Positions 1-64,000 of a stretch of DNA of 64,000 nucleotides are shown here, one piece after another. Under the pieces are notes generated by a model, which did no database searches, was not told where the DNA came from, and saw nothing but the letters and a program-made list of their open reading frames with translations. Within the stretch, counting starts at the first letter, position 1. Every line of letters begins with the position of its first letter. The DNA lies in NCBI GenBank assembly GCA_914767715.1, contig OU612069.1, forward strand, positions 29,867,579 to 29,931,578. Reading direction: 5' to 3'. The position numbers and the translations under genes are program-made. The stretch is from Membranipora membranacea (lineage: Eukaryota > Bryozoa > Gymnolaemata > Cheilostomatida > Membraniporidae).

Positions 1-870
1 TTCTGTGTCAGTCATAGCTCAACCACAGGTACTGCAGTCACCCAGTCACTCGCTCATCTGTCCTTCTAGTCCTCCTAATCAGGTCCTTACATAGTGTGTG
101 AGTCTCAGACTAGGTTATATTAACTCACAGTGCACCAGTCTCATACTTAGTATTATTATCTCAGAACACAGTTTGGGTGTGTTTAATCCTCTCTTACATT
201 AATCAGTTTATCAGCGGCATGTTAAGTAAAGTTAAGTGGAACAGCAGAGCTCGACCCTGGGGAGATTCTCATCTCATTGTTAGAAGTTATCTTGCCTTTG
301 TCCGAGAGAGGATAATTCCATTTTATAGTATTGGTATTTGATACAGACAGCAGGCATGTAATATTGACTGATAAGTTTGACTATCTCAGCATTACATCAA
401 TCAGCCAATGAAAGCACAGCTGTGGCCAATAACTCTGAATCTGAAGAAGCTGATAGTACATATTATTACTTGAGTCTCATTGAGTAGTAATTATATAATG
501 TGGCTCTTGTATGTGAGGAGAGCAGAGAGTCATAGATAAATTAGGTACAAGTGTACAATCTTCTCCTTAGTGAGATCACGTGATATGCACCTCCATAACT
601 CAGTGTCACCTGATATAATACGGTTGTTGTCTATTTTCTACATGTGGGGTGGTAATAGTTTTCTGAGTATAGCACCGACACAAAACTCCTCGCTAAATGT
701 GAGAATCCTGTGTTAAGATCCTGGAATATTTTTTTTTTTTTCTACCCAGATAATCACTGACTTCTTAAGGTTAGATGAGATTTACTCATCTGGTCCCAAA
801 AGTCCTTACTGTGTATGATCTCATTAAGGGGAGACAATTGTCATCGAGGAGACATTAAGTTATCTTTTCT
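1..870. other. Left-edge sequence, nothing recognised
   Basis: AT-rich sequence with a short T-run near 728-742. I see no exon, RNA gene or repeat that I can support. A 62-codon open frame beginning at 815 runs into the SINE copy that follows and is not a gene. Confidence 0.5.
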
Positions 871-1094
871 AAACCTACTACGAGGGGTCCCAGCAATGGG
901 CCATGTAAGGCCAATAACCCTAACACGTTCGCTGTGTTTCATAGGGTGGCAATGGTGGATTGGAATGTGCTGTGGGATGAGAGAACACAACTCCGAGTGG
1001 TGAATAGCGGGCTATCTAATTAGCGCCATCGAGCCATTCTTTTTTGGGGATGGTGAGATGGCGCAATCGGTTAGCGCGCTTGCCATTCACTCAA
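871..1094 (+). repeat. tRNA-related SINE, family A, copy 1 (3' truncated)
   Basis: Nearly identical to the 5' two thirds of the copies at 36455 and 36858. It includes the start of the tRNA-like part, with an A-box-like TGGCGCAATCGGTTAGCG near 1059. The match stops at about 1094, so the B box and tail are missing. It ends about 50 bases before the proposed start codon of the small + strand gene, so it may lie in that gene's promoter or 5' UTR (inference). Confidence 0.8.
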
Positions 1095-1143
1095 ATGTTA
1101 GCCTTATATCATAAAAAACCATCCTACACTTTGACTTAAAAGT

Positions 1144-4100
1144 ATGGGTCGCGCAAAGACGCCCCGGACGTAAGTTAGAGAACCTCAGTCTATATGACTG
1201 AGACTAACACTGACTCATATCTGTATATATATATATATTCCATGTTTATTCTGGAGAAGAATAAGTCCTTAGGACTTGTACCCAGAAAACAGAAAAATTG
1301 ATAAAAATATGGTGTAGAATTAAAAAGACATGTAACTAAAAATCAAGAACAATGACAGGTAAAATTACAACGTACACGCAGGCATTAATTAGCAGTAAAA
1401 CATTACACAAGTTGATACACAATAGCTAGGAAAAGAAAAGTTAGAACAATGTAGCAGTAGGCTAAAATGAAATGATAAGAACTGACTCATTAATTGAGAA
1501 GTTTGAGGACGTGGCTCCGAGTGGCATTTTTGAATGTAGCAAGGGATTGACTCAGCTTAACATGATTGGGTAATTCGTTAAAATTCTGAGCACCGAAATT
1601 AGCTAAAGCAAATCTAAAATTTTCCTTGGATAGTCTAAACCCAGAACTTTTAGCAAGCCGAGTTTCACTAGTTAATTTCTCGGGGAGCAGATTGGTATCA
1701 ATTATTGGGACTAAACTATTAACAATTTTATAAAACGTCAGCAGATACAAATATTCGAAACGCAAAGTTAAAACAGGGATGTTGTAGGTCTTTCGAGTAT
1801 TATCTTTAGAACTGTTATAGTCTATAATTTTCAAACATCTATTCTCAATTTTTAAAAATTCTTTTTTGACATAGTCGTTTGTGGTAAATAAAACAGGAGA
1901 GCTGTATTCCAGATTAGAACGTATAAGTCCAATGTACCAAAGCTTAGCTAATTTAGGTGTCAGGAATTTTCTATTACGTTGAAAGTTGGTGACTATTGGA
2001 TAAAGTTTTTGTTTAATTTTACTGGTATGAGATTTAAAATTTAATTTGTTATCAAGAATCACACCTAAGTACTTAATTTTGTCAGATTGTTTGAAAATGA
2101 GATTATTAAATTTAAGTTCCGGAGGTTTGATGTTACGTTTATTAGAAATGGTCATGACATCCGTTTTGCCGCTGTTTAGAACAAGGCAATTTTCACTGTA
2201 CCAACTGGATGCTTGATGAATGCTTCTTTCCATAAGTTTTGTGGAAATGTCTGGGTTTTCCCCACTGGTGACTAGTAGGCAGTCATCAGCATATAGATAA
2301 CAATTTTTGAGCTCCATCAGATCGTTAATAAACATGATAAACAGGAGTGGTCCAAGTACAGACCCCTGCGGCACACCAGTTATAACTCGACTGCATTCAG
2401 ATACACAACCATTAATTTTCATGGCCTGCTCTCGACTTGAAAGATAATTTTTAATTAAATTTGATGCATTAGTGTGGAAATTGAATTTCGTTAACAGTTT
2501 ACTGGCAAGGATCTTATGGTTTACGCAATCAAAAGCTTTACGGATATCAAGTGCAGAAAATGTGACAAATTTTGACTCGTGCTTTGACAGCAGGGAACGA
2601 AATTTGTTGACTAGTTGAGTTAAAATTTGATCAGTGGATGTTCCATTTCTGAAACCAAATTGGCGAGAGGCTATTAGATCATTAATCTCCAGGTAATCAC
2701 GAATTTGGTAATTTATTATCTTTTCTAGGACTTTACTTAATATTGGCAATAGCGAAATTGGTCTATAATTATTTGGCAAACTTTTCTTGCCACTTTTGAA
2801 AATTGGAATTACTAAGGCTTTTTTCCACACATCTGGAAACTCTTGACATTTAAGGCTCAGATTAACAATATGTGTCAATGGATTCAGAATCAAAGGCTCT
2901 AGGATTTTATAAATAAAGGCAGGGATCTGATTTAATCCCCCAGTTTTGCGTGATTTCAATGTGTGCAGATATTTAGACACCTCACTCGATGTAATTTCTT
3001 GAAAAGCAAATTTTGGAAAACTGAAAGCTTTATCATTATCAAAGCCTGAGTAACTTTTACTGGACAATAGCTTAGCCTCTCCATTGAGATTGGCACCAAT
3101 GCTAGAAAAATACCTATTTAGACATTCAGCGATCACTGGGCTTTCAGAAGTGTTGCAATTTTCAGATTCAATTTCTTGAATGACATTATTGCCTTGGTAA
3201 TTTTTACCTTGGAAAATTTTGATTTTTGCCATTGGTCTAATGTTTTATCATTAAGAACTGCTCTCATTGCTCGCTTTTTGGCATCTCTTACTGCATTTGT
3301 TGCCTTGTTACGGATTAAACGATAATGCTCCCAGGCAGTAGAATTTTTATCAAATCCCGTCTCAACAAACTTTTGAAATGCATCTTTTTTAAGGCTTGTT
3401 AGTTTAGATGCCACTGGACACTTCCAACAAAGATTGTTTTTTTGCTTTAAGCGTTGGGTTTTAAATGGTGCAAACTGCTCCACCAATAATTCTATTTTTG
3501 ATTCTAAAATATCTGCTGCTTCGTGAACACAGTGAACATTCTCTACAATATGAAAATCGAGAGATTTCGCACTATTAAAAAACTCAAGATCATCAAAATT
3601 TCTGAAATCTCGCTTAGTGACATAAGAAAAGCCGGCCTTAGGCCTTTTTAGATTAACTTTCATTTGAATTGCAAAATGATCACTTATATCACTTTTTATA
3701 ACCTTGTGTTCAGGTACTAAATTTTGAACATTTGAGAAAAGTAAGTCGATCGTAGTATTGGAATCTTTAAAACATCTAGTATACTCTCTAACGAGCTGTT
3801 CATATTGATGAAGTCTCATAAGGGTTTCAAGATTTTCTTTCGCTTGTGAATTACCGGACCAGTCAATGTTAAAATCACCTATAATTACAGTTGGCTTTCG
3901 TAAATTGTGAGCATCCAATAGCTTTTCAAAATTACAGGAAACATCGGTGCTTGCAACACAAGGTGGATTGTAAACAAGGACCAAACAAAATCTAGACTCA
4001 GCAATAACAATTTCGATGCATAGAACTTCGGTCCCACCATGTGAAGTCAAATCAACTTTTTCGAATTTTATGTTTTGTTTAACATAAACAGCCAGCCCGC

Positions 4101-7100
4101 CACCACGTGTAGTCAAACCCCTATCCTTACGAATCAATACATAACCAGGTAGTTGAAAATTGTTGTCATAATGAGAGCCATTAAACCAAGTTTCCGAAAA
4201 ACAGATTATGTCATTATTGACCAAATCAGGAGTTAGTCTGAACTCATCAAAATGTTTAGGCAAAGATCTTATATTTAGATGGACAATACTTAACATTCAG
4301 AATGATGCGACTATCTGGTAACAAGCTCATAGAAGTTTTGACCTAGCCGGATGTGTTCTGTTGTTTGCGAGGTCTTAGTATAGGTGCTGACTGATTGGTT
4401 TCAGACGTAGAGTTCTCCTGAAGCTTGTCAAGATCATTTACACAAGTGATAAGGATGCGGTTGGCTCTTTCATTATACCGCACATATATGTTCATATCCT
4501 GGGTCCATACAAACTTGTAGCCAAGCTCTTTCACTTTATCTTTAGTCTTGAAATACAGCTCAGACTGAGATTTAGTGAGGTGTTCATGTATGTAGATCTT
4601 ACCGCTGCTGCCGAGTCCAAGTTGGTCATGGGTCACTTTCTTCTTTGTGCGACTTGCATACATTAGTTTTTTCATACAACGTCTGGTAAATTTGACGTAA
4701 ATCCTGGGTGTTACCTTTCCCTGCTTCTCTCTCCGAACCGGCATACGATACACAGTGCTGATATCTGATAGTGACATTTCCATATCCATTGCTGTAGCTA
4801 TGCTTAATACAATATCCTCCACATTCTCATTTGATGATACAGATACGTTGTGTATCTCTAGACTATCTCCTCTGTCATATCTCTCCATCATATCAAGTCG
4901 CCGTCTCAACTCGCCATTATCTCCTTCCAGCTGCTGAACTTTGGTCTCCAACACTCCACTCCTGCCTTCAAGATTCTGAACCTTAGTCTCCAACTCTCCA
5001 ACCTTTTTCAAAAGTTTCTGCTCCAGATCAAGGCACATCGAATCTAACTTTGCAGCAAACTCCGCCTTTACTGTCTCCAACCATTTGTCCATCGCCTGCT
5101 TCATTTCTTTAGACAACCCCATACCTTGAACGTGTATGGACTCAGTTGATTATAGCGCAGGGGCTTGGGCCTACGCCCTGGCCCACTATAACAATGAAAG
5201 TTGTCAGTCAAATAATCTCGAGAATAGATGTTTTCTCAAGTTATCAGTGGTCCTTATTAATCCAGCTAATGAAGTAAATTTGGTTAACTCCAGAGATTAA
5301 GAGTAATGATGAAATATCCTTGAATATCCAATAAGATTGTCAGTGTGATGTCTAAAATCTGTTGATGTGTATAATAATAAACAGTAGTTCACTAATAGTC
5401 TGTAATTGCTATTGTTAACAATAGAGAGCACATAATGAATACAACCTTACTCTCCAACAAACAAGCTAATTAGCTATTATAGGATAAGCTGATGCCTCAG
5501 TTAGAAGGTCTGTCTATCAGCTCACCAGGGGGCGCTGTAGGAGCTGCTTATAGATACCGAGACGAGGCGGAGCATCAGTTAGCCTGGGAGAGAGGAAACA
5601 TAGACTATACAGGTGTAGATAGGTCAGTATGTCATAGGTTATAGGTCATAGGTTATATAACAGGTGTAGATAGGTCAGTAAGTCATGGGTTATAGGTCAT
5701 AGGTTATATAACAGGTGTAGATAGGTCAGTAAGTCATGGGTTATAGGTCATAGGTTATATAACAGGTGTAGATAGGTCAGTAAGTCATGGGTCATAGGTC
5801 ATAGGTTATATAGCAGGTGTAGATAGGTCAGTAAGTCATGGGTTATAGGTCATAGGTTATATAACAGGTGTAGATAGGTCAGTAAGTCATGGGTTATAGG
5901 TCATGGGTTATATAACAGGAGTAGATAGGTCAGTAAGTCATGGGTCATAGGTTATATAACAGGTGTAGATAGGTGAGTAAGTCATGGGTTATAGGTCATA
6001 GGTTATATAACAGGTGTAGATAGGTCAGTAAGTCATGGGTTATAGGTCATAGGTTATATAACAGGTGTAGATAGGTCAGTAAGTCATGGGTTATAGGTCA
6101 TAGGTTATATAACAGGTATAGATAGGTCAGTTAGTCATGGGTTATATAATAGGTGTAGATAGGTCAGTAAGTCATGGGGGGGGAGGGGAAACAAAGCATG
6201 TCAACTCTTGCACTGCTCGACGTCGAACAGCATGGATTAAATATTGTCTTCTCTTACGATCGGGGAGATAAATTCTTTATCACACTAATCAATTTGTATA
6301 GGAAAATGGAGGTGTTGGTTTTCCCAAACCCCCCACCCACCGAACAAAGCTTGTTAGGACAGGCTGAATTATAACTTGTTGTGCGAGAGGCCCGAGTTTA
6401 TATCCGTATGAAGCCAGATTTCATTTAAATTATCAGCTCTTTTTCTACTTGGTGGTTTAACTGTTTTGTCACGGTACCTATTTAATATTACTTACACCCA
6501 CTAAACCTGGATTATTTCGCACTGAGCTCAGCAAGCTTCATCGGGTTAGCGTGGCTGAGCGCTTGCCGCTTAGAGTGTTTGATCTCAGCGCGAGAGACCC
6601 AAGTTTAAATTCCGGTGAGGCAAGATTAAAAAAAGCAAGGAGGAGCATGAAGAGGACCCCTTATTTTTATATAATATATATATTAATAGACTACAATTAT
6701 AACATTTTTGTTGCGCTATATTCTATGGCCGTATTCACTGAGAATAATTGTTGGGGAGTTCTGCCACATAATAAGACAATGATACTCTGGCTGTCTAGCT
6801 CATAGGTGGTATGGAATGGACATTTTAATTTTAGTTTGCACTTATAATGACATCGCCCATTGGCCATCCATCATAAACTCAATCGACAACCTGAGTGTAT
6901 GTCATCCACACCCCTGAAGTTTTGTGGCATTTATGATTGCTGCTTTTCTAGTTATTATACATATAATATTTATTATTATATGTATAATATTTTATATTCT
7001 GTTTTTAGTTTTGTCAACATTCAGGCTCACCTGGATAAGAGAATATCATCATCTACAGCTGCTCCAGATGTCCGACCCAAGATACCGCCTCACTCAGCTA

Positions 7101-7201
7101 TAGCCACGCTTTCTAAAGCATCACAGGCCACACCCACTATTACATCAAGTCTTAGTAAAGGTAAACTAATCAAAGGTGTGCTAAAGAAGCCCAAGGAGTA
7201 G
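1144..7201 (+). CDS. Small three-exon gene of unknown function (about 106 aa)
   Basis: Proposed exons are 1144-1169 (ATG, then donor GTAAGT), 5521-5622 (acceptor TCTATCAG, donor GTCAGT) and 7009-7201 (acceptor GTTTTTAG, stop TAG). Phases match at both junctions and the total is 321 nt, or 107 codons with the stop. The middle exon encodes a charged segment (AYRYRDEAEHQLAWERGNID). The last exon is rich in Ser, Thr, Pro and Lys and ends in KGVLKKPKE. The product is small, basic and probably partly disordered, with no signal peptide or membrane segment. I do not recognise the family. Intron 1 carries an antisense non-LTR retrotransposon and intron 2 begins with a 51 bp tandem array seeded on the donor site. 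Exons 2 and 3 are better supported than exon 1. Exon 2 could instead start at 5483 or 5501, which are also in frame. Confidence 0.55.
1490..3232 (-). CDS. Non-LTR retrotransposon ORF2, reverse transcriptase part
   Basis: A 580-codon open frame with the ordered LINE reverse-transcriptase motifs: NNYRPISLL, QFGFR, LDIRKAFDCVNH (first catalytic Asp), GVPQGSVLGPLLF, YADDCLLV (catalytic Asp pair) and IKYLGVILD. A thumb and C-terminal region follow. No stop or frameshift is seen inside the domain, so it looks recent. The Met at 3232 is unlikely to be the natural start, because this is the downstream half of ORF2 separated from the endonuclease by a frameshift. It would copy element RNA at the nicked chromosome. 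Confidence 0.92.
   Translation of the reverse strand: MAKIKIFQGKNYQGNNVIQEIESENCNTSESPVIAECLNRYFSSIGANLNGEAKLLSSKSYSGFDNDKAFSFPKFAFQEITSSEVSKYLHTLKSRKTGGLNQIPAFIYKILEPLILNPLTHIVNLSLKCQEFPDVWKKALVIPIFKSGKKSLPNNYRPISLLPILSKVLEKIINYQIRDYLEINDLIASRQFGFRNGTSTDQILTQLVNKFRSLLSKHESKFVTFSALDIRKAFDCVNHKILASKLLTKFNFHTNASNLIKNYLSSREQAMKINGCVSECSRVITGVPQGSVLGPLLFIMFINDLMELKNCYLYADDCLLVTSGENPDISTKLMERSIHQASSWYSENCLVLNSGKTDVMTISNKRNIKPPELKFNNLIFKQSDKIKYLGVILDNKLNFKSHTSKIKQKLYPIVTNFQRNRKFLTPKLAKLWYIGLIRSNLEYSSPVLFTTNDYVKKEFLKIENRCLKIIDYNSSKDNTRKTYNIPVLTLRFEYLYLLTFYKIVNSLVPIIDTNLLPEKLTSETRLAKSSGFRLSKENFRFALANFGAQNFNELPNHVKLSQSLATFKNATRSHVLKLLN
3133..4296 (-). CDS. Non-LTR retrotransposon ORF2, APE-type endonuclease part
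   Basis: The frame starts in N-terminal endonuclease sequence (HLNIRS) and contains SETWF, GGGLAVYV, GDFNID and SDHFAI. These are the usual metal- and phosphate-binding motifs of exonuclease-endonuclease-phosphatase domains that nick target DNA for target-primed reverse transcription. After about residue 260 it runs into the linker that should lead to the reverse transcriptase, but this frame ends at 3133. The reverse-transcriptase frame overlaps it by 100 bases in another phase, so ORF2 is broken by a one-base-class indel in or near an A-rich run around 3210-3235, or by a sequencing error. Confidence 0.88.
   Translation of the reverse strand: MLSIVHLNIRSLPKHFDEFRLTPDLVNNDIICFSETWFNGSHYDNNFQLPGYVLIRKDRGLTTRGGGLAVYVKQNIKFEKVDLTSHGGTEVLCIEIVIAESRFCLVLVYNPPCVASTDVSCNFEKLLDAHNLRKPTVIIGDFNIDWSGNSQAKENLETLMRLHQYEQLVREYTRCFKDSNTTIDLLFSNVQNLVPEHKVIKSDISDHFAIQMKVNLKRPKAGFSYVTKRDFRNFDDLEFFNSAKSLDFHIVENVHCVHEAADILESKIELLVEQFAPFKTQRLKQKNNLCWKCPVASKLTSLKKDAFQKFVETGFDKNSTAWEHYRLIRNKATNAVRDAKKRAMRAVLNDKTLDQWQKSKFSKVKITKAIMSFKKLNLKIATLLKAQ
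4343..5122 (-). CDS. Non-LTR retrotransposon ORF1 protein (coiled-coil RNA-binding type)
   Basis: A 259-residue intact frame. Residues about 30-85 form a long heptad pattern (repeated LE.KV..LEG), a coiled coil of the kind that trimerises LINE ORF1 proteins. It is followed by a region with LEIHNVSV and VYRMP that resembles the RRM-like core of invertebrate LINE ORF1p, then a basic C-terminal part. The expected role is binding element RNA and forming the RNP. It stops 46 bases before the ORF2 start at 4296. I find no CCHC knuckle. Function is inferred from position and shape. Confidence 0.8.
   Translation of the reverse strand: MGLSKEMKQAMDKWLETVKAEFAAKLDSMCLDLEQKLLKKVGELETKVQNLEGRSGVLETKVQQLEGDNGELRRRLDMMERYDRGDSLEIHNVSVSSNENVEDIVLSIATAMDMEMSLSDISTVYRMPVRREKQGKVTPRIYVKFTRRCMKKLMYASRTKKKVTHDQLGLGSSGKIYIHEHLTKSQSELYFKTKDKVKELGYKFVWTQDMNIYVRYNERANRILITCVNDLDKLQENSTSETNQSAPILRPRKQQNTSG
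5611..6178 (+). repeat. 51 bp tandem array seeded on the exon 2 donor
   Basis: About eleven copies of a 51 bp unit containing ACAGGTGTAGATAGGTCAGT. The first copy overlaps the end of exon 2 of the small + strand gene (exon end 5622, donor GTCAGT), so each unit carries the last exon bases and the donor. Confidence 0.9.
6375..6640 (+). repeat. tRNA-like SINE heads (two related copies)
   Basis: At about 6549-6622 there is an A-box-like GTGGCTGAGCGCTTGCCG and a B-box-like AAGTTTAAATTCC, followed by an A-rich stretch. A second, more diverged copy of the B-box half is at about 6382-6425 (GCGAGAGGCCCGAGTTTATA). They resemble internal pol III promoters but do not fold as a full tRNA by eye. Confidence 0.55.
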
Positions 7202-10132
7202 ACTAGCAGGTGAAATAAGCGATTATTATTTCCATGTTGCCTATGTGTATGTCCAGACATGTCTAAGTCTAATACTGTAGTTTCTATAAGCTGTGATTCT
7301 TTGAGCTTTCAAGAACAAAAAAATACCAGAATTGTTATCTTCTCCTGTTTTTTGGAGTATAAGATAAAATCTATTATATGACTGTATGTAATAATTCACT
7401 ACTTAGTATGATGTTATAATAGTTGAGTAGTTTAGTTTGTCTCAGACTATCTTTGTCTCTTAAGTCTGTTCAGTTATTAGATAGTGAGATGATGAATATA
7501 TAACTTAATCTCTCTGTAAGCTGATACTACCCACTGATGAGAATTCTGTGTATTGTTATAATAATATATCATCTTATTCATATAAATCTGAGCTTTCTGT
7601 TGATTTTTTGCTCTTCTACTTGTTTGTTACCAAAGATAACATTAGCCGAACTATTCTGGTATTTTGTTATTCTCTGAGGACTTGTCATATTTTTGTACTT
7701 CTTACTATGATTGTTTTTGATGATCTGTGATGATCTTTTTCTACTCGGCTCTATAAAAAAAATCTTATTTTCTTTTCTAATAATATCACTTTGTTCTGGT
7801 TTGAATAATTAGTAACTAGTAAATTACACGTTTTATAATTTAATACCCTACACAGTTGGCAACAGAGAGGTCGGGAGGGGAGTGGGAGGGGAGTGGGTGT
7901 AGGAAAACCAGTTGAGGGTGTGGCTGAACCTAAATTTGAGGGCTCTGGGTATACCATACACAAATGAGCAAACCATCAGTGTCTAAAACTGTTGCAGACC
8001 TGGAAACGTTTAACTTACTTATAAGAATCAGGGTTCCCAAGTCACTGCTTGATGCTGGGGCTTTATACTATGCTGACAAAGTTTAATATGAAGGTGAATG
8101 ACATTGTGGTAATTGCTTGGAAACATAAAATATGTGAGTGGGAAAGGGAAAGGGATACCAACAGTAGGTGTGAGTTCAACTTAGAAAAAGATTAGGCAAA
8201 ATGTTGTAGATAGGCGTACGATGGATAAAACGTCTGTCATTACTGCTGAATCGCCACAGCGAGTTAAACACAATATTGTTACCTAATTTAGTTCCCAAAC
8301 TTTAAAACATTTATAGTGCCAAAAACGATAAGAAAAATGAGTACAATTAAACTCACCACCATATCGAGAGGTGTCTAGATTTAGTGTTCAGTGGTCGATG
8401 TCCATTATAGACTGTTCAGAGTATTCATTGTGATGGTTGATTGAATACAATTACCATGTAGAATATGGTTAAATACAGATACACTGAGTCAGGATATTTT
8501 AGAGCGACAAATCTGATTGGCTGATTTGAGAAAAGATAAGACAACTCTTTTAGATTAAAGATTTAGATTCAGATTAAACTTCCTAATACAATTATGAAAC
8601 ATGTAAAAAGCTTATGCATTCAAAGTATCACTGTGACTGCCGCAATATCTCATTGAGTTTAAATTTTCATTTTTGTTTAAGATTATCTATAGTTTCAGAT
8701 CACTTGAGAAGCAAAACAAGGTCCATTTAAAATCAGAATCTCAAAACAACAGAAACTAATTTTGTGACGACATTAAACCGGAGTCAACTTGATACTGCAT
8801 TGATTAGTTATTGTTTATTTGTTTTACAAATCAATGTTGACCACACTACAGAAGTTCAGGTTAAAATGGCTGTGAAGTGAAGTTACTAAAACTGCCAGTA
8901 AGAACTAAAACTATTCATAGAAAAAGTAAGAAAACTAAACTGTAACCTTTTATATCTGGCACGCAATTTTATGAAGAAATTCTCTCTAGGGATACGGTCT
9001 AGTGATTTATGGATGATAAAGATGATTAGAGAAATCTTATCATCATGATAAGTAAAATGATGCTAAAATATAGATTAAAATGACTCACAATTACAAAATT
9101 TAATACTATTAAACATAGCATAATCAATGAAGCATGAGTGAGTTAAATACCCATCAAATAATATGTTACTTAACATTTATGATGAAATTAGATAAAATGC
9201 TAATAGGAGGGATGACCAGTGGTATTCATCTCAATTTATTACTGAAGATTTTTCAAAAAGGACACAACTTTCTATTGAAAATAATACCAGTTCACTTTGA
9301 GTTTGATTCGTTATAATTGCGTTCCCCGGGGATTGTGAGATGAGAAGATGGACCAATTACTGAGCACATTTACCATTGCTATTTGGGATGATTGAGTGTT
9401 TGATTGTTTGGGTGTAATTAGTTCCTGTTCTTCATAACGTCCATAAATCGGTGAGAAACATGGTGTGTAAGTGACACATAATGTAAACCCCTCATATTCT
9501 GGTGTCGTAGTATAAAATCAACCTGTCCTTATATTTGATTATTGGGTATCTTCTTCACTTCAAATGTGAGCATCTTCATCGGTCTTCCAGCAGATAAAGT
9601 TTTCGCGTCTACCTCTACAAAGATATTCATTTAATTGTCATCATTGTGATCATGAATTTTGGAAGCCACTCAACTCCTAGCCTATGCAGAGTTTTCCTTC
9701 AAGAAGATACATGACATTATAGCTGGATATTTTATTGAAGGAATGAAGCCCTACATTTAAAAAAGACTCTCTTCACTTATTAATTCGGGCTGCATGCAGG
9801 TCTCCATAGAGACAGGAGATTGAATTGTGACATATTGACTTATCATTAACCACTTTTATAATGTGAACCATGGAAGTGAAGGGTCTGAGCAGTGTTTATA
9901 AATCTTAAGACTCATATTTAGGCTTGAAAATCCACTTCTCAAGTCTGATAGGTGGGAAACAACCCCCCCCCCTGATATGAAGGGTCCAGTCTTAAATGGA
10001 TAATGGGAACAATGAAGAAATTAATGATGCTTTTGGGAGTTGACTTTAGTTCAACTGAGTAATAGTAACACTTGTATTATATAGTGCAATATTCATAAGT
10101 AAGGCTGGGACAAAAGGAGAACAGTCCAACAT
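7202..10132. other. Intergenic sequence without recognised genes
   Basis: AT-rich sequence between the stop of the small + strand gene and the stop of the ROCO-caspase gene. It should hold both 3' UTRs. No canonical AATAAA was obvious right after the + strand stop. Open frames of 60-70 codons (7548, 7751, 9134) have no recognisable features. Short homopolymers occur (C-run near 9965). Confidence 0.5.
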
Positions 10133-10810
10133 TTATGGAGGCTTACTTCTGACAGTCAAAAGTAGCAGCAGGAAGTCAACTATAGCCCACAATGTCATCG
10201 TAAAATCATACTGCGGAATATTATGCTGGCAAAGCGAATATTCACCTTTGTATTGTATCTCAGTTTTCCTGGGATTTGGTAGTTCAGGGTTGAGAAGTGA
10301 TTCCGGATGATTATCTGTCCTCATATTAACTCCTGGTGATAGATAGAGCTTCCTCTCATTAGTAAACGTACAGATTGTGACTGGTAGCTGTCCTGCACCA
10401 TGCTGTAGAGCTGCTTCTCTTACAACCCTCCGAATCTTAGCGATAAATAAACAGAGCCAATAATAAGGTTATGATGATGAATGTGGAAGTACACGTAGGG
10501 GTCACTGATCATATTTCCCCTCACAGACAAGAAACAAAGTCATGAATTTCTGGAACAACTTTCAAACATGCTATTATAATCCTCCGGAATTTATAAGTAT
10601 TACTGAATTTCAGAAGCTAAGACATATTATGACTGAAGAGTAATAAACATTTTGCTATGTCAATGTCAATGTGCATATCGAACAAAGATCATATAACACC
10701 TACTGTGTCACTGAGCTGGTTTACATGCTTTCTTCCTGCTTGCTGGTAGAATGTACCCACTAAAGCTCTGATGAACATTGAACCTTTGTATTTCCTCCAT
10801 GAAACATAGT
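10133..10810 (-). CDS. Caspase p10 remainder and C-terminal tail (two exons)
   Basis: Exon 10704-10810 encodes DYVSWRKYKGSMFIRALVG, the p10 block whose SWR arginine helps form the S1 pocket. I chose the donor GTAGGT over a nearby GTGTTA because it keeps phase with the next exon. Exon 10133-10435 encodes QLPVTICTFTNERKLYLSPG, the usual end of the caspase fold, and then about 60 extra residues ending in a hydrophobic stretch (WAIVDFLLLLLTV). The tail could be an anchor or could be intronic, since a GGTGAAT donor-like site lies about 20 codons before it. Confidence 0.85.
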
Positions 10811-13800
10811 CTATAATTGGAAAATATTCATCAGCGACAGACTTCGGATATCAGACACATCGACAGACTTCGGATATCAGACACAGTTACATTTATCATT
10901 TTAAGGTTTAGTAGGTTTAGTATTTCCATAATTGGGCAACATCTGCATGATGGACCGAAATTCATGCACAGGCCTACGTTTAGTATTTTTAAAGGAACAG
11001 CTAGCCCTTAAAAGCGTTCGGGATGGCGATCGCGGCAGTAGGCGGTTGTTAAGTGGGTGGGTGGGAAGCTAGGAAACTCCGTTTTTGCAATTTATCACTC
11101 TTTGAACTTTAGCACCTGTTTACAGCTCTTTTGCCTCATCTCAAAGAGTTCTAACCCTGTTTTTGAGATTCCTCATACCTTAAAACATACATCTATGTTG
11201 TCACATCAATAAAATAACACAAATGTGCAGACTTATTAATGGTTGTCTTCTCCTATGTCTGGGCATTTTCAGACACGGCACTTGTCGGAGCCTCGAAAAT
11301 GATTTATGTAAATTAAGGCTCGCTAGAAATGGTCCTTAGGCTATGTTATATGTGTTGATATGAGATTGTCTTCTTTTTTCCCTATATTTTCCCATGCTAA
11401 TTAAATAGTTGTCTTCCCATGACAATAAAATCTGACCGAAACGATAACTCCTAATAAAATATAACGAGTCTTATTCATTTTAAACAAGCTAGCAAAAGTG
11501 CCGTGTCTGAGAATATCCAGACATAGGAGAAGACAACCATTAATAAGTCTGCACATTTATGTTATTTTATTGATGTGACAACATACATGTATGTTTTAAG
11601 GTATGAGAAATCTGAAAAACAGAGTAAGAACTCTGTAGGATGAGGCAAAAGTGCTGTAAACAGGTGCTAAAGTTAAAAAAGTAACAAATTGCAAAAACGG
11701 AGTTTCCTAGCTTCCCACCCACCCCCTTAACGACCGCGATCGCCATCCCGAACGCTTTTAAGGGCTGGCTGTGTTTTGAGGCAGAAATGTGTATGGGTGA
11801 CCCAGTTTCATTTTTCGGGGCCAAATATTGGTATTTGAAGCTATCATTTGTATGCAGGATCCAATTTGGATTGAAGTGTTTAGTAAAGCAAAAAACATCC
11901 ACTGTTCATATCAAAGTATTCTCATGACGATGGATAAAAAACTAAATATACTCACGCAGGGACATTATTGAATGATATAACCGATTTCAAAGAGAAAAAG
12001 ACAGGGTCCAGAGTATGTTATCTCCCCTGTTACAAATTGACTTTTAAATATCTTTGCCTAAGCTACATTAAATTGGTACATGTCGGCGATAATGTCAGGT
12101 GTAAGTATAGCACTTTGTACCTGTCATAGGGAAATTAAGGCTAATGGATCATCGATATGAACATGGTTGTGTTTTGCTTTCCTAAACACTTTAATCCATG
12201 TAAATATGGGATTGGACTGACTTGGGCTCAAGCAAGTTTTTGGCTTATCGGCTCTTATTGGATCAACAAGTCTTCAAAGTGTGCTGCAACTAGGAATGAC
12301 TGCTAAGGACTAGAGAGTGCGGTATGCTGCTCAAAAGTGAGAATGCTTCTTATCAGTCGTTTATAGCCTAAGCCTGAGTAGGTAGGGCCTAATCAACAAT
12401 TCCCGTGATTGGCTGATACAGAGAAATCAACTTAATAACATCACACAAACATTAAACAATAAACCATAAAATTTTGCAGAGAACTCAATAGATTCAAAAT
12501 GATGATCCTCACCATCAAAACTTGATTTGAAGATTATGAGATCATCCATACAGAGGTGACCATCTTCCCTTCTACTAAGATGCGGAACTGCGTCGGTAAG
12601 AAGAGGGACTGCCTGGCTTGGTGATCTATTATCGAGCCTAGATATGGCAGCTGAACCCACACGGTTATCCCCTGTGAGGAGAAATGTTAATATTCACATA
12701 AGTATTTTCCATCATGCTTTTGCCGGAATTTACTGTTTTTAACACAAGGGCTATGGACAAAGCCGATTTGAACCCAAAATCTTACACCCTGTTCATGTAG
12801 ATCCCGTTATCACCAATGAGACCTTATTGGAATCTATCGAGTGCGTAACTCAGTTCTGAAAATGTTCTCAATTGTAATCATTAATAATAATAATAATAAT
12901 CATTCTTCAATGAAATCTTCCTGTGGATCATTTACCGCTCTCTGTATCCATACCATCGAGACATCTTGTTGATGCCAACTCTTGTTCCAATGAGTCAGGT
13001 GCATCATCATCAGTAGCCCCTGGATTATGTGTGTCCTTTACCATCAAGTGAACTGTTGAATGAATTAAGTCATTATTTTATTATGAAAACTGTACATTTC
13101 AGTGCCAATTAAAAAAAATTGAACCACCTTACAGTTAAATTAAGTCCTCAGTTGCTATTAATAATTCACACAAAGTATCAACACAGGAAAAGGACCATAT
13201 CTACTACACTGGTACTCTCAAAAGTTCATGGACACAAAACTAACACGAAATGCGCCAAACTCAAAAACATTCTGTTCAACAAACCTCCAGAACAGGCCTG
13301 TAGGACAACCATCTTTGGTTTGCCTTTTATAGCTGGGAAGTTCTTTGGTGAGAGAAGTCTGTAAATGTCTACAAGTTTGATGTGTTTGTGTTCATTTCCT
13401 TCTTTGGCAATGATTGTACCTGTGTCTCCATGGCTCATCATTACCAACACAAACATTCCCAGAGCTGAATGTACTGGTGTTCTTGTTCTGCTGTCTACAA
13501 GCTGTGTCTCATCGTGTATGGCCTGAACCATTTCCTAAGAATAAATTTAATAGGGCTGCTGTGTCAATGATGCGAACAACGATCTATTTTGTTGACATGA
13601 TGCTCGACCCAATATCAGTGAAAAACACAGCAAAATCCTTTCTCACTTAACAGATTATTTGTAGTTGATTGCCTGAAAATTAGGAGGTACTGTTGCGAGA
13701 AACCATATTCTGTTGAAAATATTGTTTAGAATTTAGTCAGATACCTTTGCATCCCAGTTTTTGTCACCGCTTAGTTCACTAATGATGAAGCCAAAGTTAG

Positions 13801-16800
13801 TGAACATGTGTTTCAGGTTGACAAAGTCATTCTCAGAGCCTCTTCTTTGTTCGGCCTTGACCGCTGATGATTCATCTCTGATATTGATTATCAGAACACG
13901 CCCTCTGGTAGGAGTCATTCTGTACACCTGCATATATCAAAGTGGTGACCATAATTAAGTGAAAAAACTTAATATCATATTTCCAAGTATACCCTTAATA
14001 CTTACTAACATTGTAATTGATACACATGTCAAATAATGATGATTTACGCAACAAAAAGAAAAAACATATCAAAATACTCCTCCAGTTTATAACTGTTACG
14101 CTCCTCACCTTTTCTTGAGCAGGTTTGATATATAGTGCAGTCTGGTAGACAGGAAGCATCTGAATGATTTCTTCCCCATCGTTTACGAGCTTGACAATTT
14201 TTCTGCCTCCTTCTGGTTTACTTTCTTCTATGTATTTTTTCAGCGTTTTTATCTCTGATTCTGTCAGTTTCTTACCTAGTAAATATGATTATAACATGCG
14301 TAAAGAACATACATGAACATTTTGGACAATTTTGAGGAGGAATTCCAAAAAGTCTGTATGGCATAATTATTGCGGCAAGTCCCTTTGACACTGCGATACT
14401 ATAATGGAAAACTAGGAACAGCCATAGTATTCTTACATGGTTGAAGAAGTGCATCGGGTATTCTCTTTGCTTCTTGACCGCAACTTGGTGATCTCACAGA
14501 TTTTCTACCTTTGGACATTGGTGTCATAGAGTTGTGAAGAAGGGCATCTATATCAAGATATGCTGGATTAGCTGTACCATGGAGAACACAGTGGGGACAG
14601 GGCATCTCTATTACAAACTTAGAAGCTGACCACGCTTCTTTTGCAACATCTTGCAGTTTTTTGAGGACTTTTGTCAACATCTCCCAGATGAGATTGATAT
14701 GTTCAGCACTTCCATCTACTCTTAGCTCCACTCTCTGATCTTCAATCTGGTGAATGAGTTGAACATCAACCTCCTGACCTAAGAACCTAGCCTCAGCACC
14801 ATTTCCATAGGGGAACATCTGATATGATTCTCTACTAAGAGCCTGTAAGAATGCGACAGTCATCTGGTTGAATGCATAGTCTGGGACTTTTAGCCCGTGA
14901 AATTTCATTGTTATGTGAAGTTTCACAGTAGCACTGTGTTCAACAAACGCGTGCTTTTGCATGAAGTAAGGCAGCAGATATGATTTAGACATTCCATTAA
15001 CGGTCACTGGTCCATAGATCAACATGAATTTCTTGAGAAGTGCAATCGCAACATTGAATGGGATACTAGTCTGGTCGGAGGATAAGAGGTTGAGCATTTT
15101 CTGGTGTTCTATAACCCTGTTACAAGCGAAGCTATCCATACTACTGCATGTAGCTGTTGAACTGTTGATAACAATCCTCTCCTGCATAGAATGGCTGTAG
15201 AGAATACTAATGAGCCTTGTGACGGCTGGAATATTGTGAAATATTATTTTGGATAAACATTCCCCATCATCAATCAACTCATCACTGTCATCATCATCAA
15301 TTCCTCTCTCACGACCATCCCCACCATCGCTGTCATTTGCCCTGCCAGGTCTGCTTTCGCCCATGTCACCTCTGTCACCACTATCTTCTCCATCAGAACT
15401 TGTACGGCATTCATCACTAACCCCACCATCACCAAACTCATCATCGTCACCACCCTCCCGACCATTTCCACCACGACCTTCATTGTCATCACTCGTTAGC
15501 TCAATTTGCATAGGTCTATCTAAATAGTCCGCGGTATAAACACCCTCCCTACCGTCTTCATCATAACCCTCACTGACCATGTTACCTCTGTCACTGTCAC
15601 TGTCACTGTCACTGTCACTGTCACTGTCACTGTCACTGTCACTCTCCTCACCATCACTATCATATTTCAGAATCATACCGGAGCGCTGCATGTAACCTAA
15701 AATAGCATTCAACACCCTTTGTCCGCGATTTGCAGGAAGTTTAGAAATCTGCAAGCATCCCTCATCTTTCTGTGCTGTGATAGTATTCATTTCCTTAATC
15801 CAGGAGGCTGGTAGCGTCTGCTTACTCTGACTTACACGCTGTATCAGCAAAGATTGCAGTTTACTAAGACCACTAGCAGCCCTGTTTTGGCCGTATCCTA
15901 TTTCAAAAATATGATCAACCTCAAAAATGTCCCGGGGGCCTTGCAACAATTTGATGTTTTTGGCGATGTCACTGTCTTCCAGTAATTCCTTACAAAGAAC
16001 TTGGATTGTATCGATGAGGCCTCTTTTCAGCTTGTCAAGCTCCTCTGTTGTATCAAATTTGTCGGAGTGAGTCAGAGCTAACAGGGGCTTCTCTACTTGT
16101 GGAGATACGAGCAGCAGGTGGGAGAGCCAGTCGAATACGACCCTTCTGGTAGCTTCCCGCTCCCCCGATTCTCGAACTCGCTTTCCATAGTCCTCTATAT
16201 CTACTACAACAATAGGAATGCAGTCTGTGCAGCATGTTACTTGATAGGCGTACTGATAAACATCGTCCCCGCCGAAATCAATGACCTTTGTTTGATGTTC
16301 CCTCTCATCACCTCCTAGTTGGATGGTCTGAAACTCGAATACAAGTGTCTTCTCAATGTCATTTACTATTTCTGGTTCAAAATCATTCTGCATCGCCTTG
16401 AGCAATGTTGTTTTCCCGGCCTCTTTCCTTCCCAACAAAACAACTGTAGACAGAGCAATTATTTTCTTTCCTTGTTCCAAATCCTGGTAGTACTGTTTTA
16501 TGTCTTCCATCCCTCCCTCACACACCGCATAAGGGGGCTCAGTTAGTTTCCTACAGCCTTCAGTCTCTAGATCCTGGATTGCTGAAGTAGCAATCCAAGA
16601 ATGAATCTGAGTCAGTGAAGAGTTATGGGATACATCGAGCCGTGTCAGACTCTTTAGATTTTCCATGCTAAAAACAACAAATTTACCATGACACTAATTG
16701 AACTACTTTATAGGATATGTATTGTCTTGTTGCTGTAGGCACCTAGCCAAATACCTCATTTAATTGACGTTCTTTTTACTAAGCATAAAGTTTATTTGCA

Positions 16801-16905
16801 ATATTTTACAGCTTATAAAGACATAGGGTCATAGAGTAAAGCATAGTAAAACACCTAACAAACCTTACCCCTTCAGCTCAGCTTGATAAACCCGACACCC
16901 CAGGT
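10133..16905 (-). CDS. LRR-Roc-COR-caspase fusion protein (ROCO-caspase), 5' end not found
   Basis: Exons read from the - strand are 16869-16905 (tentative), 14437-16667, 14109-14275, 13745-13927, 13285-13534, 12513-12671, 10704-10810 and 10133-10435 (stop at 10133-10135). Every junction has GT-AG and matching phase. Domains in order: end of an LRR (NLKSLTRLDVSHN), Roc GTPase, COR with an acidic insert, a Cys-rich segment, a linker, caspase p20 and caspase p10. Roc-COR modules bind GTP and dimerise; caspases are activated by being brought together. A natural inference is that Roc-COR or LRR sensing drives proximity activation of the attached protease, as in apoptotic or inflammatory platforms, but without a CARD or death-domain adaptor. 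The donor of exon 13285-13534 (GTTTGT) is weak. A foldback transposon sits in the intron between 10810 and 12513. LRR exons upstream of 16905 are expected but were not found. Confidence 0.85.
10997..11772. mobile_element. Foldback DNA element with about 280 bp inverted arms
   Basis: The arm 10997-11288 is repeated inverted at 11496-11772, sharing ends ACAGCYAGCCCTTAAAAGCG and the inner GACACGGCACTT-type block, around a 200 bp core. No transposase is present, so it is non-autonomous. A possible 8 bp target duplication (TTTAAAGG against TTTTGAGG) is imperfect. It lies in an intron of the caspase part of the ROCO-caspase gene. A weaker inverted pair lies outside it at about 11848-11915 and 12150-12220. 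Confidence 0.85.
12513..14275 (-). CDS. Linker, caspase p20 and start of p10 (four exons)
   Basis: Exon 14109-14275 encodes a basic-acidic linker (IKTLKKYIEESKPEGG). Exon 13745-13927 begins p20 with RGRVLIINI and has RRGSENDF, the position of the S1-pocket arginine and the R.GT..D block. Exon 13285-13534 has the catalytic His in MMSHGD and the catalytic Cys in QACSGG, matching the family QACxG pattern with Ser in place of Arg. Exon 12513-12671 carries the inter-subunit linker with possible cleavage aspartates (SRLD, LLTD) and starts p10 (DDLIIFKSSF). Both catalytic residues are kept, so this looks like a protease rather than a pseudo-caspase. All junctions keep phase. Confidence 0.9.
14437..16667 (-). 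CDS. Main exon: LRR end, Roc GTPase and COR domain
   Basis: A large internal exon, acceptor TTTTTAG at 16668-16670 and donor GTAAGA below 14437. Counting from the Met at 16666, the P-loop GRKEAGKT is at about 79-86, the switch II DFGG at 130-133 and the guanine-specificity motif THSDKFD at 199-205, so the GTPase looks functional. COR begins with LPASWIKEM and GMILKY, is interrupted by (SD)n and a long Asp/Glu/Gly/Ser-rich insert of about 120 residues, then resumes with IIFHNIPAVTRLI and YLLPYFMQ. CPHC and a later SPSC form a Cys-rich segment common after COR in invertebrate ROCO proteins. The GTP-binding motifs and COR assignment are visible in sequence; the signalling role is inference. Confidence 0.9.
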
Positions 16906-16924
16906 CTGAATTGAAAAGACACTG

Positions 16925-17045
16925 ATATTTACTATACGTGATAAAGTCAGATTTCTTGGCATCACAGTTGATGATGAACTAACTTTTCAAGAATATTGTG
17001 CAATCAGTAATAAAAGCAGCCTCCCAAAGGATGTAAATTGGTAAA
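16925..17045 (+). pseudogene. Small non-LTR reverse transcriptase fragment
   Basis: The + strand frame reads DKVRFLGITVDDELTFQE, like the VKxLGVxxDxxLxF block that follows the catalytic region in LINE reverse transcriptases, and soon ends in stops. No other part of the element is seen. Confidence 0.4.
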
Positions 17046-18190
17046 AGTTTTGAGTCTCTCAGTTCCAAGCCTCTCCCTTATATGAAACTTTCTATTAATG
17101 AAACCATTAAATAATATATTTTTAAGTTATTTGAAGGTTTCATTGTATATCTACTACCAAATTTATTTGGATTAATCTATGCAAGTGATAGGAAGTGCAT
17201 ATGGTAACTTTTTAAAGGCGCTCCAAGCTAGTCACCGAGCACCCTGGTATTGATGCTCCGATATACACCCAAACTAAGACACTTGCTCTCAGATTCATTC
17301 GTGAGTAGGACCGCTTTACAAATGACTTCTCAAATAAATCCCCATTAGGACGATACCGCATCATGAAATACAGAGGTGCTTGAGGCTGAGACCACTTTTT
17401 ACGAGATTGATTCAAACAATATACATTTTCAACTTTAACAACAGACACCTGATTTTTCTTTGTCATTGTCCTGTGCCAGTGTCTACACCCTGTTGAATGA
17501 CTTGTTTATCAGTGATTGTAATAAGTCAATCCATCCATATCTTTGGCATATTGTTAGGTCTGAGACTGTTCATCATCATTTTCTTTGATATCATTGATAT
17601 TGAGAACGTTTCATCATTCCCCAGGTAACCGTAAATTTTTAAAACCTGTTCAATTTTGGTTATCTAATAGTGCTTGATTGCCTGACCTTCACTGTTTTCC
17701 GTCATGCCAGTGGCATTCCACATCTAATAATGAAACTGAATACCTTCTATATAAACACTTCTGCATTTTTGTAGAATTATCAAAAAATCAAAAAAATGAA
17801 AAGGTGAACAGAAATAGGACAAAACAAAATAATAAGCAAGATGGGAAGTGATTTTTGAACAAAAACCATAGAAAAGACACGGAAAATAAGACAAGACATT
17901 GAGCATCAAAAATTGTCTTCATCTAATAGGTGCGTATTTCATGACACTACCACACATTACTGAGTTATAAATATCAGTGATGTATTGCATTGATATTGCA
18001 CTGTAGTTTCCTTATTTTAGTTCTACTTTTATTCTGTTCATCTATCTGCTTATTTGGTGTTCACCTTTGAATTTTATATTTTAACAATCAACATCCATAT
18101 ATTGTAGCCATAGGCGTATTTAATCTGTCTGGTCAACTCTCTAACAAAAAAAGCCCCGAGATGCGGAAAATTTTTTTTCAGGAGACAAGC
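17046..18190. other. Upstream side of the ROCO-caspase gene, unresolved
   Basis: The missing LRR exons would be expected here or further right on the - strand, but I could not find them. An 84-codon - strand frame at 17212-17466 (PNGDLFEKSFVKRSYSRMNL) looks somewhat protein-like but is unrecognised and shows no LRR pattern. Confidence 0.4.
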
Positions 18191-18193
18191 ATC

Positions 18194-18231
18194 TGTTAGA
18201 GACTCTAACAAATTTGTTAGAGTCTCTAACA
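18194..18231. repeat. Perfect 38 bp palindrome
   Basis: The half-site TGTTAGAGACTCTAACAAA is followed by its exact reverse complement with no spacer. A third partial copy of the half-site follows at 18232-18243. Confidence 0.9.
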
Positions 18232-18817
18232 AATTGTTAGAGTAGAGAATATATAACATAACCAGACAAACTCCAATGGTAAGTAAGTGACTTGTTGACC
18301 TCCAGGTTAAAGATTGGAAAATCAACATCATTCCCCAGAATAAATATGATGTATATAATGTTGTGTACTATGTCTGATCCAGCAGGTGCCCATGATGACT
18401 GCAGTGGGTCTGACTCTGAGGCTGTGTTGTGACCCACCATGATTGATAGCTATGACTATGATGGCCAAGTGGTGGTTCTGTGGGGTTCTGTTGACAGTCT
18501 CAATCAATCAACACAACAATAAAATCAATGAATCAACAACAAGCAATCAATCAACCACCAACATCATCATCAATAATGAAATGATGACCATGATGATGAT
18601 GATGAAAAAAAAAACAAAAACAGACAGGTGTGCTTGCTTTGCTTTGTTGCTAAATATGCATATTGATGAGAGGATTGGAGGGATAAAAGTCAAGGGACTT
18701 TCTGGGTAACAATATATACAGAGCAATACTCCAGAGATTTGGGTAGCATTAGGGTAGCATGAGGAAGTTTTTAGGGAGAAAAGATTTGCTCTATCTGTAT
18801 TTTCCTGTAACTTCGTT

Positions 18818-20707
18818 CAATGAACTCCCCCTTCCTCAGGAATAACAACACATAGGAATTGTGGGTGTGGCCTAGTGTGATGTCCTAGACAATTGGCCTA
18901 TTTAGTGTCCCTTATAATATAGGCTTAATAGATTAGGTCTATATAGGAATATTCGGATTTCCATTGTGTATGCCACTAAACAATAGAAAATAAACAATAG
19001 ACTCACTGCATCAAATAATATCAGGGCTTTCATTGGCTGAGAAGGTTCACTGCCACCAATTCAGAGCAGAGCAGATCGTGTTTCTAGGATTATTGAGGGG
19101 TAGTAAGCTGTATTTGATTCATAGCTGATCTCAATCAAATGGGTGTTTACTTGATAAAAAAAACCACATGTCTCTAAGTGCACTATGACTGAAGATATTT
19201 ATTGTGAAATTGTATCATTTGTGAAGTATTTTGAAGACACATTTTTGCTTTTGTGGCTTGCTATACCCAGCTCACATGGACAATGTTTTGGAAAAGTTAA
19301 ACATAGTTGATTACCTACAACATGCCCAGCAGGCAAACAGTTGTCTAAACTGAGTTGGAAAGAGGTTACCGGAAGAGGCTGAACACTGTTGCCATTTGTA
19401 TGCCATATGGACCGGTGGAAGAGGTTGCCAAAAAGGGAATTTTAGCAACCTCTTCAAGAAGTTAAATAGAGGTTTTATATCCCTCTCAGGGAAGGATATA
19501 TCAGGGATATTATTAACTGTCTCTATCCAAATTCAATATTAAGACTATATAGTTATATTAAATGTTATATTTTTTTTTCTAAAGTTTCCCAGAAGGCCTG
19601 TGGGAGAGGGAGTAAGAGGTACTGGCTGAGTGGGGTCTGTAGAAGGCTTCTGCCTTGCTAAGAGCATTTAGCCTTAGGCATTTCGATACCTAGCAAGAAT
19701 TATTAATTTATTTATTAATGTTCATTTCCTGACCATCACTTTTTGTGTTGAGTATTAAGTGGTGCCAGAAGCAATTAATTCAATCAATGGCCACGCATTT
19801 GCCCATTTCAAATTTCTTGGATGTGATACTGGTTCACAGGAATTAAATAAGGATGCTCATGTCTCATTTTATTACTTGGTGTCTGGATGTAAAGCTTTCT
19901 CAAAAACAAGCACTTCGCTAGGGGAGACAATTGCTACTTTGGTCTGCAAATTACATCGACCTAACTGTGACAACCATTTTTACACTCAGCCTAGACCTCT
20001 AGGATTGGTAAAGCAGTAAATGTGTACCATCGAAAACAATGGGGAGTAAACTGGTCTCATGCTGGAGCCACACTAATAGATGGTAAATACATTAATATTT
20101 AAGTGTTGGCTATGTGTTGTCAGTCCAGAAAAGTTATTTCTGCTACCGCCAATGGCAAGAAAATGGAGTATAAAAGCTTATATCTGTTGCTGGGAAATGG
20201 GGCTATCTGGATCCCTCTGGCATACCTATCAAAGACAGGTGATGTCAGAGGATATTGGCCAACAATATAGCTGCCCATTGGCAACCTCTACAGAAGGTTG
20301 CTGGCTAAACCTTGCCGGCTGGATGTGCTCTATCCAATGAGCATAGTTTGGGGCCCAAGAGACCACCCTAACTATATTTTCTGAGCCAAGAAAGCAATAA
20401 GCAACAAAATACACACGTGTATTGATGTTCACATAATCAATAACACTACTATCAGGTATATTGGGCAAGTGATGCAGCTGTAGAATGGTAGGGTAAGATG
20501 TTTACTTGAGATATAACTAATAGTCATGAACTCTTTTGTAAGGAATATGGGCTTATTAGCCATTTTATTTCATAGATGTAATATTGATTTCATCACTTGG
20601 CGGCCATTTTGATTTCAACAAATGTCTCAGACATAGCTCAAGCGATACTGTTTGCTGATTGGTCAATATTATCCTGTTGTTATTCCTGAGGAAGAGGGAG
20701 TTCATTG
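18818..20707. mobile_element. TIR DNA transposon with a 7-8 bp target duplication
   Basis: The left end CAATGAACTCCC(C/T)CTTCCT is found inverted at the right end, with about 35 bp of matching terminal repeat. CTTCGTT flanks both sides (18811-18817 and 20708-20714). The + strand frames at 19759-20019 and 20080-20340 lie inside but match no transposase that I recognise. An 8 bp class target duplication suggests hAT or P superfamily. Confidence 0.75.
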
Positions 20708-21085
20708 CTTCGTTGCATCCCAAAGTATTAATTAAGATGACCTTGGAATGTCAATAGACAACAAAAAGTCTAATGGTTTCATATCAAAATTTTACTTTTA
20801 TGTCCAGTGGCAAAGAGAGGACAACTAATAATTATAACAGAAAAAGAAGACAATTCCTCATTACTTGATTCGAGTGTTATATCCTTCCTATTTTGTGTAT
20901 GACTTGCTTTACCTGGCTATAGAAACTTATAGCAGGTGTTTATTACTGTCTTGTAACTGTGGCTAATATTTTTAGAACTAAAATATTTACGAGCAACTAT
21001 AAAAACTTATAGTGCACAAATTTTTATATAACTACTTGTTTGAGATTATATGAACATATAACTCGATTGGGTATTGACTTTGGTA

Positions 21086-21330
21086 CAGCCTCGATGCAAA
21101 AACTATCAACAAACTCTGATATTCCAGAAATCCTCCTTAGATCGATATTTAGTTTCCGAGATTATATCCGTTTTTAGCCTCGATGCAAAACTATCAACAA
21201 ACTCTGATATTCCAGAAATCCTCCTTAGATCGATATTTAGTTTCCGAGATTATATCCGTTTTTAGCCTCGATGCAAAACTATCAACAAGCTCCGATGTCC
21301 CAGAAATCCTCCTTAGATCGATATTAAATA
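21086..21330 (+). repeat. About 88 bp tandem repeat, 2.7 copies
   Basis: Units start with GCCTCGATGCAAA at 21088, 21177 and 21265 and include CTCCTTAGATCGATATT. The third copy is truncated. Two overlapping open frames across it come from the repeat. Confidence 0.9.
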
Positions 21331-23005
21331 AACATTACACAGAAATAAGTATTCTGAATATTTATTTTGGGTGTTTTTATTTGCTTAACTGCAATACTGG
21401 CAAAACAAAGCCTTACTTTTCTCTAAAATTGTATTAACACTAATGTAAAGGTTTGTTACACAATGACAAGTGTTGATTGTCACTCTAAGCATTACTGGAA
21501 TAAAACAGAATATATATATACATATTGACAAGGTAAGAAATAATAGACAATACAAATACAAAACAATAGTGAGTACTAAGATAAATGTCTGAGCCAGTTA
21601 GTATACTTTGTTTAATGTCAAAGGGGGATAACCACTGTTTATTTGCTCGATACCACACGAGGGTGGAACATTTTTCCCAACACTCTAACCATCCTTGCCT
21701 CTAACATTTACTTACTGTTAAATCAATATATCTACAAATATCGGTTGGTTCAGATAAATTCACAGTAAATTAAATGCAATTTTTCCCCAAGATTGGGGCT
21801 GAGCATTGCAATAGATATTTTTCCCTTTGGCATTACATTAGTCTATGAGCATTGTTCAATGAACATGAAGTGACTTGCACGGTATGAGCAGAACAAGATT
21901 TTGGTATCGGAAGCAGGACTGGAAATGTTTGAAAGAAAAGATTATGTATGTAAATCATTGCAATGACAGCGCATTTAATTCATTGTGATGCATTACAGTT
22001 TAAAACAATCTGCTAAACTGTAAAGACCATCGATTTTCAGAATAGTATGCTGACACCATCCTCAAACCGAATAATTGGCAACGCATTTTGCCTCTTTTAG
22101 ACTCAAATGGGATCTACCATGATATCATAAAGATTCTGCCTAAATTGCCCTACTTATCCATCTTCGCTGTTTTATGATAATGATTTAGAGTGTCTAATAG
22201 ACGTCTCCCTTTGAATCATTGTACGCCAACTCACTCTCATCTCAGTCAGCCTCTGCCACCGATTTGTCGGTTGGAACTATTTTCCGTTGTAAGTTCTTGA
22301 AATTACATAATTTATGAGGTGATGCAGTAGTTAGGGTTTTACATTAGACACATTGGTTATCCAAGTAAGTTTACCAACATATTCGTATGCCATATCAACA
22401 TTTATTGTAAATTGTGCACTTTTAAGTGGTAAATTTCCTGATTATTGTAAATGTGCACAAATATCACCAATACCAAAAGTTGCCCGACCCAAAAACTTTT
22501 GAAGGTTTTTGTTACTTTTTGCTGGGAATCAAACTTCTTGCTTGTTGTGTGTTTAGAGGAAAACATAATCGTAATTTCTTTTTAATACTCCTTTTATTTC
22601 ATAACACGTCTTGTGAGACTGTTAAACACAGTCAAAGTCATATGCCAGCGCCAGTACGGAGCTGCTGTCTTAACACAAAACGGCCAGATGGACTGCAGAG
22701 AGGGCAGAGAAAATTAGGCAGCAGAAAGCAAGACCTGCAGATTGTTTAATACTCAATGATGTTGAAAAAGAGAGAATCGACAGACATACCCAGAGGTGTA
22801 CCGCTAAAAAAAGGCCTTAGCAAGCGCTATACCTGAAATCTTGCTGTACCTCAAAACCCAGAAGCTGTTGTCATGATCGTACATCATCTCAGAACACATT
22901 CACTGGTTATGGACATGTGCTCTTGACACAATTTTCCCAACATAGTGTCAGGAGCCTTTTTGTAACTCCTGACAAATACCATAGTTATTATACTGATATT
23001 TATTA
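21331..23005. other. Unannotated intergenic sequence
   Basis: AT-rich. A 107-codon + strand frame at 22426-22749 has no recognised domain. Nearby Lys/Arg-rich short frames around 22680-22800 could be debris of a coding sequence, but nothing is firm. Confidence 0.4.
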
Positions 23006-23012
23006 GTGTAGG

Positions 23013-23751
23013 CAGACTTGCCAACCTAATTTTTCCAAAATGAGTACAAAAATTTGCAAAATGCTTAAAAATGAGTACAAAACTCCAGGGTGCCTCAAAT
23101 GACCAGAAAACGCCCCAAAAAATTTTTCGCGCTACGCGCGAAAAATCCTACTATCACAGTAAGTAGTCCTTAGTAGCATAGGAGTGCAGATCACTCAACA
23201 TAAGTCTTTTTCCCTTTGCGTTGTAAGGTGCAATCTGCTAATAATAAATGAGAAGTTGTTTGTAACCTAGCCTGTCTGGACAAGACAGGCTATTTGAAAC
23301 CCTGTTTGCCCATCCTCCCTGGTTTGCCCTTGAAACACTGGGGCAGGAGATCTGAGTTATCTCACCCCAACAAGGAGGTAGACAACTTTGTTACTCTGAT
23401 TAAAGAAAAGTTGAAGTTGGCAGAACCACCATATTCTACAATGGATTACTAGTTATGTTGTGTCTCATTGAAGAAAAGTTGCAATTTGGCTCATGCAAAA
23501 CTTGGACAGGTAAAAAGTCAACTGTAAATCAACATCATGGTTTTCTGCAACCATTACCAGATTTTTAGACTATTATTTAACCATGACAACCAAGTAAACA
23601 CTAAAGATAAAAGATGCGTTTTTGATTGCCTAATTAGATGAACAGGCGTTTGGAAAACCATAAATGAGTACAACTAGCGTTTTGCGTTTAACACTCAATT
23701 AGTGTCAAATAAGCGTTTACAAACGCTTTATGCGTAAGGTTGGCAAGTATG
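23013..23751. mobile_element. Non-autonomous hAT-like element
   Basis: The ends CAGACTTGCCAACCT and, inverted, CATACTTGCCAACCT form about 15 bp terminal inverted repeats. GTGTAGG directly flanks both sides (23006-23012 and 23752-23758), giving a 7-8 bp target duplication. It is 739 bp long with no coding capacity and contains a strong hairpin near 23115-23148 (TTTTCGCGC and its complement). hAT assignment rests on target-site size and the CA...TG ends. Confidence 0.75.
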
Positions 23752-23758
23752 GTGTAGG

Positions 23759-24730
23759 TAAGCAGCAACATTATAGGCCCTGTGTTTATGGACGGCACAC
23801 GTGCAAATTAAGGGTTTATAAACTGTGCATGCGCTGAAAGCATGCTTGTGTTATTCCATGGCTTACTCAGAGATGTTTAATTTATTTAGCCTTGGTCTGC
23901 TGAGCTAGCAAAATGTAACTTATTGTACTATCTTAAATAATCTGGTACAATGCAAAAGTGTAGCACAAAGGAGCCGATCATTAAGGCATAACTGATACAT
24001 TATATCAAGCACTAATCCTTGGCTGCTAATGATAATAGAAGGATGTTTGAATTAGCTTCAGTTTAGTTATTATGAAACAAAAATATAATTAGGAATATAA
24101 TTAGTTAGTAATATGTAAATTTAGGCAGCAACTATTAGAGACACAACTGCCTCAACAAAAATAGTGTTCAACAATGTTTATTGCAACAGTGGCATTTTAA
24201 TCAATGCTATCCCCCCCCCCCCATTTTATTAGCCACTACACTATTCATGTACAATTGTTGTCTAGTTATTTACATTACCACAATTAGCAGTAGAAACTTG
24301 TGCTATGATTATTTATTTATTATTGGTTTTTAGTTGTGACTATTTATCTGGTCATGGAAAGCAGCATTAGAAAAACTGATGGCTGTAGAATTATTATTAA
24401 TTCTATGATTAACATAACTTATACATACTGGAAACTTCAGAATATAGGAGTAAGATCATTTTTATGTTTAATAATTATTTATTATCAAATAAATGACATA
24501 CGTAGCGATGCCATGTGCTAACCAATATTTATCATATGTTTTATAATTAATCTTAATTTATGAGTCATGTATAGTCAGCAAACAGTCAGCATCATTGCAA
24601 AATATCGACCCTAGCAAATGTTCTACTTATCAGCAAACGGAATTTTTTATGCGTCACCTCAACATTATTGCAACGTGCCAACTCAACAATCCTAACACCC
24701 TATATAAGGCAGGGCCCACCGTAGTAAGTT
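23759..24730. other. AT-rich sequence without genes
   Basis: C-run near 24210-24222 and a possible TATA-like CTATATAAGG near 24699, just before a 40 bp tandem repeat. No exon or transposon domain is recognised. Confidence 0.4.
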
Positions 24731-24918
24731 TGGAGTAGCAATTTAGACTTTGGCAGCAAGGGTTTGTCAGAGGAGTAGCACTTTAGACTTTGGCAGCAAG
24801 GGTTTGTCAGAGGAGTAGCATTTTAGACTTTGGCAGCAAGGGTTTGCCATAGTAGTAGTATTTTAGACTTTGGTAGCAAGGGTTTATCAAGAGTATCAAT
24901 TATAGACATTGGTGGTAA
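24731..24918 (+). repeat. 40 bp tandem repeat, about 4.7 copies
   Basis: The unit contains TTTAGACTTTGGCAGCAAGG, repeating every 40 bases at 24731, 24771, 24811, 24851 and 24891 with increasing divergence to the right. It lies downstream of a TATA-like site and upstream of the reverse transcriptase fragment, so it may be the repeated 5' UTR of that retrotransposon (inference). Confidence 0.85.
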
Positions 24919-25090
24919 GAGATTATTAAGGTGAAATACAGAGTTCAATATTACGAGTTGAAGACACGGTGACAGAGACGTGCACCAACGCCATCTCCCA
25001 TTGTTTTGACTGTATAAATAGAACAGTTTAACACACCTTTTAAATTGAAACGCTTATACCTTAACGAAAACCTCACAGAAATGTTGAAGT

Positions 25091-25592
25091 TTGCAAATTC
25101 CAAAAAAACGTCCAGATATTATAGTAGAACATCTTCCCACTGCAACACATTTAGTATCAGTATTACAACATAATAGCTGGGGAACAATTTCGACCAGACA
25201 TCCCTGCCAGAGAGTCGCTTCATCAACAAACATCAATGGTCCTGAGATATTAATAGGTCAAGTGAAAGCTGTGCTAAAAAGCATCAACAGCTCAAAATCT
25301 GTGATTAGCCATGATTGTCATGCATGGATTAGCCAAAAGTATAGAGAAGACCTCTGTGTTCCTGTAACTAGCATCGTAATCTTCTACTCTACAAACCTGC
25401 AGCTGCCATTCGCTGAATAAAACAGCTGAGATAACACCTATCGCTAAGACAACATCTCCAGCTCTATGTAAGGATTATCACCCCCTCTCCCTACTTTGGC
25501 ACATAGGCAAAGTAATTGAAACTTTCATGAACAAACAACTCCAAAATGAGCTATCAACAAAACTGGAACCGAACCAATTTGCCTACCGGGGG
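25091..25592 (+). pseudogene. Non-LTR reverse transcriptase N-terminal fragment
   Basis: Two frames together cover the region before and at the start of a LINE reverse transcriptase. 25091-25420 contains HAWISQKYREDLCVPVTS. From about 25390 a second frame reads AEITPIAK, KDYHPLSLLWHIGKVIE and LEPNQFAYR, the expected TPIxK, DYRPISLL and QFAYR blocks. A frameshift separates them, and the fragment ends abruptly at a hexamer array, before any catalytic motif. Confidence 0.8.
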
Positions 25593-25624
25593 GCCGTCGG
25601 ACGGGGGGCAAAGTCTGGGGGGCT

Positions 25625-25806
25625 TGTCTTGTCCTTGTCCGTGTCCTTATCCTTATCCTTATCCTTATCCGTATCCGTATCCGTATCCGTATCCTCATCC
25701 TCATCCTCATCCGCATCCGCATCCGCATCCGCATCCGCATCCGCATCCTTAACCTTATCCTTATCCTTATCCTTATCCTTATCCTTTTCCTTATACTTAT
25801 CCTTAT
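25625..25806 (+). repeat. Hexamer microsatellite (TTATCC family)
   Basis: About 29 hexamers in blocks: CTTATC, then CGTATC, CTCATC, CGCATC, then CTTATC again. The near mirror-symmetric order of variants suggests stepwise expansion. The array keeps a frame open between two retrotransposon fragments. Confidence 0.92.
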
Positions 25807-25808
25807 CG

Positions 25809-27491
25809 TATGAGACAGCAGAGAAGTATCAGCCATTGGAATTGGAGTGTCTAGCGGTCGTATTTGCATGCAACAAGTTTGACCAGTACATATATGGAAA
25901 AAGGGACCTGACGGTGCTGTCGGACCACAGGCCTCTGGAGACCATATTGAAGAAGGAAATGGAAAAGTCACCACTGAGATTACAAAAGATGCTACTGTCA
26001 CTGCAGAGATATGGCATGGATCTTGAGTACCGACCTGGTCATGAACAAGTGGTAGCTGACATGCTCTCAAGAGCAGCTAAAAAGACTGGAGATACAACAG
26101 GCTATCAGGACACTAAGTCTGAGGTGTTTCTTATGGGCCTGGATGAGTCTGATCCGACAGAATATACGGACATGTCTGATATGAGACTCAAGAAAATGAA
26201 AGAAGTGAGCTCTGATGACTCATTATACCAACAGCTAATAAAGAATATCACAGGGGGATGGCCCAACAGAAGAGACAGATGTCCCCAGGAGATCCAAAAC
26301 TACTGGACGTGTCAGGAGGAATTAGCAGTTAAGGACGGATTGATATATCGAGCAGCGAGATTGGTAGTACCAATAAACATGGTGAGAGAGGTGTGTGAGG
26401 CATTGCATCAGGCACATCAATCAGCAGAGACCATGCTAAGGAGAGCTCGAGACATCCTGTATTGGCCAGGGATGGTCGATGACCTTCAGAAAACAGCAGA
26501 TGAGTGTCGGCCATGTCTACTGGACAAGCCAAAGAATCAGAAAGAAACCATCAGACTGCATGACTTCCCAAAGACAGCGTTTGCTAAAGTTGGCACTGAC
26601 ATAATGTACCATCAAGGAAAATCGCATCTGATCATAGTGGACTACATGTCTGACTTCATAGAGGCTCTCAAGCTTGGTGATGAAACAGCAAATACAGTAA
26701 TTGAAGCATGCAAATCAGTCTTTGCAAGACATGGAGTGCCTATCTGGCTGCAGAGTGATAATGCTCCATACTATACCAGCTACGAGTTTAAAAGATTTAC
26801 AGAAGAGTGGCAAATAAACCACACAACTTCATCGCCCATACATCCACGCAGCAATGGGAAAGCAGAAGCAGCTGTGAAGACAGTCAAGCACATGGTTAAA
26901 TCATCAAGTGATCCATGGAGAGCGCTGATGGAATGGCGGGCATCCCCGAACCGGGATTTTAAGAGCCCATGTGAGCGACTGTATTCAAGGAAAATACGGA
27001 CATTGGTACCTCAACCAAGCGAGAGCTACATACTAATAGAACACTCTGAAGAGGAGACAGCTCAGGCACGAGAGCACAGATAAAGACGGATGGCAACATC
27101 TTACAACAAACATAGCAAAGACCTGAACCCATTAGTGCATGGACAACCAGTGCTACTACAGACGGTAAATGATCGAGCCAGGAAATGGAGACCAGCTAGA
27201 GTATTGGAACCTCTCTCTGATCGCTCCTATCTCATTGAAAACGATGCAGGGAATGTTGTACGAAGAAATCGAACAGCTATGCAAGCAGTACCGGCAAACT
27301 CCGAGCAGCAACAGGAATATGGTCAGGCAAAGACAACCAGAACACAGAGACCAGCTCGGTCTTCTATAGAACCTCTTGTAGATCAGGAGAGCAAGCAGCA
27401 GGCACCAATGCAGCTGCCGAGAACGCCGAAAAAGACCAGGTCTGGACGGTCAGTAAGAGAGCCCTCTTACTTGTCCGATTACGTGCACTAG
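25809..27491 (+). pseudogene. Ty3-type retrotransposon RNase H and integrase, 5' truncated, one stop
   Basis: The frame begins within RNase H (LELECLAVVFACNKF, LSDHRPLE, YRPGHEQVVADMLSRA). Integrase follows: an HHCC zinc finger (HQAHQS, CRPC), the DDE core (GTDIMY, LQSDNAPYY, NGKAEAAV) and a C-terminal part (HGQPVLL, KWRPARV, YLIENDAGNVVRRN). A TAA at 27081-27083 interrupts the frame and the same frame continues to 27491, so only one nonsense codon breaks integrase. Gag, protease and the reverse transcriptase core are missing. Neither LTR was identified. This family integrates reverse-transcribed element DNA; this copy cannot act alone. Confidence 0.9.
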
Positions 27492-28370
27492 GACATACAG
27501 CTCAGTGGGAGGTCTCACACTGAGACACATTCTCCCACCAGATTCGGGCCGGGACGGCCTTGTACATAGACAATCATTTATACAGCAATCACAACCCTAT
27601 CACTCAACCAATACTCAGATGTATACATATCTACCAACACTCAAGCTACATACACACATCTCAAAAGGAGCAACAGGATGTTGACCTTGAGGCTATAAAA
27701 CATTATTATATTATGATCTTTGAGACTATATCATTGCATCCGGATGCACGACAGACCATGGCCATGGCAGTCTACTGAATCAGCTCATACACACTCATCA
27801 GTATCTGCAGCATCTGATTAGTTAACCTACATATAATCTTCAATTTAGAATTTAGATTATAATGATATAATGATCTTCTTGTTTGGAGAAGGATTATTAA
27901 CAATGGATTGATGAATGAGTTTCTTACATTATTTGGTGGTGATGATGGAGTGCGTCTCCAGCTTAACCTTCTTATTACTAGTTATCAGGAAAGCCTCAAT
28001 CTCTGCTGAAGAAAAAGATGTACCATTGTATGATAGTCCCCCACGCTAACTATAATAATAATGTTGCTATCCGTCTAGGTACACGATGACTGCACCGAGG
28101 TGCGGCATAAGAAGAGGTTTATAGTGACGACTAGGTTTCCGAGTCGTTAGTGCCACTTTTCAACCACTGACAGCTTTAACCCAGCGTGAAGCATAGCTGC
28201 TACAAGGCAGGAGCTGCAGTGGTTGATGACAGCATCCTCCTGTATAGAGCTATACATACAGGAGGGTACTTTAATCTGCATGCTTGATGGTGTTGTACAT
28301 ACAGAAGACCTCCATTATTTATAGTCCTGATCCAAAGGACTGTGTGATCAGTTAAAGTCGAAACGACTTT
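27492..28370. other. Region 3' of the Ty3 remnant
   Basis: The 3' LTR would be expected here, but with no 5' LTR to compare I cannot delimit it. No other feature is recognised. Confidence 0.35.
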
Positions 28371-28443
28371 CGGTCCCGGACGGGTTTAATCCCACAACTG
28401 GCTGGTCAAGTGGCAGACATGCTAACCACTGCGCCAAACTGAC
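28371..28443 (-). repeat. tRNA-like SINE head (degenerate)
   Basis: On the - strand, an A-box-like TTGGCGCAGTGGTTAGCAT is followed about 45 bases later by a B-box-like GTGGGATTAAACCCG. The B box has lost the TTCGA core, and no full tRNA fold is apparent. Confidence 0.55.
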
Positions 28444-28881
28444 TGATAGGCTAACTACCTTCTGATAAAACAACACTAATCTGCATTTAATGAGTAAGTA
28501 TGAAGATTGATGTCTGTGTTGAAATATTTAATTGTTACCAAAAAATTAAGAAGTAGTGACACGATGTGCCAGATATCTGAGTGTTGTCTAGTTAGGTGAC
28601 AATGATGATCATCATTTTATTTTATCACTTGCTCTGATAAATGGTGAATGGCCAACAATAAATGGCGCTCAATATATATCGCATTTGTTGTTTTATGATA
28701 TGATATATATTTGTTTGTTTGTAGAGACTTTAATGCCTGTCAATACGGTAAGGTAAATAAGACAGTGCTCACAATGTTACAGTACTAAAAAGAATTGTTT
28801 GGATGAGCGCACAATTACTCATTATAAATAGAAAAATATAGTCTGTCAGGTACCGGTACACAATAAAAATTACAAATAAAA

Positions 28882-31560
28882 CTAAGAAAACTGCTGGAAA
28901 AGGCTTTTCGATCTTAAAGCCGTGCGGCATTTATCTTTAATATGTCGCCCGCTATGTGTAGATATCCGGCCAGTGTTTGATTGGTTGTATAGTGTATGAC
29001 TAGGACTGGCTCGCAAACACCTTACATATTTCTCACACAGAGTTGTTAATCTGGTGGTGATGGTTGGCAACCCGGTTTCTTGAAGGCGATTTTCGGTGTG
29101 CTCTAGGTCTGGGTATATAAACCGGAGACAGTGGCGTTGGTATTTCTCGAGTCTCTCTGCATCACATTTTCCCTAGTTGTGGAAACCAGCATTGTGCAGC
29201 GTATGTTATATGCGGCAGTACGCGGGTCTGGTAAAAGAAGGTTATGTGGCGATTCCTGACCCCTGCTTTCCGCAGTTGGCACAACGCGTGAAATTTTGGT
29301 CGGAACTTTTCGATAATTGTTAAGACATGGGCAGAAAACTTCAGATGACGATCGAATGTCACACCCAACAGCTTTACATTGTCACTGTTACTGACTGCTG
29401 AGTCGTTAATGCTGATTAGGTTGATGTTGATTGTTTTCTGCAGCGTGAAGATTATCGACAGAGATTTAGCGGCATTCAGAAGCATGCTATTCTTCTCGCA
29501 CCATAGTGATGCTTGATCAGCTGCATTCTGGAGTTGGTTTTCATGGAGCTCCAGTATACTGGCTGTTCTTGGCGTTATGTCAGTAATCAGCATTAGCTTT
29601 GATTATCGCGTGATAGAGGGTTGAATCATCTGCGTATTTTATGTGTGGCACGTCAGGAGTTAGGTCAATGATATAGATGTTCAATAATACTGGACCTAAT
29701 ATCGTTCCTTGTGGCACGCCTATGTGACAGGACTGATACGCTGATGTGTGGTTCCTATACCTAACACACTGAGATCTATTTGAGAGAAAGCTTTCGACTA
29801 GTTTGATTGTTACAGGATTGATGGTCATGTAAATGAGTTTGGTGACAGCGATATTCGGCTGCATGCGGTCGAATGCCTTGGAAAAATCCAACATTAGTGA
29901 TCTTACACCAAGACATCCTTTGTTATCCAATTTGTCTATGATATCAGATGTAAATTTCACCAATGCATCTGTTGTACCGATGTTAGGGGTGTATGCGTAT
30001 TGATGAGTGATAGTGGTAATTGAGCTCGCAGTTGTTTTGCGATGATACGCTCAGTGGTTTTCCCCAGGTGGAACAAGAGGCTAATAGGTCGCATGTCTTC
30101 GAATTTGTTTGGGTGTTTTACTTTGGGTATGAGAGTCACCTCAGCTTTCTTCCAAAGACATGGGAAGTATCCATTAGCGAGTATGGCATTGATGATATTT
30201 GTGATTGGCTTGCTCATAATATGGCTATTGTTCTTCGTTAGCCAGCTTGGGAAGTAAAGCGATGGAGTGGCTTATTGTGTGTCTATGTTGTCAAGTAATT
30301 GGAATACCTCCAGTTCAGTAACTTGATAGGGGTTTCCCGTAGCTGGATTATCCGGGACAACCAGCTCGTTATGTCCTTGCAGGCAGTAATCATCCAGCTT
30401 TGGTGGGAAGTCAACAGCTGATAGCCATGAATCCTCAATAAATATGTGACCAGAGTGATTTGTCCTATGGCTCTCTCCAGTTATAGCTGTCGAATGTTGT
30501 TCCACCAGGTTTTTGTCCCATGTATGGTATTGTTGATTTTTTGATCGGTCTTTTGGTGAAGAGCCCGTTTCTGCATATTAGTCAGCTGCTTTGCTAGGAA
30601 TTTTCAAACAGGGTTACCATTTTTGTGAGCAGTCCTTTTGGCACGCTTTAGTTTCCGATTAAAGGAGATGTTATATAAGATTTGCCTACTGGCACGCGTT
30701 TGGAACGTATTGGGCAGTGTTTTTCGAGGATTTGATTTACTGTAGTATGGATGATTCCAACTTTTCGATCGATATCAGTTGTATCGTTTAACTCATTCCA
30801 GGACTGAGCTGGAAGTTTCTGCGTGAGTGCCATTTTGGCTTTTGGAGTAATGTCTCTCTTTTTGATAGTGATGTATTTCGGTGGTCGATTACGAGCTGTT
30901 GATTGCAGGACTACCGCACAGTGATCATTAGTGGATATGGGTGCTTCTTGCGTGCAGCCTTCAGCCTTGTATTCCTTTATATCAGTGAAGATCAAGTCTA
31001 GCGTGTTTTGCTCTCGAGTAGCGAAGTTCACGATTTGGTCGAGAGGATACAGGTTGATTATTTCAGTAGTGTCTAGGTCATTAAAATCACCGCACAAGAT
31101 GACTTTTGCTGACTTGTGCTTTTTGATGTTCTTAGCGATCGGAGTGATTATATGATTTATCGTGCTGTCAGCTTGCTGTTTTCGAAGGCTAGGTGGGCTA
31201 TAGATACCTCAGAATATGACCAGGTTATGCCCTTGCTGCTTTACTAGAAACCATCATGCTGACACTTCACTGTTGTTGTTCTCGGCTAATTTAGTCACAG
31301 GTATGTTGTCACGTATATATATCGCCACGCCGCCTATACGATTTTTCTTATGACAAGCTAACAGAGAAAAACCATCTATCGCATACAATTGTTCTTTGCC
31401 ACTGGAAAGTCAAGACTCAGTTAACACTATGATGTCAAGGTTTTGGGCTAATGTTTTCAGTTCCGATGGTTAAGAGAGCGTATGTTGTGCATGTGAATGC
31501 TAGGCAGGAATGTCTGAGTTTGATGAGGTTGATGTTTAGCTATTGTAATGTGAATTAGTT
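28882..31560 (-). pseudogene. Decayed non-LTR retrotransposon (endonuclease plus reverse transcriptase)
   Basis: On the - strand an endonuclease part (LTESWLSSGK, GGVAIYIRDNIPV, CGDFNDLDT, STNDHCAV) lies at about 30650-31450. It is followed by reverse transcriptase pieces in different frames: MRPISLLFHLGK (29957-30217), MLDFSKAFDRM, GVPQGTILGPVL and KYADDSTLY (29580-29963), VKLLGVTFD (29162-29593) and a C-terminal part (28882-29160). Stops and frameshifts break it at several points. It differs clearly from the younger element at 1.2-5.2 kb. Confidence 0.9.
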
Positions 31561-32196
31561 TCTCAGTTCATTAAAGTCAATTTGGGCAAATCTTAGGCTA
31601 AGAAGTTGTCTTCTCTTATTGTTGAAATTTGGTGGCTCATTTGCAGTATAGAGTTATCACCCCATCTATCTATCTGTGTAAAACATTTTAGTTTCAAGCA
31701 TGTGGATAGACTGCTTCACAGAGTAAAGGGATTCAGAGTAAATTTTTTAACAATAGTCAAGGAAAGAGTTTTTTTACTCCTTGGTGAAGGTACCTGCAAG
31801 CTTTTTCGTCAAGGGGAAAGTTATGGGAAGCTTGATGCCAAAAACTCCTTTCATCTATTTGTCACAATTATAGGGTTCTGGAGAATGAACTGAATTCAAA
31901 GTTTTTGATTACAGTAAAAAATAGAATATGCAGGCTCTCCCGCAAAAAATTCTCTTTGTACAGCCTTACTCCACAATTAGACATGAAGTATTATGCTTGA
32001 ATTACACCTAACTATCCTAGCTAAATTGATACGGTGGGTATAGCTAGAAAGGCAGTATTGTGGCAGTTTTTACAATAGGATTAACTATTACAATCCTTGA
32101 ATGATGCTGCCACAATGTACCCTTGGTCTGTGCAATCATTGCACCTTAAATTTATCGAAAGGGCCTCATATCAAATGTATCTGCGGTCCATCGTCT
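31561..32196. other. Unannotated sequence
   Basis: A 95-codon + strand frame at 31606 has no recognised feature. A short inverted pair (ATTGTGGCAG near 32055 and CTGCCACAAT near 32107) flanks a small loop. Nothing firm. Confidence 0.35.
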
Positions 32197-32772
32197 ACTG
32201 GGCTTTGGTTGGCACACAGGTGTGCTCCGACCTGCCTGCAAACAGAGAGCAACCTGGCGCAGATATTGTGGCCTGGCCACTAAGGCAACAAATTTCGCCG
32301 CCTATGCTCCGGGATGTGGCTTGTTACAAGACATCTGATTTAAATCAACCTTCAATTTAAATCAGTCTTGAGACACAAAGGTAATCCTCAGGTTTTGATA
32401 TTCTAAAATTACATTGCCTTTAAATTCCTTGGAAAAGATAAACAAGGCACAACAGTAACATATTCTTTCCCTGTAATGAAACACAGAGACTGCAATACAC
32501 TGGTTGTTTACAAATAAGATTTTCTTGAGGGATTACAAAATTTACTCTGAGAAAACAATGTCTGTAATTGCTCTAACTGATATCTTCATCCAGCAGAGGT
32601 CTCAATTGTACTTGGATCGTTTCAATGCACTGCGTGAAGAATTGCTCCCAATTTTGTTTGGAGGCCATCTCAGATTTGTTGTTTACTGAGGCAGCCCACC
32701 TGTTTGGCTAACCGAATCCTCAAAAGTGACAACATTATAACTTGTTGCAGTATAGATGCAGTCCCAGGGCAG
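32197..32772 (+). repeat. Direct duplication copy A, starts with a SINE core
   Basis: About 580 bases that recur at 33137-33753, sharing GGTGTGCTCCGACCTGCC at the left and ATAGATGCAGTCCCAGGGCA at the right. The first 140 bases also match, inverted, the body of the SINE at 61.7 kb. Confidence 0.88.
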
Positions 32773-33136
32773 CCTCTACTTGATTGTGCAATAACTCTCG
32801 GAAGAAGGTTTACCCGGTTAACCAAAAGTGAGGTGATCGCAACCTTGTATAACTTTTTAGAAGCATGGACCATGTTTTTGTTGAGTAAAGAGAGTGTGGA
32901 TAATTGAATGTCGACAAGGTGTCATGGTCGATTGCAAAAATGTAAATATATGAGTAGCCAGCCACTAGAGCCTATTGATTCAACATAATATGATATTTTA
33001 GATGCAATAAAATTGGTCTAAAAAACGGGGCACTCAATATGGGCTAAATTTTTTGTATCAGAACTGGGGTTTCGGGCTCGGAATGCTGGTTGGAAAATAT
33101 ATTTGGACTGAGCAGGAATTACAAATTATCTAGCAC

Positions 33137-33753
33137 TGGGCTTTGGTTGGAACCCAGGTGTGCTCCGACCTGCCTGCAAACAGAAAGCAACCTGGCGCAG
33201 ATATTGCGGTCTGGCCACTAAGGCAACAAATTTTGCCGCCTATGCTCCAGGATGTTGCTTGGGACAAGACATCTGATTTGATTCAACCTTCAATTTTAAT
33301 CTGATGTAATAATGCTATAATACATAAATATCATAAGAAGCAACAAGTCTTGAGACACAAAGGTAATCCTCAGGTTTTGATATTCTAAGATTACATTGCC
33401 TTTAAATCCCTTGGAAAATATAAACAAGGCACAACAGTAACAAATTCTTTCCCTGTAATGAAACACAGAGACTGCAATACACTGGTTGTTTACAAATAAG
33501 ATTTTCTTGAGGGATTAGAAAATTTACTCTGAGAAAACAATGTCTGTAATTGCTCTAACTGATATCTTCATCCAGCAGAGGTCTCAATTGTACTTGTATC
33601 GTTTCAATGCACTGCGTGAAGAATTGCTTCCAATTTTGTTTGGAGGCCATCTCAGATTTGTTGTTTATTGAGGCAGCCCACCTGTTTGGCTAACCGAATC
33701 CTCAAAAGTAACAACATTATAGCTTGTTGCAGTATAGATGCAGTCCCAGGGCA
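33137..33753 (+). repeat. Direct duplication copy B
   Basis: Matches copy A throughout with point changes. It has about 45 extra bases after the AATTTTAATC region (near 33300-33345) that copy A lacks. The duplications are 940 bases apart, so one arose from the other or both from a larger dispersed repeat. Confidence 0.88.
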
Positions 33754-35770
33754 CGATTTTTAAAAAAATGTACAAATTCAACCGTAACATGAATGCTGTC
33801 AATGGTTATTTCAGGACTGCAATTCCTTAATGGTGATAAATACACCAAGGTCGAACATACAGAAACCAGCTCACTGAAAATGCAGCGGAATATTTCACAT
33901 AGAATATCATGTGTGTTATTAAGGGTGAGCCCTCCAGACACACAGTTATCATAATCCTATACGCATCCAGCATAGTTACATTAGTGTTTTTCAATAATAA
34001 AAATATTGGGACGACATTCAAGTAAAATTTAAGCTCAAACATTTGGGAGTAGTTTGAAAATGCTATCATTGAACAGTATCCACTGAAAAAGCCAAATCCA
34101 AACCATGTTTTGGAATATTAATAATATTAATTATTTTGAGGTCTATAGTCATTCTGATAGAATTTGATGGGTGACAGATGGATCACCAAGATCAACCAAC
34201 AGAAATATTCTTTTGTTTAAGTTCAGTATAGCATCTCCATTGTCATTTGTAAATTGCTCCACTCCTTTGATAAAAGGCAATTAGAATTTGTTTGAAACTG
34301 TACACAATGGCATAGAAACTACAAATATATAGGCTCTTTGCACTGCCTTGCGCAACATTGCCACTGCACTGATGGATGAAATAAACACCGTAATGAAAAA
34401 GTAAATCGCAATTTAAAATATGTTAAAAAAATATTTCAAACATGCCCTCAAAAACTCATTTAGATAATGTGATGAACTGATGCTCCAAAAAAAACCAGAT
34501 CTCTGTGAGTTACCATGTCGAAGTTTAGTTCTGCCCAAACAGAAAAACACGAACTTGGAGATTTTTTGTCAGATTTGGAGTTTTTTGCAGAAAAATATAA
34601 ATGAATAGTTAGCTGATTGACTGACGATCCAGGTGACCAAATGTGGTTATTCTGAATCAAAAACTGTAGGAAGGAGATAGCTTTTGGAAAAGTAAGGAGG
34701 AGATAACTACAACTGAGCATTTTTGACTTTAAATAACTGAGTTATTCGGTAGTTTACTGAGGGTAGGTAGCCGAGGCGTGCACATTGATTGACGACCAGA
34801 ATCAAGTGCGTACAACTTACGTTGACCGCTCGTAAAACAGTTGGCAATCCGTGCATGGCAGGTTTTGTCAGCAGAGAGCTTCCACCCTTTTTTGACAGCC
34901 TGACCACAATGTCCATCATTAGATGGGACCCTTTCAGTAATTACCTTTGTAATAGCTTGAGGTATGTGACTCAGTACCTTTGTCCTATTATTTACGCTCA
35001 CAAAAGATTTAGACTGAGAGCGGAAGCTGGATATAATTGTTGATATATGATGAACAGGCGCAAGCCCCAAACCAGAAGCCATAGTGTGATCCAAGTCTAG
35101 GCCAAGATGGAAACCATTGAATTTTGACACATCATTATCAATAGTAAAATTTGGACAGTGATAAAACAGATAAAAATCTCTCAGTTGGATATGCTTGAGA
35201 CAAGAAACTGGTTATACAGGTAAGCACAAAGTAAAAACCAGTCATATGGTCAAGGGTAAAAAGCAGAATGAGTAAAATTGACAGGATAAAAGACTAAAAA
35301 TACAGAGAGTAGTAAAAGTTGTACCTGACAGGATGTGACCTTTTTCGTGCCGATATATGAATATATGAATTGTATCATCTAGTGTCAGATGGTCGGCCTC
35401 TTAATTAATAAAATGCCATTAAAGTGAAATAGCATACTGTGATGCGCAACATAGAAATCTACATAAGAGTCTCAACTTCTCAGCTCTTTGGGGATAATTT
35501 ACTACTTAGCTAATATTATGATCTCCCAACTCTGCAGATTAAAAGACAGGAAGGAAAAGGAAATCAAAGGAATAAAATTTATGGAACAGTAGGAAGAAAG
35601 ACAACGTTTTATAAATAGATATGATCAAAGTCTACTGTATTAAATAGACAGTTTTCTGAGCGCTGATTTAGGCCTCAATTTGGAGTTGTCCTCTCTCAAG
35701 TTTGATACATAGTCCGGGAAATAATTTTAGTATTTGGATAGTCAATTATAGCATTTTCCGCCGGACAATT
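33754..35770. other. Unannotated sequence with one longer ORF
   Basis: A 133-codon - strand frame at 34729-35130 (LGLDLDHTMASGLG, KSFVSVNNRTKVLSHIPQ) looks protein-like, possibly a transposon remnant, but I cannot name it. Upstream of it the frame closes. Nothing else supported. Confidence 0.35.
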
Positions 35771-35773
35771 TGG

Positions 35774-35880
35774 CAGGCAGGCTAGGAGAATAAGAATGTC
35801 TCTCTTCGATCAGAGGCTAGGAGAATAAGAATGTCTCTCTTCGATCAGAGGCTAGGAGAATAAGAATGTCTCTCTTCGCA
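35774..35880 (+). repeat. 35 bp tandem repeat, three copies
   Basis: The unit contains GGCTAGGAGAATAAGAATGT and TCTCTCTTCG. The three copies are nearly identical. Confidence 0.9.
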
Positions 35881-36231
35881 GGTCAATAAATATAATATTT
35901 ATCATAGACATGGTTATATATAGATATAGCTCGGTCTCAGCTGATTCAATATCTTGAAAGTGATAAATGGCAGATAAATAGTAAGGAAGCTCGTGTAACA
36001 GAAACAGTCAATGATATATGCATGATTGTGAGTGAGTGGATACAAGGGATTTTAGAACAGAGCAAAAAATTTACTCTCAGCCTGAAAGCTCGTTTTGCTT
36101 GCAATGTAATTACCATTTGTAGCGTAATAGATTATGTATAAATACCGTTAGGTCGTGGCAGGACAGCAAATGATAATATTTTGCTTGTTTTGATGTTTTA
36201 TACAGGATATACAGAACGTCTGAAAAAATCA

Positions 36232-36282
36232 TTGTAGAGATTGTAGAGATTGAAGAGATTGTAGAGATTGTAGAGATTATCA
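36232..36282 (+). repeat. 9 bp microsatellite
   Basis: Repeats of ATTGTAGAG with one variant (ATTGAAGAG). Confidence 0.8.
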
Positions 36283-36454
36283 TTGTAACCTGGCTACACG
36301 ATAACAATCAATAACCAACCTCGGAGCTTAAATAAATTCTTTTCTACCAAAGTTAAGCTGTGTGTTGCAAAGTTCCTTTTCCAAAACAGAGACTATAGTT
36401 TTACAATAATGACCTGTATTAATTGGTCCTGAATTAACGAGCTGGAAAGACAGC

Positions 36455-36783
36455 TAAAACCTACTACAAGGGGTCCCAGCAATGGGCCATGTAAGGCCAA
36501 TAATCCTAACACGTACGCTGAGTTTCATAGGGTGGCAATGGTGGATTGGAATGTGCTGTGGGATGAGAGAACACAACTCCGAGTAGTGAATAGCGGGCTA
36601 TCTAATTAGCGCCATCGACCCATTCTTTTTTGGGGATGGTGAGATGGCGCAATTGGTTAGCGCGCTTGCTATTCACTGCCAGGCAATTAGTGCCGAAGGA
36701 GTTGGGGGTTCGAGTCCCACTGGGGGAGCTTTCATTGTTGATTGTTCCAGCCCCCAGCACCCTCGTGTGTATACCTCTCCTGT
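36455..36783 (+). repeat. tRNA-related SINE, family A, copy 2 (complete)
   Basis: It starts AAAACCTACTACAAGGGGTC. The tRNA-like part at about 36644-36727 has A box TGGCGCAATTGGTTAGCG and B box GGGTTCGAGTCCCA, and is followed by a GATTGTTCCAGCCCCCAGCA tail. The T arm pairs but the acceptor ends do not, so it is SINE-like, not a tRNA gene. Unusually the tRNA-like part lies in the 3' half. Confidence 0.85.
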
Positions 36784-36857
36784 GTACTTGTCTACTGACT
36801 GACTCATGGAAAGACATGTGACAGCATGGAAAGACATGCTGACGAGCTTGAAAGACA

Positions 36858-37186
36858 GCTAAAACCTACTACAAGGGGTCCCAGCAATGGGCCATGTAAG
36901 GCCAATAACCCTAACACGTACGCTGTGTTTCATAGGGTGGCAATGGTGGATTGGAATGTGCTGTGGGATGAGAGAACATAATTCCGAGTAGTGAAAAGCG
37001 GGCTATCTAATTAGCGCCATCGACCCATTCTTTTTTGGGGATGGTGAGATGGCGCAATTGGTTAGCGCGCTTGCTATTCACTGCCAGGCGATTAGTGCCG
37101 CAGGAATTGGGGGTTCGAGTCCCACTGGGGGAGCTTTCATTGTTGATTGTTCCAGCCCCCAGCACCCTCGGGTGTATACCTCTCCT
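36858..37186 (+). repeat. tRNA-related SINE, family A, copy 3 (complete)
   Basis: Nearly identical to copy 2 and about 403 bases downstream, with the same GACAGCTAAAACCTACTAC start. The pair is flanked on both sides by a further duplicated segment (36352-36438 and 37189-37279, sharing AAGCTGTGTGTTGCAAAGTT). Confidence 0.85.
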
Positions 37187-37286
37187 AAGCTGTGTGTTGC
37201 AAAGTTCCTTTTCCTTTGTCACAAAACAGAGACTTTAGTTTTACAATAATGACCTGTTTTAATTGGTCCTGAATTAATTCAACTTC

Positions 37287-38079
37287 CTGAAGGTGTTTCC
37301 ATCGAGTTATGAAATTATGACTGTTATTAAACTCAATCTACTACGTCACATATCGCAGGCTCAGCTCAGGTCCAGCTTATTCCTCAGAAACCTGCACGAT
37401 GATTAAGACTGGGGTAGGACTGATTCATTTGAATAACAGACATGAATGAGGCTGTGTTACGTACCAAAGTCATAAATTAAGTTATGCTTTTGAGATGCAG
37501 TTCTATTATATAGAACTTACTTTAAAATAGACAGTTTTCTGAGCTCTGATTTAGGCCACAGTTCGGAGTTGTCCTCTCTCCAGTTTGATACTTTGAACCA
37601 ACGCTGCATAGGAAAAACGTGCTGAAAAGAGGGTTATCTTGATAATGTAACGATAAAACGTAACGATAAAAGTATGAAAAGATTCGCATCAAACTGTCTT
37701 ATGTTCTGGTAATATGATGCTACTGCTGACTAAGGTCTGGGCATATTCTAACATTCAATTTATAACCTGTGGCCGTGGCTGTATTCTCAAAGTCTACCAT
37801 TCCTTTATCTGGTATGAATACAAAGAGTTACAATATTTGACAAGCTAATCAAATATGTGGAAGTTTTGAGATCAGTTTATGCACCAGTAAGGTAGCGTGG
37901 ATTGGCACCTCTAGATACTCAACACTCTGATTGGCTGTCGACAAACCCAACTTTACCTTTTATCTTTACAGCCTCACATTCTGGTGGTTATGACCTCATA
38001 GTAATATGGAAGGCTTGAAGATATGAGTATAATTAATAACCGATAAGTACTGACAGCTGGTCAACACATAGTACCACCG
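37287..38079. other. Unannotated sequence
   Basis: A segment near 37527-37590 repeats part of 35640-35705 (GACAGTTTTCTGAGC). No gene found. Confidence 0.4.
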
Positions 38080-38756
38080 AGTGGCACATTTCACAGACTA
38101 CCCGAGTGGCACACCTCTCAGACTACCCGAGTGGCACACTTCTCAGACTACCCAGTGGCACACTTCTCAGACTACCCGAGTAGCACACTTCTCAGACTAC
38201 CCGAGTGGCGCACTTCTCAGACTACCCGAGTGGCACACCTCTCAGACTACCCGAGTGGCACACTTCTCTGACTACCCAAGTGGCACACTTCTCAGACTAC
38301 CCAGTGGCACACTTCTCAGACTACCCGAGTAGCACACTTCTCAGACTACCCGAGTGGCGCACTTCTCAGACTACCCGAGTGGCACACCTCTCAGACTACC
38401 CGAGTGGCACACTTCTCTGACTACCCAAGTGGCACATTTCTCAGACTACCCGAGTGGCACACTTCTCAGACTACCTGAGTGGCACACTTCTCAGACTACC
38501 CGAGTGGCACATTTCTCTGACTACCCAAGTGGCACATTTCTCAGACTACCCGAGTGGCACACTTCTCAGACTACCCGAGTGGCACACTTGTCAGACTACC
38601 GAGTGGCACACTTCTCAGACTACCCAAGTGGCACACTTCTCAGACTACCCGAGTGGCACACCTCTCAGACTACCCGAGTGGCACATTTCTCAGACTACCC
38701 GGGTGGCACACTTCTCAGACTACCCGAGTGGCACACCTCTCAGACTACCTGAGAGT
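38080..38756 (+). repeat. 25 bp tandem array, about 27 copies
   Basis: The unit is ACTACCCGAGTGGCACACTT plus CTCAG, with occasional 24-base copies. It ends about 40 bases before the + strand exon at 38798. Each unit has CTTCTCAG, a pyrimidine-AG string like a 3' splice site. Long frames across it are repeat artefacts. Confidence 0.92.
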
Positions 38757-38797
38757 GCTCCATAGTTTATCTTAGTGATATAATCTTTTCGTTACAG

Positions 38798-38863
38798 GAT
38801 CATCAGAATATTATGGAGATTCAGTGTGAGGTCTCCAAACTAAACTCTGATGGTGCTCAATTG
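38798..38863 (+). CDS. Single internal exon of an unidentified gene
   Basis: Acceptor TCTTTTCGTTACAG and donor GTAAGT bound exactly 22 codons. Only one frame is open: DHQNIMEIQCEVSKLNSDGA plus Gln-Leu, a mildly helical, possibly coiled-coil segment. The strong splice signals and phase 0 at both ends argue for a real exon. Neighbouring exons were not found with confidence. A possible next exon, 39020-39098 (IEEALPADVTATQLTVKSD), has weak splice sites and lies just before the P-like element. Confidence 0.55.
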
Positions 38864-39658
38864 GTAAGTACGAATAGTGTAAATATTTACCATCCTTAGA
38901 TTCACTTCTGTCTTATTGGAAATCTTTCTTTGCTATCATTACTGGTCTTTTGTCAACTACAAATCATTTGCCAGCAGAAATTTTTGAACAAAAAATAATA
39001 ACTAATGATTGAAGATAAGAGAGACGATCTTATAGAGGAAGCGCTACCAGCGGATGTGACTGCAACTCAACTAACAGTAAAATCAGACAGTGAGACGGGT
39101 TTGGTTATACTGGTTCTATCCATAGAGTTATCCCCCTAGAGCTATGACTCAATGTTTACTTCCTGTGGAGGCATGTGTATCCGGCGGCCATATTGGATTT
39201 GTGTAGCAACATATAAACAAATCACTATAGACTGTTGAACAAAATATAATTCTATGGTGAGGAGTTAGCTTTTTAAGATTTAGCATTGATGCTAGAAAGA
39301 AGATAGATAGATGCTACTTCCATAAATGTATTCCATTGCTCCTATGAAGCACAGACTGATACACAGATATAATATTTTAATTCATAGACAATGATGAAAT
39401 AGATCATAAACATAAAACAAATTGGATTAGATCATATCAGATTACAAGCAGAGTGCATTATGCAAGACTATAGATGTTTAGATATACCAAGACCACTCAA
39501 CTTTGATTAATCCTTTCCCTTACTCCCATGATTAACTGTTTTGTCGTTATGCTTTACATAGTGTTCTACACGAATATCAAAATATTTTCTGGCTATTTCC
39601 CTGATCAACTGTTTGCTGTGATATAAACTATCCTCTCACAGCTAGGAGTAAAATTTAC

Positions 39659-40115
39659 TCATAGCTGTGAGCTTTGGGAGGGAAATAATGACAGAGGATT
39701 TTCTACAATTACACTGCGGAATAACAAAGCCACAAACAGATTTATGTGATTTTCTTTACGTCGAAATTTCTGATCGACATATAGTTCTATGATGGACTCA
39801 CACCGCTTTATAATATTATTCACAGACTGTGGGGCAGCCACAAGGCCACCTCTATCCTTTATGTTCAGTTACTGTGTAGATTTGTTACTGATGTGACCTC
39901 GTTTCTCAACCAAAGCTTCGGCACATAAGATGTGCTGGAAAAGTGACCACTGAAGGAACGGCATCAGTTTTAGATATGACTGTCTCGGCACTACGGCGTA
40001 ATCACTATCTTTAAAATGGTCGGAGCACAATTTTGTCGACTTCTCAGCATTGAAGCCCTCTCTCTTCGTCGCAACCACCAATATTTTGGTTAGCTCAGGG
40101 TCTTTCAGTGGAAAT
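39659..40115 (-). pseudogene. THAP-transposase remnant with internal deletion
   Basis: After an acceptor (TTATTTAG at about 40116), the frame reads FPLKDPELTKIL, then TKLCSDHFKDSDY, the second half of a THAP zinc finger (C..H ligands). Within a few residues it passes to HILCAEALVEKRG and, after a stop and in another frame, KDRGGLVAAPQSVNNI, resembling the C-terminal end of THAP-type transposases. The catalytic middle is missing. The first THAP cysteine pair may be CVAPNC on the - strand near 42320, which is speculative. The Drosophila KP element is a known parallel: a P element with an internal deletion. Confidence 0.65.
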
Positions 40116-40335
40116 CTAAATAACAATGCATCGATACAACGATTATTGTTTGATTATGTATTCAAGTCTGATTCAATAACTACACAAAAACGCTAGTGGT
40201 AATACATCCGTGAGTCTATTGATAGGCCTGAATGATACTGTTATGTTTTTGGTGCCCTTGAATTCTAAAGCTCTGCTCTGACAAATGCAAAGAGTACAAA
40301 ATAACAGTATAACAGTCATTGGTACCATTGAAGGT

Positions 40336-40460
40336 TTGGTCCCCCAACAGTGGTCGAGCGCCCACCAAACAGCCCCCCCCCCACCACCAGCAACCAACAA
40401 AAGACACAACTTCTTTTGTTGATTGGTGGTGGTTGTTTGAGGGGCACTAAACCACTGGAC
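40336..40460. repeat. C/G-rich hairpin
   Basis: CCACCACCAGCAACCAACAA pairs with an imperfect inverted copy about 10 bases downstream; a B-box-like string (GGGTTTGATTCCC on the - strand) follows at about 40470. It may be SINE-derived. Confidence 0.5.
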
Positions 40461-40493
40461 GGGAATCAAACCCACAGGTGCCTGCAAAACTCA

Positions 40494-40712
40494 ATTTTAC
40501 ACCAAATTTTGCTGCCATGGATCTTAGCTATATCTTAGTACTTGTGTTTAGGGCATCTGGTTTAGTGCGACGCTACTTGGCTATTTTGCATGTGAGGAGC
40601 CCATGGCCTTGTGCTTCTAACGAGAAAAAAGCCGAGTGTGGCACTAAGACTGAAGCCCAGAAAAAGGTAATAAGATCTAAGGTTTATGGCAGCAAAAGTT
40701 GGTGTAAAATTT
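40494..40712. repeat. Foldback repeat with about 85 bp arms
   Basis: The left arm (ATTTTACACCAAATTTTGCT onward) and the right arm (40630-40712) are imperfect inverted copies separated by about 47 bases. Nested in the P-like element. Confidence 0.8.
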
Positions 40713-40932
40713 GCCCAGTGCCCATGATAAGTGTTTCGAGTAATAGTACATAAATAATTCATTGTAAATTATAATGTAAAAAAACTCACCAGTGGAATCT
40801 TTTAGATGAATGAATTGAAGAGTTGAATCAGTTCACTGCACAGTGGATGTGGGTAATCCAAAACTGTCTTAGCTGCAGAAAGAAATAAATGAATACACAC
40901 AAATATGCCAATTGTATTATATATTTGACTAG

Positions 40933-41194
40933 CTGGGGGGGTCTTTCAATTAGAAACAGCCAAAATCGCAATCTTATCGCTCACTCACTGAGTGAGCGAT
41001 ACGTGCTAGGGGTATCGCTTTCAGATCGCTCAGTCACTAGATGGAACTATATACCATCAGAGTGAGCGATTTGGGAATGATTTTTTCTAATTGAAACACC
41101 AAGTGAGTGATAATTTTGAGCGATGTGATAGTGATGTGATAGTGATAACTTGCTTTAGTAAAGGATCACTCTTTCTAATTGAAAGACCCCCCAG
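40933..41194. mobile_element. MITE with TIR CTGGGGGGTCTTTCAATTAG
   Basis: A 262 bp element whose ends are inverted copies (one G-run differs by one base). Inside are several copies of GAGTGAGCGAT and its complement. Target duplication is unclear (TTTGACTA against TCTGACAA). Confidence 0.8.
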
Positions 41195-42221
41195 TCTGAC
41201 AATGATGTCATCTGACCATTCTATTTGTCTTTCTACACTCAGTCCTGCAATTATGCAGGGCTAGCTGTAGAAAGATGGAAAGGCAAACAGATGGGATCAG
41301 GGGGGGATAGGAATGCTGGAAAACAACAACATTGAATGAAGAATGAAATTGAAAATGAAGAACTCATGCTTGCTATCCAAACAAATAATGATTCTGCAAA
41401 TCACAAGTCCAATTAAAGGCAGAATGAGAATGTTTTAGTGTATGTGATGTGATAGGAAACAACTCAGCTTCTTAGAATATGCAAGATTTATGCACCTACC
41501 TTGTTTTCCAGTTACATTTCTTTTTCCACCCAAGACCATGCTTCCCAGCCGGCACAACCAATGAAAGTTTAGTTCATTGGCACAACTGTATCTAAACTAT
41601 GTTGGAAAGATGTTTACCTTAGAGGCTGAACTACGTCTGCCTAATGTGGCAATCTGTCACGCTATTATATGTTGGAATGGTGAAATTTCATAGACATTGT
41701 TACGATATATAAACTGCCTCTGCTACACATCTAACTAGAGGCTTGTATATATAGTAACCATGCGTTTTCTTGACAGCAAATTTATACACAATATATCATA
41801 CCTCAGTATATATTTCATTTTAATTACGATTTATTAGATTTAATATCAATTAGCATTTAGGAGGGTGATTCAGTCCACTGTGAATGTTGAGTAGTAGGCC
41901 CATTAGACCATTGGACTTCCACTAGTGTAGGGTAAGTCATTGAGTAATTTTCAGGGTTGCTATTGATGCTTACTTCGAATACAATCTGGTTCCATTTTAT
42001 TCGCAAAAAACATTAAGTGGTGCTTAATGCAGGTAATTTAAACCCTGGCTATATATTAACCTATTTCAAAATACTGACATGTATTAATGTTTCAAAGGTA
42101 TTGAATAATGGTTTATTTAAATAATTATATTGCACTGTTGTGTTGTCACAAGGGCTTACCAAACGTTAGCAGCTTACCAGGGGAGATAAATGCAAGTAAT
42201 GTATACAAATTCAACAGATAC

Positions 42222-42750
42222 GCAGTCATAAACGCATAGTTCCCATGCAGTTTAGAGACTAGATTTGATTTTAAGAAAATGGAATACAACAGTGCAAAAT
42301 AGAATTGCATACAATTTGGAGCCACACAGTGTGTTAGCAAACAAATCACAAAGCATTTTTTTTTCCATATGATGCATTACCAGTATTCTTGCAAATTACT
42401 CTCTAGTAAAGTAGCTGTAGTTACTGCGATGTTACCATATTGACCATATTGGAAAAAACAGTGTTGCTTTGTATGCACCATTTATGCCTCTACCTGGTCA
42501 TAAACGCATCATTCCCATGCGGTCTAGAAACTAGATTTGATTTTAAGAAAATGGAATAAAACAGTGCAAAATAGAATTGCACACAATTTAGAGCCACACA
42601 GAGTGTTAGCAAACAAATGGCAAAGCATTTTATCACATATGATGCCAGTATTCTTGGAAATTACTCTCGAGTAAAGTAGGTGTAGTTACAGCGCAGTTAC
42701 CATATTGGAAAAAACTGTGTTGCTTTATATGCACCATTTATGCATCTACA
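42222..42750. repeat. About 265 bp tandem duplication
   Basis: GGTTTGATTTT-type blocks such as CTAGATTTGATTTTAAGAAA recur at about 42250 and 42530. Both copies run on to GTGTTGCTTTGTATGCACCA or its variant. They diverge by point changes. Confidence 0.85.
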
Positions 42751-43144
42751 AGATAATGAATGTTAAACGTGTACCATGCAACACAGGAACAATCCAATTG
42801 CGACATTGGAAACATGTTGCCGCATACGATGTGCCCGCTGGTTCACTGAAACATCTATATATTTTACTCAACATCAGTTCCAAATCATACAAATACAGCT
42901 AGAAGATCTTTGTTATTTACCTGGGTTCTTCAATCTATGCCTGGGTTCATCAAATGTTGAGACCAGAAAAGAAGACCCCAGAGAAATCCATAAATTTTGT
43001 ATCACAACTATAGAGCACAATGGAATGTTTATGTGTTGCTCCCCAAATCCAATATGGCTGACACCATACACACGCCTCCACAGGAAACGCAATGCTATTA
43101 GTCAATGAGTCATAGCTCTAGGGGGATAACTCTATGGTTCTATC

Positions 43145-44460
43145 AACATCACATCCCATAACTCTTATAAGGCATCCAAACCTGCACAAGTACGCCTGTT
43201 GGGTGTTTTCAATTAGCCTTCAGAAGAATTGATCAACTTTCTACATGAATGTTGAGTGTATCTTACTTTGCTATGCTAAAATAATACCTACACTCTTGAA
43301 TAATACCTACACCCTAAATAAATACCTACACCCTGAAATAACACCTACATGCACCCTAAGTAATACCTACACCCTAAAATAATACCTATACCCTAAATAA
43401 TACCTACACTCTTAAATAATACCTACACCCTGAATACGTACCTACACCCTAAAATAATATCTACACCCTGAAATAACATTTAAACAATTCAAAATACTAC
43501 TTATCACTTTAAATACTCCTTAAAGATCTTACTGCCCAGCTGACCTTGTTGTAGGATGGCCCTTGCAGAATACTCTACCTTTTTCTATTTTATATGTAAG
43601 TTTTAAGCTCTAGTGGAATTATCCTTTCATACAAAGAGGACAGACAACTACTGAATTTATCGATTGCTACTACATTGTACTTTGTTTTTGAATTCACATT
43701 GACTGTCGCCGTTTTGATCGGTGAAGGCTTGACATTTTGACATTAGCTAGTTATGATTTGAATACGATTTTGGATTCATTATCCATCACATATTCATCAG
43801 TACTCCGCCAATGATATGACCCTGGTCCCAATTTAATTCGCCGTATACATAATTAAATACTTTACTGCAATTCCAGTTTTCTTTTGTCCAACCTCAAGAA
43901 CTGTGTGTGCTAGCCTGTCACGTAAAGCTACTGATTCAGAGAATACCTATAATATTAAGTATTTATGACCAAGTTTGATGGATAAAACTGTATTTATTTT
44001 TTCATTTTGATAAACGGATAAAATTATTAACTCTTGGTGAAGTCGGATAATAACAGGGCATTGAGCAAATTGTAGAATCATAGACATAGATCCACAGACA
44101 TAGACATAAATACTGCAAAGACATATAATAATAAAAATAATAATAATTACAGAGAGATTTAGGCTCTAGGACAGTATCTACTTATGACAGATTAAAACAA
44201 AATAAAGATAACAACGATATCTAGCATTAATTATTCCAGGCAGCACAACACCCCCTCAAGATTCTCTAAAGAGCTCATTTGTTCATATTTAACCCGATTG
44301 AATTGTAACAGATATAAGTCAATAAAACATCAGCAGTATATTATAGTTAATATTGGCAGCAGAGGAGGAGTTTTATGGTGTTGAGAATCACAATCTAAGT
44401 GTTTAATTGTAAATATAAGAGAGTTAAAAAGAACCAAAATCAGTCATGGCAGCAAATAAT
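43145..44460. other. Sequence without recognised genes, includes an 18-20 bp repeat
   Basis: About 43280-43485 holds a loose tandem repeat of AATACCTACACCCTAAAT with variable length. The rest shows no exon that I can support. The continuation of the third SH3 domain of the - strand gene should lie somewhere left of 46701, but I did not find it. Confidence 0.5.
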
Positions 44461-44465
44461 GCATA

Positions 44466-44652
44466 TCCAGTAAACACTGAGAGTGACTCACCACTCACAC
44501 CTCCAGTACACACTGAGAGTGACTCGCCACTCACACCTCCAGTACACACTGAGAGTGACTCGCCACTCACACCTCCAGTACACACTGAGAGTGACTCACC
44601 ACTGTCCAGTACACACTGAGAGTGACTCGCCACTCACACCTCCAGTACACAA
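44466..44652 (+). repeat. 36 bp tandem repeat, about five copies
   Basis: The unit includes CCAGTACACACTGAGAGTGA and CTCGCCACTCACACC. The fourth copy is shortened. Confidence 0.9.
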
Positions 44653-45168
44653 GATCATTAACTAGAGTGATAAAAAATTAAGTGTGGCAAGTAAGAACAA
44701 TATTACTACTCGTCCCTGTGTATTATTATGTATAGTGTTCGGCTCAGGCTGTTATATTCCCCAACTACTGGACACAAACCTCTGTATTATATACGTCTGT
44801 CTGTACGTCACGAGTCAAACTGAACAAAGGATGAGGGGAATAAACCAGTATTATCTCCACATTGTCCTCTCGTCCAATCAGAATCAACGTTACCTAACAA
44901 CACAACTCTATCACCAACCTGTCAAATAATAATAAATACTGATATATTTATATACGTATCATATATTAAAAACTTTGAGACAAATATTAACATCAGAACT
45001 GAAGTATAGAGGTAGTGACCGTGTGACCGTGTAACCGTGTGACCGTGTAACCGTGTACGTCGATCAAAGGAAAAGCTGAAGCCGTACATCTCTAGTTTAT
45101 TGTTATTTGGAATTACACGAAGACAACAAGAGGAGACAACTTGAGATTTCACCAGCTCAATACTTTAT

Positions 45169-45206
45169 AACAGGGAGTTTGGGAACAAACTCCCAAACTC
45201 CCTGTT
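45169..45206. repeat. Perfect hairpin, 16 bp stem, 6 base loop
   Basis: AACAGGGAGTTTGGGA, loop ACAAAC, then the exact complement. Confidence 0.92.
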
Positions 45207-45640
45207 TATACTGATACAACAAAGAATAATGTTTTAAAATTGTATAAATATAAGACATTAAACTGTTGGCCTTTTCTAATTAACAACTCAGCTGTTACGG
45301 CTTAATCTGCTCCAACTTTTTCTGTAGAATATTGTCTTTCATCTAAGTGTTACGTATAGTTTATTTTGCAGCCAAAATGGAATAAGATTCAACAAACAAT
45401 TGGGATTTTATTCTATAATTGATTGAGCTCTATCATAGACTTGGTAAGAAACCTAGATATATGTGAGGCATTAGCAGTGAGGCATTTAATTATGGGTCAC
45501 CGGCAGCTCACATACCAGGCTTTTTATTGATAACTCGACCAATTTCGATCATATTTCGAGTGTGAAAATGCAACAGGCAGCTTGTTGTTAGCAGTTTGAT
45601 ATCAATTTTTATCTTCACAATTTTTCCAAGATAAAAAACA

Positions 45641-46289
45641 ACATCCGACTGATACCAAGACACAGAACATCCGACTGATACCAAGACACAGAACATCCGA
45701 CTGATACCAAGACACAGAACATCCGACTGATACCAAGACACAGAACATCCGACTGATACCAAGACACAGAACATCCGACTGATACCAAGACACAGAACAT
45801 CCGACTGATACCAAGACACAGAACATCCGACTGATACCAAGACACAGAACATCCGACTGATACCAAGACACAGAACATCCGACTGATACCAAGACACAGA
45901 ACATCCGACTGATACCAAGACACAGAACATCCGACTGATACCAAGACACAGAACATCCGACTGATACCAAGACACAGAACATCCGACTGATACCAAGACA
46001 CAGAACATCCGACTGATACCAAGACACAGAACATCCGACTGATACCAAGACACAGAACATCCGACTGATACCAAGACACAGAACATCCGACTGATACCAA
46101 GACACAGAACATCCGACTGATACCAAGACACAGAACATCCGACTGATACCAAGACACAGAACATCCGACTGATACCAAGACACAGAACATCCGACTGATA
46201 CCAAGACACAGAACATCCGACTGATACCAAGACACAGAACATCCGACTGATACCAAGACACAGAACATCCGACTGATACCAAGACACAG
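45641..46289. repeat. 26 bp tandem array, about 25 near-identical copies
   Basis: The unit is ACATCCGACTGATACCAAGA plus CACAGA. By eye all copies are identical, unlike the diverged arrays nearby, so it is young or strongly homogenised. All - strand frames are open only because the unit lacks stops. Confidence 0.95.
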
Positions 46290-46487
46290 CTGAATGTAAA
46301 GCAATTTTCAAAAATTGATCGAGTTATCAACAAAATAAACATGGACTGTAGACTGCAAATGCATGATAGCATCATTGCTGTTACACAACCTATGTTGTGA
46401 GGTCACCCAAAATTTAGTGCCTCACTTTAGCTTTATATGGTGTGCTCTCTGCCCGTCATGTTCATTATTAAGTATATGTACTGTTTA

Positions 46488-46701
46488 CATTCCGAGTTAT
46501 GTGGAGCGATTTCAGGGGATTGTACTGTAAGCACTCTTAGTTATGTAGAGCGATTTAGGGAGATCATACTGTATCCACTCCGAGCAAATTAGGGGGATTA
46601 TATCGTAAGCACTCTGAATTATGTTGAGTGTTTTAGGGTGATTATACTGTACACACTCTGAGTAATGTAGAGCGATTTAGGGAGATTATACTGTATTTAC
46701 C
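46488..46701 (-). repeat. About 45 bp array seeded on an exon-intron junction
   Basis: On the gene's - strand the exon ends ACTCAGG followed by GTAAATACAGTATAATC. Downstream copies read ACTCAGAGTGTGTACAGTAT, and so on, about five times. Confidence 0.85.
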
Positions 46702-49700
46702 CTGAGTGAGAGCTCAGCTTTATTTTCTGCGATGAACTCATAGAGAGCCGTTCCAGTCTTACTACCAGCCGCTGGTATAGTTACTTTCTCAGGCTCTCCT
46801 GCTTTATCTTTCTGTTTATCGAGAGATTTAGAGGCAGGCTTGTGTAAGGGAAGCATCTCAATCTCATCTATAAATATATTAGGAGAACTTAAATACAATA
46901 AAAGAATTTAAATATAATCAGAAAATTTAAATGTAATGAGAGAATTTATACACTCTGATGAGTTGCAACAAGCCTAGCTGTATTCAATCATTCAAATTGA
47001 GCTGAAAGTCTCTTTTGTAGGACAAAGATGTCTTCCCCAACTAACTGAAGATTCAAGGTATCAGAAAAACGGATACCTGAGAAGTCAGCTAACAACTGCA
47101 ACACAGTACTAAGTAAGTGTCACATGAAATAATAATATATCACACTGAGACACATACTAGTGCTACTTAATCAGATAATCTGTGAGCTTACCTTCTCCCA
47201 CTGATACAAACATGACACATACTAGTGCTACTAACTGAGATAATCTGTGAGCTTACCTTCTCCCACCGATACAAACATGACACATACTAGTGCTACTAAC
47301 TCAGATAACCTGTGAGTTTACCTTCTCCCACTGATACAAACATGACACATACTAGTGCTACTAACTGAGATAATCTGTGAGCTTACCTTCTCCCACCGAT
47401 ACAAACATGACACATACTAGTGCTACTAACTCAGATAATCTGTGAGCTCACCTTCTCCCACTGATACAAACAGAGCTGGGAATATTCCTCTCTTATTACC
47501 ACATTCACCATAGAGCCATTCATCGTCTACCTTAGCTGTAACTCTCACCATCTGTCCGGCCTTGAGAGGTAAATCTGATGGGTCTGAGCCGGTAAACTCA
47601 AACGCACAGAACGCCTCTACACTAAACTTCTCGTCCTCATCCTGTTACAATATACCAGTATACCTATTTATATGTGTGTGAGTCAGGAGTGTTAGCTGAG
47701 AACCTAAGTACAGATAACCGAGTAGTGATCTGTAACCATAGGCTGATACATGGCTATTGGTTTGAAGTTGTCTACTTTATGTCAGAGAGGGCATAACTAC
47801 TAATATGTAATAGTTTAAAGCTGATTGAACCCAGAAAGTTATGGGCATCTAAACTCCTTGATTAAACATTGATATTTTCTTGATTTTCGTATGTATGTTG
47901 TTTGTTTCTTGTCTTAGAAGAGCGAGACTGAACAACAGATAGATATTCAGATCATAGATCATCATTATAAAGTCTATAATTAAAACGAGCCTCGTACGCA
48001 TTATCACAACAAGCTTACCTCGGGATCAGGGAATTCTTTGGTAATCTCCACAAAGGCCAGAGGAAATGTTCCTTGAAAAAGAAAACACTTAATCAATGTA
48101 CATGATGAGATGATAAACACTTAATCAATGTACGGGATGAGATGTTAAACAGGCACTGACGGTCATTGAGACCTTCTGGCGGACATTGAGACCTTCTGGC
48201 AGTCAATGTGACCTTCTGGCAGTCATTGTGACCTTGAAGAGATAAAGCTGATATGTAATATAAATCCTGCAGGGGAAGATTTGTTAATTCTTCTCAGATA
48301 TGTAATATGAGTCAATCTCACATTATATCATCAGCACATAGAATCCTACATTCCTCACAACCAGCACAGACATATAAGTATAAGTACATGGATCACTTTT
48401 CTTAAGTTGTGGTGACACAACCCTTGTCTGTGATTGGCTCACCTACTTTGCCATTCATTGGCTTACTTCAGGTTAATCTTGTCTGCAATTGGATTACTAA
48501 GACTACACTATACTGTGTGTAGCTTACTTAGACTACCCCATACTGACTCTCGTGATCTGACTGGGCATGTAGATCACTGATAAACTAGGCTATAGTTACC
48601 ACAAAGGAGATGTCGTAAGGCTAAGTATAAATCATGCGTGACTTTAAATTGGGCATGTGCAAGAACAATGAGTTTGGTCTAGGTTCTGAGAGAAAATTTG
48701 GTCAGGGAGAATGGGATAGCCCCTGCATGAACTGCCAATCAAAATCAGCTAATAGTGACAAGAGAGAATAACTATCAATATCAATTCCGCACGCATTGAA
48801 GAGCATACCACCAGAGCAGGTAGCCAATCAGATGGCTTCGGAATTCCGAGACTCAATTTTGCAGAGATCAGCTCATGCCCAGAGCTGAGCATGCGCAGAA
48901 TGAGACTACCCTATACTGTGTGTAGCTTACTTAGACTACACTATACTATGTGTAGCTTACTTAGACTACCCTATACTGTGTGTAGCATACTTAGACTACC
49001 CTATACTGTGTGTAGCTTACTTAGACTACCCTATACTGTGTGTAGCTTACTTAGACTACCCTATACTGTGTGTAGCTTACTTAGACTACCCTATACTATG
49101 TGTAGCATACTTAGACTACACTATACTGTGTGTAGCTTACTTAGACTACCCTATACTGTGTGTAGCTTACTTAGACTAACCTATACTGTGTGTAGCATAC
49201 TTAGACTACCCTATACTGTGTGTAGCATACTTAGACTACACTATACTGTGTGTAGCTTACTTAGACTACCCTATACTGTGTGTAGCTTACTTAGACTACC
49301 CTATACTATGTGTAGCTTACTTAGACTACCCTACACTGTGTGTAGCATACTTAGACTACACTATACTGTGTGTAGCATACTTAGACTACTCTATACTGTG
49401 TGTAGCTTACTTAGACCACACTATACTATGTGTAGCTTACTTAGACTACACTATACTATGTGTAGCTTACTTAGACTACCCTACACTGTGTGTAGCATAC
49501 TTAGACTAACCTATACTGTGTGTAGCTTACTTAGACTACCCTATACTGTGTGTAGCTTACTTAGACCACACTATACTATGTGTAGCTTACTTAGACTACA
49601 CTATACTATGTGTAGCTTACTTAGACTACCCTACACTGTGTGTAGCATACTTAGATTAACCTATACTGTGTGTAGCTTACTTAGACTACCCTATACTGTG

Positions 49701-52700
49701 TGTAGCATACTTAGACTACCCTATACTGTGTGTAGCATACTTAGACTACCCTACACTGTGTGTAGCATACTTAGACTACACTATACTGTGTGTAGCTTAC
49801 TTAGACTACCCTACACTGTGTGTAGCATACTTAGACTACCCTATACTGTGTGTAGCTTACTTAGACTACACTATACTGTGTGTAGCTTACTTAGACTACC
49901 CTATACTGTGTGTAGCATACTTAGACTAACCTATACTGTGTGTAGCTTACTTAGACTACCCTATACTGTGTGTAGCATACTTAGACTACCCTACACTGTG
50001 TGTAGCATACTTAGACTACACTACACTGTGTGTAGCTTACTTAGACTACCCTACACTGTGTGTAGCATACTTAGACTACACTATACTGTGTGTAGCTTAC
50101 TTAGACTACCCTACACTGTGTGTAGCATACTTAGACTACCCTATACTGTGTGTAGCTTACTTAGACTACACTATACTGTGTGTAGCTTACTTAGACTACT
50201 CTATACTGTGTGTAGCATACTTAGACTAACCTATACTGTGTGTAGCTTACTTAGACTACCCTATACTGTGTGTAGCATACTTAGACTACCCTATACTGTG
50301 TGTAGCTTACTTAGACTACCCTATACTGTGTGAAGCTTACTTAGACTACTCTATACTGTGTGTAGCATACTTAGACTACACTATACTGTGTGTAGCTTAC
50401 TTAGACTACCCTATACTGTGTGTAGCTTACTTAGACTACTCTATACTGTGTGTAGCATACTTAGACTACACTATACTGTGTGTAGCATACTTAGACTACC
50501 CTATACTGTGTGTAGCATACTTAGACTACCCTATACTGTGTGTAGCTTACTTAGACTACCCTATACTGTGTGTAGCTTACTTAGACTACTCTATACTGTG
50601 TGTAGCATACTTAGACTACACTATACTGTGTGTAGCATACTTAGACTACCCTATACTGTGTGTAGCTTACTTAGACTACCCTATACTGTGTGTAGCATAC
50701 TTAGACTACACTATACTGTGTGTAGCTTACTTAGACTACCCTATACCGTGTGTAGCTTACTTAGACTACCCTATACTATGTGTAGCTTACTTAGACTACC
50801 CTACACTGTGTGTAGCATACTTAGACTAACCTATACTGTGTGTAGCTTACTTAGACTACCCTATACTGTGTGTAGCTTACTTAGACCACACTATACTATG
50901 TGTAGCTTACTTAGACTACACTATACTATGTGTAGCTTACTTAGACTACCCTACACTGTGTGTAGCATACTTAGACTAACCTATACTGTGTGTAGCTTAC
51001 TTAGACTACCCTATACTGTGTGTAGCTTACTTAGACCACACTATACTATGTGTAGCTTACTTAGACTACACTATACTATGTGTAGCTTACTTAGACTACC
51101 CTACACTGTGTGTAGCATACTTAGACTAACCTATACTGTGTGTAGCTTACTTAGACTACCCTATACTGTGTGTAGCATACTTAGACTACCCTATACTGTG
51201 TGTAGCATACTTAGACTACACTATACTGTGTGTAGCATACTTAGACTACTCTATACTGTGTGTAGCTTACTTAGACTACCCTATACTGTGTGTAGCTTAC
51301 TTAGACTACCCTATACTGTGTGTAGCTTACTTAGACTACCCTATACTGTGTGTAGCATACTTAGACTACACTATACTGTGTGTAGCTTACTTAGACTACC
51401 CTATACTGTGTGTAGCATACTTAGACTACACTATACTGTGTGTAGCATACTTAGACTACTCTATACTGTGTGTAGCTTACTTAGACTACCCTATACTGTG
51501 TGTAGCTTACTTAGACTACCCTATACTGTGTGTAGCATACTTAGACTACCCTATACTGTGTGTAGCTTACTTAGACTACCCTACACTGTGTGTAGCTTAC
51601 TTAGACTACCCTATACTGTGTGTAGCTTACTTAGACTACCCTACACTGTGTGTAGCTTACTTAGACTACCCTATACTGTGTGTAGCATACTTAGACTACA
51701 CTATACTGTGTGTAGCATACTTAGACTACTCTATACTGTGTGTAGCTTACTTAGACTACCCTATACTGTGTGTAGCTTACTTAGACTACCCTATACTGTG
51801 TGTAGCATACTTAGACTACACTATACTGTGTGTAGCTTACTTAGACTACCCTATACTGTGTGTAGCATACTTAGACTACTCTATACTGTGTGTAGCTTAC
51901 TTAGACTACCCTATACTGTGTGTAGCTTACTTAGACTACCCTATACTGTGTGTAGCATACTTAGACTACCCTATACTGTGTGTAGCTTACTTAGACTACA
52001 CTATACTGTGTGTAGCATACTTAGACTACTCTATACTGTGTGTAGCTTACTTAGACTACCCTATACTGTGTGTAGCTTACTTAGACTAACCTATACTGTG
52101 TGTAGCATACTTAGACTACCCTATACTGTGTGTAGCATACTTAGACTACTCTATACTGTGTGTAGCTTACTTAGACTACCCTATACTGTGTGTAGCTTAC
52201 TTAGACTACACTATACTGTGTGTAGCATACTTAGACTACCCTATACTGTGTGTAGCATACTTAGACTACCCTATACTGTGTGTAGCTTACTTAGACTACA
52301 CTATACTGTGTGTAGCATACTTAGACTACCCTATACTGTGTGTAGCATACTTAGACTACACTATACTGTGTGTAGCATACTTAGACTACCCTATACTGTG
52401 TGTAGCATACTTAGACTACCCTATACTGTGTGTAGCTTACTTAGACTACACTATACTGTGTGTAGCATACTTAGACTACCCTATACTGTGTGTAGCATAC
52501 TTAGACTACCCTATACTGTGTGTAGCTTACTTAGACTACTCTATACTGTGTGTAGCTTACTTAGACTACCCTATACTGTGTGTAGCTTACTTAGACTACA
52601 CTATACTGTGTGTAGCATACTTAGACTACCCTATACTGTGTGTAGCATACTTAGACTACCCTATACTGTGTGTAGCTTACTTAGACTACACTATACTGTG

Positions 52701-54232
52701 TGTAGCATACTTAGACTACCCTATACTGTGTGTAGCATACTTAGACTACCCTATACTGTGTGTAGCATACTTAGACTACACTATACTGTGTGTAGCTTAC
52801 TTAGACTACCCTATACTGTGTGTAGCTTACTTAGACTACCCTATACTGTGTGGAGCTTACTTAGACTACCCTATACTGTGTGTAGCTTACTTAGACTACA
52901 CTATACTGTGTGTAGCTTACTTAGACTACCCTACACTGTGTGTAGCTTACTTAGACTACCCTACACTGTGTGTAGCTTACTTAGACTACACTATACTGTG
53001 TGTAGCATACTTAGACTACCCTATACTGTGTGTAGCATACTTAGACTACCCTATACTGTGTGTAGCTTACTTAGACTACCCTATACTGTGTGTAGCTTAC
53101 TTAGACTACACTATACTGTGTGTAGCTTACTTAGACTACACTATACTGTGTGTAGCATACTTAGACTACTCTATACTGTGTGTAGCTTACTTAGACTACT
53201 CTATACTGTGTGTAGCTTACTTAGACTACACTATACTGTGTGTAGCTTACTTAGACTACACTATACTGTGTGTAGCTTACTTAGACTACTCTATACTGTG
53301 TGTAGCTTACTTAGACTACCCTATACTGTGTGTAGCTTACTTAGACTACCCTATACTGTGTGTAGCATACTTAGACTACCCTATACTGTGTGTAGCTTAC
53401 TTAGACTACCCTACACTGTATGTAGCATACTTAGACTACCCTATACTGTGTGTAGCTTACTTAGACTACCCTATACTGTGTGTAGCTTACTTAGACTACA
53501 CTATACTGTGTGTAGCTTACTTAGACTACACTATACTGTGTGTAGCTTACTTAGACTACACTATACTGTGTGTAGCATACTTAGACTACTCTATACTGTG
53601 TGTAGCTTACTTAGACTACCCTATACTGTGTGTAGCTTACTTAGACTACCCTATACTGTGTGTAGCATACTTAGACTACCCTATACTGTGTGTAGCTTAC
53701 TTAGACTACCCTACACTGTATGTAGCATACTTAGACTACCCTATACTGTGTGTAGCTTACTTAGACTACCCTATACTGTGTGTAGCTTACTTAGACTACA
53801 CTATACTGTGTGTAGCTTACTTAGACTACACTATACTGTGTGTAGCTTACTTAGACTACACTATACTGTGTGTAGCATACTTAGACTACTCTATACTGTG
53901 TGTAGCTTACTTAGACTACCCTATACTATGTGTAGCTTACTTAGACTACTCTATACTGTGTGTAGCTTACTTAGACTACACTATACTGTGTGTAGCTTAC
54001 TTAGGCTACCCTATACTGTGTGTAGCTTACTTAGACTACTCTATACTGTGTGTAGCTTACTTAGACTACCCTATACTATGCGTAGCTTACCTTGTTTGCC
54101 TTTTAATTCTCCTTTACACCACTGATCATCAACAAGCTCTAATAATATAATATTATCTCCTGTCTTAAATATTAAGTCTGTCGGTGTCTCCCCAGAGAAG
54201 TCATACAAGGCTCTACAAGTCCCTGTACTCGG
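46701..54232 (-). CDS. SH3 cluster of the adaptor gene (four exons)
   Basis: SH3-1: CRALYDFSGETPTDLIF and VDDQWCKGEL from exon 54091-54232 and GTFPLAFVEI from exon 48019-48071; the split at the Gly keeps phase 1. SH3-2: FCAFEFTGSDPSDLPLKAG, VDDEWLYGE and RGIFPALFV from exon 47452-47641. SH3-3 begins with GTALYEFIAENKAELSLR at the end of exon 46701-46867, after a Lys-rich linker, and is cut by the next intron. The ALYDF, W and FP..FV positions that bind proline ligands are kept in SH3-1 and SH3-2 (SH3-2 has FCAFEF in place of ALYDF). Confidence 0.9.
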
Positions 54233-57200
54233 CTGTAAAACAAACACATACAAGGCTATTATCCAGGGCGATACACGACCCCGTACTCGGCTGTAAAACA
54301 AACACATACAAGGCTATACAGGGCTCTAGACGTCCCCGTACTCGGCTGTAAAACAAACTCATGGCTCTATATATTATAGTGTATAGCATTAATAAAAACT
54401 TAGTGTGTGAAAAGCAGAAGGAACTAATGCTATAGTGACCTACTTGTCACAGGATTATAACTATTATAACTAATTATATCATTATACACATGGCCATGTA
54501 CCTGACCTTATGACTTCATGATCACATGACCTCATGATAACACACACATAACCTTATGACCTCTTGATCACATGACCTACTGATCACATGACTATATACT
54601 GACCTTTTGACCTGCTCGTCTCCTATCTGATTTTCTGTGTATGTCATCCTCCGGTTGGCCTTCAGCAGGAGTCGCCCAGAATCTTTTATCGTTATCCTTA
54701 TCTATATAACAGTCGAGCCTGTGTTTGTACTTATCTGGGTTCTCTTCTTCACGTTTAGCTTTCTGGGCGTAGATTCTCTGTAGAGCTGAAGGCTTACTCA
54801 CAGGAGCCGGGGCTGCCGGTCCCGACTGGTGCTGTGACATAGAGAAGAATCCTTCTGTCTGTGCTGCTGACGAGGAGGAGGAGGAGGAGGAGGATGTATT
54901 GTCTTTAGCTGCAGCTGCAGACTTGTGAGGTTTTAGCTCTATTACAGGGAAGTTATTTTCTATAGATTGGTCCATGAGTGTTTTAGTTTGAGGCTGTGGG
55001 GGTTGCTGTGGGGGTTGCTGTGGGGGTTTGGGACGTGGCGGCTGAGTTTTATTACACTTTTGCTGTTTCGGTTGTTGGTTTGTTTTACCGTGGAAGTCTA
55101 TCAGTGTGTCTCTATCTGTGGCCTCCTGTAGAGTAAGAATAAGAATGAAACCAGGGCAGCTCCTGATATCCACACAGAGACACAGAAAAAATATCAAAAT
55201 AACAATAAAGTGTGCAGTGACAGTCAGACCTATACATTTATGTGAGATAAACAAAAGCTTGGAACGAGCAAGTGGCTTGGAAATGAAATCTTTATGAAGC
55301 TCAGAAAACAATGTTACAACTAACTTCAGTAACAGGCAAACAAAACTAACATGTCACATTAAGTTCAGTAGAAGTCCCACTTTTAAGTTAATTTGAAATC
55401 GTGTAATCATGGATAGCGAGAGAATAACTCTAAATAGGAAGAGAAAACATCGGTTAGGAACGGAGTTAGGGCTGGGCAGGGAGGTTTATTAGAGTAAATA
55501 TGTATATAATCGTATATCAGTGTAGTGTGAGAGCTTACCTGTGAACTAATATATGGGACAAGTGGTAAGCCCTTCCTAGGTGGGGGTGTGTCCCCAGATG
55601 TGAAGGCTAAATTATCTATAGGACCAGGTCCCTGAAAGAAACACACAGAAAACCATCACCAATGTGTAAGATCAGCAGGTTAGAGATAAAGCAGCATTAA
55701 ATTAGTGTGATAAAAATGGAGTGAGAAAATCTAGCCAAGGTCTGTGCTCAAACAGCCAGACTAAGTATAATTTTAAGTGACTTTGATGCTGTGCGCTGCA
55801 TCAGATAACCATCTGAGTGACAATGATCTTGAGAATTATCCCAAACCAAAATTTCAATCAGCTTTGATGAGATAATAAACAGAAACGAAAAGTGATTTAT
55901 TTGATTTTCACCAGCTCCATAATAAGTTGAACGATGAGCAGTCAGTGAAAGAGCATCTTATACTGATTATAAATTCTAAGTGAAACTGATCTCTTTTATG
56001 TGAATGTTTGAAATGTAATCAGCCTGAAAATATCTGAGCAGAATGTTCAGAAACAAGCTGTGATCATCAAAAGAAGACAGCAGTGCATAAGAAGGGATTA
56101 AATCTGTGAATTATTTATAAAACACAAGAGGGATTAGGGATTAACAACTAGAGACTGGAGAAGCGTGTGAGAAGTGTGTGAGAAGCGTGTGAGAAGTGTG
56201 TCTCTAACTCCTCGGTCTCACTGTGGCTGGATAATTATTTATTATAAGGCCTGTATATATATATATATATATATATCTGTACTAATAACACCAGGTGGCG
56301 AAATGTGGCGGATTCGGTCATTTAGGGCCGAATCCGCTACATTTCGCCAATGTACATTTTGCCAATGCTATGTTTTGCCAATCACAAATCGCCAATCACA
56401 TTTTGCCGAAGGCATTTCGCCAATCTTATTTTGCCAATCACATTTCGCCAAAGATGTTTTACCAATCTCATTTTGCCAATCACATTTTGCCAAAGATATT
56501 TTGCCAATCTCATTTCAAAGCCCCATATGTCGTAACGCCATAGCCCCATATGTCGTAACACCATAGCCCCATATGTCGTAACGCAACTCACCTTTGGTAT
56601 TTGATTCCAGGGATCATTTTTGACATTGAGAGTTTTAGGAGGTTCCCTGCCACCTTTCTGAGTCTGCACTGCACCTGTAGCTACGCCGGGAGCTGCACCG
56701 GGAGCTACGCCTGGAACTGTAGAAGGTTTAGGTGGAGATAAGGTAGAACTGCCAGCAGCCTTCGCTGGCTGAGACGGTCTTATTATAGTCGGTTTAGGCT
56801 TGTCCTGTAAGTGAAGATTAACCGGAGGTTTTACAGAGTGTAACATAAAACTTGGAGACATAACAGAGCCACACAGTTACGTGCGGCTGGTTTTAATCAT
56901 ACTAAGACACAATGTGTGAAGTGAGTGGTGGCTGAGGAGAGTTAGAGGGTTAGGTTAGTAACCATATGTATCCTAGTAGTAGGCCTTGTTGTTGTTGTGA
57001 TATTTAGGTCATAACCTCCCAAAACTGATATTATTATATTGATGAGCAGAGATCTATTTTACTCACAGGTCTCCGAGGACCGTGTGACACTATCACTGAC
57101 GGCTAGTCTAATAATAGATATTAGTGACGAAGCTTGTTTAGTAATAAGTCGGTTATAGATTGGCAAACTTGTAAGGATGGTATGTAAGGATGAATCATTG

Positions 57201-60200
57201 TAACTGGGATTTAATAAGTTACCATTAGTTCATTTTAGATCTTAGTCACTGAATCAATAGTTAAGCTGAGAAAATTCTTCTTGGTGATCAGAGCTGATTA
57301 ATCACATTGATGCTTCCATTCCATTGTCTGCCAGTTAGATACCCATGAGAGCCTAACACGATGTACTGAGTCATTTCTGCGCATATTGCACTCAGCTAGG
57401 AATGATTCAGAGGGACTGCTTTGTAGCGCTGCAGGCTGCAAGTGTGTCGGCCCTTCAATCTCATTAGTTATGATGGAATAGACCCTGATATCTACACCCG
57501 GGTATCAAGATAAATTATTACGGTGCTGTGTCCCCTACTGCAGTGGAGAACCCTAGCGGCTAGTGTGCACGAGCAGCCAGTATCTGGTTTCAGTAAGAAT
57601 GTACCAGACACTAACTTTATATGCATTAAACTTTGCTCAAGCTCATCGAGTTTTTAGGGTACACTGACCTTGGATATATTAACCTCAGAGTGAGCCGGAG
57701 TCTGTCGACCGGGTCTAATTATCGTCGGCTTTCTATTCGGTGTCAGAGCCGCTCCAGGAGATCTCTTACCTGATAAAATACCGTAATACATAAAACCATG
57801 ATTGTGTGGAGGATGTTGAGGGGAGGGGTGTTGAGGGGAGGGATGTTGAGGGTAGGGATGTTGAGGTGAGGGATGTTGAGGTGAGGGATGTTGAGGGGAG
57901 GGGTGTTGAGGGGAGGGATGTTGAGGTGAGGGATGTTGAGGTGAGGGATGTTGAGGGGAGGGATGTTGAGGGGAGGGATGTTGAGGTGAGGGATGTTGAG
58001 GTGAGGGATGTTGAGGGGAGGGATGTTGAGGGGAGGGATGTTGAGGTGAGGGATGTTGAGGGGAGGGATGTTGAGGATAGGGGTGTGGAGGTGAGGGATG
58101 TTGAGGGGAGGGATGTTGAGGGGGGGATGTTGAGGGGAGGGATGTTGAGGGGAGGGATGTTGAGGATAGGGGTGTGGAGGGTAGGAGTGTGGAGGGTAGG
58201 AGTGTTGAGGGGAGGGATGTTGAGGATAGGGGTGTGGAGGTGAGGGATGTTGAGGTGAGGGATGTTGAGGGGAGGGATGTTGAGGGGAGGGATGTTGAGG
58301 GGAGGGATGTTGAGGGTAGGGATGTTGAGGGGAGGGATGTTGAGGTGAGGGATGTTGAGGTGAGGGATGTTGAGGGGAGGGATGTTGAGGGGAGGGATGT
58401 TGAGGTGAGGGATGTTGAGGGGAGGGATGTTGAGGATAGGGGTGTGGAGGTGAGGGATGTTGAGGGGAGGGATGTTGAGGGGAGGGATGTTGAGGGGAGG
58501 GATGTTGAGGGGGGGATGTTGAGGGGAGGGATGTTGAGGGGAGGGATGTTGAGGATAGGGGTGTGGAGGGGAGGGATGTTGAGGTGAGGGATGTTGAGGG
58601 GAGGGATGTTGAGGGGAGGGATGTTGAGGGGAGGGATGTTGAGGTGAGGGATGTTGAGGGTAGGAGTGTTGAGGGGAGGGATGTTGAGGATAGGGGTGTG
58701 GAGGTGAGGGATGCTGAGGGTAGGGGTGTGGAGGGGAGGGATGTTGAGGGGAGGGATGTTGAGGGGAGGGGTGTGGAGGTGAGGGATGTTGAGGTGAGGG
58801 ATGTTGAGGTGAGGGATGTTGAGGGGAGGGATGTTGAGGGGAGGGATGTTGAGGTGAGGGATGTTGAGGGGAGGAATGTTGGGGGGAGGGGTGTGGAGGG
58901 TAGGGATGTTGAGGGTAGGGGTGTGGAGGTGAGGGATGTTGAGGTGAGGGATGTTGAGGGGAGGGATGTTGAGGTGAGGGATGTTGAGGGTAGGAGTGTT
59001 GAGGGGAGGGATGTTGAGGATAGGGGTGTGGAGGTGAGGGATGCTGAGGGTAGGGGTGTGGAGGGGAGGGATGTTGAGGGGAGGGATGTTGAGGGGAGGG
59101 GTGTGGAGGTGAGGGATGTTGAGGGGAGGGATGTTGAGGTGAGGGATGTTGAGGGTAGGGGTGTGGAGGGGAGGGATGTTGAGGGGAGGGATGTTGAGGG
59201 GAGGGATGTTGAGGTGAGGGATGTTGAGGGTAGGAGTGTTGAGGGGAGGGATGTTGAGGATAGGGGTGTGGAGGTGAGGGATGCTGAGGGTAGGGGCGTG
59301 GAGGGGAGGGATGTTGGGGGAGGGATATTGAGGGGTGGGATTTTGAGGTGAGGGATGTTGAGGATAGGGATGTTGAGGAGAGGGATGTTGAGAGGAGGGA
59401 TGTTGAGGATAGGGGTGTGGAGGGGAGGGATGTTGAGGGGAGGGATGTTGGGGGGAGGGGTGTGGAGGTGAGGGATGTTGAGGGGAGGGATGTTGAGGGG
59501 AGGGATGTTGAGGGTAGGAGTGTTGAGGGGAGGGATGTTGAGGTGAGGGATGTTGAGGTGAGGGATGTTGAGGTGAGGGATGTTGAGGGTAGGGGTGTGG
59601 AGGTGAGGGGTGTTTAGGATAGGAGAGTGGAGGTGAGGGATGTTGAGGGGGGAGGGTGTGGCCGGTAGGGGATCAAAGAGACATGAATATGTTTGTAATA
59701 CCTCTGATGGATATTGATGTAATTGAAACTGTTAGAGCAATAAACTAAAGGTAGACCAAGCAGGACTGTTGAAAGAGTGGTTTAGTATTCAGGGTTTAGT
59801 ATTCAGGGTTTAGTATTCAGGGTTTATATTCAGGGTTTAGTATTCAGGGTTTATTTCCAGGGTTTATATTCAGGGTTTGCATTTAGGGTTTGTATTCAGG
59901 GTTTGAGTGTTGACAGTGTCAGGGCCGAGGGGTCAGAGCTCTGATCTCAACATACTTAGACATGGATTACACACCGTAATACTAATGATTCTTATCTATA
60001 GCTATCTTACATAAAGAACGCTTCAAGAAAGTTCGATATTTAATTCTTTGACAGACAGACGGGCACACAGACATACACACAAAGCGTTCCGTCTGAAGGT
60101 TAGTCCTGTGATACACTGTAGAACAACCAAGGCGATGCTGCAGTTGGTCAAAGAAGTCAAACAGACAGACACATACATGAGTGACACATGGACATACAGA

Positions 60201-63200
60201 CAGACAGACACACGGACATACAGACAGACACATACCTGAGTGACACACAGACAGACGCATACCTGAGGAGGACATACAGACAAACACATACCTGAGGAGG
60301 ACACACAGACAGACACGTACCTGAGGAGGACACACAGACAGACACGTACCTGAGGAGGACACACAGACAAACACATACCTGAGGAGGACACACAGACAAA
60401 CACATACCTGAGGGGGACACACAGACAGACACGTACCTGAGGAGGACATACAGACAGACACGTACCTGAGGAGGACACACAGACAGACACGTACCTGAGG
60501 AGGACACACAGACAAACACATACCTGAGGAGGACACACGGACAGACACGTACCTGAGGAGGGCACACAGACAGACACGTACCTGAGGAGGACACACAGAC
60601 AGACACTTACCTGAGGAGGACACAGACAGACAAACACATACCTGAGGAGGACACACAGACAGACACGTACCTGAGGAGGACACACAGACAGACAGACACG
60701 TACCTGAGGAGGACATACTGCTGTTATTCACAGCTGTTGGTGTATTAGGTGTATCTTCTACATCAGCTGATGGTGCCAGACTGATGTGGGACTCGACTTC
60801 TTTATGGTTTGCAGACTACAATAATAAATATAACGACTATGAAGATTAAGTGCTATCTAAATAATGACACATGTCAATATCCCAAATCCCATAGTACAGT
60901 GGTATAGAGGTACAGTGGTATAAAGGTACAGTGTCGTAATACAGTGTAAAAGTACAGTCGGTATGGAGTCAAGTAGCCGTTCCCTTACCTGCCTATTATA
61001 TACCACAGATATATTACAAAATCGATCACCTGACCTGACCACACAGCTTATTATACAGAGTTGAGCCTCGTTGGCCACCTGGGGCTGGTTGTACATCAGC
61101 TTATAAACTCCCAGAGGAGAAGGGACGACTCTAATATAGATAACTATGATTACTGTGTGTCTGTCTATACAGCTGTAATACTTATGCAGTCACATACACA
61201 GTAATAATAGGACTAGAGCAGGAGGAGGCGTAACAAACAGGAAATAACGGTCAATAACACAACTAATAATTATATCAGTAACAACAGGTGGTGTAACCTC
61301 CGGAATGGAGAGAAAAATGTCAGCAACAATAAAACTAAAGTCCCTCAATGTCATACCAGAGAGAGTATATATATATAAATCATATGTATCCCTCTGTGAC
61401 ACCAGAGAGCGTATATATATATGTATATATATATATGTATATATATATATATGCTCTCTGGTAAGTGTGTCACAAAGTGTGAACAACCCTTAACCAGCTC
61501 ATAACCTGAGCGCTTCTCCATCTTTATTTGTGTGACACTGTTAATCCTACGTAGAACAGATCAGGAATAATCATGACTGATTGAATTATCACCTGGAGAG
61601 TCTGAGTGATTCAGAGAGAGTGAGAGAGTTGGTTAAAAAAATGTTGGTTAAAATCGCAAGGGTTACTCACCTACCAGATCGTGGCGGCGATTAATAGTGT
61701 GTGCCTTAAGGGCAAGGCTGCAATGACTGCGCCAATTTCCTCTCAGTTTGTAGGCAGGTCGGAGCACACCTTGGGGTCCAACAACTCCCAGTAGTCAGTG
61801 GACTGCTGTGGAATTCGAACCCACGACCTTCAACACTTGCATGCTGAAGGACCGACACTCTAACCACTGAGCCACCTCTAGAGTGAGGGGGGCTCTGTAT
61901 GCTCTAACCACAGTAGTGATATATTATTGATTATAAGTAGCTAACGCTGATTCTCAGGCAGCACCGATTTAGTGAGAGGACACACACTACTTAATTCTGC
62001 ATCATTAGGCGACAATAGGAAGACAAACTTATTAATTAATCTCAGCATCATAACATCAAACCCAATCAATTATAAGCAGTAATATGAGCTGTGAGACAAC
62101 ATAGCTGTGATACCATACACAAAGCTGTGATACCACACAAAGCTATTGAGTCAGCTGTCTCAATAAGAGATATAACCCCTAAGGGCCTTAATATCAACCG
62201 GAAATCAGCCTCAAGCAAGTACTGAACTACTGTGTACATCAAACTGGCCTCAAGTACTGAACAACTGTGTACATCAAACTTTGCCTGTAGCAGAGGAGTG
62301 GTCTAATAAATTATAATACATAACCTTATTCATCCCAAAGGTTTACAAAATTATGAGCTGCAAACATCGCTGTGGCTGTAAATCGCCTCTTTCAGACCAT
62401 CGGCATAACCAGACCATCGGCATAACCAGACCATCGGCATAACCAGACCATTGGCATAATCAGACCATAGGCATAATCAGACCATCGGCATAACCAGACC
62501 ATGGACACAATCGGACCATGGACCCAATCAGACCATGGACACAATCAGACCAAGGGCACGTTAAGACCATGGACCCAATCAGACCAAGGGCACGTTAAGA
62601 CCACGGAGACAATCAAACCACGGACACAATCAGACCATAGACACAATCAGACCATGGACACAATCAGACCATAGACACAATCGGACCATGGACCCAATCA
62701 GACAATGGACACAATCAGACCATGGACCCAATCAGACCAAGGGCACGTTAAGACCACGGAGACAATCAAACCACGGACACAATCAGACCATAGACACAAT
62801 CAGACCATGGACACAATCAGACCATAGACACAATCGGACCATGGACCCAATCAGACAATGGACACAATCAGACCATGGACACAATCAGACCATGGACACA
62901 ATCAGACCATAGACACAATCAGACCATGGACACAATCAGACCATAGACACAATCAGACCATAGACACAATCAGACCATAGACAGGGGTGTCAGGTAATTT
63001 GGGTGTTTAGTAATAGCAGTCCTGTTCATTAGGGAAAAACTTAGAAACCCCAAACCCCTGTGGGCCTGATTAGTATGCCTAACTGAGGCAGTGCGGTGTG
63101 TATGATGTTATGTCTCACATAGTGTTTGACGTTACATTTGACGTTGTGTTTGACGTTATGTATTAGTCTGTCTCAGATTTATAATTAGACTAAATAAGCA

Positions 63201-63956
63201 TGTTGGTTGCAGGATGTCCAATCCAATGTCAATCATATAGAGAACAAAGTGAACACAGCCCAGCTATATTTGTATACAACATGACATGTGATTTTTGGCC
63301 CCGGGTCCAAATAATATAAATAATATACATTCTGATGTAGACTGGAAATTAATGTTAAGTGCAAAGTCCACCCAACTCGCAGTAATATCTAATATAGGGT
63401 TAGTGTGTACCTAACATCTCTTACACAGAGCTAATAAATACTGACCTGAATGTAGATCTGATCCGCTCTGTGAGGAGAAACAGGAGATACTTTCTTCTGA
63501 GGCGAAGAGATCAAACTCTGTAGGAGTAATAATATAATACTGTACGGATCAGTGCAGATAATATAATACTGTACGGATCAGTGCAGATAATATAACATGA
63601 TATATACAAACTAAACTAAGAATATCAGTGTGTTATATAAGCTGGCCCGGTGTGAACTGGTCAGTGTGTACTGACTTCACTCATACTAATATATGCACAA
63701 AATAAAAAGAGTGATAAGGGACAATAATTGAACTTTTGTTCATCCCACATAAATATCTATATTTAAAAAATACCATAAAATCAAAGCATTTCAACTGTTA
63801 CATGATTGGTGTTTGAGGTTTTAGTCTCTAGCGAGTATATAACTCACCATATCCCTGTGGGGTGTAGCCGTCGGACTGCCCTGTGGAGAGGCATGTAAAT
63901 CTCTGAATCCTACTTCACTCATCGGGCGAGCTCCTAATACCTGTATTTCTAACTTC
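46701..63956 (-). CDS. Multi-SH3 adaptor, SH3D19-like, both ends missing
   Basis: Exons seen, 5' to 3': 63848-63956, 63446-63517, 60704-60815, 57669-57769, 56592-56804, 55539-55631, 54604-55125, 54091-54232, 48019-48071, 47452-47641, 46701-46867. All are bounded by AG and GT and all phases match. The product has a long proline-rich, probably disordered N-terminal region, then two complete SH3 domains and the start of a third. SH3 domains bind PxxP ligands, so this is likely a cytoplasmic scaffold for actin, endocytosis or receptor-shedding complexes. SH3D19 (EVE1) is the closest architecture I know, with repeated PTIIRP motifs and C-terminal SH3 domains, but orthology is not shown. The gene runs past the right edge; further SH3 exons are expected left of 46701. 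Introns are unusually full of tandem arrays anchored at splice sites. Confidence 0.85.
47148..47460 (-). repeat. 65 bp array, five copies, duplicates exon end plus donor
   Basis: Each unit, on the - strand, contains TTTGTATC(A/G)GTGGGAGAAG followed by GTAAGC or GTGAGC. The first 19-20 bases are the coding end of exon 47452-47641; the rest is intron. The copy at the exon is the real junction. Confidence 0.93.
48891..54090 (-). repeat. 30 bp array, about 173 copies, no indels visible
   Basis: The + strand unit is TTAGACTACCCTATACTGTG plus TGTAGCTTAC. The spacing stays at exactly 30 across 5.2 kb. On the gene's strand each unit carries GTAAGC or GTATGC and the array begins at the donor of exon 54091-54232. 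Outlying partial copies lie near 48495-48545. Variant positions are the base after CTAC and CTTAC/CATAC. Confidence 0.97.
54216..54352 (-). repeat. Triplicated 3' splice site, 55-58 bp spacing
   Basis: TGTTTTACAGCCGAGTAC occurs at the true acceptor of exon 54091-54232 and twice more upstream (about 54291 and 54346). The copies include the first exon bases in diverged form. Confidence 0.9.
54604..63956 (-). CDS. Proline-rich N-terminal region of the adaptor gene (seven exons)
   Basis: Exon 63848-63956 reads KLEIQVLGARPMSEVGF. Exons 63446 and 60704 are Ser/Pro rich (SPQKKVSPVSPHR). Exons 57669 and 56592 both carry PTIIRP. Exon 55539 has TPPPRKGLPLVP. Exon 54604-55125 (174 codons) has PPRPKPPQQPPQQPPQ, a Ser run and then a charged segment (LQRIYAQKAKREEENPDKYK). 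The polyproline stretches could be ligands for its own or other SH3 domains. No signal peptide or membrane segment is seen, but the start codon lies outside the window. Confidence 0.82.
56340..56585. repeat. Two short arrays beside the exon 56592 donor
   Basis: 56340-56516 repeats TTTTGCCAATCACATTTCGC-like units of about 18-38 bases. 56519-56585 has three copies of CCCCATATGTCGTAACGCCA, about 22 bases each, ending about 8 bases from the donor of exon 56592-56804. Confidence 0.85.
57803..59655 (-). repeat. 15 bp array, about 120 copies, upstream of an acceptor
   Basis: The + strand unit is GATGTTGAGGGGAGG with T, GT and other variants. On the gene's strand it reads CTCAACATCCCTCCC: a CTCAAC branch-point-like string plus a pyrimidine run. 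The array ends about 34 bases before the acceptor of exon 57669-57769. The + strand is G-rich (runs of GGGG and GGG) and could form G-quadruplexes. Confidence 0.95.
59780..59912 (+). repeat. 15-16 bp repeat, about eight copies
   Basis: Repeats of TATTCAGGGTTTAG. The core CAGGGTTTA looks telomere-like but is not a canonical telomere repeat. Confidence 0.85.
60232..60713 (-). repeat. About 29 bp array of a splice donor, about 15 copies
   Basis: On the - strand the unit is TCCTCCTCAGGTACGTGTCT plus GTCTGTGTG. The first ten bases equal the end of exon 60704-60815 (codons TCC TCC TCA G) and GTACGTG is its donor, so each copy is a full-looking exon-intron junction. Distal units have GTATGTG or GTAAGTG. 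Unit length varies (27-33), so different donor choices would shift frame. Confidence 0.93.
61370..61462. repeat. AT microsatellite inside an inverted repeat
   Basis: CCAGAGAGCGTATATATATA and its inverted form at 61450-61461 flank (AT)n/(GTATAT)n. Confidence 0.8.
61680..61884 (-). repeat. tRNA-derived SINE, family B, full copy
   Basis: On the - strand, A box GGTGGCTCAGTGGTTAGAG, then B box GTGGGTTCGAATTCCAC with a pairing T stem, then a body GGTGTGCTCCGACCTGCC and TTGGCGCAG, shared with the repeats at 32.2 and 33.1 kb. It lies in an intron of the SH3 gene in the same orientation. Confidence 0.88.
62395..62985 (+). repeat. 17 bp array, about 35 copies
   Basis: The unit is AATCAGACCATGGACAC with variants (CATCGGCATAACC at the left, AAGGGCACGTTAAGACC inserts). 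A longer block containing those inserts is repeated (about 62560-62660 and 62725-62830), a higher-order duplication. Confidence 0.92.
63527..63592. repeat. 29 bp tandem duplication
   Basis: Two copies of a unit containing AATACTGTACGGATCAGTGC directly upstream (gene sense) of the acceptor of exon 63446-63517. Confidence 0.85.
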
Positions 63957-64000
63957 CTGTAATTAAATCCCTTCATAGTGGAATACATCATCAGATATAG

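Follow-up and report, generated by a model that had tools for sequence, protein, structure and literature searches.

The window analysed here is a 64,000-nucleotide stretch of the Membranipora membranacea genome; it is rich in minisatellites and retroelements, and its end lies about 31 kb short of the end of contig C5. On the minus strand, a gene model running from 16667 to 9529 joins nine GT-AG exons in phase into a single protein of 1162 amino acids. Its domains are, in order, a final LRR, Roc, a COR that contains an acidic insertion, and a caspase of the animal type. The first-pass annotation had proposed a single gene of this domain order from GT-AG sites and phase continuity; the Roc-COR-caspase fusion is confirmed at the DNA level, and the number of exons has been corrected from seven to nine. 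Exon 1 (14437-16667; 743 codons plus one base) contains the last LRR, Roc and COR between an acceptor TTTTTAG/C and a donor CCAT/GTAAGA, and the chance of such an open 743-codon exon under the base composition is approximately 2e-22. The COR-caspase linker is encoded by exon 2 (14109-14275), the start of caspase p20 by exon 3 (13745-13927), further p20 sequence by exon 4 (13285-13534) and the Asp-rich intersubunit linker by exon 5 (12936-13052). Exon 6 (12513-12671) continues the linker and starts p10 (DDLIIFKSSFD), exon 7 (10704-10810) holds the p10 core with SWR, and exon 8 (10246-10435) holds the p10 end KLYLSPG and a C-terminal extension, the assignments of exons 6 and 8 being based on the gene model and the caspase alignment. 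Exon 9 (9529-9614) provides the 27 final complete codons and the stop TAA, with an AATAAA at 9240. The exon previously run to 10133 contains the in-phase donor AAAG/GTGAAT, which leads to exon 9; alternatively, exon 8 may be read through until the stop at 10133. The model opens with ATG at 16666, a codon that reads ATT in both tandem copies of the gene and follows an acceptor-like AG/C; this ATG is therefore unlikely to have been the start ancestrally.

Roc and the start of COR-A occupy approximately residues 72-337 (15656-16453), with GRKEAGKT, DFGG and THSD as the P-loop, DxxG and [TN]xxD motifs of Roc. The P-loop (GRKEAGKTT, residues 79-87, 16406-16432), D[FL]GG and THxD are present in all 16 family members aligned. 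COR is interrupted by an acidic low-complexity insertion (residues 339-487, 15206-15652), in which a CTGTCA array lies in frame at 15588-15643; the size of the insertion is 149 residues in the window gene, 133 and 195 residues in L019 and L021, respectively, and 19-21 residues in 13 more distant members aligned. The remaining COR-A and COR-B form residues 488-743 (14437-15205), which end with CPHC...P..L..PC.

When the spliced protein was searched against Pfam, the caspase of the first-pass annotation was detected with PF00656 at 95.5 bits (E 5e-27, cut-off 21.4, profile positions 1-229 of 233), while Roc (24.8 bits) and COR-B (19.6 bits) stayed below their cut-offs of 27 and COR-A gave no match. 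Pfam Roc scores of three other members were 28.7 (L027, above the cut-off of 27), 26.1 (L034) and 24.1 (L048), the latter two below it. The comparison by hhalign with bacterial Roc-COR gave E 2.5e-8 over residues 76-337 and was not significant for the COR piece after the insertion taken alone (probability 4); a profile of the family gave E 4.5e-21, spanning Roc, COR-A and COR-B. For COR, the top five Foldseek rows were C. tepidum Roco (best 1.4e-4), and VIA-align placed unrelated folds above Roco. By the family profile and Foldseek, with single-protein Pfam scores under the cut-offs, the protein has a Roc domain with COR directly C-terminal to it, the arrangement that defines ROCO proteins. 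Neither NACHT nor NB-ARC was found among Pfam matches up to E 1 for the window protein, Roc and other GTPase/P-loop families appearing instead. The single recognisable LRR was detected with a home-made profile of ten synthetic repeats, which we wrote after the general LRR consensus, and an LRR array was found neither in the rest of the window nor in the 6 kb upstream of the tandem copies. Because a single LRR is visible, the sensing part of this subfamily may be located elsewhere or may have been lost. LRR exons lie upstream in some other family members, and at L048 a single exon with one frame of 1633 codons encodes about 40 LRRs together with Roc and COR.

In the caspase part, SHG (894-896), QAC (939-941), R827 and SWR (1039-1041) are present, as the first-pass annotation had noticed. 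In alignments with PDB structures, H895 (13430-13432), C941 (13292-13294), Q939, R827 (13844-13846) and R1041 (10794-10796) stand opposite the corresponding caspase-1 residues; we take H895 and C941 to be catalytic and the two arginines to belong to the S1 pocket, Q939 being the Gln expected of a caspase. The caspase part of the fused protein might nevertheless serve as a scaffold, peptide binder or brake rather than a protease, as Kaur et al. (2020) report that, where a caspase takes the effector position in bacterial ternary systems, about 70% of these domains are inactive, and diverged members such as L039, with DCC instead of QAC and E at an S1 arginine position, occur in this family. This is unlikely in view of the retention of the key residues in the window copy, and of the conservation of H895 in 24/24 Roc-linked loci (3 weakly aligned) and of C941 in 21/21 Roc-linked loci aligning at that position.

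Membership of a large gene family was invisible to the first-pass annotation. The 339-Mb genome contains at least 118 distinct Roc-COR modules, each without stops across the matched stretch, and at least 145 caspase rows; these numbers are lower bounds because the best candidates alone (140 of 515, 60 of 485 and 69 of 258) were scored. For 77 of the at least 118 modules, an independently found PF00656 match lies on the same strand no more than 5 kb downstream, and the corresponding numbers are 0 for downstream on the opposite strand and 0 for upstream. The rotated control gave a mean of 0.18 and a maximum of 4 in 200 trials; both the random and the rotated controls used guessed lengths for C2 and C6, contigs that carry no module. 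A neighbouring ROCO gene and a caspase gene might have been wrongly joined by the splice model, since the splice junctions are predicted here from the DNA, the Roc-COR exon meets a stop within 40 bases past its donor (frame end 14399), and an in-frame ATG is present inside exon 2. Because intron 1 has a length of 161 bp without AATAAA or ATTAAA, 14 of the 19 other loci that were scanned share a COR-end donor of the form CC[AGT]TGT[AG]AG, and the order of Roc-COR then caspase recurs across the family, two separate genes are most improbable, and the one-protein Roc-COR-caspase is well supported. A donor just past QACxG also recurs, in 17 of 18 listed family sites.

Among the first 60 modules, 31 had no listed caspase. 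We considered a class of caspase-less modules and rejected it: nine of these, plus L048 and L049 from a second list, were opened, and a caspase sequence was found in all 11, five of them with a divergent form. It was shown by tblastn in six, by Pfam in L042 and L048, and by motif alone in L043, L045 and L049. Since every unlinked module opened has a caspase, the missing caspases are at least partly a detection gap. In total, a caspase is present in 88 of the at least 118 modules, 77 by linkage and 11 by opening of the locus, and no other effector was seen in these. In the reverse direction, 67 of the 145 best-scored caspase rows lie more than 5 kb from any listed module, including those of L032 and L033, which are two further modules outside the 118. 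When 16 other caspase loci were opened up to about 9 kb upstream, Roc-COR was found in 13; L035 and L037 have none within that distance, and L038 has a weak N-terminal match alone.

The location of the window near a contig end and its abundance of minisatellites and retroelements may suggest that the copies near the chromosome end are largely decayed, or functionless products of transposition. The dN/dS among three near copies is 0.5-0.6, which is consistent with this, and since it is just of this level, constraint on the window subfamily is weakly shown. Such decay is very unlikely, though, because none of the best-scored 88 and 69 match rows of two genome searches has an internal stop at identities down to 28%, and the motifs are kept across the family. 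All nine exons are open in both tandem copies, with no internal stop. Distances of Roc-COR and of p20 are correlated (r 0.63, 15 members); without two near copies, r is 0.38 for 13 members, and 47 of 5000 permutations were as high.

Roc-COR of ROCO proteins is a nucleotide-dependent dimer, and caspases cleave after Asp and are activated by proximity. We think it likely that the gene encodes a single-chain LRR-Roc-COR-caspase receptor-protease, one of a large family, with activation by a GTP-switched dimer as the most probable mechanism. N-terminal LRRs would hold or sense a ligand, its binding would alter the nucleotide state of Roc, and a Roc-COR dimer would then be formed or rearranged, bringing two C-terminal caspase units into proximity. 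These units may cut themselves in the Asp-rich p20-p10 linker, and the freed caspase may cut targets after aspartate, leading to cell death or an immune response. The first-pass annotation had proposed a one-protein sensor-protease without an adaptor; the single chain is well supported, and the adaptor-free sensor-protease action is an inference. The family has the appearance of a set of one-piece receptors for immunity or cell death. With the same molecular switch, the expansion could serve allorecognition (self/non-self) or developmental cell death instead of pathogen sensing; the large module arrays on C1, C3, C8, C9 and C10 fit any recognition repertoire, and nothing in the present data separates the two. 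We give the allorecognition or developmental reading a smaller but appreciable weight. Because of the repertoire size, a role in recognition, whether of pathogens or of self/non-self, is directly testable through expression and population variation. If the proteins work as their anatomy suggests, one molecule would both detect danger and start proteolysis in an animal, with GTP as the switch in place of a STAND ATPase and an adaptor. They would also provide a clean system for asking whether Roc-COR dimerisation drives an effector, a question that to our knowledge is still open for LRRK2 and DAPK1.

LRRK1/LRRK2, DAPK1 and MFHAS1 are ROCO proteins that share the Roc-COR switch and carry a kinase or death domain where the caspase is located here. 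The NLR inflammasome and the Apaf-1 apoptosome activate caspases, and the NLR type resembles the present family in having LRRs and an NTPase, but they use a STAND ATPase, and the caspase is on a separate protein. There is about an even chance that this animal possesses considerably more than a hundred receptor-caspases that are switched by GTP and need no adaptor, each with an LRR sensor, a Roc-COR switch and an executioner on one chain; that they represent a third way, next to these two, of organising innate receptors that activate caspases; and that a bacterial-type LRR-Roc-COR receptor captured an animal caspase, in parallel with bacterial LRR-Roc-COR-caspase and -CHAT proteins.

The first-pass annotation knew of no described system that pairs Roc-COR with caspase. 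In bacteria one has been reported, since a caspase is listed among at least 24 C-terminal effectors of LRR-AP-GTPase(Roc)-COR proteins (Kaur et al. 2021, eLife 10:e70394, PMC8195603), which from that account are the closest precedent; no report of an animal Roc-COR-caspase was found in the open-access literature searched. As described there, the bacterial proteins likewise have LRR-Roc-COR followed by an effector and several paralogs per genome, but their effector varies by paralog, whereas here the gene is spliced and an animal-type caspase is present in all 88 modules linked or opened of at least 118. If the mechanism is true, the present family is an animal counterpart to these conflict proteins; of their LRR array, the window gene has one repeat, and some other members have LRR exons. 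We do not favour horizontal acquisition of a bacterial ROCO-caspase: the caspase can be aligned with caspase-1 and -3 of animals, and PF00656 was absent from all ten bacterial plasmid Roco genes scanned. One LRR-Roc-COR-CHAT protein of Nostoc sp. ATCC 53789 (WP_159402710.1, L006) similarly has LRR, Roc, COR and then a caspase-fold protease, with HFIGHG and NSCQG recognised by eye, but its effector is CHAT (PF12770) and not PF00656.

In amphioxus, LRRs-caspase and TNFR-caspase hybrids are described in which a receptor part is directly joined to a caspase with QACXG, and an adaptor-free shortcut is proposed for them; unlike the window gene, they are presented in a main text where GTPase and Roc each appear 0 times (PMC2575513). 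Sea anemone and Aplysia are described as having LRR/Roc/COR/TIR proteins, where animal Roc-COR is likewise combined with an immune effector domain, which is TIR instead of caspase (PMC5094078, PMC9334734). Brown algae are reported to have a similarly large LRR-ROC-COR family of proposed immune receptors with LRRs on separate exons, but these are mostly effector-free, and "caspase" appears 0 times in the text; three members have a C-terminal peptidase domain, IPR009003 (PMC11378527).

From the DNA, the - strand gene of the window was rebuilt as nine exons (exon 1, 16666/7-14437; exon 2, 14275-14109; exon 3, 13927-13745; exon 4, 13534-13285; exon 5, 13052-12936; exon 6, 12671-12513; exon 7, 10810-10704; exon 8, 10435-10246; exon 9, 9614-9529), with GT-AG at all eight introns (161, 181, 210, 232, 264, 1702, 268, and 631 bp, from intron 1 to intron 8) and in-phase joins giving 1162 codons and a stop. 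The first-pass annotation was upheld in its GT-AG sites and phase continuity, and its seven exons were replaced by nine. Its last exon ran to a stop at 10133, and an in-phase donor leads instead to exon 9, which we prefer as a putative ending. The 743 open codons of exon 1 have a chance probability of about 2e-22 from base composition. Intron 6 contains an inverted pair of about 287 bp each (approximately 10996-11282 and 11495-11771), found as secondary matches in the alignment of the gene to its copies, which could be a small transposon.

The complete caspase claimed previously was recovered by Pfam over residues 807-1096 (95.5 bits, E 5e-27). The best PDB match of this part is caspase-1 (6.4e-13), and R827, H895, C941, and R1041 stand opposite the corresponding caspase-1 motifs in the PDB alignments, in agreement with the catalytic His and Cys and S1-arginine positions proposed; their roles, including that in the S1 pocket, are those we assume. 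The claim of Roc and COR was borne out in part by domain search, with Roc (24.8 bits) and COR-B (19.6 bits) each below the cut-off of 27 and COR-A unmatched by Pfam, and a profile of 12 family members matched bacterial Roc-COR across Roc, COR-A, and COR-B (E 4.5e-21). Matches of this profile to Roco chains of C. tepidum and others in PDB (E 4e-17 to 2e-16) are confined to profile positions 38-158, covering the end of the LRR and Roc, and the exon 1 product also matches bacterial Roco structures in PDB (4wnr, 6.8e-5). Taken by itself, the window protein matches bacterial Roc-COR (E 2.5e-8) as far as residue 337, the point at which it enters an acidic insertion. For the COR piece past the insertion, hhalign gave no significance, and the five best Foldseek rows, from a poor model (pLDDT 46), are C. 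tepidum Roco chains (best E 1.4e-4); because VIA-align ranks other folds above Roco, the structural match is support, not proof.

The acidic insertion is in frame in the window gene (149 residues) and in its tandem copies L019 (133; protein of 1149 aa) and L021 (195; 1211 aa), both with nine exons and no internal stop, and the same site has 19-21 residues in 13 more distant members. Both copies have ATT as the first codon of exon 1, and the ATG of the window gene is therefore not a conserved start. An overall dN/dS of 0.5-0.6 among the window gene and its near copies is weak evidence that they are under constraint.

In the genome (339 Mb, 18 contigs), at least 145 PF00656 rows were found among the best 140 of 515 candidates scored. 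The Roc-COR exon of the window gene gave at least 88 rows (best 60 of 485 candidates scored) and that of another locus, L027, at least 69 (best 69 of 258), with no internal stop in any of these 88 and 69 rows. Merged, they make at least 118 distinct modules on nine contigs, those listed lying mainly on C1 (27), C3 (25), C8 (19), C9 (15), C10 (14), and C5 (11), the contig of the window. In 77 of these modules, a PF00656 row follows downstream on the same strand at no more than 5 kb (median 1520 bp), and within that distance none lies downstream on the opposite strand or upstream; 200 trials with rotated caspase positions linked 0.18 modules on average and never more than 4. Nine of the 31 first-list modules without a listed caspase were opened: six have a caspase by tblastn (E 1e-20 or better), L042 has p10 over the cut-off (22.3 bits against 21.4) and p20 under it (17.8), and L043 and L045 have MSHG and QAC motifs in open frames by inspection only. 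Two further unlinked modules are followed by frames that diverge in the same way (L048, p10 at 41.4 bits; L049, by inspection). Of the 118 modules counted, a caspase is therefore seen in 88 (77 linked and 11 of 11 opened).

In the reverse direction, up to about 9 kb upstream was opened at 16 caspase loci (L023-L038), and 13 have a Roc-COR exon there on the same strand, including L032 and L033, whose modules are not counted in the 118; none was found in this range at L035 and L037, and at L038 the match is weak and limited to the first 69 residues. No listed module lies within 5 kb upstream of 67 of the at least 145 caspase rows, among which L032 and L033 have modules not scored in the genome search and L011 and L012 have caspase frames but, over the short locus examined, no Roc-COR. 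Little room is left by this genome-wide order of Roc-COR followed by caspase for a ROCO gene and a caspase gene that are neighbors by chance. Intron 1 (161 bp) contains no AATAAA or ATTAAA. The donor at the COR end has the form CC[AGT]TGT[AG]AG in the window gene and in 14 of 19 other loci scanned; L039 and L046 differ from this form, and the pattern search matched nothing in L028, L029, and L033. A donor directly follows QACxG at 17 of 18 sites listed (exception L032; L034 is absent from the list). Judged from these sequences, the Roc-COR-caspase fusion is very probably real.

The P-loop, D[FL]GG, THxD, and the CxHC pair at the COR end are present in 16/16 members aligned. At 24 Roc-linked loci besides the window (L048 and L049 left out), the catalytic His is found in all, three weakly, the catalytic Cys in all 21 with an alignment at that position, and the S1 arginine of p20 clearly in 19; L039 has Glu, L042 and L045 are weak, and L033 and L043 are unaligned. 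The p10 arginine, judgeable in few loci, is Arg in L019, L021, L025, L030, and L040 and, by inspection, in L023 (Glu in a weak alignment), L041, L044, L046, and L047, and appears to be lacking in L039; the preceding Trp varies among loci, which could alter specificity. Roc-COR distances are correlated with those of the p20 exon in 15 members (r 0.63, 0/5000 permutations as high) and in 13 without near copies (r 0.38, 47/5000), a pattern more in keeping with a pair of long standing than with free swapping. L042, L043, L045, L048, and L049, on C3, C11, and C1, form a divergent-caspase subfamily with MSHG and QAC and no SWR seen. The best caspase match of the genome among those scored, L011:1501-2310 (131.1 bits, profile 1-232), aligns Asp and Ser at the Gln and Cys positions of QAC and is possibly a pseudo-caspase.

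For the sensor part, one LRR only was found in the window with a synthetic LRR profile (17.6 bits, next match 8.1), and the 6 kb upstream of L019 and L021 gave none. LRR exons lie upstream in several other members, for example four similar ones in L033. In L048, one open frame of 1633 codons, truncated by the locus start, contains some 40 LRRs (a pattern count gives 41 units; Pfam LRR_14, 517.6 bits), then Roc and COR, with exons having MSHG and IQAC downstream, and the LRR-Roc-COR fusion there is thus independent of a splice model. L048 and L049 have LRRs very like bacterial Roco LRRs and the C-terminus SLLKKLGVL.

Roc-COR forms nucleotide-dependent dimers, and caspases are activated by proximity. 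The simplest working model would be an adaptor-free receptor-protease, in which LRR sensing would set a Roc nucleotide switch, the COR dimer would bring caspases into proximity, and self-cleavage would follow in the Asp-rich linker; as a whole, we regard this mechanism as moderately probable. According to the accessible text of an amphioxus paper (PMC2575513), which cites the result, artificial dimerization of a fused caspase suffices for activation.

The pairing had been thought not to be a described system. This does not hold for bacteria: in the accessible text of Kaur et al. 2021 (PMC8195603), bacterial LRR-AP-GTPase-COR proteins, assigned to conflict systems, have a C-terminal slot filled by at least 24 domains including caspase. 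It stands for animals in so far as no Roc-COR-caspase was found in the open-access literature searched; a version with an animal caspase, and a repertoire of this size, thus appear undescribed there. The nearest animal likenesses found, from partial texts, are LRRs-caspase hybrids of amphioxus, LRR-Roc-COR-TIR of a sea anemone, and Roc-COR-TIR of Aplysia; brown algal ROCOs have a large LRR repertoire, and three carry a peptidase of another type. A Dysidea avara paper has CASc and COR among the domain abbreviations of its NLR figure, as far as the abbreviations themselves go. The C-termini of ten bacterial plasmid Roco genes scanned are EAD11 (two, one just under the cut-off), EAD1, TIR, CHAT, and five unrecognized, with no PF00656 among them. 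A Nostoc LRR-Roc-COR-CHAT protein (L006:3946-8550) is a bacterial analogue with a different caspase-fold protease and, by eye, a caspase-like dyad (HFIGHG and NSCQG). A Photobacterium COR-domain gene (L008:3824-6562) lies between TniB/HTH and TniQ/Csy2 genes, apparently inside a CRISPR-associated Tn7-like transposon.

The window (C5:29867579-29931578) stops about 31 kb short of the end of C5 (29963023 bases), and very large minisatellites at 48903-54090, 57811-59650, and 45640-46289 (30-mer x 173, 15-mer x 123, and 26-mer x 25 at 100% match, respectively) are probably subtelomeric. LINE-like elements with reverse transcriptase and endonuclease frames lie at 1493-5149 (-), with a Baculo_FP_2nd frame upstream, and at 28885-31208 (-), and a retroelement pol fragment (RNase H, H2C2, integrase core) with a hexamer repeat array within its frame lies at 25380-27083 (+). 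Open frames at 39869-40153 (-) and 47426-47644 (-) are THAP-like and SH3-like by eye, respectively.
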